Positions 1-47,453 of a DNA stretch of 47,453 nucleotides are shown here, one piece after another. Every line of letters starts with the position of its first letter. The first letter of the stretch is position 1. Position numbers and translations under genes: made by a program. Source of the stretch: Kiritimatiellia bacterium. Lineage in GTDB: Bacteria; Verrucomicrobiota; Kiritimatiellia; RFP12; UBA1067. The stretch lies in the NCBI GenBank assembly GCA_017427485.1, contig JAFRSR010000147.1, positions 1 to 47,453 of the forward strand, read 5' to 3'. The notes beneath the pieces were generated by a model that saw only the letters and a list, made by a program, of their open reading frames with translations, was not told where the DNA came from and made no database searches.

Positions 1-591
1 GAGGTACGCGGCGGCGTCCGCGAAGAACGCGTCGGACTTCGCCTGGTCCGCGCCCATGTCGCCGCCGCGGTCCGGCACGCCGCCCTCGCTCGCGACGATC
101 GCGGCGATGACGTCGGCGACGTCGGCCTCGGACGTGGACTTCGGCGTGACGATGCCGTCGCCGTTGAGCGGCTGGGCGTTGAACACGTCCGTCGTGCCCG
201 TCACGTCCGCGAGCGTGATCTCGGCGGCGTCCGCCTTGCCCGCGCGCACGAGGATGTTCTTGAACGACGCAAGGAGCGCCTTGCCCTCGTCCGTCGAGTC
301 GTCAAGGTCGGAGAGCGCGATCGAATCCTTGCCGGCGAAGAGGAAGTCGAGGTTCTTGAAGCGCGCGCGCATCCACTCGACGGCCGCGCGCACCTCGGGC
401 ACGCGGATGCGGCCGTCGCCGTCGGCGTCCAGCATCTTCAACGTCTCGGCGTCGAAACGGAGGCCGTCCGTCGACGCGGCGAGCACGGTCCACAGCTTCT
501 GGTCAAGGTCCTTCAGCGCCACAAGGTCCTCGCCGTTCTCGAGCTTGACCTGCACGCAGCGTGCGGACTTGAAGAATTTCCAATTGTGCAT
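1..591 (-). CDS. EF-hand-containing protein, N-terminal part (runs off window)
   Basis: The first 197 codons of a minus-strand gene; the 3' end lies outside the window. The start is ATG at 591, preceded by AAGGAG with six bases of spacing. An EF-hand-type calcium-binding loop (D-A-D-G-D-G-R-I-R-V-P-E, residues 55-66) is visible, and a second EF-like stretch (N-G-D-G-I-V-T-P) lies about 95 residues later. There is no signal peptide, so the protein is probably cytoplasmic. Function is not assigned: the calcium-loop identity follows from the motif, and the rest is a hypothetical protein. It has its own promoter at 635-663 and is separate from the GH2 gene that ends just upstream. Confidence 0.75.
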   Translation of the reverse strand, partial: MHNWKFFKSARCVQVKLENGEDLVALKDLDQKLWTVLAASTDGLRFDAETLKMLDADGDGRIRVPEVRAAVEWMRARFKNLDFLFAGKDSIALSDLDDSTDEGKALLASFKNILVRAGKADAAEITLADVTGTTDVFNAQPLNGDGIVTPKSTSEADVADVIAAIVASEGGVPDRGGDMGADQAKSDAFFADAAAYL

Positions 592-634
592 TTTCTGCTC
601 CTTGTCGATGTTGCTGATGTGGAAAGAGGTTGCT

Positions 635-663
635 ATTGTACCACAGGGCGGGACGGGACACAA
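635..663 (-). promoter_or_regulatory. Promoter of the EF-hand gene
   Basis: On the minus strand an extended -10, TGGTACAAT (635-643), is preceded by TTGTGT (658-663) with a 17-base spacer. It is the only such site in the 76-base gap before the gene. Transcription would start near 628. Confidence 0.55.
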
Positions 664-667
664 GCCG

Positions 668-3421
668 TCAGAACGAAACAGTCGGGTCGAGCGGGTAGCG
701 GCCGAACGACGCGCCGTACACGGCAAGGCCGCCCTTCTCCGTCTCGAGGCGGATCGTCAGCTTGCCGTCCTTCGCCTTCGCGAGGACGTCGGCGGGCAGG
801 GGCGCCTCCACGAGCCAGCCGTAGCTGCCCGCCTCGTGCAGCGTGCCGTCGCGCGGCTGCGCGTGCCACGAGAGGATGCCGCGGTGGTCAGCCGGGTCGT
901 CCGGCAGCTCGACCGTCTTCACGAGCGCGCCGTTCGCGAACACCTTGAGCGTGGACGGCCACTTCTCGGCCGAGGTCATCGGGTAGGAGTTCGGGTTCTT
1001 CGAGCGGCTCGCGAACCCGCCGCCGAGCATGCAGTCGAGGTCGCGCACGCCCTTGTCGGCGTCCTTGGAGTCCTTCGAGTTGAGACGCTTCGCGCCCACC
1101 TCCGCGCGGAACGTGGCCTTCTTCGTCCCGGCCGGCACCGTGAACGCGTACTCGAAGAAGCCCTTGCCCGCGCCGCAGGCCTTGAGGCCCTTCAGCACGT
1201 TCCACTGCTTCTGCGACCACTGCTGCTTCGAGAAGCCCGCCGCCGGCACGGAGACCGTGTTCGCCTTCGCCGCGCCGCGCGTGACGAAGCACGCGAAGTT
1301 GCGCGCGAGGGTCTCGGGGCCGTCCAGCAGCGAGACGCACACCACGCCGCACGCCGTCTCGGCCGGAAGCTTCACGGGCACCTTGGCGAGGCTCCCGTTC
1401 TGCCACGGGGCGGCGGTGAACGCAATGCCCGTGGCCAGCGGACGCTCCACGAGGCGCCCCTCGGCGTTCCAGTAGCGGAGCGCGGCGGAGAGCGTGAGCG
1501 GACGGCCGGCGTAGGCGTCCGTCGTGAGCGACACGTCCACGGGCACCCACCACGTCTCGCCCGCCTTGAACGTGCGGCAGAGCTCGGTGTCGAGCGGCAG
1601 GTAGGCATCGGCGTGCCAGTCAGCGAGCGAGGTGCCGGGGAAGAGCTCCTCGACGCCGGTCTCCTTCCACGTGCGGTCGAACCGCACGTAGCCGTTCCAC
1701 TCGTTGATCACGTCGTGGTGCTCGGTGTAGAGCCAGCCGCCGCACTGCAGATGACGGCGGAACGCGTTCATCATCATGTGGTAGTCCCACGACCAGTCGC
1801 AGTCGCCCGTGGAGCCCTTGTAGCCCCACACGTTGCCGCACTCGCTGTTGAGCATCGGCTCGCCGCCCTGCACGAAGCCGCCGATGTAGCGGTGCGTGGA
1901 GCCGGGGAAGGACTTCTTGCACTCGGTCGCGACGCGCTCCTCCCACTTCCAGCCGGGCAGGTAGCCGTGCCAGGTGTTGAGGTCGGTCACCACGTGGTCG
2001 CCGTTGCACTCGGAGTTGTCCTCCACGAGACGCGTGGGGTCGAGCTCCTTCGCCTTCTCGTAGGCGCGCGCGACCGCGCGGCGCGTCCACGGCGCATAGC
2101 GCGCGTGGCGGTCCTTGCCCCAGTTGCCGCCGTCGGAGAAGAGTCCCCACGTCTCGTTGAAGAGAACCCACGAGAAGATCGACGGGTGGTTGTAGTCGCG
2201 GCGCATCATGTCCTCGAAGCAGAACCAGTGCTCGCGGAACATCGCCTCGGAGGCCGGCCCCCACGCGCACGGCACGTCCGCCATGATCAGGAGGCCGAGC
2301 TTGTCCGCCCAGTAGAGCTTGCGCGGCACCTCCACCTTGATGTGCACGCGGTTGCCGGAGAGCGCGAGCTTCTTGGAGATGAGGATCTCGTTCTTCATGA
2401 ACTCGTCGGAGGGGAACGTGTACCACCCATCCGGATGGTAGGACTGGTCGAGCGTGAGCTGGAGGTAGATCGGCTTGTTGTTGAGCGTCACGTACGGGTA
2501 GTCCGTGCCGGGCAGCTTGCCCACGCCCACCTTGCGCATGCCGAAGTAGGTGTTCACGGCGTCCGTCACGCCCTCGCCGAGGAGGACGCAGCGCACCTCG
2601 TAGAGGTAGGGGTCGTCGAGGTCCCAAAGGCGGATCGCCTCGAACGGGATGTCGACCAGCGCCTTCGACTGGCCGGGCGCGAACGCCGCAACGGCCGGTT
2701 CGGCGCGGTCGGCCGCCTTGAAGACGAACTGCACCGCGAGCGGCTTCTTCGCGGGCGCGCCGAGCGTCACCTCGGCGGTCACGTGGCCCGTGTCGATGTC
2801 GGGCGTGAAGTGGACCGTATCGAGGTACGTCTCGCCGCGGGCCTCGAGGTAGACGGTCTGCCAGATGCCGCGCGCGTTGCCGTAGCCCTGCTTGCCGTAG
2901 AGACGCCAGTCGTGGCGCGCGACCTCGGCGGGGACGTCCCACACGCGCAGCGTGAGCTTCTGCGCCTCGCCCCACTTGACGAGCGGCGTGAGCTCGAACT
3001 CGAACGGCGTGTAGCCGCCGGAATGCTCGCCGAGCTTCGTGTTGCCGAACCAGCAGGACGTGTCGTGGTCGCTCGCGCCCACGACGAGGAACACGCGCTT
3101 CCCCTTCCACGCGGCGGGCACCGTGACGTCGCGGCGGTACCAGCCGACGTCCGCCTCGTCCTTCACGCCGGACGCGGGCGAGCCCCAGCCGAACGGCACG
3201 AGGATGCGCTGCGGGAATTTCGCGTCAGCGGCGGCAAACCACTTGTCCTTCACGCCGACGTCCGCCTTGTCGGACGCGAACCGCCAGCTGCCGTTCAGGT
3301 TCTGCCACTCGGCGCGCTGCCAGTCGGGCCGCGGATGTTCCGGAAGCGGAATCTTCTCCGCAGCGGATGCGCACGCAGCGGCCAACACCGCCACCGCGCA
3401 AATGCTCGTTCTCATTTTCAT
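668..3421 (-). CDS. GH2-family glycoside hydrolase (beta-galactosidase/beta-glucuronidase type), exported
   Basis: 917 residues from ATG at 3421, chosen because GGAG lies six bases upstream; an in-frame ATG four codons earlier (3433) has no good ribosome site. An N-terminal signal peptide ends near Ala-Ser-Ala-Ala. The order is a sugar-binding jelly-roll domain (W-Y-R-R-D-V motif), an immunoglobulin-like domain and a TIM barrel. The GH2 acid/base signature reads F-N-E-T-W with Glu423; the nucleophile signature reads N-S-E-C-G-N with Glu527. A C-terminal extension of about 200 residues looks like further beta-sandwich. The gene follows the FAD oxidoreductase after three bases, so the two are probably co-transcribed. 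Exact substrate (galactoside, glucuronide or mannoside) cannot be told from sequence. Confidence 0.88.
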   Translation of the reverse strand: MKMRTSICAVAVLAAACASAAEKIPLPEHPRPDWQRAEWQNLNGSWRFASDKADVGVKDKWFAAADAKFPQRILVPFGWGSPASGVKDEADVGWYRRDVTVPAAWKGKRVFLVVGASDHDTSCWFGNTKLGEHSGGYTPFEFELTPLVKWGEAQKLTLRVWDVPAEVARHDWRLYGKQGYGNARGIWQTVYLEARGETYLDTVHFTPDIDTGHVTAEVTLGAPAKKPLAVQFVFKAADRAEPAVAAFAPGQSKALVDIPFEAIRLWDLDDPYLYEVRCVLLGEGVTDAVNTYFGMRKVGVGKLPGTDYPYVTLNNKPIYLQLTLDQSYHPDGWYTFPSDEFMKNEILISKKLALSGNRVHIKVEVPRKLYWADKLGLLIMADVPCAWGPASEAMFREHWFCFEDMMRRDYNHPSIFSWVLFNETWGLFSDGGNWGKDRHARYAPWTRRAVARAYEKAKELDPTRLVEDNSECNGDHVVTDLNTWHGYLPGWKWEERVATECKKSFPGSTHRYIGGFVQGGEPMLNSECGNVWGYKGSTGDCDWSWDYHMMMNAFRRHLQCGGWLYTEHHDVINEWNGYVRFDRTWKETGVEELFPGTSLADWHADAYLPLDTELCRTFKAGETWWVPVDVSLTTDAYAGRPLTLSAALRYWNAEGRLVERPLATGIAFTAAPWQNGSLAKVPVKLPAETACGVVCVSLLDGPETLARNFACFVTRGAAKANTVSVPAAGFSKQQWSQKQWNVLKGLKACGAGKGFFEYAFTVPAGTKKATFRAEVGAKRLNSKDSKDADKGVRDLDCMLGGGFASRSKNPNSYPMTSAEKWPSTLKVFANGALVKTVELPDDPADHRGILSWHAQPRDGTLHEAGSYGWLVEAPLPADVLAKAKDGKLTIRLETEKGGLAVYGASFGRYPLDPTVSF

Positions 3422-3436
3422 CGTGTTCTCCATTTC

Positions 3437-5425
3437 TTAAGCCAAATCGAAGGCGAAGATGTGCGCGACCGCACTGTCATACGTGTTGTTGAGGCGCTCG
3501 CTCCCCCATGTCGAGAGCGGCATGAGCCGCACGGCCACCACGTCACGGTCGATCGCGCCGCGCACGAGGCGCTGGTGGTTCGAGTCGGTCTCGTACACCG
3601 TGCGCCACGCGCCGCCGGAAGTCTCCTGCACCTCCACGCGGAAGCTCTTGAGCACGGTGCGCGGGAACGTGAACGAGGTGTTCGAGTAGCCGCGCGCGCG
3701 GAAAAGCGGCATCGGGATCGTCAGGAGGTCGGGATGGCCGTCGATCTGCTCGCGGTCGAGGTCGGAGTCCACCACGAGGCGGAACGAATGCACGCGCGTC
3801 CGCTTCGGGAACGTGTAGATGACGGCCTTGTTCGTCTTGCCGAAGTAGCCGTTGTCGCGTCCCCAGATGCGGCGGTCGATGCCGTTCTGCAAATCGGAGG
3901 GGTCGCCGTAGTCCGCGGTGAGCGTGGCCTGGCGCGTGAGCGCGGGCATCTCGCGGCGGAAGCCGGGGAGGAAGCAGTCGTCCTCCATCAGCTGGCGCTG
4001 GAGTTCCTTGAGGAGCGCCTTGTCGGCGTAGACGCCGCGCGGCGGCACACCGTGCTTCACGGCGAGCGCGGCGGCGGTGCCGCACGCCTGGCCCATCACG
4101 CCGATCGTGCCCATCACGCGCGCGGAGGCGAACGCGATGTGCGAGGCGGAGATGTTGCGGCCCGCGAACATGAGGTTCGCCACGTTCTTCGAGTAGAGGC
4201 AGCGGTACGGGATCGCGTAGGGCTCGGAGAGACGGCGCTTCTGGAGGTGCGCGCCCGGCTTGCCCTGGATGTAGAAGCCGCCGGGGAGGTGGTTGTCGAT
4301 CTGCCAGCCGCCGTAGGCCACCGTGTCCTCGAAACGCTTGCCGCCCGCCTCGACGTCCTGCTGGCGGAGGATGTAGTCGCCCACGTAGCGGCGGCTCTCG
4401 CGCTTGCCGGGCAGGAAGCCGAGCCACTCGAGCTCCCAGTTGTCCGCGCCGTGGTCGCCGTGGTTCTTCATGTGGTCCCACACGCCGAAGGCGATCTTCA
4501 GGAGGTCGTCGCGGAGCGTCTCGGTGTCGGCGATGGAGTCCACCTCGCCGCCGATCTCGATCCAGTAGAAGTTGGTGTTGGGCTTGACGAGGCACTCGTG
4601 CGGCTTGTTGTGCATGGACTCGTCGGTCGGGAACGAGTACGCCCACGCCGGCGGCTTGAACTCGACCTTGTGGTCGGTCTCGCGCGCCTGGATGAGGAGG
4701 CTCATGCCCATCGTGCGGCGGTCCTCGGTCTCAATGCCGAACTCCTCGCCGAACGCGGCCTTCGCCTCGCGTCCCACGCGGTACTCGGCGCCCGTGAGCG
4801 GGGCGAGGATCGAGTCGCCCGAGCAGTCCGCGAAGATCTTCGCGCGCACGACCTGTCGCTTGTAGGTGGTGAGCTGGAAGCCCTCCACGCTCGCGATGCG
4901 GTTGCCGTCCATCTTCACCGAATGGCAGGCGCAGTTGAGGATCAGCTCGAGGTTCGGCTGGAAGCGCGCCTTCTCGTAGAGCACGGAGTCCCAGATCGAC
5001 CAGTTCCGCGACGGGTTGCAGTGCATGTTGTCGAGGGCGATCTCCTCCATGATGCCCGTCTCCTGGAGGTTCCTGACGCGCGTGCCCGCGCCGCAGATCC
5101 ACATGCGGATCTCGCTCGACGCGTTGCCGCCGAGCAGGGGACGGTCCTGCATGAGCGCCACCTTCGCGCCGTGCCGCGCGGCGGCGAGCGCGGTGAGGAG
5201 GCCGCCCATGCCGCCGCCCACCACGCAGAGGTCCACGTCGCGCTCCTCCACCGTGAGCGCGCCCGGCTTCACGGGCGCGCCCGGCTTCGCCGGCTCCGCG
5301 TCCTCCTTCACCATCGGACCCAAACCCTCGCGCGCCGCGAGCGGCAGCGCCGCCGCGCCCAGCGCGGAGAGCGACGCCCCGCGCAGGAAATCGCGCCTGT
5401 TGAAACTGACGACCTGGTTTTTCAT
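3437..5425 (-). CDS. Tat-exported FAD-dependent oxidoreductase (FAD_oxidored family) with C-terminal beta domain
   Basis: 662 residues from ATG at 5425. The N-terminus has a twin-arginine signal (R-R-D-F-L-R-G, Arg10-Arg11). The dinucleotide-binding motif G-G-G-M-G-G is at about 70-75, followed by L-L-G-G-N-A-S-S-E, typical of the FAD_oxidored (PF12831) family. The last 150 or so residues resemble a discoidin-like beta-sandwich. Another in-frame ATG at 5434 lies inside the putative -10 box, so 5425 is preferred. Proteins of this type are common next to glycoside hydrolases in gut and soil bacteria, but their substrate is usually unknown; oxidation of a sugar released by the downstream GH2 is inference. 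Confidence 0.85.
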   Translation of the reverse strand: MKNQVVSFNRRDFLRGASLSALGAAALPLAAREGLGPMVKEDAEPAKPGAPVKPGALTVEERDVDLCVVGGGMGGLLTALAAARHGAKVALMQDRPLLGGNASSEIRMWICGAGTRVRNLQETGIMEEIALDNMHCNPSRNWSIWDSVLYEKARFQPNLELILNCACHSVKMDGNRIASVEGFQLTTYKRQVVRAKIFADCSGDSILAPLTGAEYRVGREAKAAFGEEFGIETEDRRTMGMSLLIQARETDHKVEFKPPAWAYSFPTDESMHNKPHECLVKPNTNFYWIEIGGEVDSIADTETLRDDLLKIAFGVWDHMKNHGDHGADNWELEWLGFLPGKRESRRYVGDYILRQQDVEAGGKRFEDTVAYGGWQIDNHLPGGFYIQGKPGAHLQKRRLSEPYAIPYRCLYSKNVANLMFAGRNISASHIAFASARVMGTIGVMGQACGTAAALAVKHGVPPRGVYADKALLKELQRQLMEDDCFLPGFRREMPALTRQATLTADYGDPSDLQNGIDRRIWGRDNGYFGKTNKAVIYTFPKRTRVHSFRLVVDSDLDREQIDGHPDLLTIPMPLFRARGYSNTSFTFPRTVLKSFRVEVQETSGGAWRTVYETDSNHQRLVRGAIDRDVVAVRLMPLSTWGSERLNNTYDSAVAHIFAFDLA

Positions 5426-5432
5426 GCCCCGC

Positions 5433-5441
5433 ATTATACCA
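5433..5441 (-). promoter_or_regulatory. Extended -10 box, possible leaderless start of the FAD oxidoreductase gene
   Basis: TGGTATAAT on the minus strand ends seven bases before the ATG at 5425. Transcription would therefore begin at or next to the start codon. No clear -35 element is visible. Confidence 0.5.
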
Positions 5442-5473
5442 TAACGTCCGCCCCCGTGGAAGTCCGCGCGCGG

Positions 5474-6313
5474 TCAGATGTTGCCGGGGAGGACGCGGTT
5501 GAGGCGACGGCGGGCGACCGCCACGAGACGGTGGATAGCCGCGACGGGCGTGGGGGGCACGTCCAGCAGATGGAAGCGCGGGAAGAATCGCGTCACGTGC
5601 AGGGGGATGTCCGATGAGACGGACGCGAGGAACGACGCGATCGCGTCGATGTCGCCGTCCGTGTCGTTCCGCCCCGGCACGACAAGCGTCGTCGCCTCCA
5701 CGTGGCATCCGGCCGCGTGGAGCGTCCGGATCGTGCGGCACACGGCGGCGAATTCGCCACCGACCCAGTCGTAGTAGGCCTGGGACGGACCCTTGAGGTC
5801 GATGTTCGCCGCGTCGACCAGCGGCGCCAGCTCCTCCACGACCGCCGCCTCGGCGCAGCCGTTCGACACGAGCACGTTGAGCATCCCGCGCGCATGGACC
5901 TCGCGCGCGCAGTCGCGCACGAACTCCCACCCGACGAGCGGCTCGTTGTACGTGTAGGCGAGGCCGAGGTTGCCCCGTTCGCGCCGCACCCGCAGCGCCA
6001 GGTCGGCGAGCTCGGACGGCGTCGCGCACTGATACGCCACGCCGTCCGCGCCCCGCTGCGAGATCCCGTCGTTCTGGCAGAACGGACACCGCAGGTTGCA
6101 GCCGTAGCTGCCGACGGACAGCACGTTCTCGCCGGAATGGAAGAACGCGATCGGCTTCTTCTCGATCGGGTCGAGCGCGAGCGACGTGACATGGCCGTAG
6201 TTCGCCGCGACGACGCGTCCCCCTTCCGCCCGGCGCGCGCGGCAGAAGCCGAGCGCGCCGTCGGCGAGGCGACAGTGGCGCGGACACGCGCCGCAAACGG
6301 ATTCTGCGTTCAT
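5474..6313 (-). CDS. amrS: AmmeMemoRadiSam-type radical SAM enzyme
   Basis: 279 residues from ATG at 6313; the ATG overlaps the stop of the upstream dipeptidase gene (ATGA), which implies translational coupling. The N-terminus has Cys7, Cys10, Cys14 and Cys24 in the arrangement seen in this family, followed by the radical SAM cluster motif C-N-L-R-C-P-F-C (Cys72, Cys76, Cys79). Members cleave S-adenosylmethionine using a [4Fe-4S] cluster; the physiological substrate is not established. It is shorter than the family norm of roughly 330 or more residues. The usual partners (AMMECR1 and Memo domains) are not in the window. A glycyl-radical-activating enzyme is the main alternative. Confidence 0.8.
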   Translation of the reverse strand: MNAESVCGACPRHCRLADGALGFCRARRAEGGRVVAANYGHVTSLALDPIEKKPIAFFHSGENVLSVGSYGCNLRCPFCQNDGISQRGADGVAYQCATPSELADLALRVRRERGNLGLAYTYNEPLVGWEFVRDCAREVHARGMLNVLVSNGCAEAAVVEELAPLVDAANIDLKGPSQAYYDWVGGEFAAVCRTIRTLHAAGCHVEATTLVVPGRNDTDGDIDAIASFLASVSSDIPLHVTRFFPRFHLLDVPPTPVAAIHRLVAVARRRLNRVLPGNI

Positions 6314-6999
6314 CGCACGGGGAAGTTGAAGTAGGTGTCGGGATACGGTTCGTTCGCGAGCGTGAAGTGCCACCATTCCTCGGCGATCGGCTTGAAGCCG
6401 TGGGCGAGCATGATCTCGCGCAGGAGCATGCGGTTGGCGAACTGCTCCTTCGTGATGTCCTTGTAGTCGGGATGCGACTCGCGTCCGAACCAGTCGAACG
6501 TGCCGCCCATGTCGACCTCCTTGCCGGTCTTCATGTCGAAGAGCGTGAGGTCGACCGTGCTGCCGCGGCTGTGTCCCGAACGCTCCGCGATGTAGCCCTG
6601 CGCGAAGAGGACGGACTTGTCCAGGTTCGGGTAGAACGCGTACTTCATCCGCGTGTCCTTCACGTCCTTCGCCCAGCGCATGAAATGCGACACGGCGCGC
6701 TGCGGACGGTAGGCGTCGTAGATCTTCAGGCGGTACCCGCGCCGGACGCAGTCGTCGCTCGCCGCCTTGAGAGCGGCCGCGGCCTCTTTCGTGATCAGCG
6801 CGCACGGCCGCTCGTAGCCGTCCACGCGCTCCCCGACGAAGTTGTACGTCGAGTAGTAGCGGATTTCCAGAATGGCGTCCGGCACCGCCTCGGCAAGCGA
6901 CACGAAGCCGTGGTCCGTCTCGACCCCCACCTGCATCTCCACGCATCCCGCGAGCGCAAGCGCCAGCGCGGCCGCGATCCCGATCATTCTCTTTTTCAT
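6310..6999 (-). CDS. D-Ala-D-Ala dipeptidase (VanX/DdpX-type) lipoprotein
   Basis: 229 residues from ATG at 6999, overlapping the stop of the DUF2238 gene by ATGA; AAGGA precedes it. The N-terminus is a lipoprotein signal (L-A-L-A-G-C, Cys19). The zinc-site motif S-G-H-S-R-G-S-T-V-D supplies His143 and Asp150, and E-W-W-H supplies Glu208 and His211; the conserved Arg is in Y-R-P (about 98). All catalytic positions of the M15D family appear intact. The enzyme hydrolyses D-alanyl-D-alanine dipeptides. No vanHA-type ligase genes are nearby, so peptidoglycan turnover or dipeptide scavenging is more likely than glycopeptide resistance. Tethering to a periplasmic membrane face fits this. Confidence 0.88.
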   Translation of the reverse strand: MKKRMIGIAAALALALAGCVEMQVGVETDHGFVSLAEAVPDAILEIRYYSTYNFVGERVDGYERPCALITKEAAAALKAASDDCVRRGYRLKIYDAYRPQRAVSHFMRWAKDVKDTRMKYAFYPNLDKSVLFAQGYIAERSGHSRGSTVDLTLFDMKTGKEVDMGGTFDWFGRESHPDYKDITKEQFANRMLLREIMLAHGFKPIAEEWWHFTLANEPYPDTYFNFPVR

Positions 7000-7604
7000 T
7001 GCTTGTTCCTTTCCTTGCGATTCAAAACTATGAACAGCGCTGCCGAGCAGAGCGCGCCGAGCGTGTCGCAGAGGATGTCCTTCTGCGCGTCCCACTCGTC
7101 GCCCTGCGAACCGAGGAACGCCGCGCCCGCCTCGCCGCCGTCGATGGCGGCGTAGAGCCATTCGACGATCTCCCAGACGCCCGCCATCGCCACGGTCGTC
7201 ATCACGGCGAAGAACGCCGACGCCGCCACCGACCGCGCCCATCCCTTGCGCCAGTAGAGCTCCGCCAGCGGAAACGCGAACCACCCGACCATGAAATGCG
7301 CAATGCGGTCGTACGGGTTGCGCGCCAGCCCGAGCGGTTCGGCCAGCCACCGCATCGGGACGTGCTCGAACGTCCAGTGCGCTCCGATGATCTGGAGGAT
7401 GCTCCAGACGAAGAAGCACGCATACGCCACGCCGGAGAACCTGAACTTCCGGAACGTGACGAGCAGGATCGCCACGAGTCCCCACACCCAGAATATCTCC
7501 GTCAGCCACACCGCCCGGCTCGCCGGCGCAATGCCCGACAGCACGGAGGCGACGCCCACCCCCGCCAGCATCGCAATCTCAAGCCTGTATTGCTTAATCC
7601 TCAT
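6996..7604 (-). CDS. DUF2238 (YjdF-like) integral membrane protein
   Basis: 202 residues from ATG at 7604, with AAGGA eight bases upstream. Five or six hydrophobic segments are visible. DUF2238 hallmarks are present: G-A-H in the third segment, Y-D-R-I-A-H-F, W-E-I-V-E-W and the motif G-D-E-W-D-A-Q-K-D near the C-terminus. The family is widespread but has no assigned biochemical role. It is the first gene of an overlapping trio with the dipeptidase and the radical SAM gene. The open frame continues upstream to 7730, but that part would cross the promoter at 7719-7727. Confidence 0.82.
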   Translation of the reverse strand: MRIKQYRLEIAMLAGVGVASVLSGIAPASRAVWLTEIFWVWGLVAILLVTFRKFRFSGVAYACFFVWSILQIIGAHWTFEHVPMRWLAEPLGLARNPYDRIAHFMVGWFAFPLAELYWRKGWARSVAASAFFAVMTTVAMAGVWEIVEWLYAAIDGGEAGAAFLGSQGDEWDAQKDILCDTLGALCSAALFIVLNRKERNKQ

Positions 7605-7654
7605 CACCTGTTTCCTTTTCCGCAAATCCATTCGAGGTACTTGTCTTGCCACGA

Positions 7655-7693
7655 TTATTTGTATTCGACATTCTGGTTCTCGTCTCGCTTCAT
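7655..7693 (-). CDS. Possible 12-codon leader peptide upstream of the DUF2238 operon
   Basis: ATG at 7693 follows AAGGAG with five bases of spacing, a better ribosome site than the one before the DUF2238 start. It encodes M-K-R-D-E-N-Q-N-V-E-Y-K and a TAA stop, entirely inside the predicted 5' leader. A further short frame begins at an ATG within it and ends overlapping the DUF2238 start codon. A regulatory role or simple coupling is possible, but this is a short frame and could be chance. Confidence 0.35.
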   Translation of the reverse strand: MKRDENQNVEYK

Positions 7694-7718
7694 CCTCGCT
7701 CCTTAAGCTCACGGTGAA

Positions 7719-7727
7719 ATTATACCA
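7719..7727 (-). promoter_or_regulatory. Extended -10 box of the DUF2238-dipeptidase-radical SAM operon
   Basis: TGGTATAAT on the minus strand, without a recognisable -35. Transcription from near 7712 gives a leader of about 105 bases containing the short frame at 7655-7693. Confidence 0.5.
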
Positions 7728-7775
7728 CATCCATACTCACGCGGTCGGTCCTTCAATCGGATTTTGCACCTACAC

Positions 7776-7997
7776 TTACACCGGGACGATGGCCTTGACG
7801 CCGGTGGGATTGTCGACGAGCTCAAGGAGATACGCCTTCTGCGAAGGATTGTCGTCGTCCACGAGAAGGCGCGTCGCGACCTTGCGACGGCCGGGATCGA
7901 ACACATGCCCGGCGTCCCCGCATCCGATCCGCCGACCCCACGCGATCATCTTCCGCCCGTTCCGGTCATCGCCAAACAGCTCAACAATGCATTTCAT
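7776..7997 (-). CDS. Small hypothetical protein downstream of the AAA-ATPase
   Basis: 73 residues from ATG at 7997, with AGGAAG overlapping the stop codon of the upstream ATPase gene; an in-frame GTG at 8006 is an alternative. The protein is basic and soluble, without transmembrane segments or a motif I recognise. Its position 12 bases behind the ATPase suggests co-translation. It may be an accessory to the ATPase, but no function can be assigned. Confidence 0.5.
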   Translation of the reverse strand: MKCIVELFGDDRNGRKMIAWGRRIGCGDAGHVFDPGRRKVATRLLVDDDNPSQKAYLLELVDNPTGVKAIVPV

Positions 7998-8009
7998 GCA
8001 GTTCACTTC

Positions 8010-9473
8010 CTACCGGCCATCGGCTTCCTCGGCGAGCGTGGTGCGTTCAGACATGATGTCGGCGGCGTCCACCACCGCATCGAAAAAGCCATCTGCCTCC
8101 ACGGCTGGCGAAAGGTGCCCGGAATAGACAAGCGCCGTGCGCACCGACACGCGCCGCCCGAGGCCCAGCCGCTTCACCTTCTCGGCGACTTCGTCAATGA
8201 CCTCTCTCCCGATCTCCCGGCGCCTTTTGATCTCCACCACCCAGACTGTGCGCCGCGTCTGGATCAGAAGGTCGATCTGGCAACCCTCGCCACGCGCATG
8301 TGCGGCTCGGCGGTACGGCGCTGCGGAAACGAGCAGCGTCCGATCCAACCCCAGCCGCCGCAAAAGCCCGGCGATGTTGTTCAGCAAAAGGCACTCGAAC
8401 TGAAATCCGAGTATCGACTGCCATCCGGGCAGCTGTTCCAAGTCGGTGAAACGGAAAAGTCCCTTGTCTATCAAATCCCTGTTCGGCGCGATGTACTTGA
8501 TGTAGAAGCGCGTGTAGTTGTCCGAGATGCGATAGCGGAACAGACGCGAACGGGCGCCGGAATGCGGGTTCACGCCGCCATCGCGTGCGATGAACCCCGC
8601 CAGCTTCAGTTCCTCGAGGTCTTCCAGAAAATGTCCGTTGTTTTCCACTCCCAGCATCTCCGCCAGTTCCTTCCCGCTGAAAGAACCGCTTCCGAGACAT
8701 TCAAGAATCCGCCGCTTGACCGTCCCCTTCCCCTCGAACACGTCGGTAAAGATGTCGTCGAACTCGTCAACCAGTATCCCGCCAGGCGTAAAGCAAAGCG
8801 CCTTCAGGTTCTCCGCCGGCGAAAGCCTTGGATTCATGAGTTCCAGATATTTCGGCACGCCGCCCGTCACCGACAGGACGTCGAACATGTCGCTCGCGGC
8901 AGTGCGCGCGGCACGCTTCCCCCAGAACCGGGCGCAGTCGCGCAAGGGCAGTTCGCCGACAAGAAGATTGAGCGTGGGGCGTCCGACAAATGCCTTGTTC
9001 CGTAGGATGTTCTTCGATATCCACGTCGAAACGCTGCCGCAGACCACGAGCATGAGCCGCTTGTGCTTCTTGAAACGGTTGTCCCAGGCATACTTGAGTT
9101 CGCCGGGATAGTCGGGATCGTATTTGCCCATCCACGACACTTCATCCAGAAACACCACTGTCCGTTCGCTGTCCGCGATTACGCCGTCAAGCCTGGCAAA
9201 CGCATCGAACCACGACGCCAACGGGCGCAGAGGTACGCCCGTCTGCTCGGAAAGCTGCCGGGCGAACGCGGTCAGCTGCTTCTGGTTGGAATCCGCCTCA
9301 CGCGGCGACAAGCCCTCAAGCTTGATGAAGCGCACCTTGCTCCTGCGGGCAAACTCCTCGATGAGCGTGGACTTGCCGATGCGGCGGCGTCCGCGGCATG
9401 TGACAAGGGACGCAATCGGACTCGCCAACTGCGCGTCAAGCTGTTCCAATATCTCTTCACGACCGAAAAACAT
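8010..9473 (-). CDS. AAA-ATPase with C-terminal PD-(D/E)XK-like domain (archaeal-ATPase/DUF234 type)
   Basis: 487 residues from ATG at 9473, with GGAG eight bases upstream. The Walker A motif is G-R-R-R-I-G-K-S-T (28-36) and Walker B is V-V-F-L-D-E (106-111). A winged-helix-like middle part is followed by a DUF234-type C-terminal domain holding Asp401 and E-I-K (Glu414, Lys416), the pattern of a PD-(D/E)XK nuclease fold. Such proteins are numerous in gut bacteria and archaea; their roles are poorly known, and links to DNA processing or defence are inference. The gene has the strongest promoter in the window, preceded by two identical palindromes. Confidence 0.82.
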   Translation of the reverse strand: MFFGREEILEQLDAQLASPIASLVTCRGRRRIGKSTLIEEFARRSKVRFIKLEGLSPREADSNQKQLTAFARQLSEQTGVPLRPLASWFDAFARLDGVIADSERTVVFLDEVSWMGKYDPDYPGELKYAWDNRFKKHKRLMLVVCGSVSTWISKNILRNKAFVGRPTLNLLVGELPLRDCARFWGKRAARTAASDMFDVLSVTGGVPKYLELMNPRLSPAENLKALCFTPGGILVDEFDDIFTDVFEGKGTVKRRILECLGSGSFSGKELAEMLGVENNGHFLEDLEELKLAGFIARDGGVNPHSGARSRLFRYRISDNYTRFYIKYIAPNRDLIDKGLFRFTDLEQLPGWQSILGFQFECLLLNNIAGLLRRLGLDRTLLVSAAPYRRAAHARGEGCQIDLLIQTRRTVWVVEIKRRREIGREVIDEVAEKVKRLGLGRRVSVRTALVYSGHLSPAVEADGFFDAVVDAADIMSERTTLAEEADGR

Positions 9474-9499
9474 GTTTATTTCTCCATCTGCCGCGCGAG

Positions 9500-9528
9500 A
9501 TTATCCCATATTCCGCGGTCGAAGTCAA
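9500..9528 (-). promoter_or_regulatory. Strong sigma-70-like promoter of the AAA-ATPase gene
   Basis: On the minus strand, TTGACT (9523-9528), a 17-base spacer and GATAAT (9500-9505). It is the best canonical -35/-10 match in the window. Transcription would start near 9493, giving a leader of about 20 bases. Confidence 0.7.
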
Positions 9529-9536
9529 TCGAAAAC

Positions 9537-9570
9537 GGGCGTGAAACGTGCATTTGCAGATTTCACGCCC
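9537..9570. repeat. 34-bp palindrome, copy 1
   Basis: Perfect 10-bp arms GGGCGTGAAA and TTTCACGCCC enclose a 14-base centre that itself contains TGCA-TT-TGCA. It lies nine bases upstream of the -35 of the ATPase promoter. An identical copy sits at 9591-9624. A two-fold-symmetric protein-binding site is the likeliest reading. Confidence 0.85.
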
Positions 9571-9590
9571 ATTTTTAGTATGCCGATTTT

Positions 9591-9624
9591 GGGCGTGAAA
9601 CGTGCATTTGCAGATTTCACGCCC
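9591..9624. repeat. 34-bp palindrome, copy 2
   Basis: Identical in all 34 positions to the copy at 9537-9570, including the centre. The two copies are 54 bp apart centre to centre, about five helical turns, so both would face the same side of the DNA. Confidence 0.85.
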
Positions 9625-10172
9625 CTTCCTACACAGAACAGAGCCGCGACCGCCGACCTTCCGCAAAACCAACGCACCCGCCGGTCCTTTCTTCGCGGGT
9701 GCGTTCGGCCTCGGTTTCGTCACCATACATGACGGCATACTCAAGCAGGGCGTCAAGTCGCTTGATCGCTCGTGCCTGTCCTCCGTAGCCTTAGCGTAGG
9801 CGGATCGTCTCTCTGCGGCATCACCATAGTCTCTACTCCACCATTTCTACTCCACTAATGGGGCCTGTCCCTCTAGCATCCCCTCGATTTCCAGTTTCCC
9901 AAAGAATTTCTAAATTAGCCTATTAAAATTGGTCCAAGATGACAGCCTCGGCAAGATTCTAGGTATAATAGATGACGGACGACAAGATTCGTGGTGCGTG
10001 ACATTTATGGAGACAAGTCCTAATGGCGCTTGAATTGGTGTTCGCCCTTTGTTCCTTCGGTGCATAGTGCACGGAAGGCAGGGTGTCAAATAGGAAGGCG
10101 TGCTGGTGAATTGCGCAGGAGATGCCGAATGTGCCGAACGCCGAGAAGCGTAGTGCAATAATCGGCAGGATA
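9625..10172. other. Gene-free, AT-richer stretch with several hairpins
   Basis: No credible gene is seen in about 550 bases. There is an 11-bp perfect inverted repeat at 9671-9681 and 9695-9705, a hairpin around 9750-9769, and a degenerate hairpin at 9779-9804. A TATAAT hexamer lies at 9964-9969 on the plus strand, and an imperfect palindrome at 10054-10078 pairs 10 of 11 positions. Base composition shifts here from GC-rich to AT-richer, so this may be the left edge of the island that follows. Confidence 0.5.
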
Positions 10173-10181
10173 TGGTACAAT
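10173..10181 (+). promoter_or_regulatory. Extended -10 box of the hicBA-like operon
   Basis: TGGTACAAT; the -35 region has no strong match. Transcription near 10188 would leave about 36 bases before the preferred antitoxin start at 10225. Confidence 0.45.
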
Positions 10182-10224
10182 ATCGGCGTTGCGAGTGAAA
10201 GCGATACAGGAAAGGTTTGAGCTA

Positions 10225-10584
10225 ATGATGCTGAAAGAGCGAAGCAGGCAAGTAAGGGCACGAACCCTCGACATCGACCTTGTCCAACGTGCGGAGCGCA
10301 AGTTGAGCCGCTACAATATGGACTTGAACGGTGTATTGGCGTTCATTGTCGCCGTTCGCGGCTTGCCCGACTTGCGCAACGCCCCACAGACGATGGATTT
10401 CACGACCCACGGCCAGATATTCACGGCGGACGTGACGTCAGATGCCGATGGCGGCTATTGTGCGACCGTGCGCGGTCATGACAACTGTTTTACCGAGGCC
10501 GATACCCTGCCGGAACTCCGCAAGAATCTGATCGAGGTGACAGATCTTATGCTCTTTGACGAGGGCAGGACAGTTGCGAAATGA
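10225..10584 (+). CDS. hicB: Chimeric antitoxin: RelB/DinJ-like N-terminus with HicB-like C-terminus
   Basis: 119 residues from ATG at 10225, preceded by AGGAAAGG; frames upstream to 10189 use TTG or GTG and are less likely. Residues about 8-52 resemble the ribbon-helix-helix region of RelB/DinJ antitoxins: a V-R-A-R strand, two helices and a closing G-L-P-D-L-R. Residues about 55-115 match the HicB fold, with D-G-G-Y, a G-H-D-N-C-F-T turn and T-L-P-E-L. Canonical HicB has its DNA-binding part at the C-terminus, so the order here is reversed. Its stop overlaps the start of the HicA-like toxin (ATGA). It should neutralise the toxin and repress the operon. Confidence 0.8.
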   Translation: MMLKERSRQVRARTLDIDLVQRAERKLSRYNMDLNGVLAFIVAVRGLPDLRNAPQTMDFTTHGQIFTADVTSDADGGYCATVRGHDNCFTEADTLPELRKNLIEVTDLMLFDEGRTVAK

Positions 10585-10781
10585 AGCCTTTGACCGCACA
10601 AGAAGTGGAACGTATGCTAAAGAAGCACGGATTTCGTCCAGTCAGCTCGAACGGAATCCATTTCAAATGGACTGATGCCGCAGGACATTCAGTCCCCGTG
10701 CCTCACCACGGCAACCGTCTTATTCGGCAGGGTACGCTCCATTCGATATTCAGGCTTGCTGGCATTCCCCCGCCCCGTTGA
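10581..10781 (+). CDS. hicA: HicA-like mRNA interferase toxin
   Basis: 66 residues from ATG at 10581, overlapping the antitoxin stop. It has the HicA double-stranded-RNA-binding fold signature: K-H-G-F, then N-G-I-H with His27 at the catalytic position, V-P-V-P-H-H and G-T-L-H-S-I-F-R-L-A-G-I. Family members cleave mRNA when the antitoxin is lost. The serine usually preceding the histidine is isoleucine here. Order is antitoxin first, the reverse of classic hicAB. Confidence 0.88.
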   Translation: MKPLTAQEVERMLKKHGFRPVSSNGIHFKWTDAAGHSVPVPHHGNRLIRQGTLHSIFRLAGIPPPR

Positions 10782-10795
10782 AAAGAGAACGAAAA

Positions 10796-12814
10796 ATGAA
10801 ACACTGCATTAGTGCTGCCTTCATTGCGGTTGCGACCGTAGTCATGGGGTTTGACGCTGAATCCAAATATATAGAAAATGGGCGAATTGTCCTTGATTCG
10901 CCGTTCGATCTGGAACTAGGATCGACAGAATACGCAAAGACGTTCGGAAGCCTGATCCGTACATCGGCGCAAGCGGACTATGATCCGATAACGAAGAAGA
11001 CGACCACGAATTTCCATCACCACGCGACGGCGTACCTCTCTACGCCGTATTTTGGCTGTGACAAGGTAGGACTCAAGTTCGAAGACGGTGACAAGGTACT
11101 TTCCTGGTGCTATTTCTCAATCGGGAAAACGACGTCGGATAATACCAATATCATGTCCTATACAGAATGCCGTGCAGTCTTGGACAAGATTGTTGACGAT
11201 ATGAACAAGCGTTGTGGCATCACAATGCAGTGTGTTGGCAACAAGACAGAGCGACAAGCAAAGGAATCTGTCCGTTTAAAAATTCAGGACTACAAACGCA
11301 GAAAAGAAGAGTTTCTTGATTTTAACATGAGTTTTGTCAGCTTCCGAGCGCAAAAAGGATCGGTCGTTTACGATGTACATGGATTGATCAACGAGAAAGA
11401 GCGGTGCTACATCAGCGTGGGGTGTTGTGATTTTCAAGCAATCTCATCGTTGTCGTCGTCTTACAAACCTGGCGACAAAATCCCTGTCCACACGAACAAG
11501 ACGCATTCAGCCATTGGCGGACAAGTGCCGCCGTTTCGCGTGGAGAACGGAACAGTCATCGTAAGTTCGCCGTTCGACTTGGAGATGGGATCGACCGAGT
11601 ATGCGAAGATCGCGGGAAAAGTCCTTCGCGTGCACCGATACGCCAACTACGATCCTAATACTAAAAAGACGACAACGAATGAGACTGTGTATGCAAGCGC
11701 CAAGCTGGCTAAACCGTATTTTGGATGTCGAACGATCAGTTTGAACTTTGGGGGCAAAGAGAAAAGATTGTCTAGCATACATATGGATTGGGAACGGGGA
11801 CAAACAAGGAAGGGCAAGGATTCTGCACTGACGAACCAAGAGTGCCGCGACTTGGTTGACCGTATACTGGAAGACATGAAAACACATGCCGACATGACGG
11901 TAAGCGCATCAGTTGATCGGACGGAAGAGGAAGCCCTAGAGAGGATTGCGGAGATGTACAAAAACGATGGAAAACCGAAAGAACGACACGAATATCATGT
12001 GCCGTTCTATTCCTGGCGCGCAACGCGTCAACGGAATGGTGCGCCAGCCGACTATTGGTTGAGTGCGATGGTAGGCAACGGCAAAAAACATCGAAGCGTT
12101 TCACTCTCGGCACATCTGCCTTTTAAGATTGACGATCATGTTACGGTCGTGACAAATAGAAGTTCGCACTTCTCAGGCAAACTTATTCCGACGCCCGCCC
12201 AGAAGAAGGCGCATGAAGAGGCTGCGAAGATGCGTGCAATGCTGAAACGGGTTTTCGATGTGGATTTCGACGCCACGAACGCGGTCATCGATCTGAAATT
12301 TACGCATTGGTCTTCTGTGACCAACGAACCGCCGGAAAAAGAATGGCTGACGCTTGAAACGCCGTTCGAGGGCATGACGGAGAAGAAGGTGTCCAAGCCG
12401 GTCTCGTTTCTGTGCATTCCGTTTCGCACGTTTGCCTTGCGCCGTCCGTATGATGGAGATGTGGAGGAATCGGAGCTGAAAAAACAGGCTGCACAGCTAC
12501 TGGCCCGTCTGGAGAGGGAATTGGGAGAGAAGATTCCATCTGTGGACAATAAAGAGGCGAAAGCTGAGCTTGCCAAGAGATTTGGCGGAGAAGGTGTTCC
12601 GGCCTTTGGCGATACGCGGATGGTTCTGGGACTCGACAAGGTTTTGTGCTTTACTGGTAAGATCGGCGATATCGGAATTGAAATCGCCTATGCCGCACCT
12701 CGGTATGCCAAGAGCAAAGGTGCGTATTCGATTGCATGGAGAGGTGCGGTTGTAGCGAATTTTGTCCAGTCTCCGATCTTCAGCGAAGAGCAGGCCAAGA
12801 AAAAAGCGAAGTAG
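10796..12814 (+). CDS. Exported protein with three divergent internal repeats, unknown function
   Basis: 672 residues from ATG at 10796; an in-frame TTG at 10778 overlaps the toxin stop and is less likely. A short signal-like hydrophobic segment occupies residues 5-22. Two copies of a domain of about 200 residues start at residues 27 and 250, each opening with E-N-G and S-P-F-D-L-E-(L/M)-G-S-T-E-Y-A-K and carrying Y-F-G-C and an E-C-R motif. A more diverged third copy appears to occupy residues about 470-660. I do not recognise the domain. The gene follows the toxin by 14 bases and is AT-richer than the surrounding chromosome, which suggests it travels with the hicBA pair. Confidence 0.75.
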   Translation: MKHCISAAFIAVATVVMGFDAESKYIENGRIVLDSPFDLELGSTEYAKTFGSLIRTSAQADYDPITKKTTTNFHHHATAYLSTPYFGCDKVGLKFEDGDKVLSWCYFSIGKTTSDNTNIMSYTECRAVLDKIVDDMNKRCGITMQCVGNKTERQAKESVRLKIQDYKRRKEEFLDFNMSFVSFRAQKGSVVYDVHGLINEKERCYISVGCCDFQAISSLSSSYKPGDKIPVHTNKTHSAIGGQVPPFRVENGTVIVSSPFDLEMGSTEYAKIAGKVLRVHRYANYDPNTKKTTTNETVYASAKLAKPYFGCRTISLNFGGKEKRLSSIHMDWERGQTRKGKDSALTNQECRDLVDRILEDMKTHADMTVSASVDRTEEEALERIAEMYKNDGKPKERHEYHVPFYSWRATRQRNGAPADYWLSAMVGNGKKHRSVSLSAHLPFKIDDHVTVVTNRSSHFSGKLIPTPAQKKAHEEAAKMRAMLKRVFDVDFDATNAVIDLKFTHWSSVTNEPPEKEWLTLETPFEGMTEKKVSKPVSFLCIPFRTFALRRPYDGDVEESELKKQAAQLLARLERELGEKIPSVDNKEAKAELAKRFGGEGVPAFGDTRMVLGLDKVLCFTGKIGDIGIEIAYAAPRYAKSKGAYSIAWRGAVVANFVQSPIFSEEQAKKKAK

Positions 12815-12848
12815 GCGCGTGATAGAAACATGGGAGAACGCAAGGGTC

Positions 12849-13274
12849 ATGTCGCTTTGGCCAAAGAAATCTAAAATAGTGTTATTGTCGGCAGTTTCGT
12901 TGTTGGCAATTTGCATTGCGTCATTCTTATTGTACAAAGCCAAAGTAATTCACGTAGGCAACATCTACTGGGTTGATTGCGGACAGTCAAATGGAACTCG
13001 TACGAGCATGATCATCCACCGCTGGCGAGTCCTTCTTAAGGCCGAGATTGCAACGATGGGGTATTATCCTTATTTATACGTAGTATTCGTTTCCACGGAT
13101 GAACCGTGCGCAGAAAAATCAGGATGGTATGCGAAGATAGATGTTAGAAATGGCTCTATGCAAATTGTCGATGGCGGCGAAGTCGCGCATTTCGGCAACA
13201 AGCATCGTCTGCATTTCCAAAACCATAGGCAAGTCAGGAAAGTCGGGAATGTGTTTTGGCAAGATTATGAGTGA
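12849..13274 (+). CDS. Small membrane-anchored hypothetical protein
   Basis: 141 residues from ATG at 12849; an in-frame GTG at 12819 is an alternative and the ribosome site is weak. One transmembrane segment spans residues about 9-29, followed by a soluble domain with a repeated V-G-N-(I/V)-(Y/F)-W pattern near both ends. No family is recognised. It lies 34 bases after the three-repeat protein and is probably in the same transcript. Its 3' end overlaps the broken kinase gene on the other strand by ten bases. Confidence 0.55.
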
Positions 13275-13540
13275 TAACTGTTGACGCAGACGTGCTTAAT
13301 CTTCAAAAACCTTTCAAATCTCGGCTCTTTGAGTTGCTGATACGCCCGCTTGTCCGTCACCACAATCGACGGCAACATCTTGATTGCGACTTTTCGGTTA
13401 TCCAGTTGCCGATCTTCCGCCAACCAAACCGAACCCATTCCGCCCTCGCCCAACTGGCGGAGAATATGGTAGCGCCCGGCAAGCATCGTCCCGATGCCAC
13501 CTGCGATTGTCTTGTCGTCGTTGATGGTGTTCTCAAGCAT
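13265..13540 (-). pseudogene. Truncated serine/threonine protein kinase (N-terminal fragment)
   Basis: 91 codons from ATG at 13540. The start of a Pkn/PknB-type kinase domain is clear: [22 protein letters not shown] glycine-rich loop and V-A-I-K-M-L with the ATP-binding lysine. Similarity ends after Y-Q-Q-L-K, near 13328, and the frame stops 15 residues later. The catalytic loop and activation segment are absent from the window. The break coincides with the right edge of the AT-rich island, so the island probably replaced the rest of the gene. Confidence 0.8.
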
Positions 13541-13563
13541 AACTGGTTAACCTCGGCAACATT

Positions 13564-13989
13564 TTACCATTTCCAGTATGCTTTTGCCGCATGAATCAAC
13601 TCAATCTCAACGCCATCAGTTCCTGCTAGCCGCTCGGCCATGCGTTCGGCGAAGTACACGGAGCGGTGCTGGCCTCCCGTGCAGCCGAAGGCGACTTGAA
13701 GGTGGTTACGGCCGGTGTTCAATTTTGCCAATGTGGAAATGCTGCCAGTTCCAATGTTGCCAATTGCCAATATTCGATACGACCATGTATTCTCCATTGG
13801 AAATTGAAATTGACAACTGGCAACATTTACACATTGGCAACACTTTCCTCGGCCTGTGTAGCCGCGCAACGATTCGTCCCAGTACGGATTCGGCATCGCC
13901 CGGCAGTCGAACACGAAGCCCCCTCCGTTGCCGGTCTTGTCCTCCGGCAACCCGCGCTTGTACGAGAAGGATAGGATGGTTACTTTCAT
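13564..13989 (-). CDS. Stand-alone RapZ C-terminal domain protein interrupted by an in-frame hairpin element
   Basis: 141 residues from ATG at 13989, six bases behind the SEC-C gene. The first part matches the RapZ C-terminal domain (I-L-S-F-S-Y-K-R-G-L-P, then V-F-D-C-R-A-M-P-N-P-Y-W and L-R-G-Y-T-G). The later part matches too (V-A-F-G-C-T-G-G-Q-H-R-S-V-Y-F). The 40 or so residues that normally join these halves are replaced by a Cys/Asn-rich peptide encoded by a hairpin-forming repeat (13725-13840). In RapZ this domain binds RNA and metabolites such as GlcN6P; whether this product still folds is doubtful. It may be a pseudogene that kept its frame. Confidence 0.7.
   Translation of the reverse strand: MKVTILSFSYKRGLPEDKTGNGGGFVFDCRAMPNPYWDESLRGYTGRGKCCQCVNVASCQFQFPMENTWSYRILAIGNIGTGSISTLAKLNTGRNHLQVAFGCTGGQHRSVYFAERMAERLAGTDGVEIELIHAAKAYWKW
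13725..13840. mobile_element. Fold-back (MITE-like) element inside the RapZ-domain gene
   Basis: Imperfect terminal inverted repeats of about 31 bp (13725-13755 and 13809-13840) share T-T-G-C-C-A-A-T-G-T-G at the ends and G-C-C-A-G-T-T further in. The interior is also partly self-complementary and repeats TTGCCAAT several times. It encodes no protein of its own. No clear target-site duplication is seen. It resembles the palindromic elements known to insert in frame in Rickettsia genes. Confidence 0.6.
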
Positions 13990-13995
13990 GCCCTT

Positions 13996-14139
13996 TCACT
14001 TCCCGCGCCCGTAGCATTCCTTGTACTTCTTGCCGCTTCCGCAAGGGCGTTCCGGAATCACGACCACCCGCGAGCCGACGCCCGTCAGCTCGAACTTGAA
14101 CTTGCCGAACCCATCGGCGTTTGCTGCCTGCTTTGCCAT
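13996..14139 (-). CDS. Small SEC-C motif protein
   Basis: 47 residues from ATG at 14139, with AAGGAA upstream. The C-terminal third is a SEC-C zinc-binding motif, R-P-C-G-S-G-K-K-Y-K-E-C, as at the end of SecA and in many small proteins. Only two cysteines are obvious, so metal binding may be partial. It immediately precedes the RapZ-domain gene. The open frame extends upstream to 14277, but that part is made of REP-like repeats. Confidence 0.65.
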   Translation of the reverse strand: MAKQAANADGFGKFKFELTGVGSRVVVIPERPCGSGKKYKECYGRGK

Positions 14140-14165
14140 GTCTATTCCTTCCACTTTTTGCCGTC

Positions 14166-14269
14166 GGCCGCGACAAGCGCGGCCGCTCCCGCAACGGGCG
14201 GGTTGTCCATTTTCCCAGTCGTGCAGCGGGCGGGACGCCCGTTGGCCCAGTTGCGGGCAAGATGCCCGC
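14166..14269. repeat. Cluster of REP-like palindromes
   Basis: Three short palindromes lie between the GH127 stop and the SEC-C gene. They are 14166-14184 (GGCCGCG/CGCGGCC), 14225-14243 (core CGGGCG/CGCCCG) and 14253-14269 (GCGGGCA/TGCCCGC). The last two share the flank CCAGTTG and a three-base loop with the palindrome at 21372-21390. Confidence 0.75.
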
Positions 14270-14297
14270 CACCCCAATTATTCGCCCGTTGGTCCAG

Positions 14298-16283
14298 TTA
14301 GGGGGCTGCAAGGGTCCAGGGGAAGAGCGAGATGCGGATCTGGGTGGAGCCGAACGGCACGAGCTCGACGGTCTCGGTGCGTGACACATCGGCGGGCACG
14401 GGGCTCGGCGGCGGGTCGATCGCGCGCGCCGACGCCCCTTCGCGCATGTACCCCCAGCCGCCGAAATCCGTGCGCACGGCCTTCATCCGCAGCGTCACGG
14501 GCGCGTGGCCCGGACAGAACGGATTCCCCTCCAGCGACACGGGCGTGACCTCGCACGCGAACGCGCCGTCCGCGCCGCGCACGAGCGCGTAGCCCCACGG
14601 TGACTGCGGACGCAGCTCGTGGCGCGGATAGCCGTGTTTTCCGCCCTTCTCGATCCACTCGTTCTCGTACGGCACCTTGTAGCGCGCCACTACCGAGTCG
14701 GCGCACGCCATCTTGAGCGAATAGAGGAGCGGGCCGCGCATGACGGCCACCGCGTCGTGGCCCCAGAACGACGCGCGCGCCGCAAGCGGAAACGCGAGCG
14801 TCACCACGTCGCCAGTGCGCCACTCGCGCGCGATGCGGAGGAACGAACCGGGCGTGACGCCCGCCTCGGCCACGCCGTTCACCTTCACCTCGGCGCCTGT
14901 CGCCCACGCGGGGATGCGCAGGGCAAGTGCCTTGCGCCCGGACGCGGCGCGCACCGTGAGCTTCACGTTGCCACCGAAGGGATAGTCGCCGCCCTCCTCG
15001 ATCTCGAAACCGTTCGCCGACACGCGGCAGGGACCATACGCCACGGCGGCGAGCCCGCCGTCCGGCGTGCCCATCCACATCGTCTGGGCGAACTTCGGCC
15101 ACGCGAGGTGGAAGTTCGACCGGCAGCACCCGAAGCCCGCATGCGGTCCGGGACAGATCGCGCCCACCATCTCCTTGCGGTCGCCGTTGTTGGCGAAGAG
15201 GAGCAGCTTGTCCTCGCAGGACGGCTGGTTCAGGAGGCAGTAGTAGCGGATGCCCTTCCCGTCCGGCGCGAGCGTGCCCGGCAGCGCGTTGTAGGCGACG
15301 ATCTCAAGGTCGTCCGCCACGGCGGCGGATCCGAACACGGAGATCACGGACTGGCAGCTCAGGATGCGCTCCGCGATCGCGCAGAGCTCCGTCCCTCCCG
15401 AGGCGCTGCGGTCGGTGAGCGGCTCGGAGCCGTTGACCATGCGGTCGGGACGCCCGCACGTGCGCATCACCCAGCCGTCGGACGCGAACGCGGCCTCGTA
15501 CGCGCCCGCCTTGAGCGGGTCGCCGTCGAGACGCCACTGGAGGGCGGGGGCCTTGAGGCCCTGCATGAAATTGACGATGTGGCAGCGGTAGCCCTGCGGG
15601 AAGGACGGATCGCCGCCGTGACGATAGTATGTCGTCCAGTCCGCGGTCTGGGCCGACACCTCGCGCGCGAAGCCGAGCCATTTGGCGTCGCCCGTCCGCG
15701 CGTGGAGCCAATACACGACGTCCAGCTCGTCGGCGGCGCGTGCCTTCGCCCAGCATGAGTCGTTGCCGATGGAGAACTCCTTGAACGCGACGCGCTGGTA
15801 GTCGAAGTAGCGCGCGAGGAACGGCGCCACGCGCGGATCGCCCGTGGCGTCCGCCCAGTCGCGCAGCAGCCAGAGGGAGATCATGTTCGCCCACCAGTTG
15901 CGCGCCTTGGGGCCGAAGTCGCCGTCGGGCTTCTGCGAGGCGAGGATGCAGTCCACCCACCGCTTCGCCCGCGCCTTGAGCGCCTCGTCGTCGAGCGCGA
16001 ACGCGAGCGAGACGAGTCCCTTCGCGTAGTAGGGGCCGCGTTCCCAGGCGTACTGCTTGCCGCGGTGCGCGCCCGTGAGCCAGTCGCTATTGCCGATGTC
16101 GTCGTACAGTTCCTCGGCGTGGCCCGTAATGCCGTCACGCTGGAGCTCCAGCTGCGTGCGGAGCCAGCCTTCGGGGCGCACCTTCCCCACGGGAAGCACG
16201 TTGAGCGCGCAGGGACGGATATCTGTGGCGGAGCAGGCTGCTACGAGCGCCGCAGCACAAAAAGCAAGAAGGATCTGTTTCAT
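14298..16283 (-). CDS. GH127-type (DUF1680) beta-L-arabinofuranosidase, exported
   Basis: 661 residues from ATG at 16283, which overlaps the secretin stop (ATGA). A signal peptide ends near Ala-Cys-Ser-Ala. The (alpha/alpha)6 barrel is followed by beta-sandwich domains. The family's metal/thiol catalytic site is recognisable: G-T-E-L-C gives Glu299 and Cys301, and G-C-C-R-S-N gives Cys386 and Cys387, matching the Glu-Cys-Cys-Cys zinc site with a cysteine nucleophile known in GH127/GH146. It should release arabinofuranose from side chains of plant polysaccharide or glycoprotein. It lies downstream of the glucuronate genes, which fits a glucuronoarabinoxylan diet. Confidence 0.87.
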   Translation of the reverse strand: MKQILLAFCAAALVAACSATDIRPCALNVLPVGKVRPEGWLRTQLELQRDGITGHAEELYDDIGNSDWLTGAHRGKQYAWERGPYYAKGLVSLAFALDDEALKARAKRWVDCILASQKPDGDFGPKARNWWANMISLWLLRDWADATGDPRVAPFLARYFDYQRVAFKEFSIGNDSCWAKARAADELDVVYWLHARTGDAKWLGFAREVSAQTADWTTYYRHGGDPSFPQGYRCHIVNFMQGLKAPALQWRLDGDPLKAGAYEAAFASDGWVMRTCGRPDRMVNGSEPLTDRSASGGTELCAIAERILSCQSVISVFGSAAVADDLEIVAYNALPGTLAPDGKGIRYYCLLNQPSCEDKLLLFANNGDRKEMVGAICPGPHAGFGCCRSNFHLAWPKFAQTMWMGTPDGGLAAVAYGPCRVSANGFEIEEGGDYPFGGNVKLTVRAASGRKALALRIPAWATGAEVKVNGVAEAGVTPGSFLRIAREWRTGDVVTLAFPLAARASFWGHDAVAVMRGPLLYSLKMACADSVVARYKVPYENEWIEKGGKHGYPRHELRPQSPWGYALVRGADGAFACEVTPVSLEGNPFCPGHAPVTLRMKAVRTDFGGWGYMREGASARAIDPPPSPVPADVSRTETVELVPFGSTQIRISLFPWTLAAP

Positions 16284-17977
16284 TTGGCGTCCTGAGGTTT
16301 GGCGTCCGTGTTCTTGCCGTCCGCACTCCTTGTAAACGGGAGCGGGAACGACACTGTCTCCGCCCGGTTGGTGGCAAGCGGATCCTTCGCCTGCTCCTCA
16401 AGCGAGCGCGTGTCGAGCGAGGCGATACCCTCAATTGCGTTGCCGTGGCGGTCGCCCGGCTCGAATTTCACGCCCTCGGTGTACATGCGGCCCAGCACGG
16501 CGTTCTTGGGCATGCCGATGTCCATGGGCACGCCCTTCGGATCGGCCATGCCCACGGTCACGAACACGAGAATTTCCTTCTGCACCTTCGAGCGGATCTT
16601 GCGTCCGAAGAGTTTGTCGCCGATCCACGGAATGTCGCGCAGGAGGGGAATGCCGGAATCCGTCTGCTCCTCCGTGGTCTTCGAGAGGCCGCCAATCACG
16701 GCCGTCTCGCCCGCCGCGAGCGTAAAGTCCGTCACGAGGCGCTGCACGTCCAGCACCGGGTACTTCGACGAGTACGTGCCGGCGTTGTTGGCCGACGTCG
16801 TGGTGTCGCCCGCGCCGGCGGTCACCCAGTCGGTACAGCTCGAGATGGTGGGGACGATCGACACGTTGATAAGCCCATTGGAGCTCACGCGCGGCGTCAC
16901 CTCCAGCGAAATACCCCAACTGAAGAACGCCTCCTTGGCGAACATGAGCTTCTCCTCGCCCGGAATAACCGCCATGTTCATGCTGAGGTCGAGGGCGTCG
17001 GAACTGCCACTCGTCGTACGCTTGGCGGAAATCTGGACGTTGGGGTACTTCTCCGTCATGTCCACGGTGGCCCTCTTGCCGTTCGCGACGATGATCTTCG
17101 GGTTGGAGAATATGCGCGCGTCGCCGCTGGAGTCAAGCGCGCTTAGGACGAGAGACATGTCGGAGAACTGCAATGTGCCGGAGAAATAGCTGATACCGCC
17201 GTCACGACCACTCGTAATCGAAGTTTCGGACGACGTGCGCGACGACGTGGTAGAGCCATCCGCCAGCGTGTCCTGCGCGGAAGTGACGGTCTTCGTCGCG
17301 GTCTGCCCGGCGATGCCGTAGGAATAGGCGCCCGAGTTTCCAACCCCGCCAGACGTCATCGAGCGCTTGAAGTCCGTCACGGCGTTGCCCACGACCATGC
17401 GGTCCATGCCGCCGCCAAATGAAGCCGTGCCCTTCATCCCGTCGAGCATTGACCAGTCAATGCCGAGTTTGTGCGAGGCCGAGTTCTGAAGCTCCACGAA
17501 GCGTGCCTCGATGTACACCTGCGGGACTTCCACGTCGATATCGCGCATAACCTTCTCGCAGGCATCGAGAATTACGCCGGGCGCGGTCACCATCACCGTA
17601 TTCGCCTCGGGGAACGCCTGCGCGATCTTGTCGATCTTGAAGGCGATGCCGAAATCCCCGCTCCATGTGTTGTTGAACCTCTCGGCCACCTCCTCGGCGT
17701 TCGCATGGTGGAGCTTGAACGTGCGCGTGGAGATGAGGAACTTCTCGTTCCGGCCCGTCCACACGGAGTTGGTGACGACGAGCTGGACGACGTTCGTGAC
17801 GAGGGCGGACTTGGCTGGTGCGGCGTTCGTGGGCGACAGGACGACAGGCAACGCCACGTTTGTGACGCCGCCCGAATCCAGCGTGTCGAGCAACGCCGAC
17901 ACGCCGTCCCGCTGCGGCGAAGCCGCGGCCGCGCAGAGCACGCCGAGCGCAAGGACGAAGATAAGGCGAGATTTCAT
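16280..17977 (-). CDS. Secretin (type II/III secretion or pilus outer-membrane ring protein)
   Basis: 565 residues from ATG at 17977 with a signal peptide (to about residue 20). An N-domain (T-F-K-L-H-H-A-N-A-E-E-V-A-E-R-F) is followed by the secretin core. The core has the characteristic G-I-P-L-L-R-D-I-P-W-I-G and L-F-G signature near the C-terminus. A Ser/Thr-rich stretch of about 60 residues interrupts the core. No other secretion genes are in the window, so the ring's partners must be elsewhere. The upstream extension of the frame to 18253 crosses the promoter and the end of the GH115 gene. Confidence 0.88.
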   Translation of the reverse strand: MKSRLIFVLALGVLCAAAASPQRDGVSALLDTLDSGGVTNVALPVVLSPTNAAPAKSALVTNVVQLVVTNSVWTGRNEKFLISTRTFKLHHANAEEVAERFNNTWSGDFGIAFKIDKIAQAFPEANTVMVTAPGVILDACEKVMRDIDVEVPQVYIEARFVELQNSASHKLGIDWSMLDGMKGTASFGGGMDRMVVGNAVTDFKRSMTSGGVGNSGAYSYGIAGQTATKTVTSAQDTLADGSTTSSRTSSETSITSGRDGGISYFSGTLQFSDMSLVLSALDSSGDARIFSNPKIIVANGKRATVDMTEKYPNVQISAKRTTSGSSDALDLSMNMAVIPGEEKLMFAKEAFFSWGISLEVTPRVSSNGLINVSIVPTISSCTDWVTAGAGDTTTSANNAGTYSSKYPVLDVQRLVTDFTLAAGETAVIGGLSKTTEEQTDSGIPLLRDIPWIGDKLFGRKIRSKVQKEILVFVTVGMADPKGVPMDIGMPKNAVLGRMYTEGVKFEPGDRHGNAIEGIASLDTRSLEEQAKDPLATNRAETVSFPLPFTRSADGKNTDAKPQDAK

Positions 17978-17983
17978 GCGCCC

Positions 17984-17992
17984 ATTATAGCA
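17984..17992 (-). promoter_or_regulatory. Extended -10 box, likely leaderless secretin transcript
   Basis: TGCTATAAT ends six bases before the ATG at 17977, so the mRNA should begin about at the start codon. No strong -35 is present. It separates the secretin-GH127 pair from the upstream glucuronate genes. Confidence 0.5.
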
Positions 17993-18041
17993 TTTACAGG
18001 CGCGCGCCGCGAGAGGAAAATCGGGAAAGTCACAAGGAAAG

Positions 18042-20114
18042 TCACGGTTTGCCGCAGACGCCCAGCGTCTCCTCGACGAGGGCGAGCATCTGCGCGGGCG
18101 ACACCTTCTCGCAGCCGCGGTACCAGTCCGTCCACGGACCATGGCAGTACGCCTTCCCGGCTTCGACGGCGTCCCTGAGCGCGTCGGCGGCGCGGCGCAG
18201 GTGCGCCGCCGCCCCTTTTCGGTCGCCCATGCGGAGCGCCTCGTCGGCGTCAATGACCTGCATCCGCGCCGTCGTGAAATCCAACATCAGACGCGCGGGA
18301 TAGACCACGAAGTCCTCGGCGAACGGACGCTCCGCCGGCGCCGTCCCGGCTAGCGCGCGGCGCGCGAGGCGCAGCGTCTGCTCGAACCCCGCGCGCTGCG
18401 CCGCAAGGCGCATGTAGGTGTCGCGCGGGGAGGCAAAGACGGGCTGGGTGTCCGCAAGCGCCGCGTAGAACGGGTCGGGCGGCGCCGCGCGCGTGAACGC
18501 GTTCGCGAACGGCTCGGGACGCGGACGGCAGGGCTCCTTGCCGTTGAGCAGGCGCTTGAAGTCGTGCAAATCCTTCCGGAGCTGCTGCTGCATGAGCCCG
18601 TCGAGGAAGCAGGGCACGCCCGTGGCGGGCTGGAGCTGGAGCGACTTGTAATGGAGGTTGACGGCGTCCGTCCACGCGGCGGCGTTGGAGCCGAGACGGC
18701 GAGCCACCCACGCACGGGTCCAGGACTCGGGGGCGAACGCGTCGACGTTCCACGTCATCTTCGCCGTCGCGTCGATGCCGTAGACGAACTCGCGCACGTT
18801 GCCCACATTGAAGATCGCGTAGTCGCGCGCGCCCTTCGCACGAGCCTCGCGCAGCATCGCGCACGTGCGCGCGGCGGGGACGAGCGAGACGAGGTGCGGA
18901 CCCATGCCGATGAGCTGGTGGTGGTAGTACACGCCCCGCCGCTCACCGTCGGCGGGCGGCGGCGCGTCGAGGAGGTCGCACTGCCAGCGCCAGCCGCAGT
19001 TGTTGTCGGCGTAGACCACCGTGACCCCGTCGGGGATCTTCAGGAGCCCCTTCGCGTGGAAGTAGGCGCCCTCGCCCCAGAGCGTGGTGGTCACATGGCG
19101 GTTTTCGCGCGGCACGCCGACCTCGTCGAGGATCGCGAGCTGGCGCTCCAGCGCGGCCGTGATGAGCCGCGCGCGCCCCGCGTCGTCCTTCGGCATCGTG
19201 GGGTCGTCCGCCCACATCGGACGGTCCCCCGTGCCCCTGAGGCCGATTTGCCAGACGACGTTCGGGAACTTCGCCCAGCGCGTGGCGAGCGCGCGCCACA
19301 CCTCCTCCACCTCGCGCGGATACTTGAAGTAGGAGTATTCCAGATCGCGCCCGCGCTGCTTCCAGTAGTCCTTGAACGTGTAGCCGGAGACGCCCATCGG
19401 TTCGATGTGGTGCATCGACACGAACACGCCGCGCGCCGCGCAGATCGCCGCGAGGCCCTCCTCGGCGGGACGCGTCGCGTTGAGGAAGCTCGCGGGGATG
19501 ATGAGGTTGTAGCGGCTCCGCACGAGAGCCTCCGCCACGGCCTCCATCGCGCCGTGGTTCACCACGAAATGGTAGTACTTGTACTGGCTGTAGTCGCGCA
19601 CGCCCGAGGCTTCGCGCCACTTCGTGAGCAGGTCCTCGTCGTTGAGGAACCACCCGCGGAAGCGGAAGGAAGGCTCGTCCTGCACGATCTCCACGTCCTT
19701 CCACGCGAGCTCCGCGCGTTTCGGATGCGGCACGCCGCTCCAGAAGTACATCGGATCGACGCCGAGGCAGCGCTCGATGAAGTCGTACACGCCGAACATG
19801 GCGCCACGCGCGTCGCTGCCGACGACCTCCAGCACGCCGTCCCGCACGCGCACGGCGTACGCCTCCCAGCGTCCGTCGGGGCGCACGGCGACGGACACGT
19901 CGCCGGATCGCGCCGGACCGCCGCGCACGAGCGGCACGTCCGCGCCCGTGATCTTCTTCACGTCGTTCGTGAGGTCCTGCGCCGCGCGCCACACGAACCC
20001 GGGCAGGTCGGACGCCACCACCACGCGCGCACGCGCTCCCGGTCCCACAAGCGTGAACGCCTGCACGACAGCACACGCGCATGCGGCAGAGGCACAGAAG
20101 AGGATTCTTTTCAC
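18042..20114 (-). CDS. GH115-like xylan alpha-1,2-glucuronidase, exported
   Basis: 690 residues from ATG at 20114, with AAAGGAGT upstream and a signal peptide to about residue 19. An N-terminal alpha/beta domain of the kind found before GH67/GH115/GH20 barrels is followed by the catalytic part. That part holds M-H-H-I-E-P-M-G, I-G-L-R-G-T-G-D, V-Y-A-D-N-N-C-G-W and G-V-Y-Y-H-H, which match GH115 landmarks. The enzyme removes 4-O-methyl-glucuronate from xylan. It is shorter than many GH115 proteins and lacks an obvious extra C-terminal domain. Its location next to uxaC supports the assignment. Confidence 0.78.
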   Translation of the reverse strand: MKRILFCASAACACAVVQAFTLVGPGARARVVVASDLPGFVWRAAQDLTNDVKKITGADVPLVRGGPARSGDVSVAVRPDGRWEAYAVRVRDGVLEVVGSDARGAMFGVYDFIERCLGVDPMYFWSGVPHPKRAELAWKDVEIVQDEPSFRFRGWFLNDEDLLTKWREASGVRDYSQYKYYHFVVNHGAMEAVAEALVRSRYNLIIPASFLNATRPAEEGLAAICAARGVFVSMHHIEPMGVSGYTFKDYWKQRGRDLEYSYFKYPREVEEVWRALATRWAKFPNVVWQIGLRGTGDRPMWADDPTMPKDDAGRARLITAALERQLAILDEVGVPRENRHVTTTLWGEGAYFHAKGLLKIPDGVTVVYADNNCGWRWQCDLLDAPPPADGERRGVYYHHQLIGMGPHLVSLVPAARTCAMLREARAKGARDYAIFNVGNVREFVYGIDATAKMTWNVDAFAPESWTRAWVARRLGSNAAAWTDAVNLHYKSLQLQPATGVPCFLDGLMQQQLRKDLHDFKRLLNGKEPCRPRPEPFANAFTRAAPPDPFYAALADTQPVFASPRDTYMRLAAQRAGFEQTLRLARRALAGTAPAERPFAEDFVVYPARLMLDFTTARMQVIDADEALRMGDRKGAAAHLRRAADALRDAVEAGKAYCHGPWTDWYRGCEKVSPAQMLALVEETLGVCGKP

Positions 20115-20127
20115 AGACGTACTCCTT

Positions 20128-21351
20128 TCAGGTTTGATTCGGCGAGCCGACCACCCAGTCGCGGGCGTTGCGATAGCAGACCTTTTCGACGAGCGGCAGC
20201 AGAAGCGCCGGATCGTCCGGGAAGTCGCCGGCGGCGACCTTGTCCGCCAGCCATTTGCAGAACAGCCGCCGGAAATAGTCGTGCCGCACGAACGAGAGGA
20301 GCGAGCGCGAGTCGGTCGTCATGCCGACAAACGTGGAGAGGACGCCGTACGCGGCCTGCTTCTCGAACACGTCGCGGATGCCCTCCGCGTGGTCGCACCA
20401 CCACCACGCCGGCCCCAGCTGCACCTTCCCCGGCACGCCCTCCTCCACGAAAGCCCCCGCCAGGACCGCGAGCTGCGCATGCGCTTCCGGATTGAGCGAG
20501 AGCAGGATCGTGCGCGGCAGAGAACCTATCCTCTCAAGACCGTCCAAAAAAGCGGCGACCGCCGCCGGATCCACCGGCGCGCGCATCCCCGCGTACCCGC
20601 CCGCCGACCCGGCCGCCGCACGCAGCCGCGCACTCGTCTCGCGCAGCGCGCCGAGGTGCAGCAGCATCGTCCAGCCGTGCGCGGCCGCGAATGCGGCCAC
20701 AGCGGCGAGCGAATCGTAACACGTTTCAAGTTGTGCCGCGTCATCCACCGAAATATCCACTACGCGGCACCCGGCGGCATGGAAGCGCTCCAGTGCTTCC
20801 CGCGCCACTTCCTCCCCCGCATTCATCCGAAGAGAAGGCACCACTCGCGGCTTCTTTTGGCTTTCTAGCCTTTCTAGATTTTCTAGCGCGTCTAGATCTA
20901 CTAGATTTTCCGCTCCCACGCAGGGGCTCAGATACTCCACGTTGAATTTCGCGAGCAGCTTCGAGGGAGTCCATTCACTTAAAGAGGCATTTTCCAAATC
21001 TCCAAAAACCATCCCACCTCTGTGCCTCTGTGCCTCTGTGTGAGAAAAATCAATCCCCAGCCACTCCAGTTCCATCCGCGCCCAGGCGAAGAGCGGATTG
21101 CCCACGAGCTTCGGCAACGTGCGCAGCCAGGCCGCCCACTTCTCGGCCTCGGGCGCGTCGCCGGTGATCAGGCGCTCGGGCTCGCCGCAGATGCGCATCG
21201 CGCGGTGCTTGTAGGGGTCGGCCTTCACCCACACCTCGTAGATCGAGCCGAGCGGCTTGTCCTCCGCCAGCATCTGCATGTCGAGATGGTTGTGCCAGTC
21301 GATGATCGGCAGGTCCTTCGCCGCCGCGTAGAGGTCGTCAAAGGTCATCAT
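20128..21351 (-). CDS. uxaC: Glucuronate isomerase with repeat-derived insertions
   Basis: 407 residues from ATG at 21351, one base after the symporter stop. The metal-binding D-W-H-N-H-L-D (His20, His22), W-W-W-C-D-H and G-M-T-T-D-S-R-S-L-L-S-F-V-R-H-D-Y-F are all present. The enzyme converts D-glucuronate to D-fructuronate, the first cytoplasmic step of glucuronate use. It is shorter than the usual 465-470 residues. Two loops are encoded by simple repeats: three copies of CACAGAGG (21017-21040) and a TCTAG-rich stretch (20864-20905). The active-site motifs lie outside them, so activity is plausible. Confidence 0.92.
   Translation of the reverse strand: MMTFDDLYAAAKDLPIIDWHNHLDMQMLAEDKPLGSIYEVWVKADPYKHRAMRICGEPERLITGDAPEAEKWAAWLRTLPKLVGNPLFAWARMELEWLGIDFSHTEAQRHRGGMVFGDLENASLSEWTPSKLLAKFNVEYLSPCVGAENLVDLDALENLERLESQKKPRVVPSLRMNAGEEVAREALERFHAAGCRVVDISVDDAAQLETCYDSLAAVAAFAAAHGWTMLLHLGALRETSARLRAAAGSAGGYAGMRAPVDPAAVAAFLDGLERIGSLPRTILLSLNPEAHAQLAVLAGAFVEEGVPGKVQLGPAWWWCDHAEGIRDVFEKQAAYGVLSTFVGMTTDSRSLLSFVRHDYFRRLFCKWLADKVAAGDFPDDPALLLPLVEKVCYRNARDWVVGSPNQT
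20864..20905. repeat. TCTAG-rich low-complexity repeat within uxaC
   Basis: Four TCTAG pentamers and a fifth CTAG occur in about 42 bases, inside the coding frame. They encode a Leu/Glu-rich loop. Such clustering of CTAG, often rare in bacteria, is not explained by the protein family. Confidence 0.7.
21017..21040. repeat. Three perfect copies of an 8-bp repeat within uxaC
   Basis: CCTCTGTG is repeated three times without mismatch (CACAGAGG on the coding strand). Because eight is not a multiple of three, each copy is read in a different frame, giving H-T-E-A-Q-R-H-R-G. Confidence 0.85.
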
Positions 21352-21352
21352 T

Positions 21353-22831
21353 TCAGTGGCCTTTCTCTTTCAACGGGCAAGATGCCCGTTGTCCCAGTTG
21401 CGCGAAGAGGGCGTCGCGGCTGGCGCGTTCGCGGGACGCGGTCGGCAGGAAACCGCCCGCCCAGTAGGCCACGAGGCAGGTCGCCACCTGCGCGATCGTG
21501 GCGAACTCCCACGCGAGGCCGAGCGCGTTCTTGAAGACGAGCCCGCCCGCCACACCGGCCACGATGCAGGCGTACACGCCCGTCGTGTTCGGACGCTTCC
21601 ACAGGATGCCGAACACGGTCGGGATCACGATCGGCACGCCCACGAGCGCCATCAGCGTCTTGTTCGCCTCGAACGCGCCGCCGAGCTTCGAGACGAAGAG
21701 CGCGCCGAAGGCGATCAGCGCCGCGACGCCCAAGGTGGCAAGGCGCGCCACGAGCAGCGTCTCGCGCTCGCCCGCGTTTTTGCGGAATATCCTGCGGTAA
21801 ATGTCCGTCGTGAACACGGAGCTCGTCACGTTGAACTCGGCCGCGAGCGTGGAGAGTGACGCCGCGAGCATCGCCGAGACCATCAGCCCCAGCATCCCGT
21901 TCGGCAGCAGGCGGATGCACATCTCGATGTAGCACCGCTCGTGCAGCTCGGGCGGCAGGTCTGGCAGGTACGCGCGCGCCGCCACGGCGGGCAGCACGGC
22001 GAGAATCGGGAAGACGAAGAAGATCGCGGACGAAAGCAGCCCCATCTTGATGGCGTCGCGCTCGTTCGGCACGGACGACAGCCGCTGCACGAACGCCCAG
22101 CTGCCGTTGTACTTGATGAACACGATCAGATAATACGCCGCGAGGAACCAGAACGTCCCCCGATGTCCGTTGAAGAGCGAGAAGTGCTGCGGAACCTTCT
22201 CGCAGAGCGCGCCGAGCCCGCCGACGGCGCTCAGCGAGAGCGGCAGGATCGTGAGCGTCACGGCCATCAGCGCCACGCATTGGATCACGTCCGTCACGAG
22301 CACGCTCCACAGCCCGCCCGTGAGCGTGTAGACGAGCACGAGGCCCGCGCCGAGCATGATGCCCGTCGCGAGCGACACGTCGAGGAACTGCGAGGCGATG
22401 ATGCCGAGCGTGTAGAGGCGCACCGTGTTGTCGAGGATGCGGAACACCACGCCGCACCACGAGAGGACCTGCCGCACGACCGGCCCGTAGCGCCGCTCGA
22501 GATATTCCACCGGCGTCGCGAGGTTCGCCCGCTGCCAGCGGCGCGCGAAGACGAACGTGCCCAGGATGATGGCGAACGCCGTCGACCAGAACACCGTCAC
22601 GCCCACGAGGCCGTCCTCGTACCCGATCTGCGCGTAGGCGATGAACACGAAGCAGCTGATCATCGCCATGTAGGAGCTCACGGCCCCCATCCACCAGGGC
22701 ACCTTCTTCCCGCCGGAGAAGAAGTCCTTCGTGTTTTTCACGAAGCGCCCCATGAAGAGTCCCGCCGCCAGGACGACGGCGACGTAGGCCACCACCACGG
22801 CCAGGTCGAGCGTGGACAGCTTCCCGGTCAT
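21353..22831 (-). CDS. Sodium:solute symporter (SSS family)
   Basis: 492 residues from ATG at 22831, overlapping the metallophosphoesterase stop by ATGA. About 13 transmembrane segments are visible, with family landmarks such as the early D-F-F-S-G-G-K, G-G-L-W-S-V-L-V-T-D-V-I-Q and A-A-S-L-S-T-L-A-A-E-F-N. The context implies sodium-driven uptake of glucuronate or a glucuronide across the inner membrane; the substrate is inferred. The final dozen residues (L-G-Q-R-A-S-C-P-L-K) are encoded by a REP-like palindrome, so the original C-terminus was probably altered. Confidence 0.9.
   Translation of the reverse strand: MTGKLSTLDLAVVVAYVAVVLAAGLFMGRFVKNTKDFFSGGKKVPWWMGAVSSYMAMISCFVFIAYAQIGYEDGLVGVTVFWSTAFAIILGTFVFARRWQRANLATPVEYLERRYGPVVRQVLSWCGVVFRILDNTVRLYTLGIIASQFLDVSLATGIMLGAGLVLVYTLTGGLWSVLVTDVIQCVALMAVTLTILPLSLSAVGGLGALCEKVPQHFSLFNGHRGTFWFLAAYYLIVFIKYNGSWAFVQRLSSVPNERDAIKMGLLSSAIFFVFPILAVLPAVAARAYLPDLPPELHERCYIEMCIRLLPNGMLGLMVSAMLAASLSTLAAEFNVTSSVFTTDIYRRIFRKNAGERETLLVARLATLGVAALIAFGALFVSKLGGAFEANKTLMALVGVPIVIPTVFGILWKRPNTTGVYACIVAGVAGGLVFKNALGLAWEFATIAQVATCLVAYWAGGFLPTASRERASRDALFAQLGQRASCPLKEKGH
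21372..21390. repeat. REP-like palindrome overlapping the symporter 3' end
   Basis: AACGGGCA and TGCCCGTT flank a three-base loop (AGA). The neighbouring TCCCAGTTG is shared with the cluster at 14166-14269, showing a common repeat family. Confidence 0.8.
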
Positions 22832-23805
22832 ACCTCAAACGAGAAGCCGATTTCGCGGTCCGCCCAGTCGCGCACGTGCAGATCCCATTCAACCGGACGC
22901 TTCGCCTTCGGCAACGGCAGGGGATAGTAGTGGTCGCGGGCGTTGCAGTGGAGCGTAGCGCCCTTGGCCGTCGTGCGCATCAGGCCCCAGCCCACATCCC
23001 ATTCGAACCCCAGGGTCGGGATGCCGACCTCGCGCAGCATGCGCGCGTTGTCGTCGAAGTCGCCGCGCAGGTAGCCCGTGGTCCACTGGTGCGTGTGCCC
23101 GTGCAGGAAGCCCGGCACGATGCGGTTCTTGTAGATGGACATCGGGATGCCGAGCCCACCCGCCGGATGGTGCGCGCAGAGGAACGTCGGACGCGTGGCA
23201 GCGGCGACCGTCTCCTTCAGCCATTCGAGCTGCTCCTTGCCGAGACCCTTCTTCGTACACGCGCCGTAGCTGCCGCGGACCGTCGGCTCGACGAGGGAGT
23301 CGAGCAGGACGAAGTCGGCGTGCGGCGTGTTCACCACCGAGACGAAACGCCCCGGCACCTTCGTCGCCCTGTCGTAGCCGGGGAAGTACTTGAGGAACTC
23401 CGCCCGGATGTCGTGGTTGCCCATCGCGCACGTCACCTTGATGCCGGCGTCCATGAGCGGCTTGAGCGTCTCGGCGGCGACGGCGTAGTCCTCCGTCTCG
23501 CCGAACGCCAGCGAGATGTCGCCCAGGCAGAGGACGTTCGCGGGCGGGCGCGGCAGCGCGAGGATCTCACGAACGAGCGCCTGCGAGGCGGCGGGCTGGT
23601 GCGGATAGTCGCGCATCGTCTTGTACTTCTGCCGCGCAAGGGGCAGGCCCACGTGAATGTCCGAGATGAAGCCGACCGCCTCCGGATCGAGCGTCCGCGC
23701 CGACGCAGCCCCGCCCTTCGCCGTTGTGCAACCCGCGCCGGCGGCGGCGAAGGCCGCCGTCACGCCGAGAAAGCCCCGCCGCGTCATCGTTTCCTGCTTG
23801 TTCAT
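22828..23805 (-). CDS. Tat-type lipoprotein metallophosphoesterase
   Basis: 325 residues from ATG at 23805, with GGGAGA upstream. A twin-arginine motif (T-R-R-G-F-L-G) is followed by a lipobox-like G-A-G-C (Cys26). The calcineurin-like metal motifs are complete: D-I-H (Asp49, His51), L-G-D-I, G-N-H-D, H-H-P and G-H-T-H. It should hydrolyse a phosphate ester at the outer face of the inner membrane or in the periplasm; the substrate is unknown. It lies 13 bases after the ROK-like kinase gene. Confidence 0.87.
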   Translation of the reverse strand: MNKQETMTRRGFLGVTAAFAAAGAGCTTAKGGAASARTLDPEAVGFISDIHVGLPLARQKYKTMRDYPHQPAASQALVREILALPRPPANVLCLGDISLAFGETEDYAVAAETLKPLMDAGIKVTCAMGNHDIRAEFLKYFPGYDRATKVPGRFVSVVNTPHADFVLLDSLVEPTVRGSYGACTKKGLGKEQLEWLKETVAAATRPTFLCAHHPAGGLGIPMSIYKNRIVPGFLHGHTHQWTTGYLRGDFDDNARMLREVGIPTLGFEWDVGWGLMRTTAKGATLHCNARDHYYPLPLPKAKRPVEWDLHVRDWADREIGFSFEV

Positions 23806-23818
23806 GGTCGGATCTCCC

Positions 23819-25213
23819 TTAGCCGATGGACGGAATCTGCGCGGCGGCGACGGACTGGCCGAGACGGCGCGCCTTCTCGTCGGGCATGAAGATGTCGATC
23901 TGCTCCGCGAGGAGCGGGTCCACCGCCTCCAGGCCCATGCGGGCCGTGTTGAGGATGATGTCGCCGCCGAAGCCGCTCGTCACGCGCCCGAGGATCATCA
24001 GGTTCGAGTAGTCGTAGAACTCGTGGTACCACGCCGCCGCGTTCGCGAGGTAGCGCCCGATCATGAGATAGATCTTCAGCGCGACCTCCTCGCGCTTCTC
24101 CATCGCCGCCTGCACGACCTTCAGGCGCTCCGGCAGCTTCATCGTCTTCGGGAACTTCATGCCGAACCGGCACGCGAGGTAGTTGACGGCCTGCTGCGAG
24201 AAGTACATCGCGCCCACGCCCGCGTCGCCGCTCCACTCGCACACGCCCGCGTTGGGGTTGAGGTCCACCGGCGCGAACGCGAGCTCGCTGATGCGCCCCG
24301 TGAGCGCGCCCTTCGGGTTGATGTAGCCCGCCGCCTCGGAGGACCCCATCGCGACGCCGAGGATGCCCGTGCGCTTCATCGTGATCGCGCCCGCGAGCGC
24401 GGTCACGTCGCCGTCGTTGAACACCTCGAACGGACACTGCCACTCCTCCTCGACGCGGGCAAAGAGGTTCTGCGCGATCGCGTACTTGGACGGGTTCTTC
24501 TCCTTGACGCCGCGGATGAGCGAGGCGACGCCGAGCTTCTTGCCCACGAACGTGCCGGCCGAGGAGCCGCCGATCGCGTCGACCTTCCCGCCGAGCGCGA
24601 GGGCCGCCTCCTCCAGTCCGGCGGAGAGCTTCGCGTAGTGGTACTCGGGGTCGGCCTGCGGGCGCGGATCCCACGGAAACTCCTTGGAGAACACGACCTT
24701 CCCGCTCTTGAGCGCCGAGATCTTGAAGTCGCTCGCGCCGAGGTCGAAGCCGATGCGGTTGCCGTTGGTGTTGCCCTTCACCACCACCTCGCGCTCGCAC
24801 GTGACGGGCATCTTCCTGAGCGGCAGGATCGCCGTCTCGATCGGACGTCCGTAGAGGTCGTTGAAGAATTCGTAGTCGAATGCGCGCGCGCCCTTCTTCG
24901 TGTACGCCTTCGCGACGGGCTTGACGATCTCGTCCGGACCCGAGAGGTAGAGCTTCCAGCCGCCCGCGCTCCACAGGACGAACTTCGCCACGCGCTCGAC
25001 GAGGTGCCGCACGCCCGGCAGCATCGCGGGATGGATGCGCTTCGGGAGCGTCACGTCGTAACGGAACACGTGGCCGTCCTCGCGCTCCCACGCCACCGCC
25101 ACGGTCTGCGCAGCCCCGTGGGCGTGCGCCCGCAGGAAATTGATCGCCTTCAGCGGCGCCTGGAAACCGGTGTCCACGCCGCATCCGCATTCACACTTCT
25201 TCTTCGTCGCCAT
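23819..25213 (-). CDS. ROK-like sugar kinase with Cys-rich N-terminal extension
   Basis: 464 residues from ATG at 25213, with AGGAA upstream; the frame continues to 25285 but crosses the promoter. About 145 N-terminal residues precede the kinase core and begin with a K-K-K-C-E-C-G-C-G cluster. The core shows the ASKHA ATP-binding motifs G-F-D-L-G-A-S-D-F-K and F-N-D-G-D-V-T-A-L-A-G-A, as in ROK kinases. A sugar-kinase role in the glucuronate locus is plausible; a regulatory role is an alternative, though no helix-turn-helix was seen. It is the first gene of the likely operon with metallophosphoesterase, symporter, uxaC and GH115. Confidence 0.72.
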   Translation of the reverse strand: MATKKKCECGCGVDTGFQAPLKAINFLRAHAHGAAQTVAVAWEREDGHVFRYDVTLPKRIHPAMLPGVRHLVERVAKFVLWSAGGWKLYLSGPDEIVKPVAKAYTKKGARAFDYEFFNDLYGRPIETAILPLRKMPVTCEREVVVKGNTNGNRIGFDLGASDFKISALKSGKVVFSKEFPWDPRPQADPEYHYAKLSAGLEEAALALGGKVDAIGGSSAGTFVGKKLGVASLIRGVKEKNPSKYAIAQNLFARVEEEWQCPFEVFNDGDVTALAGAITMKRTGILGVAMGSSEAAGYINPKGALTGRISELAFAPVDLNPNAGVCEWSGDAGVGAMYFSQQAVNYLACRFGMKFPKTMKLPERLKVVQAAMEKREEVALKIYLMIGRYLANAAAWYHEFYDYSNLMILGRVTSGFGGDIILNTARMGLEAVDPLLAEQIDIFMPDEKARRLGQSVAAAQIPSIG

Positions 25214-25250
25214 GTTTTGTTCCTTTCTTCTATTTGTCCGAACCGCCACT

Positions 25251-25259
25251 ATTCTACCA
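25251..25259 (-). promoter_or_regulatory. Extended -10 box of the glucuronate operon
   Basis: TGGTAGAAT on the minus strand in the 75-base gap before the ROK-like gene. A TTGGCT lies upstream but with a long 19-base spacer. Confidence 0.45.
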
Positions 25260-25288
25260 TAATTCTCCGCAGATGAGCCAATCACCGT

Positions 25289-27670
25289 TCAATGGCTGCG
25301 ACCCGCGAAGGAGAGCACGAAGACCGTCTCGCCGGGGATCTCGACGGTGTGGCGGCCATTTTCAAAACGCCATGTGCCGCCGTTCACCAGTTCGTCCGCC
25401 GCGGACGCGCCCGCGAGAGACGTGAGCGTCACGCGCACGAGCTTCTCCGAGAGGTTGTACACCGTCGCGTACTGGTCGCCGAACTGCTCCGTGATCACGT
25501 CGGGGCTGTCCGAGGCGAGGAGGCGGTTCACGGGACGCCACCCAGCCTCGCCCACGCGGATGCAGAGCGGCATGTACTTCTTGAAGAGCGGACGGTCCCG
25601 GTTGTAGTAGGCCGGGTTGTCGAAGTAGTGGTTGGAGGACGCGTTGGCCGAGAAGAAGCTCGGGTACATGCCGTACGCGAGCGCGCGCTGCATGTACTTC
25701 TCCGCCATCTCGTACGTGAAGGTGTCGAACACCGTGTTCATCAGGAAGCAGAACGGCTTCGCGCCGCACAGTGCGCGCGCGTACATGAGCGCCGCGTCCG
25801 ACATCGGCGTCCACTTTCCGTTGCGACCCCAGTTCGTCTCCGTGCCCATCACGTCCAGGTACGGCGCGAGCCACCACCAGTGCCCCGGCGTGCTGTTCGC
25901 CATCATGCGGCGGCCGAGCGGACGCACCTTGCGCCACGCCCCGCGCACGTACTCGTACCCCACCATTCCCTTGAACACGCCCGGATTCCGGCTGTATGTC
26001 GACCAGGTGAGCGGCGTGTCCATCCCCGCGAAGTTCGCGCGGTTGAAGTCCAGCGGCGCGGTCACATACATCTCGGAGGAATCGATATACTCGCCGTCCA
26101 GCCCTTCCGGAAACGTTCCGCGATAGTTCTTCGCGAAATGGTCGTCGCCCAGCTTCGCCGCGAACTCGCCCTTCGCGCCCTGTCCGGGCGCGCCGTTGAG
26201 GTTCCAGGCAACCCCGTTGCACCACGGCGTGTCGAGGATGCGCCCGTACGGCCGGCCGTTCTCGTCCTTCATCGCGCACGCCATCCACGCCTGGGCGTAG
26301 CGGTGCCCCTTCGCCGCCAGGCGCTCCGCCTCGGCCACGCACTCGTCCATCGTCGCCTGCGCGCGGCCGTCCTTCCCCTTGATGGCCATCCACCACGTGG
26401 ACGGCTCGGTGTAGCGGTATGTGGTAATCCCGTGCGCGTCGTCCCACGCCGTCTCGTTGTCCGCCTCCTTGATCGCGAAGCCGAAGTCCTCCCAGCCCTG
26501 CACCTTCGAGATCTTCCGGAACGCCATCCAGTTGCCCTGCTTCGTCTGCTTCACCTCGTTGAACTCCGGGAACAGCCTCTGGTACGCCTCCAGCGCGCCG
26601 CGGAAGCCGTCCTTCGCCTCGAACGGGAACACGACGAATCCCAGCCGCGCGGACTTCTTCTCGGGCACGAGCGCCACGTCGAACGCCGCGTAGAGGAGAC
26701 GCAGCCCCGCCTGGAGCGACACGCGCGAGAACGCGGGACGGCGCGGGTCGAACCCGATCGCGATGCCCTTCCCGTCCACCGCCGCCGCGAGGAACGGCCA
26801 GCGCGAAAAGCAGCCCGCGCCGCACGGCGAGGCCAGCGTCTCGCGGCATTCACCCTTGAGCGCCGTCACGTCCTTCATCGTGCGCGGCGAGTCGAACCAC
26901 GTGAGCTTCCCGCCGCCGAGCGGCAGCGCGTACGCGAGCGTCAGCGCGCGGTCCCCACCCTGCTCGTCGGCGAGCGTCACGTCGAAGAACCGCGCGCCGC
27001 CCTTCTCCTCGCACGCCGTTGCGAGACGCACGCCCCGCGCCGCGTCCTTCACCTTCGCGAAACCGCTCTCCGCGCGCGCGTCGCGCAGCAGGAAGCTGGG
27101 CGCGCCAATGGGGTCCGACACCTTTACGGGCAGGCCGTCGAAGAGGATCGGACCGCCCTCCGCGCCGAAGAACTCGAGCGCCGGCGGACGGAACCGCGCC
27201 CGCAGGCCCACGCTGTACCGCGCGATGCCGTAGATTCCGAGCGAGCGGATCGGTTTGGACGGCGTGAGCATCACGGCGCGCGTCCGCCACTCGCACGGTG
27301 ACACGGGGAACGCGGCCGTCTGTCCCCAGAGATGGTCGCCGTCCATGTACGAGACGTCCACATAGAGCTCCAGCACGCCCGTGCCGTCGCCCGCCTCCAC
27401 CTTGCCCTCCATCGTGACCCGGACCGCTTCCGGTGCGCGCTGGTTGAGCGTCGCGTACCACCCGGCGCCGCAGATGCGGTTCGCGTTGGGCGTGACCGTG
27501 CAGACGACCTCCTCGCCGTCGCGCGTAAAGCCGCCCCTGTACTGGGCGGCCTGCGCCGCCGTGAAGCGCGTAACCTTGACCGCCGCCGCGCCGTCAATCG
27601 GCGCCAGCGCGTCCGCCGCGACCGCGCTCGCCGCGACCGCCACCATCGAAACCAAAAACGCTCTTTTCAT
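25289..27670 (-). CDS. Large exported protein, putative TIM-barrel glycoside hydrolase of unassigned family
   Basis: 793 residues from ATG at 27670, preceded by AAGGATTGG; a signal peptide ends near Ala-Val-Ala-Ala. The first 350 residues look like beta-sandwich. The second half has barrel-like motifs rich in aromatics: W-M-A-C-A-M-K-D, G-E-Y-I-D-S-S-E-M-Y and G-H-W-W-W-L-A-P-Y-L-D-V-M-G-T-E. It ends with a small beta domain. Acidic residues in D-S-S-E and D-V-M-G-T-E are candidate catalytic pairs. I cannot place it in a numbered family. Position between glycan-use genes and exported proteins supports a hydrolase role, but this is inference. Confidence 0.6.
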   Translation of the reverse strand: MKRAFLVSMVAVAASAVAADALAPIDGAAAVKVTRFTAAQAAQYRGGFTRDGEEVVCTVTPNANRICGAGWYATLNQRAPEAVRVTMEGKVEAGDGTGVLELYVDVSYMDGDHLWGQTAAFPVSPCEWRTRAVMLTPSKPIRSLGIYGIARYSVGLRARFRPPALEFFGAEGGPILFDGLPVKVSDPIGAPSFLLRDARAESGFAKVKDAARGVRLATACEEKGGARFFDVTLADEQGGDRALTLAYALPLGGGKLTWFDSPRTMKDVTALKGECRETLASPCGAGCFSRWPFLAAAVDGKGIAIGFDPRRPAFSRVSLQAGLRLLYAAFDVALVPEKKSARLGFVVFPFEAKDGFRGALEAYQRLFPEFNEVKQTKQGNWMAFRKISKVQGWEDFGFAIKEADNETAWDDAHGITTYRYTEPSTWWMAIKGKDGRAQATMDECVAEAERLAAKGHRYAQAWMACAMKDENGRPYGRILDTPWCNGVAWNLNGAPGQGAKGEFAAKLGDDHFAKNYRGTFPEGLDGEYIDSSEMYVTAPLDFNRANFAGMDTPLTWSTYSRNPGVFKGMVGYEYVRGAWRKVRPLGRRMMANSTPGHWWWLAPYLDVMGTETNWGRNGKWTPMSDAALMYARALCGAKPFCFLMNTVFDTFTYEMAEKYMQRALAYGMYPSFFSANASSNHYFDNPAYYNRDRPLFKKYMPLCIRVGEAGWRPVNRLLASDSPDVITEQFGDQYATVYNLSEKLVRVTLTSLAGASAADELVNGGTWRFENGRHTVEIPGETVFVLSFAGRSH

Positions 27671-27724
27671 TTGATCCAATCCTTTTGCATGGGTTCTGCG
27701 ATATTGCGGAAGCGTCCGGAATCG

Positions 27725-30337
27725 TCACCGGAACAGGATCGTAAGACCTTCCCTGACGTAGTGCGCCGAATAGCGCCTGCAGGGAACGCCGTCCACCGTC
27801 ACGTCCTCTTTCACGAGTTTCGCCGCATAGTGCTTGACGCGCACAAAGGCGAAGTTCCCCGTCAAATCGCCGTCCGTCGCAGGCACGGTGCAGATCGGGA
27901 GCGTGACGGCGCCGTCAATGCCCTCGGGCGGCACCGCCAGCTGCACGTTCACCCGGCCGGCCGCGTCTTCGATCGTGACATTCCGGAAGCCATTCGCCGC
28001 CGTCGAATCGGGCGAGAGCACGATGGACGTGCCGTCCGCGAACGTGCAGTCGAGTTCCGCCACCGCCGCGTCGGAAAGCGCCGTCAGGCCGCCCTCGCGC
28101 ACGCGGCACAGGTTGTTCGTCCCGAAGGTCATCTCGCCGCCGAGCGCCAACGTCCCCGCGCCGGTCTTGTACATCGTGTTGTTCTGGTAGATCGGCACCT
28201 TCACCGCGAACGTCACGCCCGTCGGCACGTTGAACCCGTAGGGCCCCGTCCCGCTGATGCCCCTGTTCGCCGTGTCGAACGTGATGTTCGTGGACGGGCA
28301 CATCATGCTGTACTTGTCGAGCGTGATTGCATTCGCCCTGAACGTGCCCGGCGCGCCGCCCAGCGCGGCGGCGGAGTTGAAGCCGAACTGCGTGCCCACG
28401 TACTCGTTCGTCGGCGACCCCTCGTGCGTCACGTAGAGCCTGCCCGTGTAGTCCGAGTTGTCGCCGTAGAGACGCGTCTGGTTCACGCCGTTCTTCAGCG
28501 ACATGCTCCCGACGCTCTCCGCCGTCAACTTCAACGGGCCTTCGCCGTGGAGCGCGCCGCGGAAACTGAGATAGCCACCCTCCTTGTAGCGCGAGTAGAA
28601 CGTCACGAACGGCGCGGCGTCGTCAAACGCGCCGGCGATCGTCCAGTCCCCGTACACGTCGAATGACCGTCCGCCGTAGTTCGGACGGATGATCGTGGGC
28701 GGGTACAACGTCGCTCTCAACAGCGCGACCGTCTCGCGGACATGCAACGTCGTCGTCGAACCGGCGGGGATGCTGATTGTCAGCGAATCGCCGTCGAACT
28801 CGACGTTGCTGAGACTGTTCACCTGGTGGACGAGCAGATAGTCCGCGCCTTCATGGGCGGCCCGATTGTCCGACCACAGTTCGGGTGCGCCGTTGATCTT
28901 GTAGTAATTGTACCCGGAACCTTCCGGCGTGTAGAAAATCTTGATGCTCTTCACCACGGGTCGCGCCGACAGATAGACGTGCTGGACGCCGCCCGCGTCC
29001 TTTTCCACCGTCACCGTCGTCTTGGGCAAGCCGTACGTCTTGGGCGAAACATCCGTGAAATCGTCCGCCGTCACGTCCGCCGCCCCGGCCGCGATGGTCA
29101 GCACCTCCAGGTTCAAGGCGTCGTGCTGCGGCAGGGCGACGGCCTCGGAGAGCGCGATCGGCTGGCCGCCCGCGGGCACGGCATAACCCGCCGTCAGCGC
29201 AACCGGCGTCGTAACCTTTGCCGTGGCGTCGTAGGCCGCCTCCAGCACCACGTTCGCCCCAGCCTCCACCGTGAGCGCAAAGTTCTCCGGCGCCTGACAG
29301 AGCCGAAGCGTGGCGCCGGACTTCACCGTGACTGGATGCGCCGCCGGCAACGTCGCCGTTGCCGCGATCCGCAACGTCCCTTCCTCTACGACGATCGCTC
29401 CCGCCGTGTACGCGCCGCTCAGCGTCACGGTCCCTTCGCCGTCCTTCGTGAAACCGTACGCACCGCTGATCGGCATCGGCAGCTCGTAGTCCGAGCAGTC
29501 CGTGGTCGTGCGGACGGAGGTTCCGGAGGCATTGTGCGTGGCCACGACCGTCGCCCTCAGCCTGACGCCGCTCTTGTTGATGGCGATTCCGCGCACGGCA
29601 TTGGGCGTGACGCCCTTCAGTGCCGTGACGACCGCGTTTGCGAGATCGACGCTCAGGGCGTCTGCGCGAGGCGCAGACGGATTTCCGAGGGCGTTCGCCG
29701 ACCCGATGACGAACGGCGCGGGGGTGATCTGGCAGGAAATCTTGCCGTCGTAGCCGGAATTGTCACCTCTGAAAATCACGAGGTTGTCGGTGGCCATCTT
29801 GGAGGAGCTGATGATGGTCAGGGCCATGGTCGTGTCATCGCAAATGAACGAACAGGCAAAATCCAGGATGATGCCGGTTGCACCGGCGTTCGGTTCGATC
29901 CGATGGTTCTCGCTCGGGCAGTCGAGGTGGAAGTTGCCGTAGACGGGCGTCGTCACGCCGCCGTAGTTCTGGTAGATTCTCCCCGCGTGCCAGCGCACGT
30001 CGTTCGCGGTGAACTTCACATTTCGCAAATGGAGCGTGCCGGTCTGCGAGCCGTCAGCCGAGCCGAGATGCAGCGTCTTGCCGGGGAACACCGTCTCGTT
30101 GTAGACGCCGATGCCCCATCCCCTGTCCACCCAGAACACGTCCTCCGATGCGCTGACCTGTCCGTAGACCGGCGCCACGCCCACCGAGTTCGTCCAGTAG
30201 CTGCCGATGTTGGCAGACGTAAACGGGGATATGGTGTTGGCGTTCCGTGACAGATAGTACGTCTCGGCCCGCGCCGCAATTGCACCCAATGCGACCGCCG
30301 CCATCAAGACAGTCTTTGCAATCGTCTTTTTGTCCAT
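27725..30337 (-). CDS. Large exported beta-strand-repeat (autotransporter-associated type) protein with C-terminal tail
   Basis: 870 residues from ATG at 30337, with AAGGA upstream and a signal peptide cleaved near Ala-Arg-Ala. The protein is Gly/Thr/Val-rich with repeated short beta-strand motifs such as G-A-Y-G-F-T-K-D-G-E-G-T-V-T-L-S-G, typical of autotransporter-associated beta-strand repeats. No 12-strand autotransporter barrel is seen at the C-terminus. It ends in a beta domain closing with R-E-G-L-T-I-L-F-R. The gene follows ATPase copy 1 by 26 bases. A surface or matrix role is likely; no enzymatic motif was found. Confidence 0.72.
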   Translation of the reverse strand: MDKKTIAKTVLMAAVALGAIAARAETYYLSRNANTISPFTSANIGSYWTNSVGVAPVYGQVSASEDVFWVDRGWGIGVYNETVFPGKTLHLGSADGSQTGTLHLRNVKFTANDVRWHAGRIYQNYGGVTTPVYGNFHLDCPSENHRIEPNAGATGIILDFACSFICDDTTMALTIISSSKMATDNLVIFRGDNSGYDGKISCQITPAPFVIGSANALGNPSAPRADALSVDLANAVVTALKGVTPNAVRGIAINKSGVRLRATVVATHNASGTSVRTTTDCSDYELPMPISGAYGFTKDGEGTVTLSGAYTAGAIVVEEGTLRIAATATLPAAHPVTVKSGATLRLCQAPENFALTVEAGANVVLEAAYDATAKVTTPVALTAGYAVPAGGQPIALSEAVALPQHDALNLEVLTIAAGAADVTADDFTDVSPKTYGLPKTTVTVEKDAGGVQHVYLSARPVVKSIKIFYTPEGSGYNYYKINGAPELWSDNRAAHEGADYLLVHQVNSLSNVEFDGDSLTISIPAGSTTTLHVRETVALLRATLYPPTIIRPNYGGRSFDVYGDWTIAGAFDDAAPFVTFYSRYKEGGYLSFRGALHGEGPLKLTAESVGSMSLKNGVNQTRLYGDNSDYTGRLYVTHEGSPTNEYVGTQFGFNSAAALGGAPGTFRANAITLDKYSMMCPSTNITFDTANRGISGTGPYGFNVPTGVTFAVKVPIYQNNTMYKTGAGTLALGGEMTFGTNNLCRVREGGLTALSDAAVAELDCTFADGTSIVLSPDSTAANGFRNVTIEDAAGRVNVQLAVPPEGIDGAVTLPICTVPATDGDLTGNFAFVRVKHYAAKLVKEDVTVDGVPCRRYSAHYVREGLTILFR

Positions 30338-30363
30338 AGTATTTTCCTTTTCATGACATCTCA

Positions 30364-31956
30364 TCATGCCGGCTCGACGAGCGGGTCGTCGATGCCGCGC
30401 TTGGCGGGATCGTAGTTCACGCCCACGTAGAAGACGGGCAGAGAGGAATCGAGCCACGGGCCGGCGTACTCCTTGCCGCGCGCCTGGTCGAGCGCCTCCC
30501 GAGGGGTCTTGCCGTACTTGAACTCGAACACGTACACGCCGCCCTTGTCCGCCAGCACGGCGTCCGCGCGCCCGCGCGCGCTCTGCCGCTCGCCGGAGAT
30601 GTCCGCGCCAATCAGCTTCATGAACAGGAGGAAGTACCGTTTCGCCTCCCTCTCGCACTCGATCTTCCACTCGTGCGGCACGGCCGCGAACACAGCCTTG
30701 AGGTTCTTCGTGAGGAGCGCCTCCACGCCCTTGGCGCGAAGCCCCTCGCGCGCCTCGACGAGCTGCTCGGTCCAGTCGGACAAGCCGGCGTCGAGGAGCG
30801 ACGAGACGTACCCTTCGGCGAGGGAGTTTGCGATCTCCTTGTTGGGGATGCCGAGACGGAACGCGTTTTCGTCGATGACCTCAGAGATCGTCAGATATCC
30901 CCCCTGGTAGAGCAAGGCGGGGAGCGGCATCGTCTCGGCGGCGCACACGTCCAGCTGCGTCCGCGTGGCCGCCAGGCCGTTCAGGTCGGCGGGGATCTCG
31001 TCCGCGGCCTTGAGGCGGTTCACGATGATCGTCGCCTGCCCCGTCGACTCCCAGTAGTTGGCGAGCCTGCCGGACTTCAGGGCATTGCCGAGCGAGACGG
31101 GGTTGCAGACCTTCTCTTCCGAGTCGGGCGAGAACCGGTAGCCGTCGTACCACGAAAGCAGAGTCTTCTTCGCCGCCGCGAAATCCATCTTGTTCTTCGC
31201 CGCGAACGCCTCCACGTTCTCGCGCAGCGGACCGTCCAGCTCAGCCGGCGTGTAGCCGAGGAGCGTGGCGTAATCGGGCGACATCGAGACATCCGTCAGG
31301 TGGTTGAGTCCGGAGAAGATCGAGAGCTTCGTCAGTTTCGTGACGCCCGTCATCAGAAGAAACCGTATCCCCCCGGAATTGATCTTCAGCTTCTCGTAGA
31401 AGTCGTGCAGAACCGACCGCACCTTCTTCAGCGTCTGAAGGTCGTCGAGGAACTTGGCGACCGGCTCGTCGTACTCGTCGATCAGCACGACGATCTGTCC
31501 AGTCGGCGATTTCTTGATTGCGGCCTTGAGGAAATCTTCGAACTGTCCCGAAACGGGCCCCGTCCCGTCGTATGGGACGCCCGCCTGCGCGCAGAGTCCC
31601 TTGACAAGTTTCGCCAAACTCTCAATGAACAGTTCGTATGTCTCGCCAACGGCGCTGGCCATCGTGAAGCTGTAGACCGGGTACGGCGTCTCCCATCCTT
31701 CCCACGGGAGAGAGTCGATGGCAAGTCCTTTGAACAGCTCACGGCGTCCCTCGAACATCGCCTGCAACGTGGAGAGCATGAGCGACTTGCCGAACCGGCG
31801 CGGACGCGAGATGAACAGCTGCGCGTCAACCTTCGGCGATGCGAGCTGGTACAGCAGGCCTGTTTTGTCCACATACTTCCCCTCTCCCCCGAGTATCAGG
31901 CTCGGGAAGTCATACGTTCCGGTGGTGGGGAACTTGATCTTCTTTTCCTCTTCCAT
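30364..31956 (-). CDS. AAA-ATPase-like/PD-(D/E)XK nuclease protein (DUF1703), copy 1
   Basis: 530 residues from ATG at 31956. The N-terminal AAA-ATPase-like domain (PF09820 type) has R-P-R-R-F-G-K-S (51-58) as its nucleotide-binding loop and L-I-D-E-Y-D-E-P (158-165) as Walker B. The C-terminal DUF1703 domain has G-R-A-D (Asp465) and E-F-K (Glu478, Lys480), an intact PD-(D/E)XK pattern. These proteins are numerous in gut bacteria; their biological role is not established. A paralog of exactly the same length lies at 37441-39033. A good ribosome site sits about 13 bases upstream, farther than usual. Confidence 0.87.
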   Translation of the reverse strand: MEEEKKIKFPTTGTYDFPSLILGGEGKYVDKTGLLYQLASPKVDAQLFISRPRRFGKSLMLSTLQAMFEGRRELFKGLAIDSLPWEGWETPYPVYSFTMASAVGETYELFIESLAKLVKGLCAQAGVPYDGTGPVSGQFEDFLKAAIKKSPTGQIVVLIDEYDEPVAKFLDDLQTLKKVRSVLHDFYEKLKINSGGIRFLLMTGVTKLTKLSIFSGLNHLTDVSMSPDYATLLGYTPAELDGPLRENVEAFAAKNKMDFAAAKKTLLSWYDGYRFSPDSEEKVCNPVSLGNALKSGRLANYWESTGQATIIVNRLKAADEIPADLNGLAATRTQLDVCAAETMPLPALLYQGGYLTISEVIDENAFRLGIPNKEIANSLAEGYVSSLLDAGLSDWTEQLVEAREGLRAKGVEALLTKNLKAVFAAVPHEWKIECEREAKRYFLLFMKLIGADISGERQSARGRADAVLADKGGVYVFEFKYGKTPREALDQARGKEYAGPWLDSSLPVFYVGVNYDPAKRGIDDPLVEPA

Positions 31957-31985
31957 GAAAGCGCCGTTGTCTCCTTGCAGCGCAA

Positions 31986-32014
31986 AGTATAGCAAAACAA
32001 GCCGCTCCCCGCAA
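31986..32014 (-). promoter_or_regulatory. Promoter of ATPase copy 1
   Basis: Minus strand TTGCGG (32009-32014), 17-base spacer and extended -10 TGC-TATACT (31986-31991 for the hexamer). The same arrangement precedes copy 2. Confidence 0.6.
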
Positions 32015-32043
32015 ACGCCTGGCGTGGATTCCAAACGGCCCCC

Positions 32044-32060
32044 GCCGCCTGGAAGGCGGC
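32044..32060. repeat. Short GC-rich hairpin
   Basis: GCCGCCT and AGGCGGC with a three-base loop, between the small tail protein gene and ATPase copy 1. It could act as a weak terminator for the small gene, but there is no U-tract on the minus strand; a REP-like element is an alternative. Confidence 0.5.
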
Positions 32061-32081
32061 TTTCTCAGTTAGGCGTCCGTG

Positions 32082-32501
32082 CTAGCGGATGAGAATCTGC
32101 GTGCCGTGGGAATAGAAAAGCCGCAACGTGTTGCCGGCCTTCACCACATTCCACAGCCGGGGATGCTCGGTTCCTTCGAACCCGTCGAGGCCGGCGACGG
32201 TTCCGTCGATGCCGCCGGCGGCGCTCAGCAAGACGCAGGTCTTTTGCGGGAAGGAGTCGTCCACGTCCGTCACGGCCACCCGCGCGTTCGCGCCGAGCGT
32301 CAGGCGGCCCGTGAGCGTGAGCGTGCCGTTCGTCACCGTGCCGTACGAGGCGAACGTGTTCGCCTCCGTCTCGGTTTCGTCCGCCGCGACGGTGTACGTC
32401 AGGACGCCGTTGTCGAACAAGGGCGCGCCGAACGCCGCCGCCGTGCCCGCCAGAACCAGCAAAACAATCAGGTTCTTCCTCTGTACTCCTTTTCGGCCCA
32501 T
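32082..32501 (-). CDS. Small exported protein consisting of signal peptide plus tail domain
   Basis: 139 residues from ATG at 32501; GTG starts at 32510 or 32519 are possible because a GGAGG lies further upstream. A signal peptide (N-L-I-V-L-L-V-L-A-G-T-A-A-A-F-G-A) is followed by about 110 residues of beta-rich sequence. It closes with L-R-L-F-Y-S-H-G-T-Q-I-L-I-R, the same C-terminal tail as the two large exported proteins nearby. It has its own promoter. It may be a reduced relative of the large proteins or an independent carrier of the C-terminal signal. Confidence 0.6.
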   Translation of the reverse strand: MGRKGVQRKNLIVLLVLAGTAAAFGAPLFDNGVLTYTVAADETETEANTFASYGTVTNGTLTLTGRLTLGANARVAVTDVDDSFPQKTCVLLSAAGGIDGTVAGLDGFEGTEHPRLWNVVKAGNTLRLFYSHGTQILIR

Positions 32502-32552
32502 ATCGACCACGCGGCACACAGACCTCCGTTGCCTACAATTGTACGTGCGGAC

Positions 32553-32561
32553 ATTGTACCA
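32553..32561 (-). promoter_or_regulatory. Extended -10 box of the small tail protein gene
   Basis: TGGTACAAT on the minus strand. The leader downstream contains the palindrome GTACAATTGTA and GGAGG. Confidence 0.5.
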
Positions 32562-32600
32562 AATCCCCCTTCATTCCCGGAACCCATGACCGTCCGTTTT

Positions 32601-34682
32601 TCATTTGACCGTGTTCGGAGCTGGCGCAATCACGACGAACACCGCGCAGTCGCTTTTCGTCCCAGAATAGAGCGCGATGAGGTGGCGGTCCCCGCAGACC
32701 GTCGCCTTCACGTTCCCCGCGTCATAGGAACGCGCCTCGCCGCCCTCGGCCAGCACATCCGGCTCCGGCCACGACTCGGGACGGTCGAAGATGAACGCCG
32801 CGTCGGCGACGCGCCGCTTGAGTTTTTTCGCGCCGCGCTGGTAGTAGTAGTTCGAGACGAGTCGCGTCTTCGGGTCGAAGATGAGGCTCGGCGTCGACTC
32901 GCGCACGTCCGTGATGTTCGTCTTCCGGCGCCTCCAGGTGGCCCCGTTGTCGGTCGAGGTGATCTGGAATTGGGCCCCGGTGCCTTCGGAACGCGCGAGG
33001 ACGAGGATGCGTCCGCCGCCGAGACTGACGGCGGACAGCTCCGTGGGCCAGTCGCGCTTGGCGAGGTTCTCCTCCACCGTCCGCTGCGTCCACGTGTGCC
33101 CGTTGTCCGTGCTCACGAGCAGGCCCCAGGAATGGCCGGATTCGGGATTCTTGTAGTTTCCCGCGAACCAAGGTGACGCCAGCCCCTTCCCGGGAATCCG
33201 GAACACGTCCATCACCTGGATGGGCATCGGCGAAAGGAATTTCGCCGGCAGCGATGCGATCTTCTCGAATGTCACGCCGTCCGTTGTGCGGTACAGGTCG
33301 TGCCCGCCGCGCGCGCCGAAGCGCCCCACCCAGAACAGCAGCGCGCCGTTCTCGTCCACGCCGCGTCCCTCGACGGCGTCGCCGATGGCTGGGTCGCCGA
33401 CGATGCACGTCTCGGGCCCCCATGTCCGGCCGCCGTCCAACGACATGCGCGCATACGTGTCGCGCTTCCCCTCGTGGGTCGTGTGCGCGGAACCCCTGCT
33501 GTACGCGCAGACCACCCGGCCCCCCGCCGCCTGGATCATCGGCCACGAGTTGTATCCGGGCGGCGCCTGCACGGTCACGACCTGCGCGTTCCCGCACGGC
33601 ACCATCCGCACGCCTTCCGTGCCGCTTGGATCGTAGGTGTAGAGTTTGGAAGGGTCTGTGTGCACGGAAAGCCCGTCGCCGTCGGTCGTCACGACGACGT
33701 CGCCGTGGATGTTGGTCGTGTACGTCTCAATCCCCGCCTGTGAGAACGTGCGCTGCGACGCCTTCCCCGACGCAATCATCCACGGCACGTTGCCGATCGA
33801 GCCGATGGCTATCTTTGGACGCGGATTCATGGCCAGCACGTCGCCGCCGTTGCGCGGATTGCCGTGTCCGGGCAGCACAAGGACGTCGCAGTTCCACTGG
33901 TTCCGCTTTTCCAGATACGGACGCATGTAGTCCGTGATGTATTGTTCCTGGATGTCGCCCGCGATGAAGAACGTGCGTTTCCCCACGGTGACCCTCAGGC
34001 CGGTGGAGTTGGCGTTGAGGAGATGGTGGAACGGGAAATCCGTCGCGGAACTCCTGCGGAAATGCGCGAGCGGCCCCACAGGCCCCTCCTTGGGCGGCCA
34101 CACGACCTCGAACTTCACCCCCGGCTCGTCCCACCCAAGATCCGTGGATGAATTGGTGTTCGTCACGAGCATGCCCGGATGGGCCTTCTCCCAGGCGGCG
34201 AGCGCGTCCTTGGCGCGTGTCAGCTCGACGGCATCGTGCTCCCGGAGAGGCTTGCCGTCTGTCGGCACGAACGAGTTGTCGAAGACCTTTCGTATGGGGA
34301 AATGGTCGTGCATCCACAGGAAGCCGCCGAAGTGGTCGGCGTGGTAATGGGAAATGATGAGCCCGTCGATCGCCTTGACGCCGTGGGCCTTGAGCCACGG
34401 GACGACGATGTCCTTGCCGTTGTTCTTCACCTTGTCCGTGTGCGGGCAGCCGTTGGCGGTATCCCACAGGTAGCACTTGCCGCCCGGCGTCAGCATCACG
34501 ACGCACTGCCCGGCGCCGCCCGCCATGCAGTCGGGGTTCAGCACCGCAAACGTGAACGCCCGCCCCTTCTCCGACGACTCGGCCGCGCCAATCCGCAAAG
34601 CCGCCGTTGCGCCCAACAACGCCGCGCCGCCTCCCACGAAATCTCTTCGGGAAACCTTCTTCTGACTTGACGGAGTGCTCAT
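32601..34682 (-). CDS. Tat-exported fusion of metallo-beta-lactamase fold and sialidase-like (BNR) domain
   Basis: 693 residues from ATG at 34682. A twin-arginine signal (S-R-R-D-F-V-G-G) precedes a metallo-beta-lactamase-fold domain of about 300 residues. That domain has S-H-Y-H-A-D-H (His112, His114, Asp116, His117) and later G-H-G-N, resembling ComEC-type hydrolases. The second half has sialidase/BNR Asp-box repeats: S-L-D-G-G-R-T-W, S-T-D-N-G-H-T-W and S-T-D-N-G-A-T-W, consistent with a beta-propeller. The arginine triad of true sialidases is not obvious. The combined protein may hydrolyse an ester or phosphodiester on a glycan, but that is inference. Confidence 0.75.
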   Translation of the reverse strand: MSTPSSQKKVSRRDFVGGGAALLGATAALRIGAAESSEKGRAFTFAVLNPDCMAGGAGQCVVMLTPGGKCYLWDTANGCPHTDKVKNNGKDIVVPWLKAHGVKAIDGLIISHYHADHFGGFLWMHDHFPIRKVFDNSFVPTDGKPLREHDAVELTRAKDALAAWEKAHPGMLVTNTNSSTDLGWDEPGVKFEVVWPPKEGPVGPLAHFRRSSATDFPFHHLLNANSTGLRVTVGKRTFFIAGDIQEQYITDYMRPYLEKRNQWNCDVLVLPGHGNPRNGGDVLAMNPRPKIAIGSIGNVPWMIASGKASQRTFSQAGIETYTTNIHGDVVVTTDGDGLSVHTDPSKLYTYDPSGTEGVRMVPCGNAQVVTVQAPPGYNSWPMIQAAGGRVVCAYSRGSAHTTHEGKRDTYARMSLDGGRTWGPETCIVGDPAIGDAVEGRGVDENGALLFWVGRFGARGGHDLYRTTDGVTFEKIASLPAKFLSPMPIQVMDVFRIPGKGLASPWFAGNYKNPESGHSWGLLVSTDNGHTWTQRTVEENLAKRDWPTELSAVSLGGGRILVLARSEGTGAQFQITSTDNGATWRRRKTNITDVRESTPSLIFDPKTRLVSNYYYQRGAKKLKRRVADAAFIFDRPESWPEPDVLAEGGEARSYDAGNVKATVCGDRHLIALYSGTKSDCAVFVVIAPAPNTVK

Positions 34683-34710
34683 ATTAGTTCTTTGCCGAAT
34701 TGAGCACGCT

Positions 34711-37398
34711 TCAGCGGAAGATCACGCATGTTCCGCCGTTGGCGACGTCAAGCCACACGCCGCCGTCGCGCACGTCCAGACGGGCCTTGAGGCTGAAGTC
34801 TTCCAAGCCGGAAACCGCCCACGACTCCTTCGAGAAGTCGCCTGAAACCGACATCACGTCAAACAACTTGAAACTCCGGCCCGACAGCCCGTGCGGATCG
34901 GCAACCGTGAGGTTCACCGTTCCGCCGCCCAACGCCACCAGGCCGTCCGCCGACAGCGTGGCGAACCCGTTCGCCGCGTTCCTCGACACATTCACCGCCG
35001 CGCCGGCCGGAAGCGTCAACACCCCTTCCATCCGCGATGCGCCCGCGAACGACAGGTTCGTTACGCACACCTGCGTATACGGCATCTCAAGCGCCGTCCC
35101 GTCCGCGAGCGTCACGGAGTCGAACCCGAGCACATTGTCATTCCCGAACCACTTCGCGCCCAGGGCCCCCGCCACCGCCTTGCGGAAAGGCGCCGTGAGA
35201 CGCCGCCGGAACACCACGATCTCGCTGAAGCACACACCCCCGTAGACACCAGCCTTCGCCGTTGGAGAGTAGCCACCTGCGTCTGTGCTATTGAAGGCCA
35301 CCGTCTTGTTCGTCACGCGCGAGTTCACGTTTCCGCCGATGTTGACGAGTTCCGCGCCTGCCGGCCAATTCAATTGCTGATCCAGCAAATGCCATCCGGC
35401 AGGAACCATGTACTTCTTCCAATCCCGCGCCTCTCCATCAATGAACAGGCTACCGGACATGCGCGTGGGCGCATCGTAATAGTGCATCGGGTATCCCTTT
35501 CCGTCACCGCCGAGGCCGCGGAACCAATAGTAGTTGTTGCCGATGAGCGACGGCCCGATCGTCGGATACGGTGCGCTCGACAACGCGGAAGTCTCGTCCC
35601 GGTCTTTCCAGACCGCCATGATGTTCACCAGCCCCGGCGCGCCCAGCGAGCCCGAGGACAGCGGTGCCGTCAGCGCCAACCTGGCCCCGTTGCCCTCTGG
35701 ATGGTCGCCAGTTGTATACGCGCCGAAGTCAACGGCCTTGCCGCCACGCGGTCCTTCATCCGTAACGTAGGCGTGCCCGACCATGCGCGTCGAGTCAAAC
35801 GAATACGTCGTCACGCCGTTCGTGGCGGCGGCCACGTTCCGTCCGTTCGCGTCGTTCCAGCGCAAGACGAAATTCGTGCCGTTCAACGCCTCTGTTTGCA
35901 GACGATCCGCGCACGAGGCGTCAAGGCGAAGATACACGCCCGGCGCCTCCAGCGGCGCGATGCGCAACGTGCCGGACTGAACGTCCACCTTGTTCAGCGC
36001 GCCCTCAAGCGTTCCCACCAGCACGGTGCCCGCGCCAGTCTTCGTGAACGTGCCGGCACCCTCCACGCGCGAGATCGCGCCCGTCGTCCCGGCCGCCGCC
36101 GAAAGGCCCGCCGCCCCGGAGAAGGCCAGATTCCATGTCGCGCCCGCCGACCGGTCCGCCAACGACGCCGTGTTGCCGGAAACCGGGCGGCAACCGCTGC
36201 CCGCATCCACGAAACTAGGCATGACGACATTGTCCCAGTCCGTCACCGTTCCGATGCAGGCGTCGAAATTGTTCACCTTCACACGGCACGCCGACGTGTC
36301 GAAGGTCGCACCCGGCGCAAGAGTCACGATGTTGACCGTTGTGCCGAGCCATCGCGCCAACATGTACCGTTGCACGCGCAGACGCCGCGCAGTCGTGAAA
36401 TACTTCTCGCTGATGATGAACTCGCCCAGCTTGAATCCGCCATAGCTGCCGCTCGCGGTGTTGAAGCCGAAACCGAGCGCGCACGATGCCGGATATCGCT
36501 CTTCGCTCGTCCACTGGTAGAACACATGCGGCCCGTCCGGGACGCGATAGAACCGCTGTGGGTTGCCGGGTTGAATCGAACCGTCCAGATAGTTGTTGCC
36601 ATGCAGGCGCCCCATCAGGCTCTCAGGATGGATCGATGCCGTCAAGCCATTCCCGCACAGGTCACGCGACAGGACGCCGCTCAGCACGGTTGAACTTGCA
36701 TTCGCCACGCCGAAAATGCAAGGACCCCGATAGCTCCCCGTATGGTTCTTCGCGCCGGGGTCGTCCTCCCACGCAAAGAAGTATTCGCAGATGTTCGTCC
36801 GCCCGACGGATTCCGCCGCCCTCTCCCAGAGCATGGCCGCGCCGTAACCACTACCGCCGGCGTTCTGCAACGTGCCGAAATCGACTACGGGAAGTCCGTT
36901 GATGCCGTCTGCCGAGACAAAAGGCTTCGGACGCGTCGAGTGCGGAACAGCCTTCAGATGCGTCTTCCCATCCGCATCGCGCCACTCCGCCACGAAGTTC
37001 GTGCCGTTGAGTTCAGTGAATGTCATTGAATCGGACATCGTCGCGTCCGCGTGATAGGTCACCTGCTCGTCGTCCGCGAAACTCATCCGTTGCGGACGGA
37101 CGACTGCGAACGTGCCGTTCGAAACGGCGACATGCACCTTCTCGCTGCCAAAGATGGCGACTTCCAGCCGTCCCGCGCCGAGCTTGGTCAGCTGGTACTG
37201 GGTGCTGGTCCCGTAGAGATATTCGATGTGAAGCGTATCTCCGGCCGCCACGGTCACGTTCGTGTCGGACGAGATGTAGAACTCGTCCTGGACGGTCGTC
37301 GCGCCATTCGCGCCCCACCACGCGACCGACGAGAAGAAGAGGCAGCCCCAAAGGCGCACCCGTCCATGCAGATGTTCACAGTGCCATTTCCTAGCCAT
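34711..37398 (-). CDS. Large exported protein with two LamG-like modules and C-terminal tail
   Basis: 895 residues from ATG at 37398; AAAGG lies ten bases upstream, and an ATG at 37407 is too close to it. A signal peptide ends near Gly-Ala-Asn-Gly-Ala. Two concanavalin/LamG-like modules of about 270 residues each open with L-N-G-T-N-F-V-x-(E/R)-W-(R/N)-D-A-(D/N)-G, at about residues 130 and 510. Between them is a beta-strand-repeat segment (G-A-G-T-F-T-K-T-G-A-G-T-V-L-V-G). It ends V-W-L-D-V-A-N-G-G-T-C-V-I-F-R. It follows ATPase copy 2. A cell-surface role, possibly carbohydrate binding, is inferred. Confidence 0.75.
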   Translation of the reverse strand: MARKWHCEHLHGRVRLWGCLFFSSVAWWGANGATTVQDEFYISSDTNVTVAAGDTLHIEYLYGTSTQYQLTKLGAGRLEVAIFGSEKVHVAVSNGTFAVVRPQRMSFADDEQVTYHADATMSDSMTFTELNGTNFVAEWRDADGKTHLKAVPHSTRPKPFVSADGINGLPVVDFGTLQNAGGSGYGAAMLWERAAESVGRTNICEYFFAWEDDPGAKNHTGSYRGPCIFGVANASSTVLSGVLSRDLCGNGLTASIHPESLMGRLHGNNYLDGSIQPGNPQRFYRVPDGPHVFYQWTSEERYPASCALGFGFNTASGSYGGFKLGEFIISEKYFTTARRLRVQRYMLARWLGTTVNIVTLAPGATFDTSACRVKVNNFDACIGTVTDWDNVVMPSFVDAGSGCRPVSGNTASLADRSAGATWNLAFSGAAGLSAAAGTTGAISRVEGAGTFTKTGAGTVLVGTLEGALNKVDVQSGTLRIAPLEAPGVYLRLDASCADRLQTEALNGTNFVLRWNDANGRNVAAATNGVTTYSFDSTRMVGHAYVTDEGPRGGKAVDFGAYTTGDHPEGNGARLALTAPLSSGSLGAPGLVNIMAVWKDRDETSALSSAPYPTIGPSLIGNNYYWFRGLGGDGKGYPMHYYDAPTRMSGSLFIDGEARDWKKYMVPAGWHLLDQQLNWPAGAELVNIGGNVNSRVTNKTVAFNSTDAGGYSPTAKAGVYGGVCFSEIVVFRRRLTAPFRKAVAGALGAKWFGNDNVLGFDSVTLADGTALEMPYTQVCVTNLSFAGASRMEGVLTLPAGAAVNVSRNAANGFATLSADGLVALGGGTVNLTVADPHGLSGRSFKLFDVMSVSGDFSKESWAVSGLEDFSLKARLDVRDGGVWLDVANGGTCVIFR

Positions 37399-37440
37399 TT
37401 TTCGCATTCCTTTGGATTTTCTCTTTGGTAAAACACCTTG

Positions 37441-39033
37441 TCATGCCGGTTCTGTCAGCGGATCGTCGATGCCGCGCTTGGAGGGATCGTAGTTGACGCC
37501 CACGTAGAACACCGGCGGATCGCCGTCGAGCCACGGGCCGGCGTAGTCCTTGCCGCGCGCCTGGTCGAGCGCCTCACGAGGGGTCTTGCCGTACTTGAAC
37601 TCGAACACGTACACGCCGCTCTTGTCCTTCAGGATCGCGTCCGCGCGCCCGCGCGCGCTTTGCCGCTCGCCGGAGATATCCGCGCCGATCAGCTTCATGA
37701 ACAGAAGGAAGTATCGTTTAGCCTCTTTCTCGCTCTCGATATTCCACTCGTGCGGCACGGCGGCGAACGCTGCCTTGAGGTTCTTCCGTAGCAGCGTCTC
37801 GACGCCCTTTTCGATCAAATCGTCCTGCGCATCCGCCAACTCATCGCCCCAGTCGGCCATGCCGTTGCGCAGAAGCGAGGATACGTAGCCCTTTGTCAGG
37901 GAACTTGCAATCTCCTCGTTCGGAATGCCGAGGTCGAGCCGTCCGGACGGACGTACGCGCTTGATGGTGAGATACCCGCCTTGGTAGAGAAGCGCGGCAA
38001 TCGGCATCGTCTCCGCGTCGCACACGTCGAGGTCCAGGGGATCCACGGCCATGCCGTTGAGGTCGGCCGGGATTTCGTCCGCAGCCTTGATGCGGTTGAC
38101 GATCATCGTCGAACGCCCGGTCGCCTCCCAGTAGTTGGCGAGGTCGCCGGTCTTCAGCGCATTGCCGAGCGAGACGGGGTTGCAGACCTTCTTTTCCGAA
38201 TCAGGCGAGAATCTGTAGCCGTCGTACCAGGAGAGAAGCGCTTTCTTCGCGGCAACGAAATCCATTTTGTTCTTCGCTGCAAACACCTCCACGTTCTCGC
38301 GCAACGGTCCGTCTAGCTCGTCCGGCGTGTAGCCGAGGAGCGTGGCATAATCGGGCGACATCGAGACGTCCGTCAGGTGGTTGAGTCCGGAAAAGATCGA
38401 GAGTTTCGTCAGCTTCGTGACACCCGTCATCAGAAGAAAACGTATTCCCCCGGAGTTGATCTTCAGCTTCTCGTAGAAATCGTGCAGAACCGACCGCACC
38501 TTCTTCAGCGTCTCAAAGTCGTCGAGGAACTTGGCGACCGGCTCGTCGTACTCGTCGATCAGCACGACGATCTGCCCAGTCGGCGATTTCTTGATTGCGG
38601 CCTTGAGGAAATCTTCGAACTGCCCCGAAACGGGACCTGTCCCGTCGTATGGTACGTCCGCCTGCGCACAGAGTTCCTTGACAAGTTTCGCCAAACGTTC
38701 AATGAACAGTTCGTATGTCTCGCCAACGGCACTGGCCATCGTGAAGTTGTAGACCGGGTACGGCGTCTCCCACCCTTCCCAAGGCAGCGAGTCGAGGGCG
38801 AATCCCTTGAACAGCTCACGACGTCCCTCGAACATCGCCTGCAGAGTGGAGAGCATGAGCGACTTGCCGAACCGGCGCGGACGCGAGATGAAGAGCTGTG
38901 CGTCGGCCTTCGGCGATGCGAGCTGGTACAGCAGGTCTGTCTTGTCCACATACTTCCCCTCGCCCCCGAGTATCAGGTTCGGGAAGTCATACGTCCCGGT
39001 GGTGGGAAACTTGATCTTCTTTTCCTCTTCCAT
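37441..39033 (-). CDS. AAA-ATPase-like/PD-(D/E)XK nuclease protein (DUF1703), copy 2
   Basis: 530 residues from ATG at 39033, the same length as copy 1, with the ATPase and nuclease motifs at the same positions. By eye the two proteins are roughly 87% identical; most differences fall in residues about 300-416, between the ATPase part and the nuclease part. DNA similarity extends upstream through the promoter to 39097 and stops at the stop codon. It is followed, after 42 bases, by a large exported beta-strand protein, as copy 1 is. Confidence 0.87.
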   Translation of the reverse strand: MEEEKKIKFPTTGTYDFPNLILGGEGKYVDKTDLLYQLASPKADAQLFISRPRRFGKSLMLSTLQAMFEGRRELFKGFALDSLPWEGWETPYPVYNFTMASAVGETYELFIERLAKLVKELCAQADVPYDGTGPVSGQFEDFLKAAIKKSPTGQIVVLIDEYDEPVAKFLDDFETLKKVRSVLHDFYEKLKINSGGIRFLLMTGVTKLTKLSIFSGLNHLTDVSMSPDYATLLGYTPDELDGPLRENVEVFAAKNKMDFVAAKKALLSWYDGYRFSPDSEKKVCNPVSLGNALKTGDLANYWEATGRSTMIVNRIKAADEIPADLNGMAVDPLDLDVCDAETMPIAALLYQGGYLTIKRVRPSGRLDLGIPNEEIASSLTKGYVSSLLRNGMADWGDELADAQDDLIEKGVETLLRKNLKAAFAAVPHEWNIESEKEAKRYFLLFMKLIGADISGERQSARGRADAILKDKSGVYVFEFKYGKTPREALDQARGKDYAGPWLDGDPPVFYVGVNYDPSKRGIDDPLTEPA

Positions 39034-39062
39034 GAAAGCACCGATGCCTCCTTGAGGTCTAA

Positions 39063-39091
39063 AGTATAGCAAAACACGCCGCGAACCGCAA
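39063..39091 (-). promoter_or_regulatory. Promoter of ATPase copy 2
   Basis: Minus strand TTGCGG (39086-39091), 17-base spacer and TATACT (39063-39068) with the TGC extension, matching the copy 1 promoter in sequence and spacing. Confidence 0.6.
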
Positions 39092-39140
39092 ACGCCTCTT
39101 CAGCGCGGACCTGAGACATGAGTCATGAGACCACAAGCGG

Positions 39141-39833
39141 TCATTTCATCTTGAAATCGTAGAACCTGTTGCGGCCCTCGCAGCCGATGATGCCCGCGTA
39201 GAACGAATCCGGGAGGTCGTTGTCGACGTACCCGAACTCGTGTCCGCCGCACGTCACCACCATCTCCTTGACGCCCTTGCGCGTCTTCGAGACCCTGACC
39301 TTCAGGTCGTAGCGCGTGTTCCGGGCGAACGGCACCTTGAGGTACGCGGCCAGGTACCAGAACGGCTTACCGTCCTTGATGGAATGGTGCCAGACGTTCA
39401 ACCCCTCGTCGTAGAGGACGATCTCCCAGTGCTCGCCGAACGTCGGCTCGCCGCTTTCCGACCGATCCAGCTTCTCGGCGAGCACGATCAGCGGCGCCAT
39501 GCTCCAGTCGAAGCTCATCGTGGACGACACGGTCTGCCCGATCTCGGCCCTTTCCTTCAACACCATGGCAGAATAGACTTCGCGGCAGTGCTTCTTGAAG
39601 ATCTCCTCGCCGGAAACAGGCGGGCACTCGTTCTCGATGCCGTCCTCCTTCTGCACGAAGCCATGCATGTAGTTGAAGCGGGGGCTCTTCACGAGAATCC
39701 AATCGTTGGTGCTCCACGCGCCGGGCGCAAACGACATCTCGGCCTTCGTCGCCGCAGACGCCGACGACAGGCAGATCGCCGTCAACAAGCCGGCCAACAA
39801 CACTTTTTTAATACCGTCACGTTTTCCGTTCAT
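39141..39833 (-). CDS. Small exported protein, possible DUF1080-like concanavalin fold
   Basis: 230 residues from ATG at 39833, with AAGGA upstream and a signal peptide ending near Ala-Ser-Ala-Ala. The C-terminal half has W-Y-L-A-A-Y, Y-D-L-K-V-R-V-S and a closing F-Y-A-G-I-I-G-C-E-G-R-N-R-F-Y-D-F. This pattern resembles the DUF1080/3-keto-disaccharide hydrolase or LamG-like fold, but similarity is weak. Its start faces the plus-strand PHP gene across a 399-base gap. Function is unknown beyond a periplasmic or surface location. Confidence 0.55.
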   Translation of the reverse strand: MNGKRDGIKKVLLAGLLTAICLSSASAATKAEMSFAPGAWSTNDWILVKSPRFNYMHGFVQKEDGIENECPPVSGEEIFKKHCREVYSAMVLKERAEIGQTVSSTMSFDWSMAPLIVLAEKLDRSESGEPTFGEHWEIVLYDEGLNVWHHSIKDGKPFWYLAAYLKVPFARNTRYDLKVRVSKTRKGVKEMVVTCGGHEFGYVDNDLPDSFYAGIIGCEGRNRFYDFKMK

Positions 39834-39909
39834 CAAAAAAATCCTTGATTTTGAAACGCCAGAAGTTTAGCAGAATCCACCCCGCCCGTCTAGTTCCAAG
39901 TCCATAATC

Positions 39910-40145
39910 GGTCAGCGATTGGGGAATGTCTGTTGCGGCACATGTCTGCCGACGGCAACACGGAGCTCACGGAGATTTCACGGAGACAGGGAGATTGTTA
40001 TGGAGAACGTGCTTCGCACAAAACAACAACAACATCTAACTGATTGAGAGGTTTTGTCATTCTATTGCGTGACGCAAAACTCCAAAATGATCTCCGTGCC
40101 TCTTTACAACCTCCCAACCTCCGTGCTAGCGCCGCAGGCAACCCC
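39910..40145 (+). repeat. Dispersed ~230-bp repeat, copy A
   Basis: Similar along its length (about 80% by eye) to 47124-47344 in the same orientation, with small indels. Shared landmarks include CACATGTCTGCCGACGGC, GGAGACAGGGAGATTGTTAT, CTCCAAAATGATCTCCGTG and GCGCCGCAGG. An internal inverted pair, CACGGAGAT at 39968 and ATCTCCGTG at 40090, could fold a large hairpin. No intact gene is encoded. It fills most of the gap 39834-40232. Confidence 0.8.
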
Positions 40146-40195
40146 CTAGCGAATATCAATTCCAGTTCCAAACCCTTCCCAGCGAGATGGCCTTG

Positions 40196-40204
40196 TGGTA
40201 TACT
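40196..40204 (+). promoter_or_regulatory. Extended -10 box of the PHP-domain gene
   Basis: TGGTATACT; TTCCCA at 40176-40181 is a weak -35 candidate with the right spacing. It lies about 54 bases after the end of the dispersed repeat. Confidence 0.5.
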
Positions 40205-40232
40205 GGACGCATCCCCAAAAGGAGACCGAACG

Positions 40233-41516
40233 ATGAACAGACGTGAATTCATGATGGCGGCCGCCACGGTGGCGGTGGCCGGGTGCGTGTCGTCAAACGC
40301 CACGACCGCGAAGGCAAAGACGGAGCCGGGCTCCGATGGACGCACCGCGGGCATGCCTCCCCGCAACCGTCATCCGTACAAGGACGTGGACTGGTCAACG
40401 TCGCTCCAGATCAGGGGCACGACGCACATGCACTGCAAGACGCAGGAGGAGCTCGACATCATCCTCAAGCGCATCGAGTTTCTCACGCTCTCCAACTACT
40501 ACCCGAGCGCCCCGTGGTGGCCGCTTTCGAAGATGACGGAGAACTACTATCGCGTCCACCACGACTTCCCGGTGGTGGTGAACGGCAAGCGGACGGACGG
40601 ACCGTTCGACTGGAACGCCATCGTCGGAAAGTGGATCAAGGAACTGCCGGCCGAGCTTCAGGCGGAATACCCGTTCAAGGAGGGCGGACCGCTCTTCAAG
40701 CCGCTGCCGGAAGGCGTCCTGGAGGCGCCCAACGCCGAACACCACGGCTTCCTGCTCGACAACGGACGACACGCCCCCGGACTGCACATGAACGCGCCCG
40801 GATCGACGTTCGCCTCCGGCACGTTCGACCAGTGGCAGAAGCGCCGCTTCCAGACCGGCGTGCGCGGCGGCATCAGCGTGGGCTCGGGCGAGCATTGGAA
40901 GACGGCCGTCGACCGCATGATCGCGGGGCTCCTCTTCCCGGACGGCGGCGGCGTGACAATCAACCACCCCAAATGGTCGGCCTACGACCGCAACCTCATC
41001 CTAGAGATCCTGGACTACGATCCGCGCGTCCTCGGCTTAGAAGTGATCGAGGGCGCCAGGAGCAACAGCGAACGCTACTGGGACTGGGTGCTCTCCACCG
41101 GACGTCAGTGCTTTGGCTTCTTCGTGCCGGACCATTCAATTAAGCGGCCGGACAACTCGTTCGGCGTGAACGTGCTCCTCACGCCCGAGCGGACGGTAGA
41201 GGCCTGCCTGAAAGCCTACCGCGAAGGGAACTTCTACGGCGCACGGCGCGGCCTCAACGAGCTGAAGTTCACGCGCGTCACCTTCAAGGGCACGACGGTC
41301 GAGGCGGAGACGGACAAGCCCGCGCGGCTCGAGGTGATCACCGCGATGGGCCCGGTCAAGGAGGTCGCGAACGGGACGTCCATCAAATGGACGATGGAGA
41401 AGCCGCCGCTCGCGGGCGGAAAGCGCAAGGACGTGCACATGTTCGCGCGCGTGAAGGCGTATGCGATCGACGGGAGCGACGAGGAGCTTTTCTCACAGCC
41501 CTACATGCTCGTGTAA
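40233..41516 (+). CDS. PHP-domain phosphoesterase-like lipoprotein
   Basis: 427 residues from ATG at 40233, with AAAAGGAG eight bases upstream; the longer frame to 40044 crosses the promoter and the dispersed repeat. The N-terminus N-R-R-E-F with a lipobox ending at Cys18 suggests a Tat-type lipoprotein. PHP metal-binding positions are visible: T-H-M-H (His65, His67), H-H-G-F, N-H-P-K-W, L-E-V-I-E-G and P-D-H. It is most like the CehA/McbA-type exported hydrolase group. The substrate is unknown. It is convergent with the O-acetylation operon, with 21 bases between stops. Confidence 0.75.
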   Translation: MNRREFMMAAATVAVAGCVSSNATTAKAKTEPGSDGRTAGMPPRNRHPYKDVDWSTSLQIRGTTHMHCKTQEELDIILKRIEFLTLSNYYPSAPWWPLSKMTENYYRVHHDFPVVVNGKRTDGPFDWNAIVGKWIKELPAELQAEYPFKEGGPLFKPLPEGVLEAPNAEHHGFLLDNGRHAPGLHMNAPGSTFASGTFDQWQKRRFQTGVRGGISVGSGEHWKTAVDRMIAGLLFPDGGGVTINHPKWSAYDRNLILEILDYDPRVLGLEVIEGARSNSERYWDWVLSTGRQCFGFFVPDHSIKRPDNSFGVNVLLTPERTVEACLKAYREGNFYGARRGLNELKFTRVTFKGTTVEAETDKPARLEVITAMGPVKEVANGTSIKWTMEKPPLAGGKRKDVHMFARVKAYAIDGSDEELFSQPYMLV

Positions 41517-41537
41517 GCATCCGACGTCAAAAAGCCC

Positions 41538-42707
41538 TCAATTCGCTTCACGCTTCTTCTTCCACATCTCGCGGGCCTGCTTAAGCGACCTGAAGATGTG
41601 CTCGATCTCCTCGTAGCGTTCGTCGAGCCGGCCGCTGTTGAACGACTGGAACACCATGATGAACAGCTTGAGTTCGCCGACGACGGGCACGAACCCTTCC
41701 GGTTTCTGGCCAGTATGCCGCTTGGAGATCACGATCTTCTTGGGGTCGAAGAGGCGCGCGTCCTGGAAGATCTTCGCCACCTGCTCGCGGTAGCAGTCGC
41801 CCATGAGGATCACGCTTCCCGCGTTCATCGTTACGTTCGTCTGCTCGAAGACGGGCGCGAAGTGGATGTTCCTCTCCATGCGCGGGTTGTACCAGACGTT
41901 CAGCAGGTTGCCGATGTCGTCGTCCACGGACCACATCTCCTCGATGCGCCGCACGCCCACGAAGCGGTTGCGCGTGAGCTTGTTCTTCCCGACCTTGTCG
42001 AAGGCGTCGAGAAAGCCCTCGTAGAGAAGCCCGCTGCCGTAGGCGTTGTAGTGGGCCCCCGCCGGCGGAAACACGCAATGCTCCCATCCCGGCTTCGTGG
42101 ACAGCATGTGCCTGCAGCCGTTGTACACCTTGATTCCGGCCTCAGTACAGATGGACTCCATCTCGCCCTGCACGTCGTAGTTGGTGTAGTTCCACAGCCA
42201 CTGGTGCCACCATGGCAGGTATTCGGGGTACAGCTGCTGCTTGTCGGGGACGGTGGCAAAGACGAACTCCGCGCCGATCGACGTGCAGTACGCGTCGACC
42301 TCCTTCAGCAGGGCCAGGACCTTTTCGTATTTCTGCCGTCCGGCCGGACGCGGACAGCGCAGGTGGAACTGCGAGTACGGGCGCTCGAACAGGAACTCGT
42401 CCTTCCCCTCCATGATGCTCTGGTTGTAACCGTAGTGGAACAGCCCGAAGTTCATCCACTCGCGGATCTGGTAGGCGGTCTTGAGGAAGGTCCTGCGCAG
42501 GAAGAACTGCTTCGCGTACGACTCCGTGAAGGCGTCCTGGTACTGCCTCGTTTTGAAGCTTTCGACCGTCAGCGGAGGCGGCGTGACCTTCTTCTCCCAG
42601 CCGTAGAGGTGGACGAAGTTGTCGTGCGCGCCGAACAGGTAGAGCGCCGGAGCGGCAAGGCACGCGAAGAAGACGATGCAGAAAAGAACTTTGAGGATTT
42701 TGTTCAT
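41538..42707 (-). CDS. AlgJ/AlgX-like SGNH-type O-acetylation protein with altered catalytic positions
   Basis: 389 residues from ATG at 42707, nine bases behind the MBOAT gene, with an N-terminal membrane anchor (residues 5-26). The fold and context match AlgJ/AlgX-like periplasmic acetyltransferases. At the position expected for the G-D-S nucleophile the sequence is M-G-D-C-Y-R-E (Cys305). The second catalytic block reads G-A-H-Y-N (His219) instead of the usual D-x-H-W. The protein therefore either uses cysteine or is catalytically changed. It would transfer acetyl groups delivered by the MBOAT protein to an extracellular glycan. Confidence 0.72.
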   Translation of the reverse strand: MNKILKVLFCIVFFACLAAPALYLFGAHDNFVHLYGWEKKVTPPPLTVESFKTRQYQDAFTESYAKQFFLRRTFLKTAYQIREWMNFGLFHYGYNQSIMEGKDEFLFERPYSQFHLRCPRPAGRQKYEKVLALLKEVDAYCTSIGAEFVFATVPDKQQLYPEYLPWWHQWLWNYTNYDVQGEMESICTEAGIKVYNGCRHMLSTKPGWEHCVFPPAGAHYNAYGSGLLYEGFLDAFDKVGKNKLTRNRFVGVRRIEEMWSVDDDIGNLLNVWYNPRMERNIHFAPVFEQTNVTMNAGSVILMGDCYREQVAKIFQDARLFDPKKIVISKRHTGQKPEGFVPVVGELKLFIMVFQSFNSGRLDERYEEIEHIFRSLKQAREMWKKKREAN

Positions 42708-42716
42708 TGCATCGCC

Positions 42717-44117
42717 TCAGAACCGGAAATAGATGAAGGGACTGTAGGCGGACGTCATCGCCAACACGTACACGACCACGAAGAACGACATGCCGCAGAC
42801 GAGGCGCACCGCCTCCGGCGTGCGCTTGGCGACGGCGTCAAACACCGGATAGGCCGCCACGCAGCCGATCAGGAGCAGCAGGAGCTTGTCCAGCGAGAGG
42901 AAGTCAATGGACGCATTGAAGCTCGTGAACGCGGCGGTGGCCCCGCCGAACATGTTGCAGATGTACGCCCACGCGTAGCACATGTCGGGCGCGCGGAAAA
43001 GGACCCAGCCCACGACGACGAAGAGAAGCACGTAGGCGTTGCCCAGCGCCTTCGGCATCTTGTCGACGACCTTCCTGAACCTGCAGCGCTCCGCCACGAG
43101 CCCGATGCCGTGGTAGACGCCCCAGGCGACAAAGTTCCATGCCGCCCCGTGCCACACGCCGCAGAGGAGGAACACGACGAACAGGTTCACGTAGGTGCGC
43201 ACCGGCCCCTTCCTGCTGCCGCCAAGAGGGATGTAGAGGTAGTCGCGGAACCAGGTCGAGAGCGAGATGTGCCACCGCCGCCAGAACTCCTGGATGGAAC
43301 GCGAACCGTACGGGTGGTCGAAGTTCTCGAGGAAGCGGAAGTTGAACATCCGCCCGAGGCCGATGGCCATGTCGGAATATCCCGAGAAGTCGAAATAGAT
43401 CTGGATCGTGTAGGCGATCGCGCCGAACCAGCAGTAGAAGCACGGAATCGACTCCACGGGCGCGGCGAAGATCACGTCCGCCATCGACGCCATCGCGTCC
43501 GCCACAAGCACCTTCTTCGCAAGTCCCAGCGCGAAGCGGCGGATGCCCGCAACGATGTTCTCGAAGTTCGCCGTGCGGTTCTCAATGTCCTGCGCGATCG
43601 TGGCGTAGCGGACGATCGGGCCGGCGATTAGCTGCGGGAAGAGGCTGACGTACAGCATGAACTTGAACGGGTTGCGCTGCGCCGCCACGGTGCCGCGAAA
43701 GACGTCCACGATATACGAGATGATCTGGAACACGTAGAATGAGATGCCGATTGGCAACGCGATCTTCGGCACGTCGCATTCCAGGCCGACGGTCTTCAGA
43801 ACCGGCAGCAGGTTCTCGGCCAAGAACCCGAGATACTTGTACGCGACAAGCGCCCCCAGATCCACCGTGACGCCAACGGCCAGCAGCGTCTTCGCCAGTC
43901 CTCTCCGTTCCCCGGAGGCGGCGATCGCCCGCGCGAGCACGTAGTTCACCACCATCAGCGCGACCATCGTCACGACGGCGGACGGCTCGCCCCACGCATA
44001 GAACAGCAGACTGAATACCAGCAGCACATACGGCCGGGCGGAGTTGTTCGCCAGGAAATAAAGGGCGAACAGCGTCGGCAGGAACAATCCCAAGAAAACT
44101 GGAGACGTAAACACCAT
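42717..44117 (-). CDS. AlgI-like MBOAT O-acyltransferase
   Basis: 466 residues from ATG at 44117, seven bases after the upstream stop. About 11 hydrophobic segments are visible. MBOAT/AlgI landmarks are complete: Y-F-D-F-S-G-Y-S-D-M-A-I-G, F-W-R-R-W-H-I-S-L-S-T-W-F-R-D-Y-L-Y-I-P-L-G-G and G-V-W-H-G-A-A-W with the invariant His323. It moves acetyl groups from the cytoplasm to the periplasmic face for polysaccharide O-acetylation. The partner is the downstream AlgJ-like protein. Which glycan is modified is not known; alginate itself is unlikely, as no alginate biosynthesis genes are seen. Confidence 0.9.
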   Translation of the reverse strand: MVFTSPVFLGLFLPTLFALYFLANNSARPYVLLVFSLLFYAWGEPSAVVTMVALMVVNYVLARAIAASGERRGLAKTLLAVGVTVDLGALVAYKYLGFLAENLLPVLKTVGLECDVPKIALPIGISFYVFQIISYIVDVFRGTVAAQRNPFKFMLYVSLFPQLIAGPIVRYATIAQDIENRTANFENIVAGIRRFALGLAKKVLVADAMASMADVIFAAPVESIPCFYCWFGAIAYTIQIYFDFSGYSDMAIGLGRMFNFRFLENFDHPYGSRSIQEFWRRWHISLSTWFRDYLYIPLGGSRKGPVRTYVNLFVVFLLCGVWHGAAWNFVAWGVYHGIGLVAERCRFRKVVDKMPKALGNAYVLLFVVVGWVLFRAPDMCYAWAYICNMFGGATAAFTSFNASIDFLSLDKLLLLLIGCVAAYPVFDAVAKRTPEAVRLVCGMSFFVVVYVLAMTSAYSPFIYFRF

Positions 44118-44124
44118 GCGTCGG

Positions 44125-46923
44125 CTACTTCTCCAGCTTCCGGACCTCGTAGCGCGCAAGCTCCAGGCTCAACTTGCCAACGGAACCGCCGACGTCAATC
44201 TCGACCTTCTGGCTCTTCTCGGACGTGTTGATCACGATCACGACCGTCCGACCGTTTATGTCCTTCGCCCACCACTCCACCGGGCACTTCTCATCCCCGG
44301 CGCGACCGGTCCGGACATGCCCCGGCGCATTGACGACCGGACGCAGGTTCACGAGCTCCTGGACCACCTTGATCAGGTCGGCCCAGGCCTTCGGGTTCTG
44401 CGCGGCCGTGTAGAAGTCGCGGCAGTCGCGCGCGAACCACCACCACCACACGCCGTTGCATTCCCGGACGATGCCGAGCATCGCGCAGGCACGGAGGCTG
44501 GCGTAGTCGCGCGAGAACTTCGTCGGATCCGGCTCGATCCCCCGCCGCCGCGCGGCACCCTGCTTCTGGTCGTTGCAGTTCACGAGCAGCGTGATCGGCG
44601 ACGCGTTCTTCAGGAAACGGCGATGTTCGTCGAGATACTTCGTCACGCCCGCGGGGTTGCCATACGCCTGCGACCAGTGCGTGTCCCACGTGCGGCGGTA
44701 CTCGTTCATGGTCTCGTTCCACGTCGTCATCACCACGGGATGGTAGGGGTCGAGCTCGCGCACGAGATCGGCCAACGCCGTGAGCATGTCGGGCGAGACG
44801 AACTGACCGATGATCTCAGGCTCGTCGAAGAGATACCAGCAGAAGAGCCCCGCATGGTCGGCGAGCGCGCCCACGCGCCGCGCGATGTGCGCGAAGTTTC
44901 CCTGCACGATCCCGTCCTGCGACCGGGTGCCGCGGTCGAAGCCGATAAACGCCCGCAGACCATCCGCCGCCCAGCAAGCGTCGAGGTAGGCGCGGCACGC
45001 CACGTCGTTCTGGTCGCCCTCCCACCGATAGGTGTGCACCACGTCGAAGCCCGCCTCGCGCACTTCCTTCATGTACTTCGGCGCAACCTCGTAGATGCCA
45101 AGCGGGAAGATGCGTTTGCCGGCCTGTTCGAAGAATCCGTCCTTCGCCACGACGACGGCGTTCGCCGGCTTCGGCGCGTTGAGCAGCCAGAACCGCCGCG
45201 CGGCGACGTTACCCGCCGTGTCCTTTGCCTCGAGGCGCCCCTCCGTGAGTCCCGCCGGCCATCCGCCCGCCGGCGGCGCGAACCGGTACTCAACCTCGTC
45301 GCCGCCGAGTTCGCGCACGAACGCGCCCGTGGCAAGATTCTTCCCGTCCACTTGGAAGGCAATTGAAATCTCACGCGGGCTCTTCTCCTTCACGCGCACG
45401 GCGAACGGCTGGACGGCGGCGCAGACGCGCGCGCCCCGCGAGACGATGCGCGACGGCAGGCAGTCGCGGTCAAGCAGCGCCGTCTGCGTGAAGCGCCACG
45501 GTTGGGGATCCTCCAGCCCCTTCGCGAGAACCCGCCAATACCACACGCCCGGCTCCAGCGGCTCAAGGAGCTGGAACTCGGCGATGCCGCCCGCGTCGTA
45601 GGAGCGCACGGTCCCCTCCTCGAACGCCGGGTCGCGCGACAGCTCCACCGTGTAGCGGCGCGCGCCGCGATGCGGACGCCACGTGAAGAACGGCGCGTTG
45701 TCCGCGAGCGTCGCACCATCCTCGGGCGCGAACTTGTCGGCGGAGACCTCGTCGTGGATGAGCGTCACGTCGTCGAACCAGGCGCGTCCCGAGCCGCGCA
45801 CGGCCAGATAGAAGATCGCGTAGGCGGCGCGCGGGTTCGCCTGCAGGTTGCGGCACTCCACCTTCTGCCAGTCCTTCGTCCCGAAGATGCCGCACGCGTA
45901 CTCGCCCGCGCCGCACCACTTGCCGTCCTTGTCCGCCCACTCCACGATCAGGCCGGCGCCCACGGACGGCATCCGCCCTTCCGTGTCGCGCACGTCCTCG
46001 GCCTTGACGAAGCAGGAGGCGCGGTACCGTGCGCCGGCCTTGACGGGCACCTGCCGCGTCACGTAGCAGGGGTCCTTCTTCGGATCGTCCACGCGCAAGG
46101 ACACGGACCCCTTCCCGCCGTGCGCCACCGTTCCGTCGTGCGCGGCCTTCTTCGGCAGCGACCAGCCCGTCGCCCCCTCCTCGAAGCCGGGGTTGGAGAA
46201 CTCCACCGGCACGAGACGCTGGCGCGGCCGTCCGAACAGGATCCGGCGGCGCGTGCGCGCCTCGGCGTCGAACGACTCGTTGACCGTCCACTCGTGCCGC
46301 CACGACATCCGACACGGTTCGGTGGAGTGTCGGCACGCGATGAAGCGCACATGGTTGTCGCCCTTACGGCGCATGTCCTGGAGGGCGAAGGCGTTGCCCT
46401 CCAGCGTTGTGAGGGCATACTGCGATTCAGGGTACTCGAACGCGAGGCGGCGTCCGTGCACGGACTCGAACTTCTGTCCGGGCGTGATCAGGCAGAACGT
46501 CTTGTCCACCATCGGCCACGCGGAGCCGTCCGGCCCGGCGAAGCTGTCCACGGGAACGTTGAAGCCGTACTCCACGGGACCGAACTCCTTCAGGACGTCC
46601 ACGTCCATCGCGAACGCGGCGCGCCCCTTCGCGAGCGTCACGGCGAGCGTCACGTTCGCGTTCGGCCCGGTCTTGGAGAACGTGACCGTGTCCCCTTCGC
46701 GCCGCACGGAGTAGCCGCGCCCGCCGAACGTCCCGCGCTTGTAGCCTTCCGTCCAGCCGCCGAGCGTCACGTCGGAGAGGAGCTTTCGCCCCCTGTACGA
46801 CAGCGTCAGCGCGGCGTTCCCGCCGCCCGTCAGCACCCAGTCGCCGACCGTGAACGTCTCCGCGGGGAGCGTCGCACCTGCCGCAGCCGCCACCATAATC
46901 ATCAAACAGGCTGTCTTTTTCAT
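44125..46923 (-). CDS. Large exported multi-domain protein with CBM-like, FnIII-like and TIM-barrel hydrolase domains
   Basis: 932 residues from ATG at 46923, with AAAGGT upstream; the longer frame runs into a repeat. A signal peptide ends near Leu-Pro-Ala-Glu. Order: beta-sandwich (to about 250); a CBM4/9-like galactose-binding fold from S-N-P-G-F-E-E-G to W-F-D-D-V-T-L; an FnIII-like segment with W-Y-W-R-V-L; then a barrel with H-T-Y-R-W-E-G-D and Y-L-F-D-E-P-E, where the Glu is a candidate acid. The family cannot be named. It leads the operon with the O-acetylation pair, so it may act on the same glycan. Confidence 0.68.
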   Translation of the reverse strand: MKKTACLMIMVAAAAGATLPAETFTVGDWVLTGGGNAALTLSYRGRKLLSDVTLGGWTEGYKRGTFGGRGYSVRREGDTVTFSKTGPNANVTLAVTLAKGRAAFAMDVDVLKEFGPVEYGFNVPVDSFAGPDGSAWPMVDKTFCLITPGQKFESVHGRRLAFEYPESQYALTTLEGNAFALQDMRRKGDNHVRFIACRHSTEPCRMSWRHEWTVNESFDAEARTRRRILFGRPRQRLVPVEFSNPGFEEGATGWSLPKKAAHDGTVAHGGKGSVSLRVDDPKKDPCYVTRQVPVKAGARYRASCFVKAEDVRDTEGRMPSVGAGLIVEWADKDGKWCGAGEYACGIFGTKDWQKVECRNLQANPRAAYAIFYLAVRGSGRAWFDDVTLIHDEVSADKFAPEDGATLADNAPFFTWRPHRGARRYTVELSRDPAFEEGTVRSYDAGGIAEFQLLEPLEPGVWYWRVLAKGLEDPQPWRFTQTALLDRDCLPSRIVSRGARVCAAVQPFAVRVKEKSPREISIAFQVDGKNLATGAFVRELGGDEVEYRFAPPAGGWPAGLTEGRLEAKDTAGNVAARRFWLLNAPKPANAVVVAKDGFFEQAGKRIFPLGIYEVAPKYMKEVREAGFDVVHTYRWEGDQNDVACRAYLDACWAADGLRAFIGFDRGTRSQDGIVQGNFAHIARRVGALADHAGLFCWYLFDEPEIIGQFVSPDMLTALADLVRELDPYHPVVMTTWNETMNEYRRTWDTHWSQAYGNPAGVTKYLDEHRRFLKNASPITLLVNCNDQKQGAARRRGIEPDPTKFSRDYASLRACAMLGIVRECNGVWWWWFARDCRDFYTAAQNPKAWADLIKVVQELVNLRPVVNAPGHVRTGRAGDEKCPVEWWAKDINGRTVVIVINTSEKSQKVEIDVGGSVGKLSLELARYEVRKLEK

Positions 46924-46947
46924 TGGCTTACCTTTCAGTACTTGTTT

Positions 46948-47024
46948 GAGGACAAAGGACGAAGGACAAATGACAAAGGATTGTGATTCCATCCTTTGTC
47001 CTCTGTCTTCTGTCCTCTGTCCTT
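46948..47024. repeat. GGACAAAGGAC-type inverted repeat in the leader of the 932-residue protein gene
   Basis: Two 33-bp arms (46948-46980 and 46992-47024), each built from short GGACA-like units, are complementary at 26 of 33 positions around an 11-base loop. In the minus-strand mRNA they would form a long hairpin about 25 bases before the start codon. Confidence 0.7.
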
Positions 47025-47084
47025 CTCCATGACAAACGACATTCTGACTTGGCGATAACATATCACATTCCAGCCTTTTTCACA

Positions 47085-47110
47085 AGCAGCTTCTCGCAGC
47101 AGCTTCTCGC
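47085..47110. repeat. 13-bp perfect tandem duplication
   Basis: AGCAGCTTCTCGC occurs twice in a row, between the hairpin repeat and copy B of the dispersed repeat. Confidence 0.7.
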
Positions 47111-47123
47111 AATGAAAGTAAGC

Positions 47124-47344
47124 GGTCAGCGGTTGGGGGATCACATGTCTGCCGACGGCTACACGGAGGTCAGGAGATATACGGAGACAGGGAGATTGTT
47201 ATGGAGAATGTGCTTCGCGCAGAACAACAATATCATCGAGTTGATTGAGAGGGTTTGTCATTCCATTGTGCGAAGCGAAACTCCAAAATGATCTCCGTGT
47301 CTCATTCTCCTCCAATTCTCCGTGTTTAGCGCCGCAGGCTCCCC
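47124..47344 (+). repeat. Dispersed ~230-bp repeat, copy B
   Basis: Second copy of the element at 39910-40145, same orientation, lacking about 14 bases near its left end. With the hairpin repeat and the 13-bp duplication it accounts for most of the gene-free stretch 46924-47429. Confidence 0.8.
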
Positions 47345-47391
47345 TCACGCTGACCGAATACCAATGAATGCGCCACAGACGCGATTAGAAA

Positions 47392-47400
47392 TGCTACAAT
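47392..47400 (+). promoter_or_regulatory. Extended -10 box of the gene at the right edge
   Basis: TGCTACAAT, 51 bases after the dispersed repeat ends, mirroring the layout before the PHP gene. Confidence 0.45.
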
Positions 47401-47429
47401 ATGTGCCCCTGGAGAGAGAGGTAGGTAAA

Positions 47430-47453
47430 ATGAAACTGCTACATGTCCGAATC
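47430..47453 (+). CDS. Start of a gene running off the right edge
   Basis: ATG at 47430 follows a GGAGAGAGAGGTAGG purine-rich ribosome site and a -10 box. Only eight codons (M-K-L-L-H-V-R-I) are in the window, so the product cannot be identified. Confidence 0.5.

Follow-up and report, generated by a model that had tools for sequence, protein, structure and literature searches.

Three exported proteins encoded on the minus strand of the window (the whole 47,453-nucleotide stretch of DNA that was analysed) end in similar residues, raising the question of what this C-terminal tail is. The first is a PATR/beta-strand-repeat protein of 870 aa (27725..30337; PATR PF12951, E 4.4e-6; TIGR02601, E 9.8e-7) that ends in EGLTILFR, the last seven residues (GLTILFR, 27728..27748) carrying a Leu variant at position -6 and being followed by TGA. 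The second, of 139 aa (32082..32501), consists of a signal peptide, a beta-rich C-terminal domain and the tail, with little else, and ends in HGTQILIR (GTQILIR at 32085..32105, then TAG). The third is a large protein (34711..37398) that ends in GGTCVIFR (GTCVIFR at 34714..34734, then TGA); it gave no match in Pfam and NCBIfam scans, and a scan of the named genomes returned no relatives. Translation starts at 30337, 32501 and 37398 open the Sec signal peptides MDKKTIAKTVLMAAVALGAIAARA (30266..30337) and MGRKGVQRKNLIVLLVLAGTAAAFGA (32424..32501), whose cleavage sites were placed by eye and are inferred, and a probable, weaker one, MARKWHCEHLHGRVRLWGCLFFSSVAWWGANGA (37300..37398). The tails and the export of the three proteins were thus as the first-pass annotation had described them, and GH2, GH127, GH115 and other exported enzymes of the window indeed lacked the tail. 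Structures predicted without an alignment had a mean pLDDT of 35 for the protein at 32082-32501 and of 32 for the last 252 residues of that at 34711, values too low to be informative, and a comparison of two tailed proteins with solved structures yielded no match. The tagged genes at 32-37 kb are flanked by near-identical ORFs (30364-32034 and 37441-39072, minus strand), which by eye are of AAA-ATPase-like plus PD-(D/E)XK nuclease type and possibly represent a repeated or mobile gene. Between two of the tagged genes lies an ORF (32601-34682, minus strand) whose product joins a metallo-beta-lactamase-fold domain to a BNR repeat domain and bears a TAT-like signal.

The host is an uncultured member of Kiritimatiellia, kin to genomes from ruminant and horse guts, and its genome (G000) is a fragmented MAG of 6.3 Mb in 446 contigs, 90% complete with 7% contamination. 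A strict DNA pattern, G-T-x-[IVM]-hydrophobic-hydrophobic-R-stop, to which the tails at 32082 and 34711 conform, matched this genome 57 times as compared with 0 times for the reversed control, a frequency far beyond chance. Gene statistics were taken from about 675 kb fetched around the matches, mostly contigs chosen for carrying a strict tag, with genes called by a home-made codon-score caller. In the 208,801 residues of called genes, the motif was terminal 54 times and internal twice. The 54 terminal copies, in 54 genes, were spelled by 53 distinct 21-mers, which shows that selection acts on the peptide and not on a DNA element. The information content of the carrier tails in the fetched loci fell from 2.9 bits at -7 to about 0.3 at -8; the values from -7 to -4 are inflated, as the fetching pattern fixes these positions, while the drop at -8 is unaffected. 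G at -7 also persists in most of the tails that lie in these loci but were not picked by the pattern. The conserved unit is the last seven residues only, conservation stopping at -7, and the first-pass view of a domain plus tail as one conserved unit was not upheld. These residues form a beta-strand-like stretch in fixed register (G-T-x-hydrophobic-x-hydrophobic-polar/basic) that ends at the free carboxylate. Tags missed by the strict pattern include GLTILFR, GMTILFR, GTVFLVR, GTVFMVR, GTTFIVR, SLTILMR and others, and their addition brought the sample to 69 carriers. At one site (G000:C215:2007-2030, seen in L021 and L099), GTNIIFR lies within 18 residues of an in-frame Met (MNSRIAIMATVGTNIIFR), perhaps a deleted-gene remnant joining a start to a tag.

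In line with the first-pass expectation of enrichment among exported proteins, a lenient predictor run as a simple script called signal peptides in 45 of 50 carriers, as compared with 145 of 280 other genes on the same contigs (Fisher p 1e-7). Of the five carriers without a called signal peptide, two are fragments and the other three do have one, located either at the called start or shortly before it, so that essentially all full-length carriers begin with a signal peptide. On these contigs, the majority of exported enzymes are without the tag.

The first-pass annotation had placed a similar domain of 60-75 residues before the tails. Single-linkage clustering of the 120 residues upstream of the tag placed 30 of the 69 carriers in one cluster, and the other 39 fell into 29 clusters, laminin-G and choice-of-anchor-Q proteins included. 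An HMM of the large cluster, built from 29 other carriers, matched the proteins at 32082 (E 4.6e-9) and 34711 (E 1.2e-5), and that at 27725 was borderline (E 0.0095). The similar domain therefore exists, but this beta-rich C-terminal domain is common to under half of the carriers and is no prerequisite for the tag; the clustering ruled out a shared homologous domain as the whole explanation. The same tag also closes laminin-G, choice-of-anchor-Q, lyase-like and Ig-like proteins, which indicates a short add-on. Pfam and NCBIfam scans of 49 carriers detected PATR in 7 and TIGR02601 in 10, and the modules found in carriers further included laminin G, Chlamydia PMP repeats, DUF2341, a PL4 CBM-like module, beta-helix and T5SS/PEP-CTERM-associated repeats. 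The 'choice-of-anchor' names of NCBI denote domains that precede differing C-terminal anchors. In proteins from five families, a choice-of-anchor-Q domain (most assignments being above the family cut-off and two just below) is followed a few residues on by the tag, as in DMGCYEYVTR-GTMFIIR, DIGAYESPPPA-GTLILIR and DLGCYECWLPET-GTMIMFR. The shortest carriers, of 82 aa (L032:9188-9436) and 109 aa (L047:6536-6865), hold little beyond a signal peptide and the tag.

To identify the lineage, we used the BamA sequence of the host, which is 95% identical to that of the goat-omasum MAG RGIG2632 and 84-93% identical to those of RUG572, RUG14821, RUG10619 and other rumen and other MAGs. Across 388 genomes of the phylum, high counts of the strict pattern were confined to the class Kiritimatiellia (G000 57, G333 31, G260 21, G110 15, G327 11, G196 10 and G231 9). 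A looser pattern gave 85 matches against 8 in the reversed control for G260, 55/5 for G000, 48/7 for G333, 34/2 for G101, 24/1 for G231 and 20/3 for G110, and stayed at control level in families f2, f7, f8 and f11 and in nearly all other classes. Outside the class, loose counts above control were seen in G329 (family f42, 16/2) and G149 (family f56, 10/1); two stretches of G329 contained no clear tag. Among named genomes, strict tags numbered 36 in RUG10884, 32 in RUG11483, 31 in RUG572, 23 in SRR1222429_bin.139, 17 each in RGIG2632 and Horse_feces187, and 12 in UBA3624.

RUG14821, RUG10619 and CAMKJU yielded only 0, 1 and 1 strict tags, respectively, despite BamA sequences 92-93% identical to that of the host, genomes of 4.7-6.1 Mb and 32-37 PATR matches each. 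Their proteins end instead in GMYVIVR, GIMVLVR, GMTLIVR, GMTIIVR, GLMIMVR, GLMIIVK, GFMMIVK or GMMLIVK, so that species with BamA about 92% identical use the dialect G[MLF]xIIV[RK] and the host uses GTxIIFR. Retention of the domain with a switched tag is seen in homologous pairs, such as KTLKFGPVRGTKILLR of the host and KTLKFGPHRGIMVLVR of RUG10619, which are 62% identical over 160 residues. T at -6 was found in 53 of 63 host tails as compared with 0 of 11 tails of the other dialect (Fisher p 8e-8), a value that is overstated because T was part of the pattern by which the host loci were chosen; the unbiased evidence for dialects is the genome-wide count, 57 versus 0-1 in genomes of similar size. 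In another genus (G101), where loci were chosen by PATR and not by the tag, the dialect is GTL[IM]xL[KQ], with T at -6 in 17 of 17 tails. Further dialects are GT[LM]xx[LI][LNKF] in G210, GTMFIIR in G166, GTIFxxx in G124 and GTxVFFR in G196; the stretches fetched for G260, G110, G196, G231, G166, G124 and G139 were likewise partly chosen by tag. The final Arg, regarded at first as a fixed feature, belongs to the host dialect, relatives having K, Q, N, L or F. As judged from these sequences, the tag spans several families of the class, in dialects, rather than being peculiar to one lineage as first supposed, and the dialect shifts together across unrelated folds.

Pfam and NCBIfam scans found no curated family that covers the tag, and hence none in which the final Arg is left unconserved, and the literature searched contained no account of a tag of this kind from Kiritimatiellia. 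In agreement with the first-pass remark that known tails do not match, the tag fits none of the signals tested, namely PEP-CTERM, the T9SS CTD, the autotransporter barrel and chaperone-usher. The closest known system in logic is the type A CTD of the T9SS of Bacteroidota (motif C-t), which likewise pairs a Sec signal peptide with a C-terminal signal and a terminal strand. The last beta-strand of this CTD, with its conserved Lys, matters for secretion, and RgpB lacking its last two residues is trapped in the periplasm (PMC11285876). However, the T9SS signal belongs to a CTD with an Ig-like fold, whereas here unrelated folds are followed by a seven-residue tag, and the NCBIfam and Pfam scans detected no Por_Secre_tail/CTD in the 49 carriers. 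A search for SprA gave no match in 20 genomes, a weak negative in that no control genome gave one either. C25 domains, the type found in the sortase-like PorU, were present in 11 of 25 genomes, were absent from the tag-bearing G196, G136 and G357, and were present in one genome with tags at background level; C25 could be a partner of the tag in some families only. Beside a C25 peptidase, one gene each in G231 (L124:3258-4118) and G327 (L125:3258-4112) ends in GTKFLIR, which is tag-like and lies outside the strict pattern.

The PEP-CTERM/exosortase system resembles the present case in that its C-terminal sorting signal is likewise found on many exported proteins rich in repeats, and carriers do hold T5SS/PEP-CTERM-associated repeats. 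Unlike PEP-CTERM, however, the tag lacks a PEP motif, a transmembrane stretch and a basic cluster, and none of 68 tagged proteins showed a hydrophobic stretch with a basic end. Only one clearly PEP-CTERM-like protein was found among the sampled genes, as compared with the 68 tagged ones. This host protein (L049:7073-7738, plus strand) ends in APLPGALAVMLVGGIGSLCAKKKRN; together with the exosortase gene, which was present in 25 of 25 genomes, it suggests that two systems for C-terminal sorting may operate side by side in the class. The terminal strand of pilus subunits has alternating hydrophobic residues in a register fixed to the carboxylate, and in this respect the tag recalls pilus-subunit C-termini and their PapD-like chaperones. 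The carriers, however, are large non-pilin proteins, and the outer-membrane usher PF00577 was found in 0 of 19 genomes, with a positive E. coli control. Among the candidate partners considered (SprA, C25, secretin, exosortase, Omp85 and usher), none tracks the tag.

Could the seven residues merely form the final beta-strand of a C-terminal domain that the carriers share, kept by descent and folding with no receptor involved? The large cluster of 30 of 69 carriers and the HMM matches of the proteins at 32082 and 34711 speak for this reading, but it is unlikely, since the remaining 39 carriers are spread over 29 clusters, the tag follows the domain end in laminin-G and choice-of-anchor-Q proteins, conservation starts abruptly at -7, and unrelated folds change dialect together. 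Quite improbable is that BamA reads the tag as a variant BAM beta-signal, the carriers being outer-membrane proteins or engaging BAM. The G-x-x-hydrophobic-x-hydrophobic core does resemble that of the short terminal beta-signal strand, some G210 tags end in F, and BamA is the sole Omp85 in most tag-bearing genomes (a single one in G000, G333, G260, G101, G210, G231, G327, G166, G124, G363 and G139). A second, weak Omp85 match occurred in G196 and G110 only, among the tag-bearing genomes checked, and a two-partner or TamA-type Omp85 route was rejected, as a second Omp85 is missing from most of them. In contrast to the beta-signal, the tag bears an extra terminal R, K or Q, with R in the genome of the window. 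BamA itself ends in FSFx[IV]G[YR][DE]F, with no added residue, in about 48 relatives (FSFxIGYDF in this lineage), and its canonical F end indicates that the tag is not the ordinary BAM beta-signal of the lineage; its C-termini (DF or EF, as against R for the host tag) rule out a simple identity of the two. Moreover, carriers of 82-139 aa are too short for a classical barrel, and the Pfam scan of 49 carriers detected no barrel family, the autotransporter beta-barrel PF03797 included, though passenger repeats are present.

Type II secretion, with the tag singling out folded proteins in the periplasm for export, is also a very unlikely explanation. Secretins were found in 25 of 25 genomes, with 3 to 9 matches each, but they are equally present in tag-poor genomes and so, like exosortase, do not discriminate these from tag-bearing ones; the tag is missing from most of the enzymes that this same genome exports, and we know of no linear signal defined for the T2SS. 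The window itself encodes a secretin (16280-18253, minus strand; PF00263, E 2.2e-29) between the GH127 and GH115 genes of a sugar-degradation cluster, with no other T2SS genes recognised beside it. On L096, about 6 kb separate a tagged gene (9055-10698) from a GspK-like gene and neighbouring type II secretion-type genes (L096:44-2651, plus strand), which were assigned by eye. PDZ domains and C-terminal-processing proteases bind short hydrophobic C-terminal peptides at a fixed distance to the carboxylate, and a periplasmic protease or PDZ chaperone might on such general grounds read the exposed strand as a degron or retention signal for quality control. We regard this as the least probable reading, since it would be wasteful to place a permanent degron on more than 60 large proteins of surface type.

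Taken together, the last seven residues probably serve as a C-terminal tag for targeting or anchoring, and a putative receptor in the envelope would read this tag and drift along with it. A short carboxylate-fixed peptide that occurs on unrelated folds and changes in all of them together looks like a receptor-read tag. The sorting, assembly or anchoring signal proposed by the first-pass annotation thus stands as the best reading of strictly C-terminal tags on signal-peptide proteins with unrelated domains and concerted drift, and the function and the reading machinery are proposed here. What was read directly from the sequences is the tag itself, where it sits, which proteins carry it and how its dialects differ; we infer the receptor, as well as the timing and the destination of delivery. 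The beta-strand character of the tag suggests binding by strand addition, and the surface-type repeat and lectin-like nature of the carriers makes outer-membrane translocation or surface anchoring the likeliest purpose. The putative envelope receptor, for which a translocation or anchoring factor of the outer membrane is the likeliest candidate, would bind the terminal strand by strand addition together with its carboxylate, and would then move the tagged protein across the outer membrane or hold it at the surface. Receptor and tag would drift together, giving each genus its own dialect. Against a targeting tag we counted that nearly half of the carriers share a C-terminal domain, and part of the tag conservation could be structural for this reason. 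The carriers and dialects suggest a previously undescribed address label for delivery to, or holding at, the cell surface. More tentatively, and with some doubt, we suggest an undescribed outer-membrane export or anchoring pathway of Kiritimatiellia, in which the substrates would carry only a free seven-residue C-terminal strand, and the receptor and dozens of substrates per genome would coevolve to give genus-level dialects.

Should the tag prove to be a sorting signal, sequence alone would suffice to predict the surface proteome in this little-studied class of gut bacteria. The concrete question is then which receptor reads the tag, and the dialects offer an unusually good handle on this, since the binding site of the receptor should change where close relatives differ in having GTxIIFR or GMxIIVR. 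A transferable tag of seven residues would be a compact signal for surface display, and would demonstrate that secretion can be signalled from the C-terminus by something other than a folded domain or a membrane anchor.
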